Of a stretch of DNA of 38,027 nucleotides, positions 1 to 38,027 are shown one piece after another. The translations under genes and the position numbers were made by a program. The notes below the pieces were generated by a model. The model ran no database searches, had not been told where the DNA came from, and was given only the letters and a program-made list of their open reading frames with translations. This DNA is from Candidatus Jordarchaeales archaeon. Its GTDB lineage: Archaea; Asgardarchaeota; Jordiarchaeia; Jordiarchaeales; Freyrarchaeaceae. The stretch lies in NCBI GenBank assembly GCA_038889235.1, contig JAWAHN010000002.1, forward strand, positions 435,397 to 473,423. Direction: 5' to 3'. Each line of letters begins with the position of its first letter. The first letter of the stretch is position 1.

Positions 1-765
1 CTCTCTATCCCCGCTAGTTCCAACGTCTATCCTCCTGCTGCCTATAGCGTCTATTTCGTCGCAGAAGACAATGCTCGGCGCTTTTCTCTTAGCCAGCTGG
101 AAGACCTCTCTAACGATCCGCGCGCCTTCGCCTATGAACTTCTGGACCAGCTCTGAGCCAACTATCCTTATGAATGTGGCCTTGGTTTCGTGCGCCACCG
201 CCCTAGCCAGCAATGTCTTCCCCGTCCCCGGGGGACCGCATAGGAGCACCCCCTTTGGCGGTTCTATCCCGACTTCCTCAAATAGGTGCGGGTGTGTTAG
301 GGGGAGCTCTACGGTCTCCCTAACCTCTCTAATTTGCTCCTTCAACCCGCCTATGTCTGCATACGTCACCGGAGGCACTTCCTCTATTTCCATAGCCTTG
401 ACGAACGGGTCCTCGGGTGTGGGTAGAACTTCAACTATGGCGAACGTCTTTTGGCTTAGGGCGACGTGAGCCCCCGGAACAAGCTTCTCTCTTGGAATCT
501 CGCTCGAAGCGTAAACCACAAAGTTCGGCCCGGTGGAGCTCCTAACTATTACTCTGCCGTCCTCAAGGGTCTCGAGCACTGTGGCCGAGATAAGCGGGGG
601 CTGTTTAAGAGCCTCCAGCTCTCTTCTAAGCTGGATGACCTCCTGGTAGAGCCTCATCCTTTCAGCGTCTAGCTTGTAAAGTTTCCTTTCAATGTCCCGT
701 GCGTACGCAATTATATCTTCATACTTTCCCTCATAGCTTCCTTCGTTTTCGGTGGAACCAGGCAA
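1..765 (-). CDS. pan: Proteasome-activating nucleotidase PAN (partial, C-terminus outside window)
   Basis: This is the N-terminal 255 codons of the AAA ATPase that unfolds substrates and feeds them into the archaeal 20S proteasome in the cytoplasm. The reverse strand reads a coiled-coil N-terminus rich in Glu, Arg and Leu, then an OB-like domain, then the AAA module with Walker A GPPGTGKT near residues 175-182 and Walker B IVFCDEID near residue 235. The frame is still open at base 1 (…TSGDRE), so roughly the last third of a protein of about 400 residues lies outside. I chose the TTG at 765-763 because GGAGGT sits 6-7 bases ahead of it and a TATA-like element lies at 803-810. The family assignment is firm; only the exact start is inferred. 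Confidence 0.93.
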
Positions 766-802
766 AGCTACGACCTCCCTAGATAATAGAGAAAGTTATC
801 GG

Positions 803-810
803 TAATTATA
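803..810 (-). promoter_or_regulatory. TATA box of pan
   Basis: The reverse strand reads TATAATTA about 38 bases before the chosen TTG start. This predicts transcription from near 780 and a short leader carrying the GGAGGT ribosome site. Confidence 0.45.
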
Positions 811-911
811 CTTTCCGTTAAAACCCTGAGAGCTCACTTATCCAGCACGAAAACACTTCGGAATGTCACCTTATTAGTCTTATCTCTCAATCCCACCTCT
901 AAGCTAGGAAG

Positions 912-919
912 TTTAATAT
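912..919 (+). promoter_or_regulatory. TATA box of the aMBF1 gene
   Basis: TTTAATAT lies about 38 bases before the TTG start at 954. It is divergent from the pan promoter across a 188-base gap. Confidence 0.45.
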
Positions 920-953
920 TGCATTCTCTCTAGAATCCTTACTGGGGATCGAC

Positions 954-1442
954 TTGAACTGCGAAGTTTGCGGCCGCACTATACAGGGCTCACCCGTACA
1001 GGTGAACATAGAGGGCGCTGTCATGAACGTTTGCAGTGAGTGCGCCAGGTTTGGAACAACCCCTTCAACTTGGTCGCGCATTCCCAAGAAGGCGGTTAGG
1101 AGGGAGGTTCAAGTAGTAGAAGCCAGAAAGGAGCCGAAAAGGGCTGCGCCTCCCGCCACGCTCGTAGAAGAGGAGCTCATCGAGAACTACGGTGAAGTTA
1201 TAAGGTGCGCTAGAGAGAGGCTTGGCCTCTCACAGGAAGATCTTGCGAAGCTCGTCAAAGAGAAGCTTTCGGTTATAAAGAGGGTTGAAGCTGGGAGGAT
1301 GGAACCGCCTAAGCAGCTCGCCGAGAGACTTGAAAAAGTGCTGAAAATAAAGCTCTACACTTCGGAGTCAGTGGTAGCTCCTTCAAGGGCCGCGAAGAAG
1401 AAGGGGCTTACGCTTGGCGACGTCGTCCAATTGAAGGAATGA
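954..1442 (+). CDS. Multiprotein bridging factor aMBF1 (zinc ribbon + HTH)
   Basis: This is a 162-residue archaeal homologue of the coactivator MBF1, which in eukaryotes bridges TBP and activators; the archaeal form has also been linked to translation. An N-terminal zinc ribbon is formed by Cys3, Cys6, Cys27 and Cys30. After a basic linker, residues about 75-135 form a Cro/C1-type helix-turn-helix (IRCARERLGLSQEDLAKLV…). The length fits the family. The TTG start has a weak GGGGAT ribosome site. The aTrm56 gene follows after 67 bases on the same strand and may be cotranscribed. Identity is secure; the precise cellular role is not. Confidence 0.92.
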   Translation: MNCEVCGRTIQGSPVQVNIEGAVMNVCSECARFGTTPSTWSRIPKKAVRREVQVVEARKEPKRAAPPATLVEEELIENYGEVIRCARERLGLSQEDLAKLVKEKLSVIKRVEAGRMEPPKQLAERLEKVLKIKLYTSESVVAPSRAAKKKGLTLGDVVQLKE

Positions 1443-1509
1443 AAGTTCACCAGTCAAATAGGCAAATACTTTCTTCGAAGTAGAAGAATTTCTGGGAGGA
1501 CTTTCAGTC

Positions 1510-2106
1510 TTGTCTGAGCCCAGAGTAGTCGTTTTGAGGTTGGGTCACAGGCCTGTGAGAGACGAGAGGGTTTCAACCCACCTGGCACTTGTGGCTAGGG
1601 CGTTCGGTGCTTCAGAGGTGATCTTCCCGGGTGAAAAGGACGCTGCTATCTGTAGAAAGGTTGAGGACGTAGTCGCCCGCTTCGGGGGGAACTTTAAGAT
1701 TAGCTTTGGAGGGAACTGGCGGGATATAATGAGGGACTGGACGTCGAAAGGAGGATTAATAGTGCACTTAACTATGTATGGCGTCCCCCTCCCCGAGGTG
1801 ATAGAAGAAATAAGGTCTCGTGGAAGGGACGTCATGGTGGTTGTAGGGGGCGCCAAGGTCCCGCGCGAGGTATACCAAATAGCCCACTACAACGTTTCAA
1901 TCACCAATCAGCCTCACTCGGAAATTGCGGCCTTAGCAGTCTTCCTCCACTACTGGATGAAGGGCAGAGAGTTCTACTTAGAGTTTCCGAACGCCAAAAT
2001 CAAAATCATTCCGTCCCCGTCGGGGAAGAAGGTGGTGCTAGTTAAGGACGGCGAGTCAGCTGTGCCCGAGGGTGTACTAGAAGAAGATGAGCCAGAAGAA
2101 GTTTAA
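1510..2106 (+). CDS. trm56: tRNA (cytidine(56)-2'-O)-methyltransferase aTrm56
   Basis: This enzyme uses S-adenosylmethionine to methylate the ribose of C56 in the T-loop of tRNA. The 198-residue protein has the family's opening (VVVLRLGHRPVRDERVSTH) and the SPOUT trefoil-knot region LIVHLTMYGVPLPEV…VVVGGAKVPREVY…YNVSITNQPHSEIAALAVFL near residues 80-150. The acidic tail (EEDEPEEV) is not conserved. The TTG start at 1510 follows GGGAGGA at 1494-1500. Pyrobaculum lacks this gene and uses a C/D guide RNA instead, so the gene is a useful lineage hint. Confidence 0.93.
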   Translation: MSEPRVVVLRLGHRPVRDERVSTHLALVARAFGASEVIFPGEKDAAICRKVEDVVARFGGNFKISFGGNWRDIMRDWTSKGGLIVHLTMYGVPLPEVIEEIRSRGRDVMVVVGGAKVPREVYQIAHYNVSITNQPHSEIAALAVFLHYWMKGREFYLEFPNAKIKIIPSPSGKKVVLVKDGESAVPEGVLEEDEPEEV

Positions 2107-2127
2107 GCGCCTAAAACTAGCCCCTTT

Positions 2128-2937
2128 TTAGCTTTCACTGGTTGGATTTTCAGTCTCTGGCTGCGCTGAGGAAATTATCTTTCTGACCTCTTCCGGTATG
2201 AATGCTCTCAGAGTGGCGTTCCTGAGGTAGTCCCCCACCTCCGCTATTATCCCAGGTGCGTCGGTGCCGTACTTGCAGACTATTGCATGCTCCATTAATC
2301 CCAGGCGCTCTATAGCCACTATGTCTCTCAGGTGCCCCGATTTGATTATCGCGCGCCTAACTTGCTGTCTAGTTGCGCCGCAGACGACGACGCGGTCAAA
2401 CTTGCTTTTAACCCACTCGTTCAGCCTTTCAATTTCCCTTTCGCTCAGCTCGGCTTCTATCTTGTTCCTCGCAGGGTCTACCTTAACCACTTTGACTTCA
2501 ACAGGAAGGTTTTCGACGAAGCAGAATGCTCTGGCGATCATTCTCAATGGAACCTTCCGATCCCCAACCAGTTGCTTCCTCAGCTTGTAGAGAGGTACTA
2601 AGGCGTCCTTCGGGGCTGGGTGCACAACCCCTATGTCCACGTAGAACCCGTAGCCGTAGTATAACGGGTTTACAACGTGACCCCTGTACACCCCTCCCTC
2701 CTTCAGCTCGCTTAAACTACGAGTGCACCCGTAGCGTTGAGCTAGAAAGTTTTTGGCGGCCTCCTCGTCCTCCCCTTCAAGCGTAACCACGAGTCTTCCC
2801 TTGTCATCTAGAGAAATCTCTTTAATCGCCACATTTAGCTCTGAGAAGTCTTTCTTCAGAAGCATGCGAGCGGATTTAAGCCCGTCCTCTACGTCCGCCC
2901 CGTACACTCTTTCAAGAAGCGTTATCTTGCACGTCAT
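2128..2937 (-). CDS. DUF2110-family archaeal protein
   Basis: The 269-residue protein matches my recollection of DUF2110, an uncharacterised family confined to archaea. The middle part (GGVYRGHVVNPLYYGYGFYVDIGV…) resembles an S1/OB-type fold, and the end (ATRQQVRRAIIKSGHLRDIVAIERLGLMEHAIVCKYGTDAPGIIAEVG) is the most family-like stretch. Its ATG overlaps the stop of the upstream HD gene by four bases (ATGA), so translation is probably coupled. It is the last gene of the tfe operon, which suggests a link to RNA or transcription, but no biochemical role is known. Family assignment is from memory. Confidence 0.75.
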   Translation of the reverse strand: MTCKITLLERVYGADVEDGLKSARMLLKKDFSELNVAIKEISLDDKGRLVVTLEGEDEEAAKNFLAQRYGCTRSLSELKEGGVYRGHVVNPLYYGYGFYVDIGVVHPAPKDALVPLYKLRKQLVGDRKVPLRMIARAFCFVENLPVEVKVVKVDPARNKIEAELSEREIERLNEWVKSKFDRVVVCGATRQQVRRAIIKSGHLRDIVAIERLGLMEHAIVCKYGTDAPGIIAEVGDYLRNATLRAFIPEEVRKIISSAQPETENPTSES

Positions 2938-3464
2938 GGGTCAACAAGTTCCTCTATTTCTTTATGAAGCTTTTTAAGCCGCTCGATGGCTGGCGCGTTT
3001 TCTCCGAGCTCCCTCTTAAACCTCTCAAGGACATCCTCAATCGTGACGTAGTTTTTTCCAAAAGTGAGGTTGTCAGCGTGAGCAACTATCTTCTCTTCGA
3101 AAGTTAAAGGTAGGTAGTCTTTTGGGGGAAGGCCAAGCGCCTCCGCCTCATCTCTAGTTATACCCGCACCCACATGTCTCTCAACTATCAAAGCCAACTC
3201 CTCGGGGAGCCCAAGGCTCCTAACTATTTCCGCACCAACTACGCCGTGGCTGACATTGTGTGTTTTCGAGCGCCCTATATCGTGGAGGAGCCCTCCAGCC
3301 TCCACTAATTGAATGTCTATATTCTTCCCTTTCTTAGACGCTTTTTCAGCGAGTTGACGCGCATAATCCGACACGGCAATACAGTGCTCAATAACGTTCC
3401 TTGGCGTTCCAACATTCTCTAAGATCTTAAGACACTCCTCTCTAGTAGGGACTCCGTGTGGCAT
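2934..3464 (-). CDS. HD-domain phosphohydrolase-like protein (TIGR00295 type)
   Basis: The 176-residue protein is a stand-alone HD domain. The metal-binding pattern is visible: H in NVIEHCIAVS, HD in GGLLHDIGRS, H in NVSHGVVGAE, H in VERHVGAGI and D in VAHADNLTFG. The fold hydrolyses phosphate esters, often of nucleotides; the substrate is unknown. It lies in the second position of a tfe / HD / DUF2110 operon. Its ATG start lies 46 bases inside the tfe gene in another frame, and I see no later start that keeps the conserved PTREE opening, so the overlap looks genuine. Confidence 0.82.
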   Translation of the reverse strand: MPHGVPTREECLKILENVGTPRNVIEHCIAVSDYARQLAEKASKKGKNIDIQLVEAGGLLHDIGRSKTHNVSHGVVGAEIVRSLGLPEELALIVERHVGAGITRDEAEALGLPPKDYLPLTFEEKIVAHADNLTFGKNYVTIEDVLERFKRELGENAPAIERLKKLHKEIEELVDP

Positions 3465-4003
3465 TTTTCAAGCTCCTTAAGCTCTTCTTCAAGCTCTCGG
3501 AGCTTCTCCTCTAACACCCTGATGCTCTTGCTATTATCCTGGTATTTTAGTTCTTCGCCGCAGCTCGGACACTTAAACTCGGTCTCCATAGCCTCATCGA
3601 ACGTCAAACGCTGGCAGTTCTGATTCCCACAGTGGAACAGCATGTTCTCTTTTTCAAACTTCAGCCTCTCACTCAGCTTAGAGTAAACCTCTCTTTTCCT
3701 CCTGATAACGGCTTCTATAATCTTGTCGCGCCTTACCTTCCAGTAGTAAATGAACCACCCGGTGTTCGTGTCCCTTGTACGCCTGTACGATGCAAGCCTC
3801 TCCTCGTACAACCTGTACAATATCTTTCTAACAACGTTAAGTTGCATGTCAAGCTTGCTTGCAATCTCCTCATCAGTAACTTCCTTGTTACTTTCGAAGA
3901 GAACCTTAACAACCATGTAGGCGCTTTCACCGCCTATGTCTTCAACAATAGCTTTGAGAAACTCCTCACTGCATGTTTTCTGGGAAGACAACAAGACGTC
4001 CAC
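3419..4003 (-). CDS. tfe: Transcription initiation factor E subunit alpha (TFE)
   Basis: TFE helps RNA polymerase open promoter DNA. The protein has an N-terminal extended winged helix (residues about 10-100; KVLFESNKEVTDEEIASKLDMQLNVVRKILYRL) and then a zinc ribbon near residues 125-150. The ribbon's first knuckle is CGNQNC (four residues between cysteines rather than two) and the second is CPSC. A Glu-rich coiled coil closes the chain. The longest frame starts at GTG 4003, but a TATA-like CTTATTTAAG at 4014-4023 puts transcription near 3992-3995, so a leaderless start at TTG 3994 or 3991 is just as likely. It is first in the tfe / HD / DUF2110 operon. Confidence 0.92.
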   Translation of the reverse strand: MDVLLSSQKTCSEEFLKAIVEDIGGESAYMVVKVLFESNKEVTDEEIASKLDMQLNVVRKILYRLYEERLASYRRTRDTNTGWFIYYWKVRRDKIIEAVIRRKREVYSKLSERLKFEKENMLFHCGNQNCQRLTFDEAMETEFKCPSCGEELKYQDNSKSIRVLEEKLRELEEELKELEKCHTESLLERSVLRS

Positions 4004-4013
4004 CGCCCCTCAA

Positions 4014-4023
4014 CTTAAATAAG
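4014..4023 (-). promoter_or_regulatory. TATA box of the tfe operon
   Basis: CTTATTTAAG on the reverse strand lies only about 15 bases ahead of the GTG start. The usual spacing would put the first transcribed base inside the annotated frame, at the TTG codons 3994/3991. This favours a leaderless mRNA. Confidence 0.5.
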
Positions 4024-4203
4024 TAGGAGTATTCCCATTCTATATACGGGACATATAAAATTAAAAAGTTTTACTATTTTCATGTTTATGTTCAAAAACC
4101 AGCTAGAAAACATTAATATTCGCCTTCTCTCTTTATAGTTGAATGTTGACAAACCATCATCCACCATTCTCAGCCAGCATAGGCAGGTAACTATTAAGGC
4201 ATC
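4024..4203. other. AT-rich intergenic stretch between tfe and the Lrp-type gene
   Basis: No coding frame or RNA gene is recognisable here. The 254-base gap between the two divergent genes (4004-4257) is much richer in A and T than the flanking genes, and the recognisable sites lie at its two ends. Confidence 0.4.
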
Positions 4204-4218
4204 GTTTAATTAATAAAC
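4204..4218. promoter_or_regulatory. Candidate operator: 15-base inverted repeat GTTTA-N5-TAAAC
   Basis: The sequence GTTTAATTAATAAAC has perfect 5-base arms around a 5-base centre. It lies 13 bases upstream of the TATA box of an Lrp/AsnC-type gene. Proteins of that family often bind 15-base AT-centred palindromes at their own promoter, so autoregulation is a reasonable inference. It is only one copy, in AT-rich DNA. Confidence 0.4.
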
Positions 4219-4230
4219 TTTGTGGAATTA

Positions 4231-4238
4231 TTTAAAAG
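4231..4238 (+). promoter_or_regulatory. TATA box of the Lrp-type regulator gene
   Basis: TTTAAAAG is centred about 24 bases before the TTG start at 4258. This predicts a leaderless transcript beginning at or next to the start codon, consistent with the absence of any ribosome site there. Confidence 0.6.
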
Positions 4239-4257
4239 TGTATTAGCTTCCCCTTAG

Positions 4258-4860
4258 TTGAGAAGTGAACGTGTACGGAAGGGAGTTACTTTGCCGGAAA
4301 AAATTCTGGATGACGTTGATAGGAAAATAATAGCGTTCCTGCGAAGGAACGGGAGGGCGAAGCTAGTCGACCTGAGCAAGGCTATAGGGTTCACTAGCAT
4401 GGGGGTCAAAAAGAGGGTTGCCAGACTCATAAATCGCGGCATTATCAGCGTGACCGTGGCGCTTAACAAGTCTACTTTGAACCTTGAACCAGCTTTCATC
4501 AGGGTTGCTGTCGACCCGCAGCGCTTAGGAGAATTCGTCGCCAGCTTCGAGGAGTGTCCTAGAACCATAATGCTCTTCGTGCGAAAGAACAGCGCCGTAG
4601 ACATTTCCATGCTGGTCTTCGGCGAGACCAGGGGTGCGCTCAACGGTTTGCTGAGCAAAGTTAGAGACCAGAGGGGGGTTATGGGAGCGGAGCTCCAGCC
4701 GTTAGATGAAATATACTATACCCCCTACCTCTCGCTAAGGGTTGAAAAAATGCTTGGAGACACCCCGCCATGTAGGGTGAACTGCTCCCTCTGCAGTTAC
4801 TACACTAAGTACGACTGTCCAGGGTGCCCCGTGTCGCCGGACTACAAAGGCCCACTGTAA
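4258..4860 (+). CDS. Lrp/AsnC-family regulator with cysteine-rich C-terminal tail
   Basis: The 200-residue protein begins with a winged helix-turn-helix typical of Lrp/AsnC regulators (LDDVDRKIIAFLRRNGRAKLVDLSKAIGFTSMGVKKRVARLINRGII, about residues 16-64). An alpha/beta ligand-binding-like domain follows to about residue 165. The last 30 residues hold five cysteines in the order C-x3-C-x2-C-x7-C-x2-C (PPCRVNCSLCSYYTKYDCPGCP), a pattern suited to zinc or an iron-sulfur cluster and reminiscent of DUF3795. The ordinary family lacks such a tail. The TTG start fits a leaderless mRNA from the TATA box at 4231. The gene stands alone; its targets are unknown. Confidence 0.8.
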   Translation: MRSERVRKGVTLPEKILDDVDRKIIAFLRRNGRAKLVDLSKAIGFTSMGVKKRVARLINRGIISVTVALNKSTLNLEPAFIRVAVDPQRLGEFVASFEECPRTIMLFVRKNSAVDISMLVFGETRGALNGLLSKVRDQRGVMGAELQPLDEIYYTPYLSLRVEKMLGDTPPCRVNCSLCSYYTKYDCPGCPVSPDYKGPL

Positions 4861-4955
4861 ATCCTCTAATGTTGGCGCAGTACACGGAGGCGGAGTGCTG
4901 GATAAGCTTCACCTGTTCCTCTCGCTTCCGCATGCAAACACCTAGACGGAAAACG

Positions 4956-4963
4956 ATTTATTA
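4956..4963 (+). promoter_or_regulatory. TATA box of the MBL / MDR / HAD operon
   Basis: ATTTATTA lies about 50 bases before the ATG at 5011, predicting a leader of roughly 25 bases with the GGTGGA ribosome site at 5002-5007. Confidence 0.4.
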
Positions 4964-5010
4964 TGTGTGCGTGTGCTTAAGTTAGATGCTCTCCTTGGGA
5001 TGGTGGAGTG

Positions 5011-5658
5011 ATGGAGGTTTGCAGTGGGATCTGGCTCATACCCGAGAGGTTCTTCTCCTCTAACGTTTACGTTATTGGGAGGGGCGAGCTGACTCTTGTG
5101 GACGCCGGCGGCCCTCACGCCGCGAGGAAGTACATTTTTAGGGAGATGCGGAGTGGCGGCTTTGACCCTCGAAGCGTCGGGAGAATAGTTATAACTCACG
5201 CGCACCCAGACCACTTCGGCGGTGTTCGAGAGTTTCTAGAGGTCTCCGAAGCCGAGGTTATCGTCCACGAAAACGACGCCCGCTTTCTAAGTATGGGCGG
5301 TGTTAGGCCAACGAAGTTGCTCCGCGGCGGCGAGGTTATTAAAGCTGAGGGGTGCGAGCTGAAGGTCATTCACACTCCTGGGCACTCTCCAGGAGCGGTT
5401 TGCCTTTACGATTCAAGCCGCAAAATACTCTTCTCCGGGGACACTGTTTTCGCGTACGGGATAGGCAGGTTCGACCTCCCGGGTGGAAGCTTAGAAGCGC
5501 TCATATCGTCTCTCGCGCTCCTCTCGAGACTGGATGTTGAAACCCTCCTTCCTGGGCATGGTGACGTGGTTCTCCGTGGCGCCGCCGGGAACATTAAGGA
5601 CAATTACCGTTACGCTCTCTCTTTCACAAATAGAGACAGCGCTGGGGGATTCCTTTGA
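5011..5658 (+). CDS. MBL-fold metallo-hydrolase
   Basis: The 215-residue protein is a single metallo-beta-lactamase domain. The zinc-binding signature THAHPDHFGG gives His63, His65, Asp67 and His68. Further ligands appear in HTPGHSPGAVCLY (His), FSGDTVFA (Asp) and LPGHGDVV (His). This is the glyoxalase II-like branch, acting on thioesters or related substrates; the natural substrate cannot be told. I prefer ATG 5011, spaced correctly from GGTGGA at 5002-5007, over the GTG one codon earlier. The gene overlaps the next by four bases and heads a three-gene operon with a dehydrogenase and a phosphatase. Confidence 0.85.
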   Translation: MEVCSGIWLIPERFFSSNVYVIGRGELTLVDAGGPHAARKYIFREMRSGGFDPRSVGRIVITHAHPDHFGGVREFLEVSEAEVIVHENDARFLSMGGVRPTKLLRGGEVIKAEGCELKVIHTPGHSPGAVCLYDSSRKILFSGDTVFAYGIGRFDLPGGSLEALISSLALLSRLDVETLLPGHGDVVLRGAAGNIKDNYRYALSFTNRDSAGGFL

Positions 5659-6608
5659 AAGCTCTGTTCTTCGACGGTGAAAATCTGAGCTACGTCGAGG
5701 ACTACCCCTTAGGGGAGGTTAAGCCAGGCTGGGCGCTTGTAGAGGTTAGGCTTGCAGGCATATGCAAGACAGACATAGAGATAACGCGGGGCTACATGTC
5801 CTTCAGAGGCGTGCTGGGACACGAGTTTGTTGGAGTGGTTAAGGAGGCGTCAAACCCCAGCTTGGTGGGCGAGCGTGTTGTATCTGAGATAAACATCCCA
5901 TGCTGGAGCTGCGAGCTCTGTAACAGCGGACTAGAAAGGCACTGCCCGAACAGGAGAGTTCTCGGGATATCTGGGATCGACGGGTGCTTCGCCGAGTTCG
6001 TCCTGACACACGAGAGGGTTCTCCACAGGGTTCCAGGGGGTGTCGGGGATGAGGAAGCCGTTTTCACCGAACCCCTAGCCGCCTGCCTCGAAATAGCATC
6101 GCAGCTCCACATTAAACCAGAATGGTCTGTATACATCCTTGGGGACGGGAGGCTCGGCCTTCTCGCATCCCAAGTCATGCGTCTTTACGGGTGCGAGACA
6201 GTTCTCATAGGAAAGCACCCGGAAAAGATGCGCGTGGCTGAAAGCCTAAAAATCGAAACTTTCCACTACACTAGCCCACCAAACAGGAAAGCTGACCTAG
6301 TCGTCGAGTGCACGGGACGCCCGGAAGGATTCGAGCTCGCAAAGAAGCTCGTAAAGCCAAGGGGTATCATAGTGGCTAAGAGCACTTTTCACGGAACGGC
6401 AGCCATCAACTACTCGTCCATCGTGGTGGACGAAGTTAGTGTTGTGGGTTCGAGGTGCGGTCCTTTCCCGCCAGCTCTCCGCCTGCTCTCCCAGAGGCTG
6501 GTAAACGTGAAGCCGCTTATAACAGACGTGTACCCGCTCGAGAAGGGATTGGACGCTTTCAGTCGGGCTGAGAGCAAAGAATCGATAAAAGTCCTCCTTA
6601 AACCCTGA
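5655..6608 (+). CDS. Zinc-dependent MDR alcohol dehydrogenase-like oxidoreductase
   Basis: The 317-residue medium-chain dehydrogenase keeps the likely catalytic zinc ligands Cys37 (GICKTD), His56-Glu57 (GHEF) and Glu139 (FTEPLAA), and the structural-zinc cysteines 83, 86, 89 and 97 (PCWSCELCNSGLERHC). A Rossmann nucleotide-binding loop is seen in ILGDGRLGLLASQ. It should oxidise or reduce an alcohol, polyol or sugar with NAD(P); the substrate is unknown. It is slightly shorter than typical family members of about 340-350 residues. The TTG start overlaps the upstream stop (TTGA) and follows a GGGGGA ribosome site, indicating translational coupling. Confidence 0.88.
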   Translation: MKALFFDGENLSYVEDYPLGEVKPGWALVEVRLAGICKTDIEITRGYMSFRGVLGHEFVGVVKEASNPSLVGERVVSEINIPCWSCELCNSGLERHCPNRRVLGISGIDGCFAEFVLTHERVLHRVPGGVGDEEAVFTEPLAACLEIASQLHIKPEWSVYILGDGRLGLLASQVMRLYGCETVLIGKHPEKMRVAESLKIETFHYTSPPNRKADLVVECTGRPEGFELAKKLVKPRGIIVAKSTFHGTAAINYSSIVVDEVSVVGSRCGPFPPALRLLSQRLVNVKPLITDVYPLEKGLDAFSRAESKESIKVLLKP

Positions 6609-6623
6609 CAGGGGGAAGCGCGC

Positions 6624-7322
6624 TTGAAGTTCAAGGTTCTTGTAACGGACGTTGATGGGACAATTACTGGGCCGGACACATCCCTACACCTTCCAGCCAT
6701 AGAGGTCATACGCAGGCTGGCGCAAAAAATCCCCGTAGTCTTATGCTCGGGGAACACGGCGTGCACTCTTTGGACCCTAAGTCTTTACGTGGGCTCTAAG
6801 GGACCCTTTATAGCTGAGAACGGCGGCGTAGTGGGCTCACCCTCATGGCAGCCTCCAATCCAGCTTCTCGCCTCCAAGGACGCACCGCTCAAGGCTCTCA
6901 ACGTTTTGAGGAGGAGGATGGGCGACAAGGTACAGGAAATCGACGGCCGGTTCCGGTTGACCGATGTGGCTCTCAGGAGAACAGTTGACGTTGACGGCAT
7001 AGTTTCTGTTCTGAGGGAGGAGGGAGTGAAAGTCAACGTTTTCGACTCAGGGTATGCCATACACCTTTGTGACCCGAACGTCAGCAAGGCGATCGGCGTC
7101 AAAATAGTTCTCAGCAGGCTGGGTCTAAGTGGTGAGGAAGCTGTGGCAATAGGGGATGGTGCGAACGACATCGATCTGCTCAAGTCGTGCGGCTACGGTG
7201 TGGCCCTCAAAAACGCACCGCGGTCGCTTAAAGAAATAGCGGACTACGTGACCGAAAAGCCGTATGGGGAAGGGTTCGTGGAAGCAGTCACAAAGGTATT
7301 CAAGCACCTCCTTCAACCTTGA
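6624..7322 (+). CDS. Archaeal phosphoglycolate phosphatase (HAD-IIB family)
   Basis: The 232-residue protein has the HAD motif I DVDGTIT (nucleophile Asp9, acid Asp11), motif II in VVLCSGNTACT, the lysine in VSKAIGV and motif III in AIGDGANDIDLLKSCGYGVALKNAP. The length and the cap type match the archaeal TA0175-like phosphoglycolate phosphatases, which recycle 2-phosphoglycolate formed by oxidative damage or side reactions. The TTG start is preceded by GGGGGA. It is 15 bases after the dehydrogenase and ends the operon. Other sugar phosphates remain possible substrates. Confidence 0.85.
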   Translation: MKFKVLVTDVDGTITGPDTSLHLPAIEVIRRLAQKIPVVLCSGNTACTLWTLSLYVGSKGPFIAENGGVVGSPSWQPPIQLLASKDAPLKALNVLRRRMGDKVQEIDGRFRLTDVALRRTVDVDGIVSVLREEGVKVNVFDSGYAIHLCDPNVSKAIGVKIVLSRLGLSGEEAVAIGDGANDIDLLKSCGYGVALKNAPRSLKEIADYVTEKPYGEGFVEAVTKVFKHLLQP

Positions 7323-7473
7323 GCAGCCTTCTCTGGAGCGCTAGAACCCACTTCTGTCAGCGATCGTGGAAAAGGGGAAAATTATATTACTTCGCTGGCA
7401 GAATTAAGATTTTGTACAGTTTTTCTGTGTTGTCCCCGTGCGGGGTACCTGCCCTTCTATCCGAGGTGAGGTA

Positions 7474-8790
7474 ATGGAGTTTGTTATTGTTAAGGCGGGA
7501 GAACGAGAGGGAGCGGCTTTTCTAAATCCTGAAGACGCGTCGTCGCTTGGCCTCCTAGATGGCACCGTGATAATTTTTGAGGACACTACGACGGGGAACT
7601 TTGGCGCTGCTCCAGTCTACACCGATAAAAGAATCGACAAGGGGAAAATCTATATAGATTCAACACTTGTTGAGTCGTGCGGCTTAGACGAGGGTTTCCC
7701 TGTCAAGATTGAGAAGTATAAGGGGAGGATCCACCCGGTTAGGGAGCTTGTCATAGGAATAGAACCTCTAGGAGACCAGAAGCCGGAAGATGTATTTAAA
7801 ATGGCACAGGAGAGGCGGAGCGAGCTGAAGAAACTCCTCGACAAGCGTGTGGTCTTTAAGAAGATGAAGATAAGGTGGAAGGAGCTCAACGCGAACATCT
7901 CCATAGAAGCAACTAAGCCAGACTTGACCGGTAGGGAGCTCGCCATAGTGAACTGGGCTGAGATGGAGAAAGCCGAAATAATCCCCATAGGGCCCGCCAT
8001 GCCGTTCAACGCAATACTCCTAATAGACATCTCTGGAAGCATGAGCACCAAGGACATGGAAGTGACGAACATAGCCCCAGCTAGGGAAGGTATAGTTAGC
8101 CTCCTAACCTCAGAGGACGTAGCCAGCTTTCTCGCAAAGTTCGAGGAAGGGGAAACTGTGAGGCGCAGGCACGGGGCAGCCTTCGCCGCCCTCCTATACC
8201 TGGCAGAGAAGGTCGGCAGAGGTTACGGTGAAAGGGTAGCCATAATAACCTACCACGACGAGGCTGAAATCTTGAAGTTCGACGGTAAAAACTACTTTGA
8301 TGCTACGACAGGCAACCTCGAAGAGGTCGCAGACCTGATAATAAAGAAGGTCGCGTACACAACTGGAGGATACACAAACTTCTCGGATGCTCTCAGAAAA
8401 GCCCTCACCCTCCTGAGAAACGAGTTCAAGGACACCAACACTATGATAGTCTTCCTGAGTGACGGCTTCCCACAAGGAACAGACAACGAGGAATCTGTCA
8501 GAAGCATTGTGGAGAAGGAGTTCGCGCGGATGCCCAACGTTGTGATATACACTGTAGGTATAGGTGGAGAGGTAAACGAGGTTCTAATGCAGCACATAGC
8601 CTCGGCGACGGGTGGCGTCTACTTCAAGGCATCAGACCTTGGAAAACTGCTGAGCTGGTACAGTGAGCTCGCAAGGACGTTTACGAAGTCAATACACCAG
8701 AAAGGGCGCCCGGCGCCCGAAGCACAAGTAGAAGAAGGCAAGGAAGAAGAAAAAGGAGAGGAGAAAAAAGAGAAGAAAAAGAAGAAGTAG
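7474..8790 (+). CDS. VWA-domain protein with N-terminal barrel-like domain and Lys/Glu tail
   Basis: The 438-residue protein has three parts. Residues 1-100 resemble a Cdc48-N-like beta barrel (ASSLGLLDGTVIIF…LVESCGLDEGFPVKI). Residues about 175-400 form a von Willebrand A domain with a complete MIDAS metal site: DISGSMS near 185, the Thr in YTNFSDAL near 300 and Asp in FLSDGFPQG near 330. The last 30 residues are almost only Glu and Lys. No signal peptide or membrane segment is present, so it is cytoplasmic. It may act as a scaffold or as a partner of an AAA ATPase, but none is encoded next to it. ATG 7474 is chosen over an upstream GTG at 7438 because GAGGTGAGGT lies just ahead. Confidence 0.75.
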   Translation: MEFVIVKAGEREGAAFLNPEDASSLGLLDGTVIIFEDTTTGNFGAAPVYTDKRIDKGKIYIDSTLVESCGLDEGFPVKIEKYKGRIHPVRELVIGIEPLGDQKPEDVFKMAQERRSELKKLLDKRVVFKKMKIRWKELNANISIEATKPDLTGRELAIVNWAEMEKAEIIPIGPAMPFNAILLIDISGSMSTKDMEVTNIAPAREGIVSLLTSEDVASFLAKFEEGETVRRRHGAAFAALLYLAEKVGRGYGERVAIITYHDEAEILKFDGKNYFDATTGNLEEVADLIIKKVAYTTGGYTNFSDALRKALTLLRNEFKDTNTMIVFLSDGFPQGTDNEESVRSIVEKEFARMPNVVIYTVGIGGEVNEVLMQHIASATGGVYFKASDLGKLLSWYSELARTFTKSIHQKGRPAPEAQVEEGKEEEKGEEKKEKKKKK

Positions 8791-8875
8791 TTGCAACCTT
8801 CTCCCTGAGAAGGGAAGCTGCCCCCTCTTAAAACCGGTGTGGAGCCGACGCAATGACTAGTAAAGATAAAAAATG

Positions 8876-8884
8876 TTAAATATA
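8876..8884 (+). promoter_or_regulatory. TATA box of the Tes-like gene
   Basis: TTAAATATA lies about 48 bases ahead of the ATG at 8928. The predicted transcript would start near 8906 and carry the GGTGG ribosome site. Confidence 0.5.
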
Positions 8885-8927
8885 ATATTGTTTAGAACTA
8901 CTGGAGACAGTTCCTTTGGTGGTTGTG

Positions 8928-10463
8928 ATGCAAAGTCTTCAGCGTGAAGAGTTTCCTCAACTCCCATTCCAGACTAGAAGCATATGTCCTGAGTGTAAGA
9001 AGGTTATTGAAGCCACAGTCTACGAAGAGAATGGAAAGGTTATGATTACTAAGACGTGTCCTGAGCATGGACAAGTGACTGATGTGTATTGGGGGGACGC
9101 CGAGCTCTACAAGAAAGTGGCTAGGTGGAATTACAACAGGGTTAAGATAGAAAACCCGCAGGTTAAATCCTCCCAGGGTTGCCCCTACGACTGCGGGCTT
9201 TGCACTAACCACAAGACCTACACGGTTCTAGCCCTTATCGACGTAACAAACAGGTGTAATCTCCGCTGCCCCATATGCTTTGCCAACGCTGCAGTTACCG
9301 GTTACGTGTACGAGCCGAGCCAAGAGCAGATACGTTACATGCTGGAGGTCTTCAGGAAGAACTCGCCTGTACCCACCCCAGCAGTACAGTTTGCTGGAGG
9401 AGAGCCCACGGTTAGGGAAGACTTACCCGACTTGATAAGGATGGCTAGAGAAGTAGGCTTCACGCACGTCGAGATAGCCAGTAACGGCTTGAAACTCGCC
9501 CAGAGTGTCGACTACTGCCGGGAGCTTGTCGAAGCTGGGCTGAGCACGGTCTACCTCCAGTTCGACGGTGTGACTCCCGAGCCATACATAGCTGCGAGGG
9601 GGAAGAACCTGCTCCCGGTTAAGCTGAAGGCTATAGAGAACTGCCGAAAGGCGGGGCTTCACTCCATAGTCCTGGTTCCGACTGTTGTCCGAGGAGTGAA
9701 CGACGGTCAGATAGGAGACATAATAAGGTTCGCCGTCGACAACCATGACGTCGTCAGGGGGATAATATTCCAACCTGTGAGCATCACAGGGCGGATAGAT
9801 GAGTCGAAGAGAATGGAGATGAGGATCACTATACCGGAGGTTTTGAAGGCGTGTGAGGAGCAGACCGGAGGACGCATAAAGGTCTCCGACTTCTACCCCT
9901 GTACGACGCCGACACCCTTGTCTAGGGCGTTGTCCGCCTACTTCGGCAGACCGGTCGTCGAATTCGGAAACCACATTCACTGCGGAATGGCGACGTTCAT
10001 CAGGGTTGAAGGCGACGGAGAATATTACCCGATAACGCACTACGCTGACGTAGAAAAAATAATGGCGACGTTCGAGAAGTGCGCTGAGGACTTCAGAGGA
10101 AACGCTCTGTCGAGGACTAAAGGGAGGATTAGGCTGCTCTTGGGCATGCTTCGCCACTTCAAGAAGAGAGGTCTGCTCTTCAACCTGTTCAGGAAAGTTC
10201 TGGTTTCAGGGGATTACAGTTCCCTCGGCGACTTCATGAGGAGCGTAATCCTCATAGGGTCAATGCACTTCCAGGACCCATACAACTTCGACCTGGCAAG
10301 AGTTGAGAGGTGTGTGATAAACTACGGGACACCTGACGGGCGCATAATCCCCTTCTGCACGTACAACAGCTTACACCGGCCGGCAGTGGAGAAACGGTTC
10401 AGCATACCGGTGAGTGAGTGGCGCAAGAGAAGGGGCGGCGTCGCAGATGAAACAATAGATTAG
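8928..10463 (+). CDS. tes: Tetraether lipid synthase-like radical SAM protein (Tes family)
   Basis: Tes joins two archaeol chains tail to tail to form membrane-spanning tetraether lipids. The 511-residue protein shows the family layout: an N-terminal metal knuckle (CPECKK… CPEHG, Cys20, Cys23, Cys44), a second cysteine set CPYDCGLC (85, 89, 92), then the radical SAM cluster motif CNLRCPIC (110, 114, 117), followed by QFAGGEPTVREDLPDL and a long C-terminal part with further conserved cysteines (YPCTTPTP, HIHCGMA, FCTYNS). In-frame starts also exist at 8916, 8919 and 8925; I prefer ATG 8928, placed correctly behind GGTGG. Assignment rests on recollection of the MJ0619/Tes family; a related tail-modifying radical SAM role is the alternative. 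Confidence 0.82.
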   Translation: MQSLQREEFPQLPFQTRSICPECKKVIEATVYEENGKVMITKTCPEHGQVTDVYWGDAELYKKVARWNYNRVKIENPQVKSSQGCPYDCGLCTNHKTYTVLALIDVTNRCNLRCPICFANAAVTGYVYEPSQEQIRYMLEVFRKNSPVPTPAVQFAGGEPTVREDLPDLIRMAREVGFTHVEIASNGLKLAQSVDYCRELVEAGLSTVYLQFDGVTPEPYIAARGKNLLPVKLKAIENCRKAGLHSIVLVPTVVRGVNDGQIGDIIRFAVDNHDVVRGIIFQPVSITGRIDESKRMEMRITIPEVLKACEEQTGGRIKVSDFYPCTTPTPLSRALSAYFGRPVVEFGNHIHCGMATFIRVEGDGEYYPITHYADVEKIMATFEKCAEDFRGNALSRTKGRIRLLLGMLRHFKKRGLLFNLFRKVLVSGDYSSLGDFMRSVILIGSMHFQDPYNFDLARVERCVINYGTPDGRIIPFCTYNSLHRPAVEKRFSIPVSEWRKRRGGVADETID

Positions 10464-10584
10464 CCGCCCAACTTTCTTTTCCAAAATTTTCCCTAAGCAA
10501 CCCTTTCCCCGTGTTCGAAGACAAGTTTTAAACGGTGTTTCCCTCCAAGTTTCCCCAGAACATTTTAAGTTTTGTGGTTGGCTG

Positions 10585-10592
10585 TTTTAAAG
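10585..10592 (+). promoter_or_regulatory. TATA box of the COG2100-type gene
   Basis: TTTTAAAG lies 41-48 bases before the GTG start at 10633, predicting transcription from about 10614 with the GGTGG site at 10621-10625 in the leader. Confidence 0.45.
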
Positions 10593-10632
10593 GCGTGACC
10601 TATAGCTCCTTTTTGTAGAGCGGTGGTAGCCG

Positions 10633-11646
10633 GTGGAGCAAGGTAGGAGTAGGATTTTCAGGGTGGAGGACTCCCCGCTAGTCGGGTGCATAGCCTTCGG
10701 ACTAATAGACAGGGGGACCAATCTAATCCAGGTGAGGCCGACATCTATATGCCCCCTCTCGTGCGTCTTCTGCTCGACGGACTCTGGCCCTAAATCGAGG
10801 AGCAGGCTTACAGAGTACGTGGTTTCCTTGGACTGCATAGTTGAAGAGTTTAAGAAGCTGGCTTCAATAAAGGGGGATGGAGTTGAAGCGCATATAGACA
10901 CGGTGGGCGACCCGCTGACATACCCGTGGCTCGTTGAGTTGGTCTCAGAGCTGAGGGGGGTGAGAGGCGTCAGCGTTGTCTCGATGCAGACCCACGGCTC
11001 CCTCCTTAACGAGAAGCTCATCGACGATCTCTCGTCGGCTGGACTATCAAGGGTTAACCTTTCTATAGACGCCATGGACGTGGCGCTGGCCAAGCGCCTC
11101 TCAGACACCGAGTGGTACGACGTTAGTCGAGTAGCCGAGCTCGCCAGGTACATAGTTGACAACACGTCCATCGACCTACTAGTCGCCCCGGTCTGGGTTC
11201 CAGGAATAAACGACCAGGAAATTCCCAAGATAATAGAGTTCTCGATCAGGATAGGAGCGGGGAAAAAGTGGCCTCCTTTAGGAATCCAAAAATATGAGGC
11301 TCACAAGCGTGGAAGGAAGCCTAAAGGTGTACGCCCCCTCTCGTGGCGCGCTTTCTACGCGAAACTGAAAGAGTGGGAGGATGTTTTCAACGTTAAGCTG
11401 AGGCTTTCCCCAGCCGACTTCTCAATAAGAAAAGCCCCCTCTTTACCACTACCATACAAGCTGCTTGAAAAAATTCAGGTGAAAGTGGTTGGTCCAGGGT
11501 GGTTGAAGGGTGAGAAGCTCGCCGTCACGTCCAGGGGGGACAGGCTGGTCACCCTAGTCAGAGCTGAACACATACCGGTAGGAGCGACTGTAAGGGCGAG
11601 GATAATCGCCAACAAACACAACATATACATCGCCGAACCTCTATAA
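10633..11646 (+). CDS. Radical SAM protein with C-terminal TRAM-like domain (COG2100 type)
   Basis: The 337-residue protein has a radical SAM motif CPLSCVFC (Cys40, Cys44, Cys47), a typical AdoMet-barrel (DTVGDPLTYPWL, LSIDAMD) and a C-terminal beta-rich domain from about 270 (IQVKVVGPGWLKGEKLAVTSRGD…GATVRARIIANKHNIYIAEPL) that looks like a TRAM/OB RNA-binding fold. This arrangement resembles COG2100, an uncharacterised archaeal family; the TRAM domain suggests an RNA substrate. The GTG start is supported by GGTGG seven bases ahead. It follows the Tes gene on the same strand but has its own promoter. Confidence 0.8.
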   Translation: MEQGRSRIFRVEDSPLVGCIAFGLIDRGTNLIQVRPTSICPLSCVFCSTDSGPKSRSRLTEYVVSLDCIVEEFKKLASIKGDGVEAHIDTVGDPLTYPWLVELVSELRGVRGVSVVSMQTHGSLLNEKLIDDLSSAGLSRVNLSIDAMDVALAKRLSDTEWYDVSRVAELARYIVDNTSIDLLVAPVWVPGINDQEIPKIIEFSIRIGAGKKWPPLGIQKYEAHKRGRKPKGVRPLSWRAFYAKLKEWEDVFNVKLRLSPADFSIRKAPSLPLPYKLLEKIQVKVVGPGWLKGEKLAVTSRGDRLVTLVRAEHIPVGATVRARIIANKHNIYIAEPL

Positions 11647-11685
11647 GCGATAGTTAAATAACCCGTTCAACCATCCTAACCTGAT

Positions 11686-13467
11686 CTAAAATCCTTTCTC
11701 CTTTAAAAACTCCTTAATTTCACGTTTCAACTCTTCAACGTTTATTTTTCCGCTGCTCGCCAAGGGAATCGCGTCCCTCACCAGGATCAGGTTGGGCCTC
11801 AGTACTGGTGGAAGGTTACGGCTACACCATTCGTCGAGGACCTTCTCCGTCAACTTTCCCCGGTAGCCCTCTTTCGGTTCAACCACTAACGCCAGTAAGC
11901 TTCCACGGCCAGGAACTGTTACCGTCACAGCTTTAGCTGCCCCCACGGCAGGGTGCTGAAGCACCCTCCGCTCAACCTCAATCGGATACACTTCAACCCC
12001 CTCCACGTCGAGCAGCCGTCCCATGAAATAGAGGAACCCGTCCTCGTCGTACTTTCCTAGGTCCCCCGTCCGCAGCCATCCTCCAACGAACTTCTCCTCT
12101 GTTTCGTCAGGCCTGTTAAGGTAGCCCTTGGCTAGAGACGGTGACTTGATCACTATTTCCCCCACCTCCCCTAAGGGGAGCAACTCGCCGGTCTTGGGGT
12201 TAACTATCTTTATAAGTGTCCCTGGAACGGGCACGCCGCAGAAGACACCACCGTGCTTTTCAGCCTTCCTCAAATCGAGGTCGTTCCTGTGAAATCCCCC
12301 AGCTATAGTATCCTTTGTGTGTGTCTCCGTCAGCCCGTAGCTTGACTCGCAAAGCGTCGTCCCAGTGAGGCTGAACCATTCTTTTCTAAGGCGCTGGGTT
12401 AAATGGGATTTTATGCTACTCCCAATACAGCTCCTGAGGGAGCGAAGGTTGTACTTTCCGATTTTAGGGTATCTTAAAAGCTCGTCGTAGAGGCTGAACT
12501 CGAGGAACACGGATGTCACCTTGTATTTCTCTATGGCGTACAAGGCGTACTCCGGATTCCACTTAACCATTAGGACAACGGTGCCGCCGGCAAATATGGG
12601 TGCGTCGACACATGCCAGCTTACCCGCCACCCAGAATGCGGGCATCGCTCCGAGGTGCACTCCCCCCTCAAAGTGTTTCATCAAAATCTCAGCGTCAATC
12701 TGCTGATTCCCGTAGACGTCAACTATGAGCGCACTGGGGGAGTAAGTGCAAGCCACAGCAGCCTTGAACAAGACATTCCAATGGGTGTGGACGCACGCCC
12801 TTGGGACACCGTAGCTTCCCCCGGAAAACAATATTACCGCGTCGTCGTCAAGAGACACGTTAACATCCACATGTCCTTTATTTTCCTCCAACAATTCAAC
12901 CAGGCTTAGCCCACCCACCTCTTCAACCCTAGACCTAACTTCGGGTGGCGCCTTCTCGTCAAGCTCCGTCACAAAATCTGAGAGACTCGTAGTTATAATG
13001 TACTCCACCCCGCCGATCTCCCTGACCACGTTCGACGTCAAGGGATAAACGTTGTTGGTGCAGACTACGACGTCCGGCTTAACCTCCCCCAGCATGTATT
13101 CCGCCCCAGCAGCGCTAACCCAGGGGGCCATTAGTGCGCATGTGCACCCCGCCTTAAGCGTGCCAAAGTATGTCACGAAAAGGGAAGGGCAGTTTGGAAG
13201 CTGAAGAGCCACCACATCTCCCTTGCCGAAACCATGACTGGCGAGGAAGAAAGCAAACCTTTCGCTCAGCTCGTCAAGCAAACCATAAGACATGCTTGAC
13301 CCATAATATATCAACGCGTTTTTCTCTGGACGTCTACGCGCCCTCCTCCTCAGGTACTCGAAAATAGGCACCCGCCCAAATGGATATATCGGCTCCCTCG
13401 GCAAGGGCCGAGGCCACACAAGCTCCCACTTCTTCATCAAAACCTCAAAATATTCTTTCTCATCCAA
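11686..13467 (-). CDS. AMP-forming acyl-CoA synthetase / fatty-acid-CoA ligase family protein
   Basis: The protein of about 593 residues belongs to the ANL adenylate-forming superfamily. It carries the core phosphate loop in altered form (LFSGGSYGVPRACVHTH, where the usual pattern is SGTTGxPK), the adenine motif SSYGLTETHTKD, the hinge motif GWLRTGDLGKYDEDGFLYFMGR and the C-terminal catalytic lysine in ASSGKINVEELKR. It probably activates a carboxylic acid to its CoA thioester. The longest frame opens with ATG at 13497, but the TATA box at 13502-13509 is too close for that codon to be transcribed. TTG codons at 13473, 13470 and 13467 lie about 25-35 bases downstream and are better starts. Confidence 0.85.
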   Translation of the reverse strand: MDEKEYFEVLMKKWELVWPRPLPREPIYPFGRVPIFEYLRRRARRRPEKNALIYYGSSMSYGLLDELSERFAFFLASHGFGKGDVVALQLPNCPSLFVTYFGTLKAGCTCALMAPWVSAAGAEYMLGEVKPDVVVCTNNVYPLTSNVVREIGGVEYIITTSLSDFVTELDEKAPPEVRSRVEEVGGLSLVELLEENKGHVDVNVSLDDDAVILFSGGSYGVPRACVHTHWNVLFKAAVACTYSPSALIVDVYGNQQIDAEILMKHFEGGVHLGAMPAFWVAGKLACVDAPIFAGGTVVLMVKWNPEYALYAIEKYKVTSVFLEFSLYDELLRYPKIGKYNLRSLRSCIGSSIKSHLTQRLRKEWFSLTGTTLCESSYGLTETHTKDTIAGGFHRNDLDLRKAEKHGGVFCGVPVPGTLIKIVNPKTGELLPLGEVGEIVIKSPSLAKGYLNRPDETEEKFVGGWLRTGDLGKYDEDGFLYFMGRLLDVEGVEVYPIEVERRVLQHPAVGAAKAVTVTVPGRGSLLALVVEPKEGYRGKLTEKVLDEWCSRNLPPVLRPNLILVRDAIPLASSGKINVEELKREIKEFLKEKGF

Positions 13468-13501
13468 CAACAACCACCAACTGGGGAGAAAACACAAACC
13501 C

Positions 13502-13509
13502 TATAAAAA
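13502..13509 (-). promoter_or_regulatory. TATA box of the acyl-CoA ligase gene
   Basis: TTTTTATA on the reverse strand predicts transcription from about 13480, which excludes the upstream ATG at 13497 and implies a very short leader. Confidence 0.5.
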
Positions 13510-13635
13510 TAGTTAGAAAAAATGGTGTAAAAACATTACTAATGGGCGCTGCTACCCCATCAGTCGTTCAATTATTACCCGTGTGAACTTTCGCTTACAT
13601 GTTCATACTTTCTCGCGTCCTCCAACTGGGTGCTA

Positions 13636-14688
13636 TCAACTCTTGTATGCAATCGCGAAGTTTGAGAGGAAGAATGTGCACCTCTTAAATCCTGCTCGCT
13701 CGAAGAAGCTCTTAAGCTCTTCTTCACTGTAAGTTTTGTTGCCCCCGAGCAGTTTTACCACGAGGTCGGTGGTTGTGCTCTTCTCCTGCTTCTTCATGGG
13801 TGTCGCCGTCATGAAGACTCCGTCGCTATTTAGAACTCTCGCCGACTCGCTGATCAGCTCTTGAGGGTGGCTGCTCCAGTGCAGCACTTGGAAGCTGAAG
13901 ACCGCATCCACGTAGCCGTCAGGTATGGGGAAGGGCTTTTTCATCGACGGGTCTAATGTGACAAACTCCACGTTTTTCAGATCCTTAAGGAGCTTCGTCT
14001 CTCCGTCCACTTTGACCTCCTTGTGCATGCACTCGTCCACGATGTTTGGGAAGAAGTCGGCGCACACAAGGTGGCAGTCGAAGTCAAGGAAGTCCAGTAT
14101 CAGCTTTGGCTCCACTCCAAAGCCGCAACCCAAGTCGAGAATCTTCTTCCCCTTAAGTTTCCCCTTCCCGCCGCCGAGCTCGAGAAGCAACCTCCGCCCT
14201 AAACTGTAGGCTTCGCTCGCCGTTTGAATGTAGTATGTGACAGCGACCTCTGGGGCCGCGAAGTCGAAGCTCGCCCCCCTCAAAACTTCAACCATAATCT
14301 CGTAGAGCACCCTCTCGAACCCAGATAGGAGGGGCTCCGAATCCCTGAACATCATGTTTTTTCTCGACCTCCTTATACTCTGCAACCTCTCGATTTCATC
14401 CCTGTTCACCCTGTACTGCGAGTCCTGCTTCACCAAAACTTGTTCTTCAGCAAGCGCTTCCAGTAGCTCCCCAAGAAGATCCATTCTCTTGACATCTCCT
14501 ATGAAGGAAGCCACCTCGCTCAGAGTCCTAGGCTTCTCGAGGAATTCGAGAACCCCTATTTTGTCCAACCCTATGCTAAGGGCGAGGGCGTTAACCTTCC
14601 GTCCCATTCTCGCCACACTGAGCGTCTTGAGGTTCTTCAACAAGCTCAAGGAGCACTTAAACTTGCCTGAAACCGAAATCACAACCAC
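13636..14688 (-). CDS. Class I SAM-dependent methyltransferase with N-terminal winged helix
   Basis: The 350-residue protein begins with a winged-helix dimerisation-like domain (ALSIGLDKIGVLEFLEKPRTLSEVASFIGD). The C-terminal Rossmann methyltransferase has motif I KILDLGCGFGVEPKLI, the acidic ribose-binding residue in VCADFFP, FVTLDPSMKKPFPIPDGYVDAVFSFQVLHW and a terminal beta strand. The layout is that of O-methyltransferase or UbiE-like enzymes; the substrate is not evident. The frame is open back to 14823, but GTG 14688 or 14682 is preferred because a TATA-like GTAAAA at 14701-14706 and a GAGG site precede them. The gene stands alone, convergent with nothing. Confidence 0.78.
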   Translation of the reverse strand: MVVISVSGKFKCSLSLLKNLKTLSVARMGRKVNALALSIGLDKIGVLEFLEKPRTLSEVASFIGDVKRMDLLGELLEALAEEQVLVKQDSQYRVNRDEIERLQSIRRSRKNMMFRDSEPLLSGFERVLYEIMVEVLRGASFDFAAPEVAVTYYIQTASEAYSLGRRLLLELGGGKGKLKGKKILDLGCGFGVEPKLILDFLDFDCHLVCADFFPNIVDECMHKEVKVDGETKLLKDLKNVEFVTLDPSMKKPFPIPDGYVDAVFSFQVLHWSSHPQELISESARVLNSDGVFMTATPMKKQEKSTTTDLVVKLLGGNKTYSEEELKSFFERAGFKRCTFFLSNFAIAYKS

Positions 14689-15233
14689 CCCCTCAAATCC
14701 TTTTACGTCAAACGAAGCATGCGGCCGGCCAGCGCTACAAGTCCACCGTAACTCCCGGCGGGGCGCCTCATGGTCGCCGAGAGCGAACTTAACCGCTCTT
14801 ATTCTACGACCACAGACGGCCAATCGGCACAGCTACGTCCCATCCAGTGCAAACCACCACCCGCAACCACTTCCAACACCAACAGCTGCAACACAAGACC
14901 CTTACACAGCCTCGTTAACTCACGAGAGCCACGCCTGGGCTCAGCACCATAGCAGGCACCCACAAACTGAAGCCAGTGCTCGTCTAAGCCCAAAACCAGG
15001 CCCATGCCTCCAAGCCAACTCCCACAGCAAATTACAACTGCTCAAATTATTAAACATTTCTACGAAAAAACCATAAAAATATTTTAAATCACAACAAATC
15101 ACAGGTGATTTTTTCATATTTTACCGAGAAAAAATGAACATTTTTTAAAAGTTGAAGTCGCAAGAAGCCGGTTGAAGACCAGCCACCTAGTCATCGAACA
15201 CCTTCAAGCAAAAAAGGGAGGAAAAAGAGAGGT
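14689..15233. other. 545-base intergenic stretch
   Basis: The first 350 bases are pyrimidine- and C/A-rich on the + strand. They contain one possible small reverse-strand frame (14799-15005) and a 6-base hairpin (AGAGCG…CGCTCT, 14780-14799). From about 15050 the sequence becomes AT-rich with several TTTAAA-like elements. I see no tRNA, transposase remnant or other recognisable gene. Confidence 0.5.
14799..15005 (-). CDS. Possible small protein, 68 codons, unrecognised
   Basis: The reverse-strand frame opens MGLVLGLDEHWLQFVGAC and continues with a Leu/Val-rich stretch (LVLQLLVLEVV) to TAA. A TTTAATAATTT element near 15047-15057 could be its TATA box, and the hairpin at 14780-14799 overlaps its stop codon. 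Against it, the GAGG ahead of the ATG is only one base away, too close to act as a ribosome site. I cannot assign a function, and it may be chance. Confidence 0.2.
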   Translation of the reverse strand: MGLVLGLDEHWLQFVGACYGAEPRRGSRELTRLCKGLVLQLLVLEVVAGGGLHWMGRSCADWPSVVVE

Positions 15234-17276
15234 TCACTTCTTTCTAGACGTCACAACGGCAACAGCTATTACTATGACCAGTAGTGTTGCCGCTGCCGCG
15301 CCCAACTTCAATGACGCGGAAGCCGCCTGAGACTGCAAGATACTGCCCAAAGCGTACATGTTTAATGTTACCGCGAGGTCTTCAGGGCTGACAGTAAACC
15401 ACTGCCAGGCAACTATCCTCCCCTGAGCCCTAGCGTATTCATCAGGTATAACTCCCTTCAACTCATCTTTAAGGTATAAGACCACGGCCTGCCACTCCGG
15501 AACTATACTAGTTCCACTGTAGAGAAGTACCTTACTTATGAACTCTCCCTCGTTTTCCGTGCCTATAGGTGTCCCGTTTTCGTATTTGGGTTCTATGCGG
15601 AAGACCGGGTACTGCTTGTTCACGGTGGGTATCACCGAGGCTATCCACATGTCCACGCAGACGAGGTACAGCTCGTTGTCCTTTATGGGTATGGTTTTCC
15701 CGTCGTCTGTGATTTTCTCAAGTTTAATCACCTTCATTGTTGGTAGTCCTGTTGGGTCGTAGACGTAGCGTAGCCCTGATACCTGGAGCAGGAAGCCCAT
15801 GGCTAGGGCAAGCTCAAGCGCTCTTTTAACCTCGTAGCCGTACAGGTAGAACGTGCACAGGGGTGAACCCAAGTACGGTCCAACGTAAGGTATTCCTCCT
15901 AGCGGAGCGACAGATACTGCGTCGTAAACGGTTATGTTACTGCTATTGCTTTTCAGTGCATGGCGTAGGACGCCGCTCTCGACAAGTGCGAAGTCAACCT
16001 GCTTCCCGGTTATCTTCTCGGCAATCCACCGCATTGCGTCAGCCACTAGGTCGCCTATCGGGTGCTCTTCGTCCTCCGAGCCTATCTCGACAACACCCCT
16101 AGCTATCACCTCGTTGTGAACTGGGCATCCAAAGTTAGCGAGCAGCGAATTCATTGCCGGAATGTACTTCGAGTTAAGCTCACTCAGTATCGTGGTATTT
16201 TCCTCTATGCTGTCATCGATGCGTTTTGCAGTGTAGCTTCTAACACCTACTCCTTTGCCTGCGTTGCCAAGTGCAACGCTTATTTCGAGAACCCCTAGGT
16301 ACTCCAGGTAGGCTTTCGCGTCGACTATCGTCGTGTTCGTTCCGTCAGGCCTGGTAACTACGATTGGTTCCGTCAACAGTTTGTGGTCGTGGCCACCGAC
16401 TATGACGTCTATTCCCGGAACCTTTTTCGCCAACTCCTTGTCCTCCTTCCAGCCGCTGTGCGACAAGAGCACGATCAAGTCAACTCCTTGGCTCTTGAGG
16501 TACTCAACCTGCTCCCTGGCGGCCTCTACGGGGTCAGTTATTTTGATGTACCTCTGGTAGATCGCGCTCTTGTTCGCGTCATACCCTATCACCGCGAATA
16601 ACCCTATCTTGAGGCTCTTACCGTTGGTCGTCACTTCCACTATGTGATTCTTCTTTATGAATCCGGATAGGTTGTTGTAGGTATCGTTTATGAAATTCAG
16701 GTTCGAGCAGATTATGGGCGGCAGTTTGAGACCCCAAGCTGCAAACGTATTGTTAGTGTTATTGAGTATGGTGGCTAGTCCGTGTTCCGTGTAGTCGAAC
16801 TCATGGTTGCCCAGTCCGATGATGAGGCTATCTCCTCCGATTAGGGTTAACAAGTGGAGTTCAGGTGAGACGTTCAGCGGCGAAGTTGCCCCGGTACCTA
16901 TCCAAGTGAAAGATGTCCCCATGAGGAAATCTCCCGCCACCAGGAATAAGACTGCTTCACCATCAGCAGCCTTTTCACCCCTTATCTGATCAACTAGCGT
17001 CGCTAGGCGTGCGATCCCCCCAACGCTAGCGTCGTTATTTGTACCTGGCTGGTAGTCTGCCAGCGGCCACGGCAGCAGCTCGGAGTGTATGTCGCTCAAG
17101 TGGAGAATCGTCAAGTTAACAGTTTCCACTTCTTTTACTGTGACGACGCCGTTCGTTGAGGTTGTTGCCAGCAGCGGGGCGGCAGTTAAGCCTCCATTTT
17201 GCACTGACAACGGGGCAAGTATTACGGCGACGAGGAGCAGCGAGAGGGCTAAAGAGAGCAGTTTACCCCTACTCAT
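15234..17276 (-). CDS. Surface-anchored 5'-nucleotidase / 2',3'-cyclic phosphodiesterase family protein
   Basis: The 680-residue UshA-like protein is exported: residues 1-32 are a signal peptide (basic start, then LLSLALSLLLVAVILAPL) and residues about 655-676 are a transmembrane anchor followed by SRKK. The metallophosphoesterase domain shows all metal motifs: LHLSDIHSE, VAGDFLMG, GLGNHEFDY, LLSHSGWKED and GGHDHK. The C-terminal nucleotidase domain (EHPIGDLVADAMRW…VESGVLRHAL…) binds substrate. It probably releases phosphate or nucleosides from extracellular nucleotides. Asn-x-Ser/Thr sites are frequent, fitting a glycosylated surface protein. GGGAGAGGG precedes the ATG at 17276. Confidence 0.9.
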   Translation of the reverse strand: MSRGKLLSLALSLLLVAVILAPLSVQNGGLTAAPLLATTSTNGVVTVKEVETVNLTILHLSDIHSELLPWPLADYQPGTNNDASVGGIARLATLVDQIRGEKAADGEAVLFLVAGDFLMGTSFTWIGTGATSPLNVSPELHLLTLIGGDSLIIGLGNHEFDYTEHGLATILNNTNNTFAAWGLKLPPIICSNLNFINDTYNNLSGFIKKNHIVEVTTNGKSLKIGLFAVIGYDANKSAIYQRYIKITDPVEAAREQVEYLKSQGVDLIVLLSHSGWKEDKELAKKVPGIDVIVGGHDHKLLTEPIVVTRPDGTNTTIVDAKAYLEYLGVLEISVALGNAGKGVGVRSYTAKRIDDSIEENTTILSELNSKYIPAMNSLLANFGCPVHNEVIARGVVEIGSEDEEHPIGDLVADAMRWIAEKITGKQVDFALVESGVLRHALKSNSSNITVYDAVSVAPLGGIPYVGPYLGSPLCTFYLYGYEVKRALELALAMGFLLQVSGLRYVYDPTGLPTMKVIKLEKITDDGKTIPIKDNELYLVCVDMWIASVIPTVNKQYPVFRIEPKYENGTPIGTENEGEFISKVLLYSGTSIVPEWQAVVLYLKDELKGVIPDEYARAQGRIVAWQWFTVSPEDLAVTLNMYALGSILQSQAASASLKLGAAAATLLVIVIAVAVVTSRKK

Positions 17277-17480
17277 TTTTCCCTCTCCCTTCTTTAAAGG
17301 GTAAAAGTGGTTTTTCTAAGAAATAAGTTTTATTGCAAGGTTGCCCTTGGAACTCTCGGGGGAGGCGAGTCGCCGTTCTAGGGTCCCCACTTGGCGTCTG
17401 GCCGGCATCCAGGGTGGACAGCTCGCTCCCTCTCCAGGCAGGCTTCCGCCCTCCCAATACACAACTCATTGGGGCCCACG
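17277..17480. other. GC-rich intergenic stretch with potential RNA structure
   Basis: The 311-base gap between the divergent nucleotidase and beta-CASP genes has a very GC-rich core at about 17340-17470. GGGAGGCG (17360-17367) can pair with CGCCCTCCC (17447-17455) with one bulged C. An inner stem can form between 17383-17390 and 17414-17419. This could be a small structured RNA, but no known family is recognised. Confidence 0.3.
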
Positions 17481-17487
17481 GGAAAAC

Positions 17488-17495
17488 TATTTAAA
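17488..17495 (+). promoter_or_regulatory. TATA box of the beta-CASP gene
   Basis: TATTTAAA predicts transcription from about 17517, leaving a leader of about 70 bases before ATG 17588, unusually long for this window. Confidence 0.5.
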
Positions 17496-17587
17496 CCTTA
17501 AACTGAGGGCAGTGGCGTGAAGGCCGCCGCGTCCCCGGGCGAGCTGACCGTGTTGGCGTTAGCCTCTCAAGGCTCTGAGGTGTGCCG

Positions 17588-18916
17588 ATGTCTTGGCTCG
17601 TGTTCTATGGTGGGGTTGGGGAGATCGGGGGTAACAAGATACTGCTCGAAGACGGCGACACCAGAATCTTCCTCGACTTCGGTGTCTCCTTCTCACAGAT
17701 GAGCAAGTTTTACTCGGCTCCCTTTCTGACCCCTAGAAGGGGAGAAGGGCTTGTTGAGCTCGGATTGTTGCCCCGCCTTGAAGGGGTCTACACCTTCGAC
17801 GAGTCTCAGCCCTCCCTAGACGCGGTGGTGGTATCCCACGTGCACATGGACCACGTGGGCTTCCTCCCCTTGCTCAAGGAGGAGATCCCAATTCTGTGCG
17901 GGGAGACAACAGCTGTGGCAATGGAGGCATTCACCAGCCTTGAAAAGTGGGTTGTTGGGAGAGGTGTTAAGGGCGGTAGGGTTAAAACGTTTAGGACGGG
18001 TAGCAAGCTCAAGGTTGGAAGCGTGGAGGTCGTACCCGTCCACGTAGACCACTCCGTCCCCGGCTCCTACGGCTTCATCATTCACGCTTCGGAAGGAACG
18101 GTGGCATACACGGGGGACTTCAGGATGCACGGGGCCAGGAGGGATCTCACAGAGGACTTCGTGAGCCTGGCTGAGGAGGAGGGGGTTGACGTTCTCGTGA
18201 CCGAAGCCACGAACATTCTAAACGCTTATGTCTCGTCTGAGAGGGAGGTTGAGGAGAAGCTCGACTACATAGTGAGCAACACTGAAGGCCTCGTCGTAGC
18301 ATACTTCGCCAGCACAGACATAGACAGGCTTAGAAGCTTCTACAACGTTGCGAAGAGGAATGGGCGGAAACTTATACTGTCCGCTAAGCAGGCCTACCTG
18401 CTGAACATGCTGCACCGCGACACGCGCCTTAAGATTCCAAGCCTAAAAGACGAGAACCTCATGGTTTTCAAGAAGAGGAAGAAGCAGTACACGAGGTGGG
18501 AGGAAGAAGTCATGGGGGAGGGGGTGGTGGTTGAGGCTGCGGACGTGTCGAGGATGCAGAGGGAAGCCATACTAGTCGCCTCGCTCTACGATTTCGAGGA
18601 GCTCATAGACGTCAAACCCATCCCGGGAAGCTGCTACATATACTCCTCCTCCGAGCCGTTCAGCGAGGAAATGGAGATAGACATGGCGAAGATGAAGAAC
18701 TGGCTGGACCACTACGGGCTCCCCCAGTACAGCGTCCACGTCTCAGGTCACGTGATGCCCATAGAGCTGAAGAAAGTGGTTGCCAGAATAAAGCCGAAAA
18801 CCGTGTTCCCAGTTCACTGCGAGCAGCCAGAGGCCTTCGCCAGGTTCGTCAAGGGAACCGGTGTAAAAGTCGCCGTCCCCGCAGTGGGAGAAAAACACCC
18901 GGTTAGAGGGGCATAA
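17588..18916 (+). CDS. MBL-fold beta-CASP ribonuclease (RNase J / aCPSF2-like)
   Basis: The 442-residue protein opens with the RNase J-like signature FYGGVGEIGGNKILLEDGDTRIFLDFG. Motif 2 SHVHMDHVG, then HVDHSVPGSYGF and YTGDFRMHGARRDL complete the metallo-beta-lactamase part. The beta-CASP cap follows, and the C-terminal motif HVSGHVMPIELKKVVARIKPKTVFPVHCEQP ends the active site. Such enzymes cleave or trim RNA in archaeal RNA maturation and decay; exo- versus endonuclease mode cannot be judged. No KH domains are present, so it is not aCPSF1. ATG 17588 is preferred to GTG 17582 because GAGGTG lies five bases ahead. It converges on the next gene with a 44-base gap. Confidence 0.83.
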   Translation: MSWLVFYGGVGEIGGNKILLEDGDTRIFLDFGVSFSQMSKFYSAPFLTPRRGEGLVELGLLPRLEGVYTFDESQPSLDAVVVSHVHMDHVGFLPLLKEEIPILCGETTAVAMEAFTSLEKWVVGRGVKGGRVKTFRTGSKLKVGSVEVVPVHVDHSVPGSYGFIIHASEGTVAYTGDFRMHGARRDLTEDFVSLAEEEGVDVLVTEATNILNAYVSSEREVEEKLDYIVSNTEGLVVAYFASTDIDRLRSFYNVAKRNGRKLILSAKQAYLLNMLHRDTRLKIPSLKDENLMVFKKRKKQYTRWEEEVMGEGVVVEAADVSRMQREAILVASLYDFEELIDVKPIPGSCYIYSSSEPFSEEMEIDMAKMKNWLDHYGLPQYSVHVSGHVMPIELKKVVARIKPKTVFPVHCEQPEAFARFVKGTGVKVAVPAVGEKHPVRGA

Positions 18917-18960
18917 GGGGTGGCGCGCGCCCTCGAACCAGAAACCCGCGGGCGCCGAGG

Positions 18961-19977
18961 CTAAAAGGGGCAGAGCGGGTCCGGCTTGAAAAAGGACCCA
19001 GTCTCAATGTACGCCCTCGCCCTACACCCTCCAAGACACGTCTCCCTAATGGGGCAGGAAGAACACTTCCCCTCAAGCATCCTCCAGTCGAGTAAACCCG
19101 TGCCCTCGCGCACACAGTAAAGCTTCCTCCAGCTCTCCGGGCCACCGTCCCTCAGTATGTTTCCCACCTTGAAGTCCAGCACGTCGCAGAGCAACACGTC
19201 CCCCACAGTGTTTAAGTCCATAACCCTGTAATAGCACCCCCAAACCTTGACGTGCTTCGACCTCACAACCATCTCGGCGAACGGCGTACAGCGTACCTCA
19301 GCCGGGTAAGACAGGCTGTCCGCGGCCACCCCTATCTCGATGAGCGCCTGCTTCAACTTTTCAGGCGTCAACGCTAGGCTTCTGTTCCCCTTAGCTGCCC
19401 CAGAGGGCATTAGGGTGAGAAAGGAGGCCATGCGGCCCCCCAAGTCGCAGGAGAAAGAGACAAACTTCCCCGCCTCGTGGAAGTTGAGGGCGCTTATGGC
19501 CATCACCGGCGTGAACTCCAGCCCGGAAGCCTTCATGACACCGGCCGCGGAGAGGATTTTCTCCCATGCCCCTCCCCCCCTCACACTCTCGCACACCTTC
19601 TTCGAAGCCCCGTCGACGCTCAGCAGAACCCTCACCTCGAGCCTTGACAGCAACTCCGCAACCCGGCCGTCCACGAGGAAACCATTGGTAACTATCTCCA
19701 CGCCCATCCCGAGGTCGACAGCGTAGCGCATTAGCTCCGGCAGGTCCTCCCTCATCAGAGGCTCCCCGCCGACGAACGAAACCATCCCAGCCCCAGCCTC
19801 AGCCGCCTCGGCTACAAGCCTCCGCCCATCCTCGGTCCCAAGCTCAGCGTGAAACCGCCCCCTAACATAGCAGTGAACACACGCACCGTTACACCTCAAC
19901 GTGCACGGCCAAACCACAGCCTCCAGTGGAACCACTCTCGAGCCCCCTACACAAATCACCTTTAAACTAACTGCCAA
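18961..19977 (-). CDS. Radical SAM / SPASM-type protein of unknown substrate
   Basis: The 338-residue protein has a radical SAM motif C-x3-C-x2-C at Cys29, Cys33 and Cys36 (CNGACVHC), followed by FVGGEPLMREDLPELM and LLSVDGA. The C-terminal SPASM-like domain is cysteine-rich (GCYYRVMDL, LLCDVLDF, CSSCPIRETCLGGCRARAY, DPLCPF) and would hold extra 4Fe-4S clusters. Members include enzymes of heme, cofactor and peptide modification; no peptide substrate gene is visible nearby. The longest frame starts at TTG 19977, but the TATA at 19985-19992 predicts transcription near 19960, favouring GTG 19959. It shares the promoter region with the divergent nitrilase gene. Confidence 0.8.
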   Translation of the reverse strand: MAVSLKVICVGGSRVVPLEAVVWPCTLRCNGACVHCYVRGRFHAELGTEDGRRLVAEAAEAGAGMVSFVGGEPLMREDLPELMRYAVDLGMGVEIVTNGFLVDGRVAELLSRLEVRVLLSVDGASKKVCESVRGGGAWEKILSAAGVMKASGLEFTPVMAISALNFHEAGKFVSFSCDLGGRMASFLTLMPSGAAKGNRSLALTPEKLKQALIEIGVAADSLSYPAEVRCTPFAEMVVRSKHVKVWGCYYRVMDLNTVGDVLLCDVLDFKVGNILRDGGPESWRKLYCVREGTGLLDWRMLEGKCSSCPIRETCLGGCRARAYIETGSFFKPDPLCPF

Positions 19978-19984
19978 GAGAAAA

Positions 19985-19992
19985 GATAAAAA
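19985..19992. promoter_or_regulatory. Possible bidirectional TATA element
   Basis: GATAAAAA (reverse TTTTTATC) is the only AT-rich element between the divergent radical SAM/SPASM and nitrilase genes. It is placed to serve both: about 26 bases before GTG 19959 leftward and about 36 bases before TTG 20028 rightward. Confidence 0.4.
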
Positions 19993-20027
19993 TGGTTTTC
20001 GCGGGTCATCTCAGAAGGTGGTCACGC

Positions 20028-20921
20028 TTGGAGTTCAAGGTAGCCCTAGCCCAGATGAGTAGCGCGCGCGGCGACGTCGAGGGAAACCTCGAGAAAATGC
20101 GCCGCTTCGTCGAGGAAGCTGCAGCCTCCGGGGCGGAAATCGTGGTCTTCCCAGAAATGTGCCTCTGCGGCTACACGGTGATGGATGGAAGGGACTTCGA
20201 AACCTTTCACAAGTGCGTCCAGAGCCTCGACAGCCCACCCATTAGGAAGCTCTCCCGCCTCTCCTCGAAAAGCAACATCCACATAGTATTCGGCGCCCCC
20301 ATGGAGGACCCGGCAAGGAAGGGTGTGGTCTACAACAGCGCGGTCCTCCTGGAGCCGGACGGCGGAGTACACGTCTACAACAAGATCCACCTTCCAACCG
20401 GGAGGTACGGGGAGAGCACCTTCTACGAACACATGTACTGCAAGCCTGGAAGCGAGCTGAAGCTCTGCGAAACCAGGCTTGGAAGGATAGGGCTGCAGGT
20501 TTGCCGCGACTACGCCTTCCCGGAGGTCTCAAGGGCCTACTGCTACGCGGGCGTCGACGTTATAGTCAACATATCAGCCGCCCCAGCCACCTCGAAGCGC
20601 TTCTTCGACATAATCCTCCCAGCGAGAGCCCTCGAAAACTCATCCTTCCTAGTATACGTCAACGCCGTTGGAAAGTACGGCGATGTGGAGTTCTTCGGCG
20701 GAAGCAGGATAATAAACCCGCTCGGAGAAACGGTCGTCGAGTGCAAGACAGGGGAGGAAGAACTAGCAGTGGGAACCATAAGCCTCGAACAGCTGAGGGA
20801 GACGAGAACCAGGCTTCCAATACTGAAAGACGTCCAACCACCAGAGTTCTACAACAAGCTCACGAGAAAAATCTTGGATGAAGATTGCCGACAAAAAACG
20901 GGGAAAAAGGGGAGGCCTTAG
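20028..20921 (+). CDS. Nitrilase-superfamily carbon-nitrogen hydrolase
   Basis: The 297-residue protein has the Glu-Lys-Cys catalytic triad: Glu in [11 protein letters not shown], Lys in [14 protein letters not shown] and Cys in [13 protein letters not shown]-like context ([13 protein letters not shown]). It should hydrolyse an amide (amidase or omega-amidase type) or act as an N-carbamoyl amidohydrolase; the substrate is unknown. The longest frame begins at 19992, within the promoter; TTG 20028 is better because the protein then starts [12 protein letters not shown], as is usual for the family, with GAAGGTGG ahead. Its TAG stop overlaps the stop of the convergent thermosome gene (shared bases 20918-20921). 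Confidence 0.87.
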
Positions 20922-22564
20922 AACTCACCGCCAGTCTCCGGCAGCTTCCCCGTCTCGCCCTTCTCCTTCTCTTTCTCTTCCTTGTGAGGCTTGCTCGCTA
21001 TAACGTCGTCGATCCTCAGTATCATCGAAGCAGCCTCGCTGGCGCTCTTTATCGCGTGCTTCTTGACTCTCAGAGGCTCCAGCACCCCGAGCTTAAGCAT
21101 GTCGTCCGGCTTGCCCGTCTGAATGTTCAACCCATAAGTCTTCTTGCCCTTGTCATGCTCAGCCCTCAAAGCCACCAGCGCGTCAAGCGGGTCGTGTCCA
21201 CTGTTCTCAGCCAGCGTCTTCGGAACAATCTCCACAGCGTCGGCGAAAGCTTCAATCGCCAGCTGCTCCTTCCCTCCAACGGACTCAGCGTACTTCCTCA
21301 GCTGCCTCGCCACCTCCACCTCGGCCGCGCCGCCACCAGCAACATACTTCTGGTCCTCTATAGCGTTCCTCACAACGCACAGCGCGTCGTTGAGTGCCCT
21401 CTCAGCCTCATCAACCACGTGCTCCGTCCCACCGCGCACCACGATGGTCACAGCCTTCGGGTTCTTGCACTCCCTCACGTAGACAACCTTGTCCTCGCCT
21501 ATCTTAACCTCCTCGACGAGTCCAGCCTCGCCAAGCACGTCCGGCGACAAGTCGTCGAAGCTCGTCACTATCTTAGCTCCCGTGGCCTTCGCGAGCTTCT
21601 CCATGTCACTCTTCTTAACGCGGCGAACCGCAAGAATCCCAGCCTTCGCCAAGAAGTGCTGAGCCAAGTCATCAATACCCTTCTGGCAGAACAGAACATT
21701 GGCACCGCTAGCCTTAACCTTGTCAACCATGCTCTTCAAGATCTTCTGCTCCTCCTCCAAGAACAGCTTCATCTGCGACGGGTCAGTGATCCTGATCTCG
21801 GCGTCAAACTCGGTCTTCTCAACCTCGAGAGGCGCGTCGACAAGCGCAATCTTCGCATCCTTAACCCTCTTAGGCATCGCCGGGTGCACGACCTCCTTAT
21901 CTATCACCATACCCCTGACAAGCTCTGTCTCAAGCAGACTCTTACCCTGCTTCTTCAAAATGTTAACCATGTCCCTGTCAGCCTCGTACTTCCCGTCCTT
22001 CTTCTCCGCAACCTGAAGTATGGCCTCAACAGCCACCCTGGCAAGGTGCTCCCTAGCGCCAGCCACAACCTTACTGTTAAGCGAGGTCATAGCAATCTTA
22101 GTCAAGGTCTCCACATCGTCCGGCTTAACATCCATGGCGATGCCTTCAAGAACCTCGACAGCCTTAGCCGCAGCCTTCTTGAAACCGTTCACAATGACCG
22201 TCGGGTGAATCTTCTGGTCGAGAAGCTCCTCAGCCTTCCTCAAAAGCTCACCAGCAACTATGACCGCGGTGGTCGTCCCATCCCCCACCTCGTCGTCCTG
22301 CGCCTTGGCAACCTCAACCATCATCTTCGCCGCAGGATGCTGCACATCTATCTCGTCAAGTATAGTCGCCCCATCGTTCGTAATTGTGATATCGCCGAGG
22401 CTGTCGACGAGCATCTTGTCCATGCCTCTGGGGCCGAGCGTGGTCCTGATAGCCTCCGCGACAACCCTAGCCGCCATTATGTTGCTGCGCTGCGCATCCC
22501 TACCACGTGTCCTCTCGGTTCCCTCCTTAAGTATCAAGACGGGGACGCCACTAATCATCGCCAA
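20918..22564 (-). CDS. Thermosome subunit (group II chaperonin)
   Basis: The 548-residue protein is the ATP-driven double-ring chaperonin that folds proteins in the cytoplasm. Family motifs are clear: [28 protein letters not shown] near the start, [19 protein letters not shown], and the C-terminal [16 protein letters not shown] and [17 protein letters not shown]. The C-terminal tail is Lys/Glu-rich and ends in GGEF rather than the common Gly-Gly-Met repeats. A longer frame exists to 22618, but that codon sits beside the TATA box at 22621-22630; TTG 22564 with GGAGGG seven bases ahead is the likely start (ATG 22558 is the alternative). Confidence 0.96.
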
Positions 22565-22857
22565 GCCAAATCCCTCCTTAGACACTCGTAGAGAAGTCAT
22601 AGATTGGTGAAAATGCACTTCTATATAAAGTTAACGCTAGCCGCAGATCCAACAAACAACACCACGAAAGCCCGCAACACAAACAACCTCTAAAAACAAG
22701 CCACGAAAAACAGTGCACGCGTAGCAAAAGGGCCTGGGAAGGAAGGCAGCCCAACCGGGAGCAGCTCGGGCACGCGGCGTCGAAACAAAGTTCACAGGGA
22801 CAACACCTAAAAAGGAAGCCAACCCTTGGAAGAACACCCGCCCCTTTTATCCCACTT
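22565..22857. other. Thermosome leader/promoter and Hsp20 downstream region
   Basis: The first 65 bases hold the thermosome promoter. The rest is a C/A-rich stretch without a convincing gene, in which transcription of hsp20 presumably ends. Confidence 0.4.
22621..22630 (-). promoter_or_regulatory. TATA box of the thermosome gene
   Basis: CTTTATATAG on the reverse strand is a strong archaeal TATA box. The predicted transcript starts near 22600, giving a leader of about 36 bases before TTG 22564. Confidence 0.65.
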
Positions 22858-23394
22858 TCATCCCTTCCCTCCAACCACCTCCTTTGGAATCTTCACTTCC
22901 AATATCCCATTTCTATAGCTTATCTTAAGCTCATCTGGCTTCACACACGCCGGCAACTTTATACGCTTGTAATACCTGTCCCCAGCCCTCACTTCAAGCT
23001 CATCCCTAGTACAGTTAACGGATATTTCGCTCTCATCAACCCCTGGGACCTCAACCGCAACTATCACTTCACCCTCCCCCTCAATAACATCAACAAGAGG
23101 CTCCCTAACCTCCTTTATCATCGAAGAAGGCTCAGAAGACGGCTGAAAGTTACCAAACTGTCTAACCTCAGGCTTACCATCCGGCCCAATCCTCACACTC
23201 CAACCCCACACTATCGGACCAGTAACTTCAGTTCCATCGGGAAGCCGCACCCTCGGCAACTCCCTCATCAACCTGTCAAACTCAGCGAAAGGCTCCCTGA
23301 AAAACCTCTCAACCATCTCCTCAAACTCCTCAAACCAGCCACCAAAAAAGTCATCAAAAGGCAACCGCCTCTTCCTTCTACGCTCCCAACCCAT
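22858..23394 (-). CDS. hsp20: Small heat shock protein, Hsp20/alpha-crystallin family
   Basis: The 178-residue holding chaperone has a basic, aromatic N-terminus (MGWERRRKRRLPFDDFFGGWFEEFEEMVERFF), a long linker, and the alpha-crystallin domain from about residue 95 (REPLVDVIEGEGEVIVAVEVPGVDESEISVNC…YYKRIKLP…YRNGILEVKIPK), whose last segment holds the I-x-V oligomerisation motif region. Like the thermosome gene, it points left, so the two chaperone genes form a heat-stress block. The frame is open for 47 more codons upstream, all hydrophobic, but that extension crosses the TATA box at 23439-23448, so ATG 23394 is the start. Confidence 0.92.
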   Translation of the reverse strand: MGWERRRKRRLPFDDFFGGWFEEFEEMVERFFREPFAEFDRLMRELPRVRLPDGTEVTGPIVWGWSVRIGPDGKPEVRQFGNFQPSSEPSSMIKEVREPLVDVIEGEGEVIVAVEVPGVDESEISVNCTRDELEVRAGDRYYKRIKLPACVKPDELKISYRNGILEVKIPKEVVGGKG

Positions 23395-23438
23395 ACACAC
23401 CACCACAACAAACCCAAGAAATACAAAGCAAAAAACAC

Positions 23439-23448
23439 ATTTTAAAGT
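23439..23448 (-). promoter_or_regulatory. TATA box of hsp20
   Basis: ACTTTAAAAT on the reverse strand lies 45-54 bases before ATG 23394. Transcription would begin near 23418, with GGTGG in the leader. Confidence 0.55.
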
Positions 23449-23566
23449 TACGCCAACACAAACCAAAAACACAACCCACCAAAAACAACAACCCAAAACC
23501 ACAAAACCCAGCAAACCAACCCCAAACCACCCCAACCCCTCCCACTAAAAGAAACAATACAATATC

Positions 23567-23586
23567 TATTAACAACTATTAACAAC
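23567..23586. repeat. Tandem 10-base direct repeat
   Basis: TATTAACAAC occurs twice without a gap, between the distal end of the CRISPR array and the hsp20 promoter. It could be a transcription-end region or a regulator site; nothing more can be said. Confidence 0.4.
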
Positions 23587-23624
23587 AATAAGACACTTTT
23601 TCACCCCCTCCCGCCAAACCCCCA

Positions 23625-24926
23625 CTTTCAACTCTCTCACTAAGATTCATCTTTATGTCGAAGTACTTTCAACTCTCTCGCTGAGATTCCTTGCCCTCCT
23701 TAAGAAGCCTGGCGAACCGCCTCAGCAGCCTCCAGTAAACATATATTACAATTGCAATATAGAGTATCAGGCCAGCCAGCTCCAACCCGCAACCCCCCGC
23801 TATGCTTTCGGCAGCCTTTCAACTCTCTCGCTGAGATTCTGTGCTGTTGGTCACCGTCCTTATGGCTTCGACTGTTTCTTTCAACTCTCTCGCTGAGATT
23901 CTTAAGCCTGTGCAGCCTAGTTGCCGGTAAGCCCATCGACCTTTCAACTCTCTCGCTGAGATTCCACGTATGCTGTCCGCATAGTAAACGATGTGCTCGT
24001 CGGGCACCTTTCAACTCTCTCGCTGAGATTCAGCCAAGCATATAGAGGCGGGAGAAGCGAAAGCTTCGTAAGCTTTCAACTCTCTCGCTGAGATTCAGAA
24101 CGACATAGTGCCAGCGCTCGACGGTGTGTTTAACCTCTTTCAACTCTCTCGCTGAGATTCGTGGCCCCAAAAGGCGCCATAGTCGTTCTCAGGTACGAGA
24201 CCTTTCAACTCTCTCGCTGAGATTCTGATCCACTCGACCTCGAACTCCGCTCTAACGCCCTTGAACTTTCAACTCTCTCGCTGAGATTCACGAAGACGAC
24301 TGCAAAAATAAGGGTTGCCGCGAGCACCTTTCAACTCTCTCGCTGAGATTCGACAGCATACCCCATATATGCAACGACCACTAGAGAACTTTCATCTCTC
24401 TCGCTGAGATTCTTATTTTATTAGTTTTTGTTGGTGGTGTTTATGAGTCTTTCAACTCTCTCGCTGAGATTCGAATCAGTGGAGCTAAGAACAAGTGCGT
24501 TCAACCCCCAACCTTTCAACTCTCTCGCTGAGATTCTCTCCAACCACTCCTTTTCTCCACATTATGTATATTATGTCTTTCAACTCTCTCGCTGAGATTC
24601 TGGAAAAAGAGGGGGTTGTCGAGTACAGGGAGGCGCAGAGGAGGATTCTTTCAACTCTCTCGCTGAGATTCTTGTTTTACCGCATCTATGTTCCAACGCA
24701 CACCAGCGTGCTTTCAACTCTCTCGCTGAGATTCTTAACAGCTGGCAAGCGTATGTTAACGGCTGGATCAGCAGCTCTTTCAACTCTCTCGCTGAGATTC
24801 TCACCTCGAACACGAAATCATAATGCGAACATCTATATTCTTTCAACTCTCTCGCTGAGATTCGCAGTATTTTGCAGAGAGAGCAGTTCCTGTTGTTGAT
24901 CACTTTCAACTCTCTCGCTGAGATTC
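23625..24926 (-). CRISPR. CRISPR array, 20 repeats of 24 bases, 19 intervals, leader at right end
   Basis: On the + strand the repeat begins CTTTCAACTCTC and ends TCGCTGAGATTC. Its sense strand is the reverse one, ending GTTGAAAG, as in other crenarchaeal repeats. Repeats start at 23625, 23666, 23816, 23878, 23941, 24008, 24073, 24137, 24202, 24266, 24328, 24389, 24449, 24513, 24577, 24648, 24711, 24777, 24840 and 24903. Most spacers are 36-47 bases, typically 38-41. Exceptions are the most distal (17 bases) and the next (126 bases). The repeat at 23625 has two changes (CTCACTAAG) and that at 24389 one (TTCATCTC). The degenerate repeat at the left marks the distal end, so transcription runs leftward from the leader beside cas4. 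Confidence 0.98.
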
Positions 24927-25077
24927 CGAGGTATTTTTTTGTCTTTTTTGCTTTTTTTGTTTTTCTCTTTTTTGTTTTGTGGGGGGTTGTTTCGGCGGTG
25001 GTTGTTTTGTTTTTGGGTTGTTGTTTTTCGCCGAAGTGTGGGTTTGTGTTGTGGGGGTGTTTTGGTTTTTTTGTGTT
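24927..25077 (-). promoter_or_regulatory. CRISPR leader
   Basis: The 151 bases between the last repeat and the cas4 stop codon are almost free of A on the + strand (long T and G runs), so the sense strand is A/C-only. Position and the conserved adjacent repeats identify it as the leader, where new spacers enter and array transcription should start. I see no standard TATA box inside it; the promoter may be atypical or lie within cas4. Confidence 0.75.
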
Positions 25078-25671
25078 TTATGGGTGGCATATTTTTTTGT
25101 AGCCGCAGTTGTGGCATTTTGTTGTTTGTTTTATTGGTGGTAGTTTTTCTTTTTCGATTATTTCTTTTATTTTGTTTATTGTCCATTTTACGTGTTTTCT
25201 TATTTGTTCTGTTAGGGGGATTTCGATTGATTTTTTGTCTTTGAGGTAGTTTATTTTTATTTTTTTGATTGGTTTTCCTAGTTTTTCTTCTGCTAGCATG
25301 GCGTATGCTGCTGCTTGGTATATGTGTGCGGGGTATGGTTTTCTGGGTGCTTTTGTGTACTTGTTTTCTATTAGGGTTAGTCCGTGTTGTGTTTCTGCTA
25401 TTTCGTCTATGATTCCGTATATGCCTAGTTTTTTTGATGTTGCGGGGAGTTTGCTCCAGTGTTTTGTGACTGGTTCTTTTCTTTCTCCGCTGAGTGTGGT
25501 TCTGCGTTGTGCTTTTTTGTCTTCTTTTGTGTGGTGTTCTTTTCCTTCTTTCATTGTTTCTGTTGGTTTTTCTTTGTAGCCTAGGACTGCTATGTGGTAG
25601 ATTATTCTTGGGCAGAAGTGGTATTGTTTTATCCAGGTGACTGGGATTAGGTTTTCTTCGTCTTCTGACAT
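25078..25671 (-). CDS. cas4: CRISPR-associated exonuclease Cas4
   Basis: Cas4 trims prespacers and checks PAMs during spacer acquisition. The 197-residue protein has the four cluster-binding cysteines (Cys20 in YHFCPRI and Cys186, Cys189, Cys195 in CHNCGYKKICHP). The RecB-like nuclease core shows IYGIIDEI, LIENKYTK and the Q-x3-Y motif in HIYQAAAYAML. It is the last gene of csa1-cas1-cas2-cas4, 7 bases after cas2. Codon use is strikingly A-rich (mostly AAA lysine and AT-ending codons), unlike the GC-rich cas1 and csa1 next door, suggesting separate ancestry or drift linked to the leader. Confidence 0.93.
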   Translation of the reverse strand: MSEDEENLIPVTWIKQYHFCPRIIYHIAVLGYKEKPTETMKEGKEHHTKEDKKAQRRTTLSGERKEPVTKHWSKLPATSKKLGIYGIIDEIAETQHGLTLIENKYTKAPRKPYPAHIYQAAAYAMLAEEKLGKPIKKIKINYLKDKKSIEIPLTEQIRKHVKWTINKIKEIIEKEKLPPIKQTTKCHNCGYKKICHP

Positions 25672-25678
25672 GTTCTCT

Positions 25679-25966
25679 TTAGACGATGAGTTCTTCTTTG
25701 GCGTATTCTTCGAATGGTTTTCCTATTATTTCTCTTTGTGCCATGTCTGCTCTGCATATTGTGAAGATTTGTATGTTTCCGTCCGTGTTTTTCATTATTT
25801 TTCTGAGGGCTGCGGATAGTTCTTTTCTTCTTGAGCTTGTGAGTTTGCCGAGGAATGTGCTTCTCTGTATTCTTGCCAGCCCGAAGGCTTTGCAGGTTTC
25901 GCTTACTTTGAGCCTTGTGTTGTCGTCGCTTATGTCGTAGACTACTAGTGTGTCCAAATTTTTCAC
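25679..25966 (-). CDS. cas2: CRISPR-associated protein Cas2
   Basis: The 95-residue ferredoxin-fold protein forms the core of the Cas1-Cas2 integrase. It has the usual first strand with the catalytic-type aspartate (LVVYDISDDNTRLKVSETCKAFGL) and the following RIQRSTFLGKLT and IQIFTICRADM segments. Length is normal. Its start overlaps the cas1 stop by four bases, so it is translationally coupled in the adaptation operon. Confidence 0.95.
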   Translation of the reverse strand: MKNLDTLVVYDISDDNTRLKVSETCKAFGLARIQRSTFLGKLTSSRRKELSAALRKIMKNTDGNIQIFTICRADMAQREIIGKPFEEYAKEELIV

Positions 25967-26970
25967 CTCATTGTGAAGGGCTTGTAGTCTTGGGTTCTGG
26001 AGAGGAGGTAGTCTGCGATTCTCCTCGCCTGGAGGAATATGTGGCTGTGGAAGGGGAGGCGCCTGCCTAGGAAAGACACTTGCTCTGACAGTCTTTCGGA
26101 TACTGCTTTGACTGCTGCGAACCTCGCCTCTCTTTTAAGTCTCCCGTTTTCGACTGTTGAGTGCAGGTTTTTCATGCTCCACGCGAGTCTTAGCACCGCT
26201 CTGTCTACGACCGGCTGCCTGAACTCTTCCATGGCGTCCATTACGAGTGCCGGCCTTCTGGGTGAGTCTACGTGTAGGAACCCTGCGTAGGCGTCGAGGC
26301 CGGCTGACTCGACGGCGAGCCACACTTCCATGGAGAGCAGGGAGTAGCAGAAGTTGAGCATTATGTTGATGGGGTCGTCGGGCATCTCGAACCTCTTCCT
26401 CCTCCCCGGGAACCCTGCATCCTCTGGCAGTATGAGCTTGAAGCCCTCCCAGTATATCTTGGCGGCTTCAGCCTCCAGCTTCATTATCTCGCTTCTGACG
26501 TCGTCGACGCAGCTTCCCTCCAGGCTTAGGATTTCCTCCGCTATTTTCGCCTCCTCCTTGGAGAGCTCGATTAGTGTCGTTGAGAGGCGTGGCCTGTTTT
26601 TTCCCGCCTCCCTCAGGAGGGCTTTCTGGTTGACGACCTTGGCCCACGAGAACCTTTTTGCCAGGTAGGCTCCGCTCGGCTTGCCCTGGGCGCTGTACTG
26701 GGCTTTTCGCAGCGCGACCGTGCCTTTCCCCGTGAAGCTTGAGAGCTTGGCTTCAGGGTATCCGCCGGAGTAAAACACGATGTCCACGTTGTGCCTTGCG
26801 AGGAGGGTTACGACCGCTGAGGACATTGACGCGCCGCGCGTCAACACTACTACTTGCCCTATGTTTGAAGGGGAGACTTCTAGTATTTTCTCGCCCCTTT
26901 TCTTGACAACCACCATTCCCTTCCTAGCTGACAGGAATGTTCCCGGCTCGTTTATCACGAGTCTTTTCAA
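25963..26970 (-). CDS. cas1: CRISPR-associated integrase Cas1
   Basis: The 335-residue protein integrates new spacers at the leader. The N-terminal beta domain (NEPGTFLSARKGMVVVKKRGEKILEVSPSNIGQVVV) is followed by the helical catalytic domain. Likely metal ligands are visible: Glu in KLEAEAAKIYWEGF, His in AGFLHVDSPRR, and Asp/Glu in VMDAMEEFRQPVVDR. Length is typical. Its ATG lies 47 bases inside the end of csa1 in another frame, while its own end overlaps cas2 by four bases. Confidence 0.97.
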   Translation of the reverse strand: MKRLVINEPGTFLSARKGMVVVKKRGEKILEVSPSNIGQVVVLTRGASMSSAVVTLLARHNVDIVFYSGGYPEAKLSSFTGKGTVALRKAQYSAQGKPSGAYLAKRFSWAKVVNQKALLREAGKNRPRLSTTLIELSKEEAKIAEEILSLEGSCVDDVRSEIMKLEAEAAKIYWEGFKLILPEDAGFPGRRKRFEMPDDPINIMLNFCYSLLSMEVWLAVESAGLDAYAGFLHVDSPRRPALVMDAMEEFRQPVVDRAVLRLAWSMKNLHSTVENGRLKREARFAAVKAVSERLSEQVSFLGRRLPFHSHIFLQARRIADYLLSRTQDYKPFTMR

Positions 26971-27916
26971 CGCTCCCCCCTCTGCAGACTGGGTGGTACG
27001 GGCAGTAGCTTGGGCAGTTGAGTGGCTTTCCCGGGTCCCTTGAGGCGGAGACCACTTCGTGGGCTTCGTCCCTTATTTCTATGAACTCCCGTCTCAGCTC
27101 GTCTCCTATCACGAAGCACTTGACCTTGAAGCTTGGGACGGGGCCCGGGAACTTCACGTACACGATGAAGCCGTAGTCGACTGGGACTCCCTCCTCGGCT
27201 TCTAGTGCTAGGGCGTAGCCTGCGAGCGCGTAGGGGTGGAACTCCCTTTCCTCTCCGGTTTTAAGGTCTGCTACGGCGTTGAAAGGGGTGTACACGTCCA
27301 CGCTGAGCTCCCTGCTTAGACCTATGAGGCTTCCGTCGATCTTTCTCTCTGCAATGGGTGGCACCGTTATGCTCACCAGTGAGTCGACGTCCGAGTTTGG
27401 GTGCTTCGAGAGGGCTTGGTCCAATCTCGCCGCAGCCTGCACTGCAAGGAACTTGCAGAAGGCTAGGGCTTCGTCCTTCAGTTTTGCTTTAACTTCTCCG
27501 CTAACCTCTGAGAACATGTGATCCGCGTAGAGCAGTGCTTTCTCAACTAGGACGGCTGCTAGGGGGGCGACGGCTTCTATGAGCTCGAAGCCGCACTGGA
27601 CGTCGCCTGAAAACAGGAGTTTTTTAATGGTGAGCAGCATCTCTCGGTTGACGTTGTGGAGCACCACTCCTCTGGCGGTTTTGGCGCTTGCAGGGGCTTT
27701 TACTCCTAGAACCCTTTTGAGGTATATGTCGCGCATTGAAGCGCAGTAGCGTCCTGCAAGCTCGCTTACGCTGAAGAGGAGTGATCTGGATGGGGGTTCG
27801 ACGGGTGGGGAGTCGAAGGACCACCCTCTAAGCTCCTCGCTGACCCCCTTGAACCCGAGCTCGCGGCGTAGGAGTCTCAGGCGCCTGTCTAGCTCGAGCT
27901 TGTCGAGGAAAAGCAT
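26924..27916 (-). CDS. csa1: CRISPR-associated protein Csa1 (Cas4-like nuclease of type I-A)
   Basis: Csa1 is a Cas4-related RecB-type nuclease found with type I-A adaptation genes. The 330-residue protein has four cysteines suited to a 4Fe-4S cluster: Cys58 (GRYCASMRDIYL) and Cys301, Cys305, Cys311 (CPSYCPYHPVC). The nuclease core shows DGSLIGLSRELSVDVYTPFNAVADLKTGEEREFHPYALAGYALALE. It is first in the leftward adaptation operon, with GGTG ahead of ATG 27916. Having both csa1 and cas4 is common in I-A loci. Confidence 0.9.
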   Translation of the reverse strand: MLFLDKLELDRRLRLLRRELGFKGVSEELRGWSFDSPPVEPPSRSLLFSVSELAGRYCASMRDIYLKRVLGVKAPASAKTARGVVLHNVNREMLLTIKKLLFSGDVQCGFELIEAVAPLAAVLVEKALLYADHMFSEVSGEVKAKLKDEALAFCKFLAVQAAARLDQALSKHPNSDVDSLVSITVPPIAERKIDGSLIGLSRELSVDVYTPFNAVADLKTGEEREFHPYALAGYALALEAEEGVPVDYGFIVYVKFPGPVPSFKVKCFVIGDELRREFIEIRDEAHEVVSASRDPGKPLNCPSYCPYHPVCRGGSVEKTRDKRAGNIPVS

Positions 27917-27931
27917 ACAGACACCTTTTTG

Positions 27932-27942
27932 TTCCTTGGGAA
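27932..27942. promoter_or_regulatory. Candidate operator 1: TTCC-TTG-GGAA palindrome
   Basis: A perfect 4+4 inverted repeat around three bases, lying between the likely csa1 TATA box (27945-27952, reverse TTTTAATT-like) and its predicted transcription start near 27922. A second copy with the same arms is at 27977. Confidence 0.55.
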
Positions 27943-27944
27943 TA

Positions 27945-27969
27945 GAATTAAAACCAAAAGATTTAAATT
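27945..27969. promoter_or_regulatory. Divergent TATA boxes for csa1 and csa5 operons
   Basis: The reverse strand has GTTTTAATTC at 27945-27954 for csa1. The + strand has ATTTAAATT at 27961-27969 for csa5, about 38 bases before its TTG. The whole divergent region is only 86 bases, so the two polymerases cannot assemble independently of each other. Confidence 0.6.
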
Positions 27970-27976
27970 TTGTCCT

Positions 27977-27987
27977 TTCCTATGGAA
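27977..27987. promoter_or_regulatory. Candidate operator 2: TTCC-TAT-GGAA palindrome
   Basis: The same arms as the element at 27932, placed between the csa5 TATA box and its predicted transcription start near 27990. The near-symmetric placement around both promoters suggests one regulator controlling adaptation and interference genes, possibly Csa3 encoded at 33892. Confidence 0.55.
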
Positions 27988-28002
27988 TTGTAGGGTGGTA
28001 TC

Positions 28003-28311
28003 TTGTCCAGTTTTCTATCTGAAGAGGAGTGGGGTGTTTTGAGGGATATTGCTGGCTTTCTCCGCCAGTTTGTCGAGTACGACCCTGAGAGGCCGCGTTA
28101 CGGGTACATTGACAGGCTGGCGACGCCTTACAATCTCAAAATAGTTGAGTTGACGCTTGAGGAGGCGCTTAGGGAGGCGCGCTCGTCAGGGGATTTCTGG
28201 ATTCCCTCGGAGGAGTCTGTGAAGAGGTTTCTCGAGCTTTGCAGCAGGGATCTGAGGTACTCCACTATAGTTGCGGCTTTGGCTCTGGCGAAGTTAAGTA
28301 GGAGGAGGTGA
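28003..28311 (+). CDS. csa5: Type I-A Cascade small subunit Csa5 (Cas11a)
   Basis: The 102-residue mostly helical protein matches Csa5, the small subunit of the archaeal Cascade complex (YIDRLATPYNLKIVELTLEEAL… and a C-terminal helix ending KLSRRR). Csa5 supports target DNA binding and R-loop formation. It heads the rightward interference operon, six bases before cas7. The TTG start follows GGTGGT. The family is divergent, so the call leans on position and size as well as sequence. Confidence 0.8.
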   Translation: MSSFLSEEEWGVLRDIAGFLRQFVEYDPERPRYGYIDRLATPYNLKIVELTLEEALREARSSGDFWIPSEESVKRFLELCSRDLRYSTIVAALALAKLSRRR

Positions 28312-28317
28312 GAGTGT

Positions 28318-29442
28318 ATGTTCGTCTCTCTTGGGATGAGGTTTCTGGCTAACATTGAGGCTTTGAACGCCGTTGAGAGTGTTGGGAACGTTACGAAGCA
28401 CAGGAGGGCTCCCATAGTTGTCTTAGACGAGAAGACTGGGAAATACACTATTAGGTATGTTCCGAGCATTAGTGGCGAGAGCCTGGGGCACGCATACCAG
28501 AGTAACGTGGTGGAGTTCGCCACGGAGGTCTACAATGGGAATCCGCCGGTCTGCAAGTGGTGTAGTAGGGGTGAGTTCTTCAAGTCTATGTCTCTGAAGT
28601 TTACGCACGAGGAGGCGAAGAAGGTTCAGGAGGAGCGCAAGTCTACAGCTGACCTTGAGTCTGTTAAGCACGAGTTTGAAAAGGCGGTCATAAGGTCGTG
28701 CCTGGTTGAGGACATTGGGGGCTTCCTCCTGGCTGAGGAGGATTTCCCGGTTAAGAGGACGTCTGTCTTCTTCACTGGGTACGTTGTTCCAACGCTTGAT
28801 TCTCTCGAAGCCACGGTGATAGACACGCAGTTCCATGCTAGGCATGCGCCTGTAATGGCGGGGAAAAAGGAGGAAAAAGAAGCGACGGGGAAAAAGGAGG
28901 AAGATGAAGTGGCGGGAGAGGAGAAGCAGAAAAAGCAGAAGAAGGAGGTCGCGGCGCAGATGATCTACTACGTGGAGGTTGCGTCTGCTGTCTATGGTAT
29001 GCGCATCGACATCGACTTGGACGCTATAGGTAGGACTAAGCTTGTGCTTGTCGAGGACGCTGTGGACGCTGAGGAAAGGAAGAAGAGGGTTTTGTGCGCT
29101 TTGGGGGGTCTGGCCCTCACGGCCCTCGGAAGGTTTGGCGCTAAGAGGAGCAGGTTTAACCCGATAAGTGAGGTTAAGAGCATCCTGGTGACGGTGTCCG
29201 ACGTTTACTCGTTCTCGGTTACACCGCCTCACACAAGGGACTACATAGCTTTCACTCTCAAGAGGGCTAACGCCGCGTTGGGCTTTATACAGGAAGCTGG
29301 CCTGAAGGGTGAGATCAAGCTTTTGGCGTACGATGGGGAAACCGGGGTGAGACTGGAGGGTGTCAGCTACTTCGACACACCAGAGGACCTCTTCAGGGCG
29401 CTCATAAACTATGTGAAAGAGAATTACCTTAAGCAGGGGTAG
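28318..29442 (+). CDS. cas7: Type I-A Cascade backbone protein Cas7 (Csa2), with charged repeat insertion
   Basis: Cas7 coats the crRNA as a helical backbone. The 374-residue protein shows the Csa2 opening (VSLGMRFLANIEALNAVESVGNVTKHRRAPIVV), SGESLGHAYQ, and the C-terminal CALGGLALTALGRFGAKRSRFNP and FDTPEDLFRAL. It is longer than usual Csa2 (about 320-340) because residues 181-211 are a Lys/Glu-rich insertion made of three 9-residue units (GKKEEKEAT, GKKEEDEVA, then GEEKQKKQK). The first two units come from a 27-base tandem duplication at 28861-28914. The insertion sits just after IDTQFHARHAPVM, probably in a surface loop. Confidence 0.93.
   Translation: MFVSLGMRFLANIEALNAVESVGNVTKHRRAPIVVLDEKTGKYTIRYVPSISGESLGHAYQSNVVEFATEVYNGNPPVCKWCSRGEFFKSMSLKFTHEEAKKVQEERKSTADLESVKHEFEKAVIRSCLVEDIGGFLLAEEDFPVKRTSVFFTGYVVPTLDSLEATVIDTQFHARHAPVMAGKKEEKEATGKKEEDEVAGEEKQKKQKKEVAAQMIYYVEVASAVYGMRIDIDLDAIGRTKLVLVEDAVDAEERKKRVLCALGGLALTALGRFGAKRSRFNPISEVKSILVTVSDVYSFSVTPPHTRDYIAFTLKRANAALGFIQEAGLKGEIKLLAYDGETGVRLEGVSYFDTPEDLFRALINYVKENYLKQG
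28861..28941 (+). repeat. 27-base tandem repeat inside cas7
   Basis: Units at 28861-28887 and 28888-28914 share their first 15 bases (GGGAAAAAGGAGGAA) and are similar throughout; 28915-28941 is a more diverged third unit. The period keeps the reading frame. Confidence 0.75.
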
Positions 29443-29444
29443 GT

Positions 29445-30233
29445 ATGACGCCGCCGTCCCCCCTTTTCTTTCTGAAGGTTCCGTGCGTGGTGCACTGGGG
29501 GTGGAAGCTTAACATTGTTCCGTTCAGCAAGTCTAGGCCGCCCCTCGTAGTTCCACCCCCCTCGTCCCTTATTGGCGCGCTGGCTTACCCTCTCGGAAGG
29601 CTGCTTCGCTTCCCGGAGACGCGCGGCAACCTCAGCTGGGCCGAGTCCCTCAGGAGGGGGCTCGTGTACGTTGGTCTACGAGTTGACGCTCCCCTCGTCC
29701 CTTACTTCGACCTGAACAGGATCCATTTCTTCTACCGTGGCAAGGAGAAGAGTGACGCTGTTGCCGTCGGCAAAACCTACGTTCTCTCTGTTTCCCGTTT
29801 CCCTCCGACTATAACGCTGTGCTACGTCGCCGACCTTGGGAGGGTTGAGGAGGCTTTGGGGTGTGTGGACGCGAGGAATGTTTTGGTTGAGGCTGCTTGG
29901 GGGATAACTCGGGTGGGCTCTAGGGAGTCGCTGGTTTCACCATTAGAAGTGGTTTTTGGCGAAGCCAGGGTTGTGAGCGAGGTTAGAAGAGGTGAGACGG
30001 CTTTCTCGTTCATGAAGAAGGCTGCCGCGGCCGTGGATGGAGCGTTTATCGTTGAGGAGGTGGTCGATTGGGAGTTGACGGAAATAGGCGACTACGGACA
30101 TGCGGGGCGCGAAGTCCTAGTGGTCCCCTATGATGAGGAGGAGAAGCGGTCGAAGCCCGTCGCTGTAGTGGTTTCCAGCGGGTACTCGTTTGTCGACGTT
30201 GGAGGCGAACTTGTGGTGGCGAGGGTGGGGTGA
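29445..30233 (+). CDS. cas5: Type I-A Cascade subunit Cas5
   Basis: Cas5 binds the 5' handle of the crRNA in Cascade. The 262-residue RAMP protein has the N-terminal FFLKVPCVVHWGWKLNIVPFSKSRPPLVVPPPSSLIGALAYPLGRLL, typical of the archaeal Cas5a group, and a later EAAWGITRVGSRESLVSPLEVVFGEA segment. It begins two bases after the cas7 stop and is followed by cas8a2. Identity is supported by both sequence and gene order. Confidence 0.88.
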   Translation: MTPPSPLFFLKVPCVVHWGWKLNIVPFSKSRPPLVVPPPSSLIGALAYPLGRLLRFPETRGNLSWAESLRRGLVYVGLRVDAPLVPYFDLNRIHFFYRGKEKSDAVAVGKTYVLSVSRFPPTITLCYVADLGRVEEALGCVDARNVLVEAAWGITRVGSRESLVSPLEVVFGEARVVSEVRRGETAFSFMKKAAAAVDGAFIVEEVVDWELTEIGDYGHAGREVLVVPYDEEEKRSKPVAVVVSSGYSFVDVGGELVVARVG

Positions 30234-30237
30234 GATT

Positions 30238-31422
30238 GTGAGCTACCGGCTTACGGTGAGTCTTCCGCCGGAGGGCACTCTCATAAGGGATCTCACCGTA
30301 CTCTCTCTGGTCTACGTCAAGGAAAATGTGGACGAAGTGGAGTGGCAAAGTGACAAGGTGATTGTGAAGGCGCCATCGCAGGGTGCCGTCGTGGACGCCT
30401 TCGAGGCGCTTTACGAAAACGCTGCCAGGGTAGCTAGCGGCAAGGCACCTAGGGTTAAGATAGGCTTGCTGCAGAATGACCGCTCAGTTTTTTCAAAGCT
30501 GATCGGTGTGCAGTGTGACACATACCTGGATGCTGTGAGCAGTTTCCTGCTGGCCCACAAGAACAAATTGAATCCTGATTTCCTAAGCAGCTCTCTGAGC
30601 CACGTGTCGCTCGGCGCCGACGAGCTCGAACTGGGGGTTGGCAAAAAATTCCCGGCGTTGAACCTACTGGTTAGTGAGAAGTACGAGCGTGGACTCGAGT
30701 TTGGGAGACTGAACTTGAAGCGCAAGTTCGATGTTAGGTTGGATGAAGAATGGTACGCGCTCGTCTTGTCCGGCCTGGCTTTCTCCGTCTCGTCTTTTAT
30801 CGATAACGACCTGTTGCTCACCTGCATACCTGAACATGCTCTCCTCGTCTCTCATTTGAGGGCTCTAAGAGTCCTTGAGAAGGCTTACGTGAGTTTGCGC
30901 GACTTGCATGGTAAGGTGAGCGAGACAATATACTCGGAGAACGTCACACTGGACCCTGTTCCGGCATTCTTACTGCTCCTCGCTCTCTCGTTGGCGAAGA
31001 AGGCGAGTGATCTGAGGGCGCTGCACTCGCTTGACAGGATCTCTTTTGTTTTTTACAAGTTTAGGCGGTCGCGCAACGTTTTCACACTGTTAGGCAAGCA
31101 CCTGGTTGAACTGCTCGACTTAGTGTTGTTCGCGGCTAGATTAGTTGAAATGTCTAGAGAGCTGGTCTCTGAGCTTGTGCAAGTCGCTAGGCGAACAATA
31201 GAGCTCACGTTCAGGGCGCCTAGGGAGGACGAGCCGGACTACACTGTTTACAACCGCTTCTGCACGCTGCTCGTCCAAGCTATTCAGGGGGCTTACTCCA
31301 TTCACGAGATCGTCTACTATGGGGCTAGATACGGGCTTATAAGTGGCGAGTTGGCCGAGGGGATCCTTCATGCATCGTCTCAGCGAGGTGTACTCCCGGC
31401 TGAAGGAAAAGGGCTTCTTTAG
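30238..31422 (+). CDS. cas8a2: Type I-A Cascade large subunit Cas8a2 (Csa4)
   Basis: The 394-residue mainly helical protein occupies the large-subunit position between cas5 and cas3'. Features are weak: an N-terminal alpha/beta part (YRLTVSLPPEGTLIRDLTVLSLVYV) and a helical C-terminus (TLLVQAIQGAYSIHEIVYYGARYGLISGELAEGIL) that resemble Csa4. Large subunits recognise the PAM and recruit Cas3. The frame is open upstream to 30190 inside cas5; GTG 30238, four bases after the cas5 stop, is the sensible start. Its end overlaps cas3' by 53 bases. The call rests mostly on context. Confidence 0.75.
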   Translation: MSYRLTVSLPPEGTLIRDLTVLSLVYVKENVDEVEWQSDKVIVKAPSQGAVVDAFEALYENAARVASGKAPRVKIGLLQNDRSVFSKLIGVQCDTYLDAVSSFLLAHKNKLNPDFLSSSLSHVSLGADELELGVGKKFPALNLLVSEKYERGLEFGRLNLKRKFDVRLDEEWYALVLSGLAFSVSSFIDNDLLLTCIPEHALLVSHLRALRVLEKAYVSLRDLHGKVSETIYSENVTLDPVPAFLLLLALSLAKKASDLRALHSLDRISFVFYKFRRSRNVFTLLGKHLVELLDLVLFAARLVEMSRELVSELVQVARRTIELTFRAPREDEPDYTVYNRFCTLLVQAIQGAYSIHEIVYYGARYGLISGELAEGILHASSQRGVLPAEGKGLL

Positions 31423-33118
31423 AGGTTCGAGGGAAAGGGTCTGCATAGATTCTGTTCTCGAGCTCCTTGAGAAGCAAGTTGAGGGCCCGTCGCTCACGTT
31501 TATACAGTTGCCTCCCGGTTACGGTAAAACCGCTATACCGTACTCCTTGTGCTTCTGGGCTATTTCTAACGACGACACCCGTGTTGAACGGGCGATTCAA
31601 GTCCTCCCCCTTAGGTCGATAGTGGAGAATGTTGTAGGGAGGTTCATCGGCAGAGACAAGTATGGTGAGACTCATGGGGCATTGTCTCTCGGGCTTACTT
31701 TGGAGGAGGCGAAGAGTATAGCGGGCGGGCAGTGCATGTTCATGCATGAAGCGAGTTTCATGCAAAAGAGCTTTGTTGCAACGACACTGGACACGTTCAG
31801 CCTAACTGCCGCTAAGCTCCCTCCCGTCGAACTTCAGAAGATCGCCAGGGAGTATGTTGGTGGGATGGGAAGCTTCGGCCACTACGAGATCGCTAGGGGG
31901 GCCATCCTATCCTCGGTTGTCGTGTTCGACGAGGCGCATCTCTTCATAGAAGAGAGGGAGAAGGAGAGCAAGGCGACTACTCTGCTGATATCACTCATAG
32001 TGTCTCTTCTTGAGCTACATGTACCTGTCGTTGTGCTAACTGCAACGCTCCCCAGCAGGGTGAGGGAGTGGCTAGGGGAGGAGGTTAGGAAGTACCTGCC
32101 GAACATTAACATAGAGAGGTTCGAGTACGGTGTTAGCGGCCTCCGCGACAACGACTTCGAAGGCGAGATAAGCTCGGTTAAGTTGCGCACTTTCAAGGTT
32201 AAAAGCGACCCTGATTACATTTCACGCATAGTTGAGGAGGCTTCACGCTCGAAGCGCGTGCTGGTGGTTGCAAACACTGTGAGTAGGGCTAGGCGCATCT
32301 ACGACGAGCTTAGCAATCATTTGGACAACTTGTTGTTGCTTCACTCGAAGTTCACACAGAAGGACAGGGAGAAGAAGCTGAGTTGCCTAGAGAAGGATGA
32401 AGAGTGGGTTTGTGTCTCGACACAGGTCGTTGAGGCAGGGGTTGACGTGTCGGCGGACGCCCTCTTCACGGACATAGCTCCGTTCTGCTCCCTTGTTCAG
32501 AGGGCTGGCCGGTGCTGTAGACCGTCGCACGTCGGCAGTAGTGGAGAGGGCTCCATCGTGATTTGTGTCAGTGACGAAGCAGTCTCGGAGGCTGAGAAGG
32601 TATACCATGCCGAGTTACTGGGGAAAACCAGGTTAGCCCTTGAAAAAGTGGGTGAGCAATTTAACTGGCACTCGTATGAGTCGTACATCCCACTTGTCAA
32701 CGAATCCCACTCTGTGGTTCCCAGAAAGAGTGCATCGCTCCTTATGGAGATGAAGAAGTTCTTGCTTGACCCCTTCGTCGACTCAAAGGATGCCTTCGCC
32801 TTCCTGCTCGATTTAGGTAGCTTCACGCGTGACAGTCCACTTGTTACAGGAATAGTGTGCGATGAAAGCGAGGTCAAAGACGGTTTGCTGAAAGAGGAAG
32901 GAAACTACATTCCGTTGGAGCTGAGCGACGTGAGGGAGATCGCAAAGATGGGGGGTACAAAGATCGTCGTACGTGAGGGGAAAGTAAGGGAAGAGAGTAT
33001 TGCGGAGAGTGAGCTTTCGCGCCCCAAAAACTTCTACGAAAAAGTGTTGCTCGGGTCAGTCGCCGCGGTGCGCATCCCGCCTGGAGTGTATGATAGTGAT
33101 AGGGGGTTAAGGATTTGA
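31370..33118 (+). CDS. cas3': CRISPR-associated helicase Cas3'
   Basis: The 582-residue superfamily 2 helicase unwinds target DNA for degradation. Walker A is LPPGYGKTAIP (Lys53), motif II is VVFDEAHLF (near 188), motif III is VVLTATLPS, and motif VI is DIAPFCSLVQRAGRCCRP (near 378). The nuclease HD domain is absent and encoded separately by the next gene, the usual split of type I-A. ATG 31370 gives a start MHRLSEVYSRLKEKGFF; it lies inside cas8a2 in another frame. A GTG at 31343 is an alternative. Confidence 0.95.
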   Translation: MHRLSEVYSRLKEKGFFRGSRERVCIDSVLELLEKQVEGPSLTFIQLPPGYGKTAIPYSLCFWAISNDDTRVERAIQVLPLRSIVENVVGRFIGRDKYGETHGALSLGLTLEEAKSIAGGQCMFMHEASFMQKSFVATTLDTFSLTAAKLPPVELQKIAREYVGGMGSFGHYEIARGAILSSVVVFDEAHLFIEEREKESKATTLLISLIVSLLELHVPVVVLTATLPSRVREWLGEEVRKYLPNINIERFEYGVSGLRDNDFEGEISSVKLRTFKVKSDPDYISRIVEEASRSKRVLVVANTVSRARRIYDELSNHLDNLLLLHSKFTQKDREKKLSCLEKDEEWVCVSTQVVEAGVDVSADALFTDIAPFCSLVQRAGRCCRPSHVGSSGEGSIVICVSDEAVSEAEKVYHAELLGKTRLALEKVGEQFNWHSYESYIPLVNESHSVVPRKSASLLMEMKKFLLDPFVDSKDAFAFLLDLGSFTRDSPLVTGIVCDESEVKDGLLKEEGNYIPLELSDVREIAKMGGTKIVVREGKVREESIAESELSRPKNFYEKVLLGSVAAVRIPPGVYDSDRGLRI

Positions 33119-33891
33119 GCCTCTTGGCTTTTGCGGGTGAAACGTTGAAGGATCACCTAATGGGCGTGGCCGAGATGGCGGTGGGTTTCAAGAAGAGGGC
33201 TCTCACTTTGGCCCGTCTTGCAGGAGTGGAGTTGGCTGACGCTCTGAGAGCTTTCTCGTACAGCGCCGTCTTCCACGATGTGGGTAAAGCTTACGACTGG
33301 TTTCAGAAAAGAATTCACGAGGAAAAGAGTGTCCCGATGCACGAGTACTTTTCAACCGTTGTAGCATACAGGGCTTTGAGCGAGAAAGCCTTCGCTTCTC
33401 AGTATACTAGGGGCCTGTGTCTCAGCGTCCTCCTCGCAGTGGCCTTACACCACTACTCTATAAGGGGGGCCGTGCTCTCCGAAAACGTGGAAAAAAACAT
33501 GAAAAACTTTGTTGGAGCTTCATCGGTTAAACTCGCGGAGAGCGAGAGAGGCGAACTGTGCGAGGCGATAAACTCGGCACTTCGCAGGGTGAGTACAGTA
33601 AGCGGCGTAAACATGCTTTTGAGGGTGGAGGAGGCCGCAATCCCCAGCGAAATCACGCAGAGCGAAGTGTGTGAGGTTGTCGAGTGGCTTAGCGGTGAAG
33701 TCACTATGGATCACTCTCGAAAAAAGCACCTGTATGCCTGCACGCTTGCTGTGCTTAGCGTGCTTCAGCTGGCGGACATAACTGTGGCCGGGAGGAATAG
33801 GGCTGGAAAGGATAATAAGTGGAGTGAACGTTATATCTCAGACCTTCCGACTCCGGAAATCATTTCTAAGGTGAAAAAGTTATTGTTTTAG
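33115..33891 (+). CDS. cas3'': CRISPR-associated HD nuclease Cas3''
   Basis: The 258-residue HD nuclease cuts target DNA together with Cas3'. Motifs are visible: His in ETLKDHLMGVAEMA, HD in SAVFHDVGKAYDWFQKR, His in PMHEYFSTVVAY, the HH pair in VALHHYSIRG and Asp in VLQLADITVAGRN. The TTG start overlaps the cas3' stop by four bases. It is followed immediately by the csa3 frame. Confidence 0.92.
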   Translation: MSLLAFAGETLKDHLMGVAEMAVGFKKRALTLARLAGVELADALRAFSYSAVFHDVGKAYDWFQKRIHEEKSVPMHEYFSTVVAYRALSEKAFASQYTRGLCLSVLLAVALHHYSIRGAVLSENVEKNMKNFVGASSVKLAESERGELCEAINSALRRVSTVSGVNMLLRVEEAAIPSEITQSEVCEVVEWLSGEVTMDHSRKKHLYACTLAVLSVLQLADITVAGRNRAGKDNKWSERYISDLPTPEIISKVKKLLF

Positions 33892-34599
33892 TTGGCGGTG
33901 TACGTTTCATGTGTAGTGGTGGAAAGGGTTGTGGTTGCTGTGGCGGGAAGAGCTATAATTGTGACTTTGGGTTTCGACGAGAAATTCGTTATAAGGGCGA
34001 TCATGCGTAACGCCCCGTTAAAGGAAGATAAGGTCATAGTTTTCGTTCCATCTTTCAAGGATGAAAGGGCTGAGAGAGCACTCAGCTCACTTAAAGAGTT
34101 CTGCGCTAAGATAGGAGAGTTGCGTCTCGAGGAACAGGAGGTTCCCGTCACCGATGTCGAAGGCGCTATAGCGAAGGTGTACCGTGTCCTCAGCCGCGAA
34201 TTGATGGATGGGAGGAAGCTCTGCTTCAACTTGAGCGGCGGGATGAGAGTGTTGATACTTGAAGTGTTGGCGGCCGCCCTCGCAGTTCTAAGAAGCATGC
34301 CCGAAACGAAGGTCGAGGTTGAACTGGAAAACCTTATGGGGCGGGTCGAGTTTAGTTTAAACCACTTCATGCTTTCACAGCCAAGCACACCTGAAAAAGA
34401 CATTTTGTCGTGCATAGCCGAGCTCGAGGAGAAGGGGAAGGTTGCGACGCTCAACACTCTTACTTCAACGCTCAAGGAGCCGCGAACCACACTTTACCGC
34501 AAGCTCCTAGACTTAGCCGATAAAGGTTACGTGAAAGTGGAGAAGCTTGGCAGGTCCATGTTTTTCACGCTCACCAGCATTGGGAGAATATTCCTGTGA
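33892..34599 (+). CDS. csa3: CARF-HTH transcription regulator Csa3
   Basis: Csa3 proteins sense cyclic oligoadenylate or another ligand through a CARF domain and bind cas promoters with a winged helix. The 235-residue protein has the CARF opening AIIVTLGFDEKFVIRAIM and the ligand-site motif LCFNLSGGMRVLILEVL, then a winged helix from about 165 (EKDILSCIAELEEKGKVATLNTLTSTLKEPRTTLYRKLLDLADKGYVKVEK). The frame is open from TTG 33892 right after the cas3'' stop, but the family usually starts close to the IIVTLGF strand; GTG 33931, after GGTGGA, is a good alternative. It is a likely binder of the palindromes at 27932 and 27977. Confidence 0.88.
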   Translation: MAVYVSCVVVERVVVAVAGRAIIVTLGFDEKFVIRAIMRNAPLKEDKVIVFVPSFKDERAERALSSLKEFCAKIGELRLEEQEVPVTDVEGAIAKVYRVLSRELMDGRKLCFNLSGGMRVLILEVLAAALAVLRSMPETKVEVELENLMGRVEFSLNHFMLSQPSTPEKDILSCIAELEEKGKVATLNTLTSTLKEPRTTLYRKLLDLADKGYVKVEKLGRSMFFTLTSIGRIFL

Positions 34600-34608
34600 G
34601 GGGGGTGT

Positions 34609-35547
34609 ATGAAGCGGATATTCTCCTTCACGCTCACTCTCTCCGTGGAAAGCCCGGTCTCTTTCCAGAGCTTCTCCGGCTTCGCGTCCTCCGGCCTCTT
34701 CTACAACATAGTTGCCTCGGCTGACGCCGTTTTCGCTGAGGAACTTCACCAATCGAAGAAAATCGCACCGTGGGCTGCGACGCCGATAACGCCAACGCTG
34801 AACCCGAGAAACGTCATATACAAGAAGCTAGAGGCTGACTCAGCTTTCAACGTGACTTTCACGGTGATGGATGAGAGGCTTGCCGAGAAGTTCAGGGACG
34901 CATTGTTCAACCCAAACCTGAAGCTGCATCTGTCAACGGTTGAAGCACGCCTCCTCAACATATCAATAAAAACGCACAGCTTTTCCGAAATAGCCTCTAA
35001 AGCTGAACCCCTGCCGAGCAAGTTCGCGCTGGAATTCATAACACCAACGGCTTTTAGACGACCGGTGTACGAGTGCTGCCCGACCTGCCCGCTCTATAAA
35101 AAACACTTGGACAGCAACCAAAAAGGGGAAGGAAAACCATGCAAGCACGCCACCCCTCGAGGGGGGCAACTGGTCCCTCTTCCCCTCCCATCGCTCATGT
35201 TTAAGAACCTCGCGAGAATCTGGTCGTCTTTCTCGGACACGCCGATAGACGCGTGGGAGGCAGCCAAGTGGTCTGAAGACGCTATACTGGTAGCGGGCTT
35301 CCCCAAGGGTTTAAGAACCGTTAGGCTTTACGAACACACGACGACGAACAAGTGGATAGTGGGCTTCACGGGAACAGTGAGGTTCGCCATCGAGAGAGAA
35401 AAGTACAATAAGGAGCTGGCGAAAACAGCTCACGCACTGCTAAAAATGGCTGAGCTCACAAACGTCGGAGTAAGAAGGACAGCCGGACTAGGGATGGTAA
35501 GGTACATCCCGCCAGAGGATACAGCAGAAGAAGACGGCACGGCCTAA
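34609..35547 (+). CDS. cas6: CRISPR RNA endoribonuclease Cas6, with cysteine-bearing insert
   Basis: Cas6 cuts the array transcript within each repeat to release crRNAs. The 312-residue protein has two ferredoxin-like halves and the C-terminal glycine-rich RNA loop NVGVRRTAGLGMVRYI near residues 285-300. The conserved LEFITPTAFRR and LPLPSLMFKNLARIW segments flank an insert (residues about 155-185) with Cys156, Cys157, Cys160 and Cys178 plus His180 (YECCPTCP…KPCKHATP), which could bind zinc or an iron-sulfur cluster. The gene ends the interference operon, nine bases after csa3, with GGGGGTG before ATG 34609. Confidence 0.9.
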   Translation: MKRIFSFTLTLSVESPVSFQSFSGFASSGLFYNIVASADAVFAEELHQSKKIAPWAATPITPTLNPRNVIYKKLEADSAFNVTFTVMDERLAEKFRDALFNPNLKLHLSTVEARLLNISIKTHSFSEIASKAEPLPSKFALEFITPTAFRRPVYECCPTCPLYKKHLDSNQKGEGKPCKHATPRGGQLVPLPLPSLMFKNLARIWSSFSDTPIDAWEAAKWSEDAILVAGFPKGLRTVRLYEHTTTNKWIVGFTGTVRFAIEREKYNKELAKTAHALLKMAELTNVGVRRTAGLGMVRYIPPEDTAEEDGTA

Positions 35548-35652
35548 AAATTTGCGTGCTTCGTGACGGGTGTCGTCGCTCACTTTTGGTCTTCGGGGAC
35601 GACTACCACGGATTGTTTACTGGTGTTCGTTTTGCGGCTGGTTCACGGTAAC

Positions 35653-35661
35653 GTATATATG
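35653..35661 (+). promoter_or_regulatory. TATA box of vapBC
   Basis: GTATATATG lies about 65 bases before the vapB ATG, predicting a leader of about 40 bases. It marks vapBC as a unit separate from the cas operon. Confidence 0.5.
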
Positions 35662-35722
35662 CCTGCTTGTAATAGTTTTGTAGTGGTGTAGTTTTGTAGT
35701 GATATTGGCAGGTGGTTGCTTC

Positions 35723-35950
35723 ATGGTTAAGTATTCGACGATCTCGGTCCCGGAGGACGTTAAGAGGCTGCTGGAGAAAGAGAAGGGGGACAGGGAGTGG
35801 GGTGAGTTTCTTCTGAGTCTTTACGAGGATGTGAAGAAGCTTAGAGCTAGGGAGGCTTTTCGGAGGCTTACTGAGAGCCTTACGGACGAGGAGCTGGAGG
35901 ACATCCTCCGCTCGAGCAGGGAGTTCAGGGAGAGCTTCAGGTTCAGGTGA
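35723..35950 (+). CDS. vapB: VapB-like antitoxin
   Basis: The 75-residue protein begins with a ribbon-helix-helix/AbrB-like strand and helices (VKYSTISVPEDVKRLLEKEKGDREWGEFLLSLYED) and ends in a charged helical tail that would wrap the toxin. Its size and its position just ahead of a PIN-domain gene identify it as the antitoxin, which also represses its own promoter. ATG 35723 follows AGGTGG; eight further codons upstream are unlikely to be used. Confidence 0.85.
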   Translation: MVKYSTISVPEDVKRLLEKEKGDREWGEFLLSLYEDVKKLRAREAFRRLTESLTDEELEDILRSSREFRESFRFR

Positions 35951-35955
35951 GCTTT

Positions 35956-36303
35956 ATGAGGCTAATAGATACTGAAGCTCTAATTGAGCTTATTCGCAGA
36001 GGGGAACATGTCCCCGGAGCCATATCCATAGTCACTTTGATCGAGGTGCTGAGGGGGGTTAAAGCAGAAAAGAGAGTCGCGGTCAAGGAAGCCCTCGAGG
36101 AGAGCTTCACGGTGATAGGGCTCGACAACAGGGTGGTCTTAGCCTACTGCGAGCTCTACGACAGGCTGAGAGGCGAGGGCGAACTAGTACCCGACGCAGA
36201 CATCCTAATAGCCGCGACAGCCATCACCCACGACCTCGGACTAAAATCGAGAGACAAGCACTTCGAAAAACTGAGAAAGCACGGGCTAAAACTAGAACAA
36301 TAA
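35956..36303 (+). CDS. vapC: VapC-like PIN-domain toxin ribonuclease
   Basis: The 115-residue PIN nuclease has the acidic metal site: Asp in RLIDTEALIELI, Glu in VTLIEVLRGV, Asp in VPDADILIAATA and Asp in LKSRDKHFEKL. VapC toxins cut specific RNAs, often tRNA or rRNA, when the antitoxin is lost. ATG 35956, spaced correctly from AGGTGAG at the end of vapB, is preferred to GTG 35947, which overlaps the vapB stop. Confidence 0.88.
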   Translation: MRLIDTEALIELIRRGEHVPGAISIVTLIEVLRGVKAEKRVAVKEALEESFTVIGLDNRVVLAYCELYDRLRGEGELVPDADILIAATAITHDLGLKSRDKHFEKLRKHGLKLEQ

Positions 36304-36819
36304 AGCGGAAACCATAAACCACAGGAAGGGCAATTGCGCCCTAATTAACCCGGCAGCTCCCCCGAGCGTTCGGTGGCTTCGCGGAAATTCTCCGTCCACG
36401 AAAGCCGGCTTCAGGCGCGGTTAAGATACACGTCTCTCACATAACCCACCAACCACAACACTACACTAATTTTAATGTTATTTTCAGGTACGTTTTTAGA
36501 TAGAGTCTTGTTTTGTAAGTCTAGTGACCTCCCTGTGTAAGATGCGCGGCTTTTAGGTAAAGGGGTCTTCTCGTCTCCCTGTTTTCCTTTTCGTGGGTGA
36601 AAGAAGCACGTTACTCCTTTCTCGATCCTAACTTTTCACATCTTCTCCAAGGGTTCCCTTTGCCTTCTGCTTGCTTTACTATGTTTTGGTTGAAGGATTA
36701 GTGAACTCGCCGCCTAGGCCCGGTCCCCGCTTCCCCTCAACAGAAGTTTATCAAGGCAGAATTAGAGATAATTTAGTTTTACCAATAGCCTGCGGTTCGA
36801 GTCGCTGCTGGGCTCCCGG
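36304..36819. other. 516-base gene-free stretch between convergent genes
   Basis: No protein gene or tRNA is convincing. A 5-base hairpin AGGGC…GCCCT lies soon after vapC (36327-36342). It is followed by a possible structured RNA at 36350-36408. The rest is T-rich and without visible features. Confidence 0.45.
36350..36408. ncRNA. Possible structured RNA element
   Basis: Nested pairing can be drawn: CCGGC (36350-36354) with GCCGG (36404-36408), GTGG (36373-36376) with CCAC (36396-36399), and CGGA (36382-36385) with TCCG (36391-36394) around a 5-base loop. The asymmetric internal loop between the inner stems recalls archaeal guide RNAs, but no ACA or C/D boxes are found at the required positions. 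The overlapping palindrome AAGCCGGCTT could pair differently. Confidence 0.2.
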
Positions 36820-37452
36820 CTAAACTCCGATTATTATGTCTTCTAGTCTGACGTGTATTCCTCTTTTTGTTTTGTTTACGAAGTTCACTAGTCCTGTGTG
36901 CGTGAGGTTCATCATGCAGTATCCTGGTAGGAATCGCTGCCGGTGGCCGAACATCGGCTCTTGGCTCACCACCTTCGCTAACCCCTCGAAGGCGACAAGC
37001 CTGTAGGGTCCGATCTCTTTGAAATCCCTGCTTCGCGAGTATTGGGGGCCGACGACCCATGCCGTTATAACGCAGAACTTGTCAACTTCTACCACCTCCA
37101 GCACGTGTTGAACTGGGCACCCTTGGCCCATTGGTCTCCCGACGACGATGTCACCCCTCTTGATGTCCAGCTCCCGTATGAGGAGGGGGTTGAAGGGCAA
37201 AATGTACTCTCTGCAGGACTTCTCGTTTGGAAGCGGCATCAAGATGAAGTCATACTTTTCGCCTATGACGTCTTTTCCAGTATACTCCGCGCACGTAACA
37301 TCCCTTACCTCGTAGCCCTCTTCCAGATACATGCACCTCTCGAGTAGGCTGGGGTTTTTCTCAGCCTCCTCCGCGAACCGGGCGCACGAGCTGAAGCCGC
37401 ACATCCCGCAATTTCTGTTCTGCAGCCTCCTTAAGATCTCCTCTTTCTTCAT
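36820..37452 (-). CDS. Iron-sulfur protein with N-terminal 4Fe-4S (ACS-gamma-like) motif
   Basis: The 210-residue protein starts with a four-cysteine motif, LQNRNCGMCGFSSCARFAEEAEKNPSLLERC (Cys15, Cys18, Cys23, Cys40), as in the small 4Fe-4S domain of corrinoid/CODH proteins and electron-transfer subunits. The remaining 150 residues (GRPMGQGCPVQHVLEVVEVDKFCVITAWVVGPQ…GHRQRFLPGYCMMNLTHTGLVNFV) are unfamiliar to me. The gene directly follows the stop of the upstream GTPase-like gene (TAA then ATG), so the two are coupled. A role in metallocentre assembly or activation is inferred only from this pairing. Confidence 0.65.
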   Translation of the reverse strand: MKKEEILRRLQNRNCGMCGFSSCARFAEEAEKNPSLLERCMYLEEGYEVRDVTCAEYTGKDVIGEKYDFILMPLPNEKSCREYILPFNPLLIRELDIKRGDIVVGRPMGQGCPVQHVLEVVEVDKFCVITAWVVGPQYSRSRDFKEIGPYRLVAFEGLAKVVSQEPMFGHRQRFLPGYCMMNLTHTGLVNFVNKTKRGIHVRLEDIIIGV

Positions 37453-38027
37453 TTATTCACCCCGATAGAACAGGTCGCTTTCAAGCGTTCTCAGCATCCC
37501 AAAATGCTTCCTCCATCCTACTTCCTTCTTCCCAACGCATATAGTGCAAACGCCGAGGGGTGGCACACCTCTCAGCACAGGCTCCCCTGAGAGCTCGGGG
37601 TATCTCTCTATCTTCCTCACAAGGGGGTCAATTCCTATTCCGCGCAAGGCGTCCGCCTCTATGACTTGTACATCTGGAGCAACCTCGTTGATCCTAGCCC
37701 TAAACACCTCTCTCTCCGCCTGCGAAACAAGGTCTATCTTAGTCATGACTGCGACGTCCGCAAGCGAGAGCAAGGGTCCCAGTTTTAGTGGAAGCTGGAT
37801 GCCACTCGTAGCTTCCAGGACGACGACTCCAAGCCCCCCTTCCACGTAGGGGGCACACCTCAAGCATAACCCGGCGGACTCAACTAAGAATATGTCGGCG
37901 CCCACGCTCCTAGCCCAGTCTAATCCGTCGCCGAGAACCAGCACATTCACATGGTCGGGGCACAAGTCTCCAGTGTACACCTTCTTTGTCGGTATCCCAA
38001 ACGCCTTCCTGAACTCCTCATCCTCCA
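37453..38027 (-). CDS. SIMIBI-class GTPase/ATPase (CobW/HypB/UreG-like), N-terminus outside window
   Basis: The frame is open to the right edge, where it reads EDEEFRKAFGIPTKKVYTGDLCPDHVNVL, so the P-loop and start lie outside. The visible part has the switch-like FLVESAGLCLRCAPYV, the guanine-specificity motif TKIDL (N/TKxD) near MTKIDLVSQAE, and a cysteine pair late in the chain (GVCTICVGKK). Such proteins insert nickel or cobalt centres or activate metalloenzymes. The partner iron-sulfur gene follows without a gap. An internal GTG at 37980 is not the real start. Confidence 0.72.
   Translation of the reverse strand, partial: EDEEFRKAFGIPTKKVYTGDLCPDHVNVLVLGDGLDWARSVGADIFLVESAGLCLRCAPYVEGGLGVVVLEATSGIQLPLKLGPLLSLADVAVMTKIDLVSQAEREVFRARINEVAPDVQVIEADALRGIGIDPLVRKIERYPELSGEPVLRGVPPLGVCTICVGKKEVGWRKHFGMLRTLESDLFYRGE

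Follow-up and report, generated by a model that had tools for sequence, protein, structure and literature searches.

The window analysed here, a stretch of 38,027 nucleotides on contig JAWAHN010000002.1 of a Candidatus Jordarchaeales archaeon, contains a complete-looking type I-A CRISPR-Cas locus. This assignment is based on gene content: cas7/csa2, cas5a, a split cas3'/cas3'', csa1, cas4, cas1, cas2, csa3 and cas6 all adjoin the array. The features of the locus are as follows.

23625–24926, minus strand: type I-A CRISPR array, 20 repeats and 19 intervals
23625–23648, minus strand: degenerate terminal repeat with 2 mismatches, at the distal end of the array
23649–23665, minus strand: shortened last interval, 17 bp
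23666–23689, minus strand: CRISPR repeat on the distal flank of the oversized spacer; perfect, 24 bp, GAATCTCAGCGAGAGAGTTGAAAG
23690–23815, minus strand: 126-bp oversized spacer with a coding-like open frame on the array sense strand, a hydrophobic stretch then a basic tail
23816–23839, minus strand: CRISPR repeat on the leader-side flank of the oversized spacer; perfect, 24 bp
24927–25077, minus strand: presumed leader, ~150 bp, T-rich on the plus strand, between the first repeat and cas4 (from repeat polarity and the side of the cas genes)
25078–25671, minus strand: cas4 (TIGR00372, E 1.5e-35, positions 1–180 of 180)
25679–25966, minus strand: cas2 (TIGR01573, E 1.3e-14)
25963–26970, minus strand: cas1 (TIGR00287, E 3.9e-69, positions 2–323 of 327)
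26924–27916, minus strand: csa1 (Cas4a; TIGR01896, E 6.7e-72; PF06023, E 2.7e-74)
28318–35547, plus strand, divergent: type I-A effector genes cas7/csa2, cas5a, a 410-aa ORF, cas3', cas3'', csa3 and cas6

Read on the minus strand, the repeat ends in GAAAG. From this end and the side on which cas4 lies, we conclude that the leader is at high coordinates and that 23625 marks the degenerate end of the array. The 410-aa ORF between cas5a and cas3' (30190–31422, plus strand) has no match in Pfam, NCBIfam or PADLOC; by position, it is probably a divergent Cas8a large subunit. A 102-aa ORF at 28003–28311 has a weak Csa5 match, and a VapB/VapC-type toxin-antitoxin pair (VAPB_antitox and PIN domains; 35699–36303, plus strand) lies directly downstream of cas6. 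Another type I-A cas locus is found elsewhere in this genome (L057, positions 1–12512, on contig G000:C4), with cas1, cas2, cas4, cas3', cas5a, cas7 and a CsaX-like gene. That contig is 22.7 kb long, and no array was found within its first 20 kb; the two loci may have the window's single array in common.

The interval at 23690–23815 is confirmed as real and precisely located. As the initial annotation described, it lies exactly between the second and third repeats counted from the distal end, and it is about three times as long as an ordinary spacer: 126 bp, against a mean of 39.9 bp (SD 2.5, range 36–47 bp) for the 17 complete ordinary spacers. It resembles a spacer in being a unique sequence, present as a single copy in a genome-wide check, between two intact array repeats. 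Its length exceeds both the array's own range and the 9–95 bp range proposed for spacers in a curation of 4,052 CRISPRs (PMC4852346).

The shortened interval and the degenerate repeat beyond it show that the distal end of the array has been altered (rearranged or eroded) at least once. The best match of the 17-bp interval to the rest of the genome has 3 mismatches, which is chance level, and CreA-like targeting by this sequence was rejected on that ground. A shortened distal interval, of 26 bp, is also seen in an Odinarchaeum-like array (L061). The distal end of the window's array is retained in no relative examined. In a relative in the same genus (G001), the equivalent locus is present on a contig that ends about four repeats into the array, and there is no array beside the Hsp20 gene of this relative. 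No GTDB contig contains the exact repeat.

The minus-strand frame that starts at base 1 of the interval, AAESIAGGCGLELAGLILYIAIVIYVYWRLLRRFARLLKEGK, is open throughout. The initial annotation had drawn attention to exactly 42 open codons from the first base. The frame is indeed open, but its length is trivial, since 126 is a multiple of 3 and the upstream repeat ends in an in-frame TGA AAG, and openness is common by chance: two of the six frames are open, ~12% of shuffled intervals keep the same frame open, and ~71% hold some open frame. Hence, the openness of the 42-codon frame is by itself not significant. Codon usage is more telling. The codon log-odds score of the frame is 12.0 bits, compared with averages of 13.3 for host genes and −3.6 for open wrong frames; it falls at the 41st percentile of real 126-nt gene pieces and is reached by 1.3% of open wrong frames and 0.02% of shuffles. 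Each third of the interval, scored alone, prefers the same frame, and simulations reached the observed single-frame score for 55% of single contiguous coding pieces and 7.5% of sets of three independent pieces. The described hydrophobic stretch and basic tail stand: among open frames sampled across the window, only 1.2% reach the 15-residue hydropathy of this frame, which exceeds that of the other 98.8%. The frame probably encodes a membrane segment followed by a basic tail, which does not in itself prove a virus gene. Together, the codon score, the agreement of the thirds, the simulations and the hydropathy are most simply explained if the interval is one continuous coding DNA piece. A special RNA fold was rejected, with a folding z-score of 0.01 for the interval.

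Searches for the source of this piece returned only chance-level 17–19-mers. There was no match above chance to the 126 bp or its translation in phage and plasmid records at the DNA and protein levels, to peptide patterns or exact sub-sequences in IMG/VR, or to the interval in GTDB contigs and, at the DNA level, in 228 Asgard-phylum genomes. Protein-level searches of 59 relatives gave no genuine match to the frame, and family searches with the translation gave a best E of 0.2 in PHROGs and nothing in Pfam. Several candidates were rejected: four IMG/VR contigs with YVYWRFLRRF-like peptides, which are mere 17-codon chance frames; two further IMG/VR pattern matches, one to an unrelated 635-aa protein and one to a 153-aa frame with nothing in common outside the matched stretch; and small-ORF matches in two genomes (G005 and G006) that overlap a longer conserved gene off-frame. 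The missing protospacer is uninformative, since ordinary spacers of the same array, where searched, were likewise without matches; for a published Heimdallarchaeum spacer set, too, neither viral datasets nor GTDB gave a match (PMC8813620). The suggested origin in a virus or plasmid membrane-protein gene is plausible but unproven; the database searches found no match, family or protospacer.

A protein ruler is generally believed to fix the length of CRISPR spacers. The interval suggests that this measurement of captured DNA, normally strict, failed on one occasion, and we propose that it is probably, although far from certainly, one overlong spacer: a single ~126-bp coding fragment that was captured, escaped trimming and was integrated once. 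The fragment would derive from a protein-coding region, probably of an invader's membrane protein gene, and would have escaped trimming to ~40 bp; the type I-A Cas1-Cas2-Cas4/Csa1 machinery would have integrated it once between two correctly duplicated repeats, and newer spacers would have pushed it toward the old, distal end. The size of the interval, its perfect flanking repeats, the absent remnant, the host-like coding signal in one frame over the full length and the normal sizing elsewhere are observed directly; one acquisition event, a foreign origin and the crRNA are inferred. Protection by Cas1-2 with ruler binding, together with trimming, potentially by Cas4, has been proposed to determine prespacer length in Sulfolobus type I-A systems (PMC5815122). 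Another report describes longer spacers upon inactivation or loss of Cas4 in type V-A, and cites a length effect for type I-D (PMC9419969). A failure of trimming is a plausible source of the interval, since Cas4 and the ruler may set spacer length and loss of Cas4 activity lengthens spacers in type V-A. A standing defect in adaptation is disfavoured, because cas4 and csa1 look complete and the other spacers are tightly sized; in a profile search, the adaptation genes are complete over their profiles. The initial annotation had offered relaxed spacer sizing as one explanation. This is not supported, given the tight sizing of the other 17 spacers, the complete-looking Cas1, Cas2, Cas4 and Csa1, and the lack of similar intervals elsewhere (see below). 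Its alternative suggestion, an unusual acquisition event, is the best reading of the evidence, although later insertion or rearrangement could also have produced the interval. Several points count against overlong capture: the searches gave no protospacer or homologue that would show contiguity in a source genome, Cas1-Cas2 rulers normally forbid such a length, the distal end has been altered, and this is a single case. A bolder proposal, which we consider rather improbable, is that the adaptation complex rarely captures contiguous fragments of about three ruler lengths (126 = 3 x 42) and that the overlong spacer still guides. A possible route would be several Cas1-Cas2 units protecting one DNA end to end.

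A 126-bp interval needs added DNA, because a deletion joining two spacers yields at most ~80–90 bp. The length, about three spacers of 42 bp, would also be expected if two or three ordinary spacers had fused with loss or complete erosion of the intervening repeats. We consider this quite improbable. A hidden or eroded repeat was rejected, as the initial annotation had claimed: the best ungapped identity to the repeat within the interval is 11/24 (shuffles average 12.1, and 98.6% are equal or better), the best local alignment score of 6 is reached by 88% of shuffles, and the absence of any remnant above chance is set against two perfect bordering repeats. In addition, simple repeat-to-repeat recombination takes out whole units and cannot delete repeats alone. 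The coding simulations point the same way, with one continuous piece fitting better than three fused spacers by roughly 7:1; a single piece, as originally annotated, is thus favoured but unproven. Given the altered distal end, a later event has to be taken seriously, although it is unlikely: a normal ~40-bp spacer would have gained ~86 bp by small insertion or repair-associated capture as the end of the array, with its 17-bp interval and degenerate last repeat, aged. Consistent with this, 126 − 86 = 40, and a 9/10 direct repeat (23722–23731 and 23808–23817) is spaced by exactly 86 bp; a direct repeat of equal quality, however, occurs in 14% of shuffles. An insertion of 86 bp, which is not a multiple of 3, would shift the reading frame, yet one coding frame spans the whole 126 bp. 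Terminal inverted repeats and a second genomic copy are also absent.

It is very improbable that the interval reflects an assembly error or strain mixture. The genome is metagenome-derived, in multiple contigs and with an estimated contamination of 3.3%, and arrays are error-prone, but the 126 bp are unique in the assembly, the flanking repeats, at 24 bp, are shorter than usual assembly k-mers, and the contig is 500 kb long. A misjoin would require a second copy bounded by the same repeat. Scarcely credible, in our view, is that the interval is no spacer at all but an expressed gene for a small membrane peptide, or a CreA-like regulatory unit, within the array. A TTG-initiated 38-aa ORF with a transmembrane stretch and basic tail would take its TGA stop from the next repeat, and the 17-bp interval with its degenerate repeat superficially resembles archaeal CRISPR-like antitoxin RNAs. 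Nevertheless, there is no in-frame ATG, inspection by eye showed no convincing ribosome-binding site, the collections searched gave no homologue, and the 17-nt sequence has no near-match beyond chance elsewhere in the genome.

If the interval is an overlong spacer, what would it encode? Transcription on the minus strand would run into it from the leader, and Cas6 would cut both flanking repeats; the predicted crRNA has a ~8-nt 5' handle (GUUGAAAG) and a 126-nt guide. The working guide would most likely be the first ~40 nt past the handle, either once the 3' end has been trimmed or within an elongated Cascade. In a study of type I-F1 Cascade, the complex assembles with extended spacers, the largest purified being 176 nt, and interference is licensed when the R-loop exceeds normal length (PMC7296934). 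By analogy with this tolerance, the long spacer need not be dead. It is a concrete test case both for the strictness of the type I-A ruler and for whether a very long guide works. Programs that detect arrays under a limit on spacer length would split this array or misread it.

How rare are such intervals? We measured 999 intervals in 28 arrays near cas1 in other Asgard genomes, and similarly oversized intervals were found in 0 of 995, four gaps of 1.7–9.7 kb having been left out of the count as probable separate arrays or large insertions. The frequency of such intervals is thus bounded at roughly 0.3%. The four gaps, of 9.7, 9.4, 3.3 and 1.7 kb (L087, L088, L104 and L106), lie between runs of one repeat, and some may be mobile elements in or beside arrays. 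In the open-access literature, we found no published case of a similarly overlong, remnant-free spacer.

The array itself is of a familiar kind. It shares with those of Odinarchaeum LCB_4 and Sulfolobus type I-A the class of 24-bp repeat ending in GAAAG and the cas gene set, and the 126-bp interval, like an ordinary I-A spacer, sits within an otherwise regular array. In contrast, the 142 spacers of Odinarchaeum LCB_4 are 35–42 bp long (PMC9246712). Closer in appearance are the three “extraordinarily long” spacers of the curated set, which are also over-length intervals with intact repeats on either side; each of these held a truncated repeat between two normal-length spacers (PMC4852346), whereas the interval described here has no remnant and exceeds 95 bp. 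Loss of Cas4 and slipping during acquisition likewise give non-standard lengths from mis-measured prespacer ends, but in the accessible parts of those reports (PMC9419969, PMC5059440) the length distribution shifts around the normal mode and no ~three-fold length is reported; unlike Cas4-loss systems, this locus has both Cas4 and Csa1. The 126-bp interval is a rare variant (n = 1), beyond the described range and not accounted for by the usual truncated repeat. A clean, remnant-free spacer of triple length would be a natural exception beyond the length range proposed for curated arrays.
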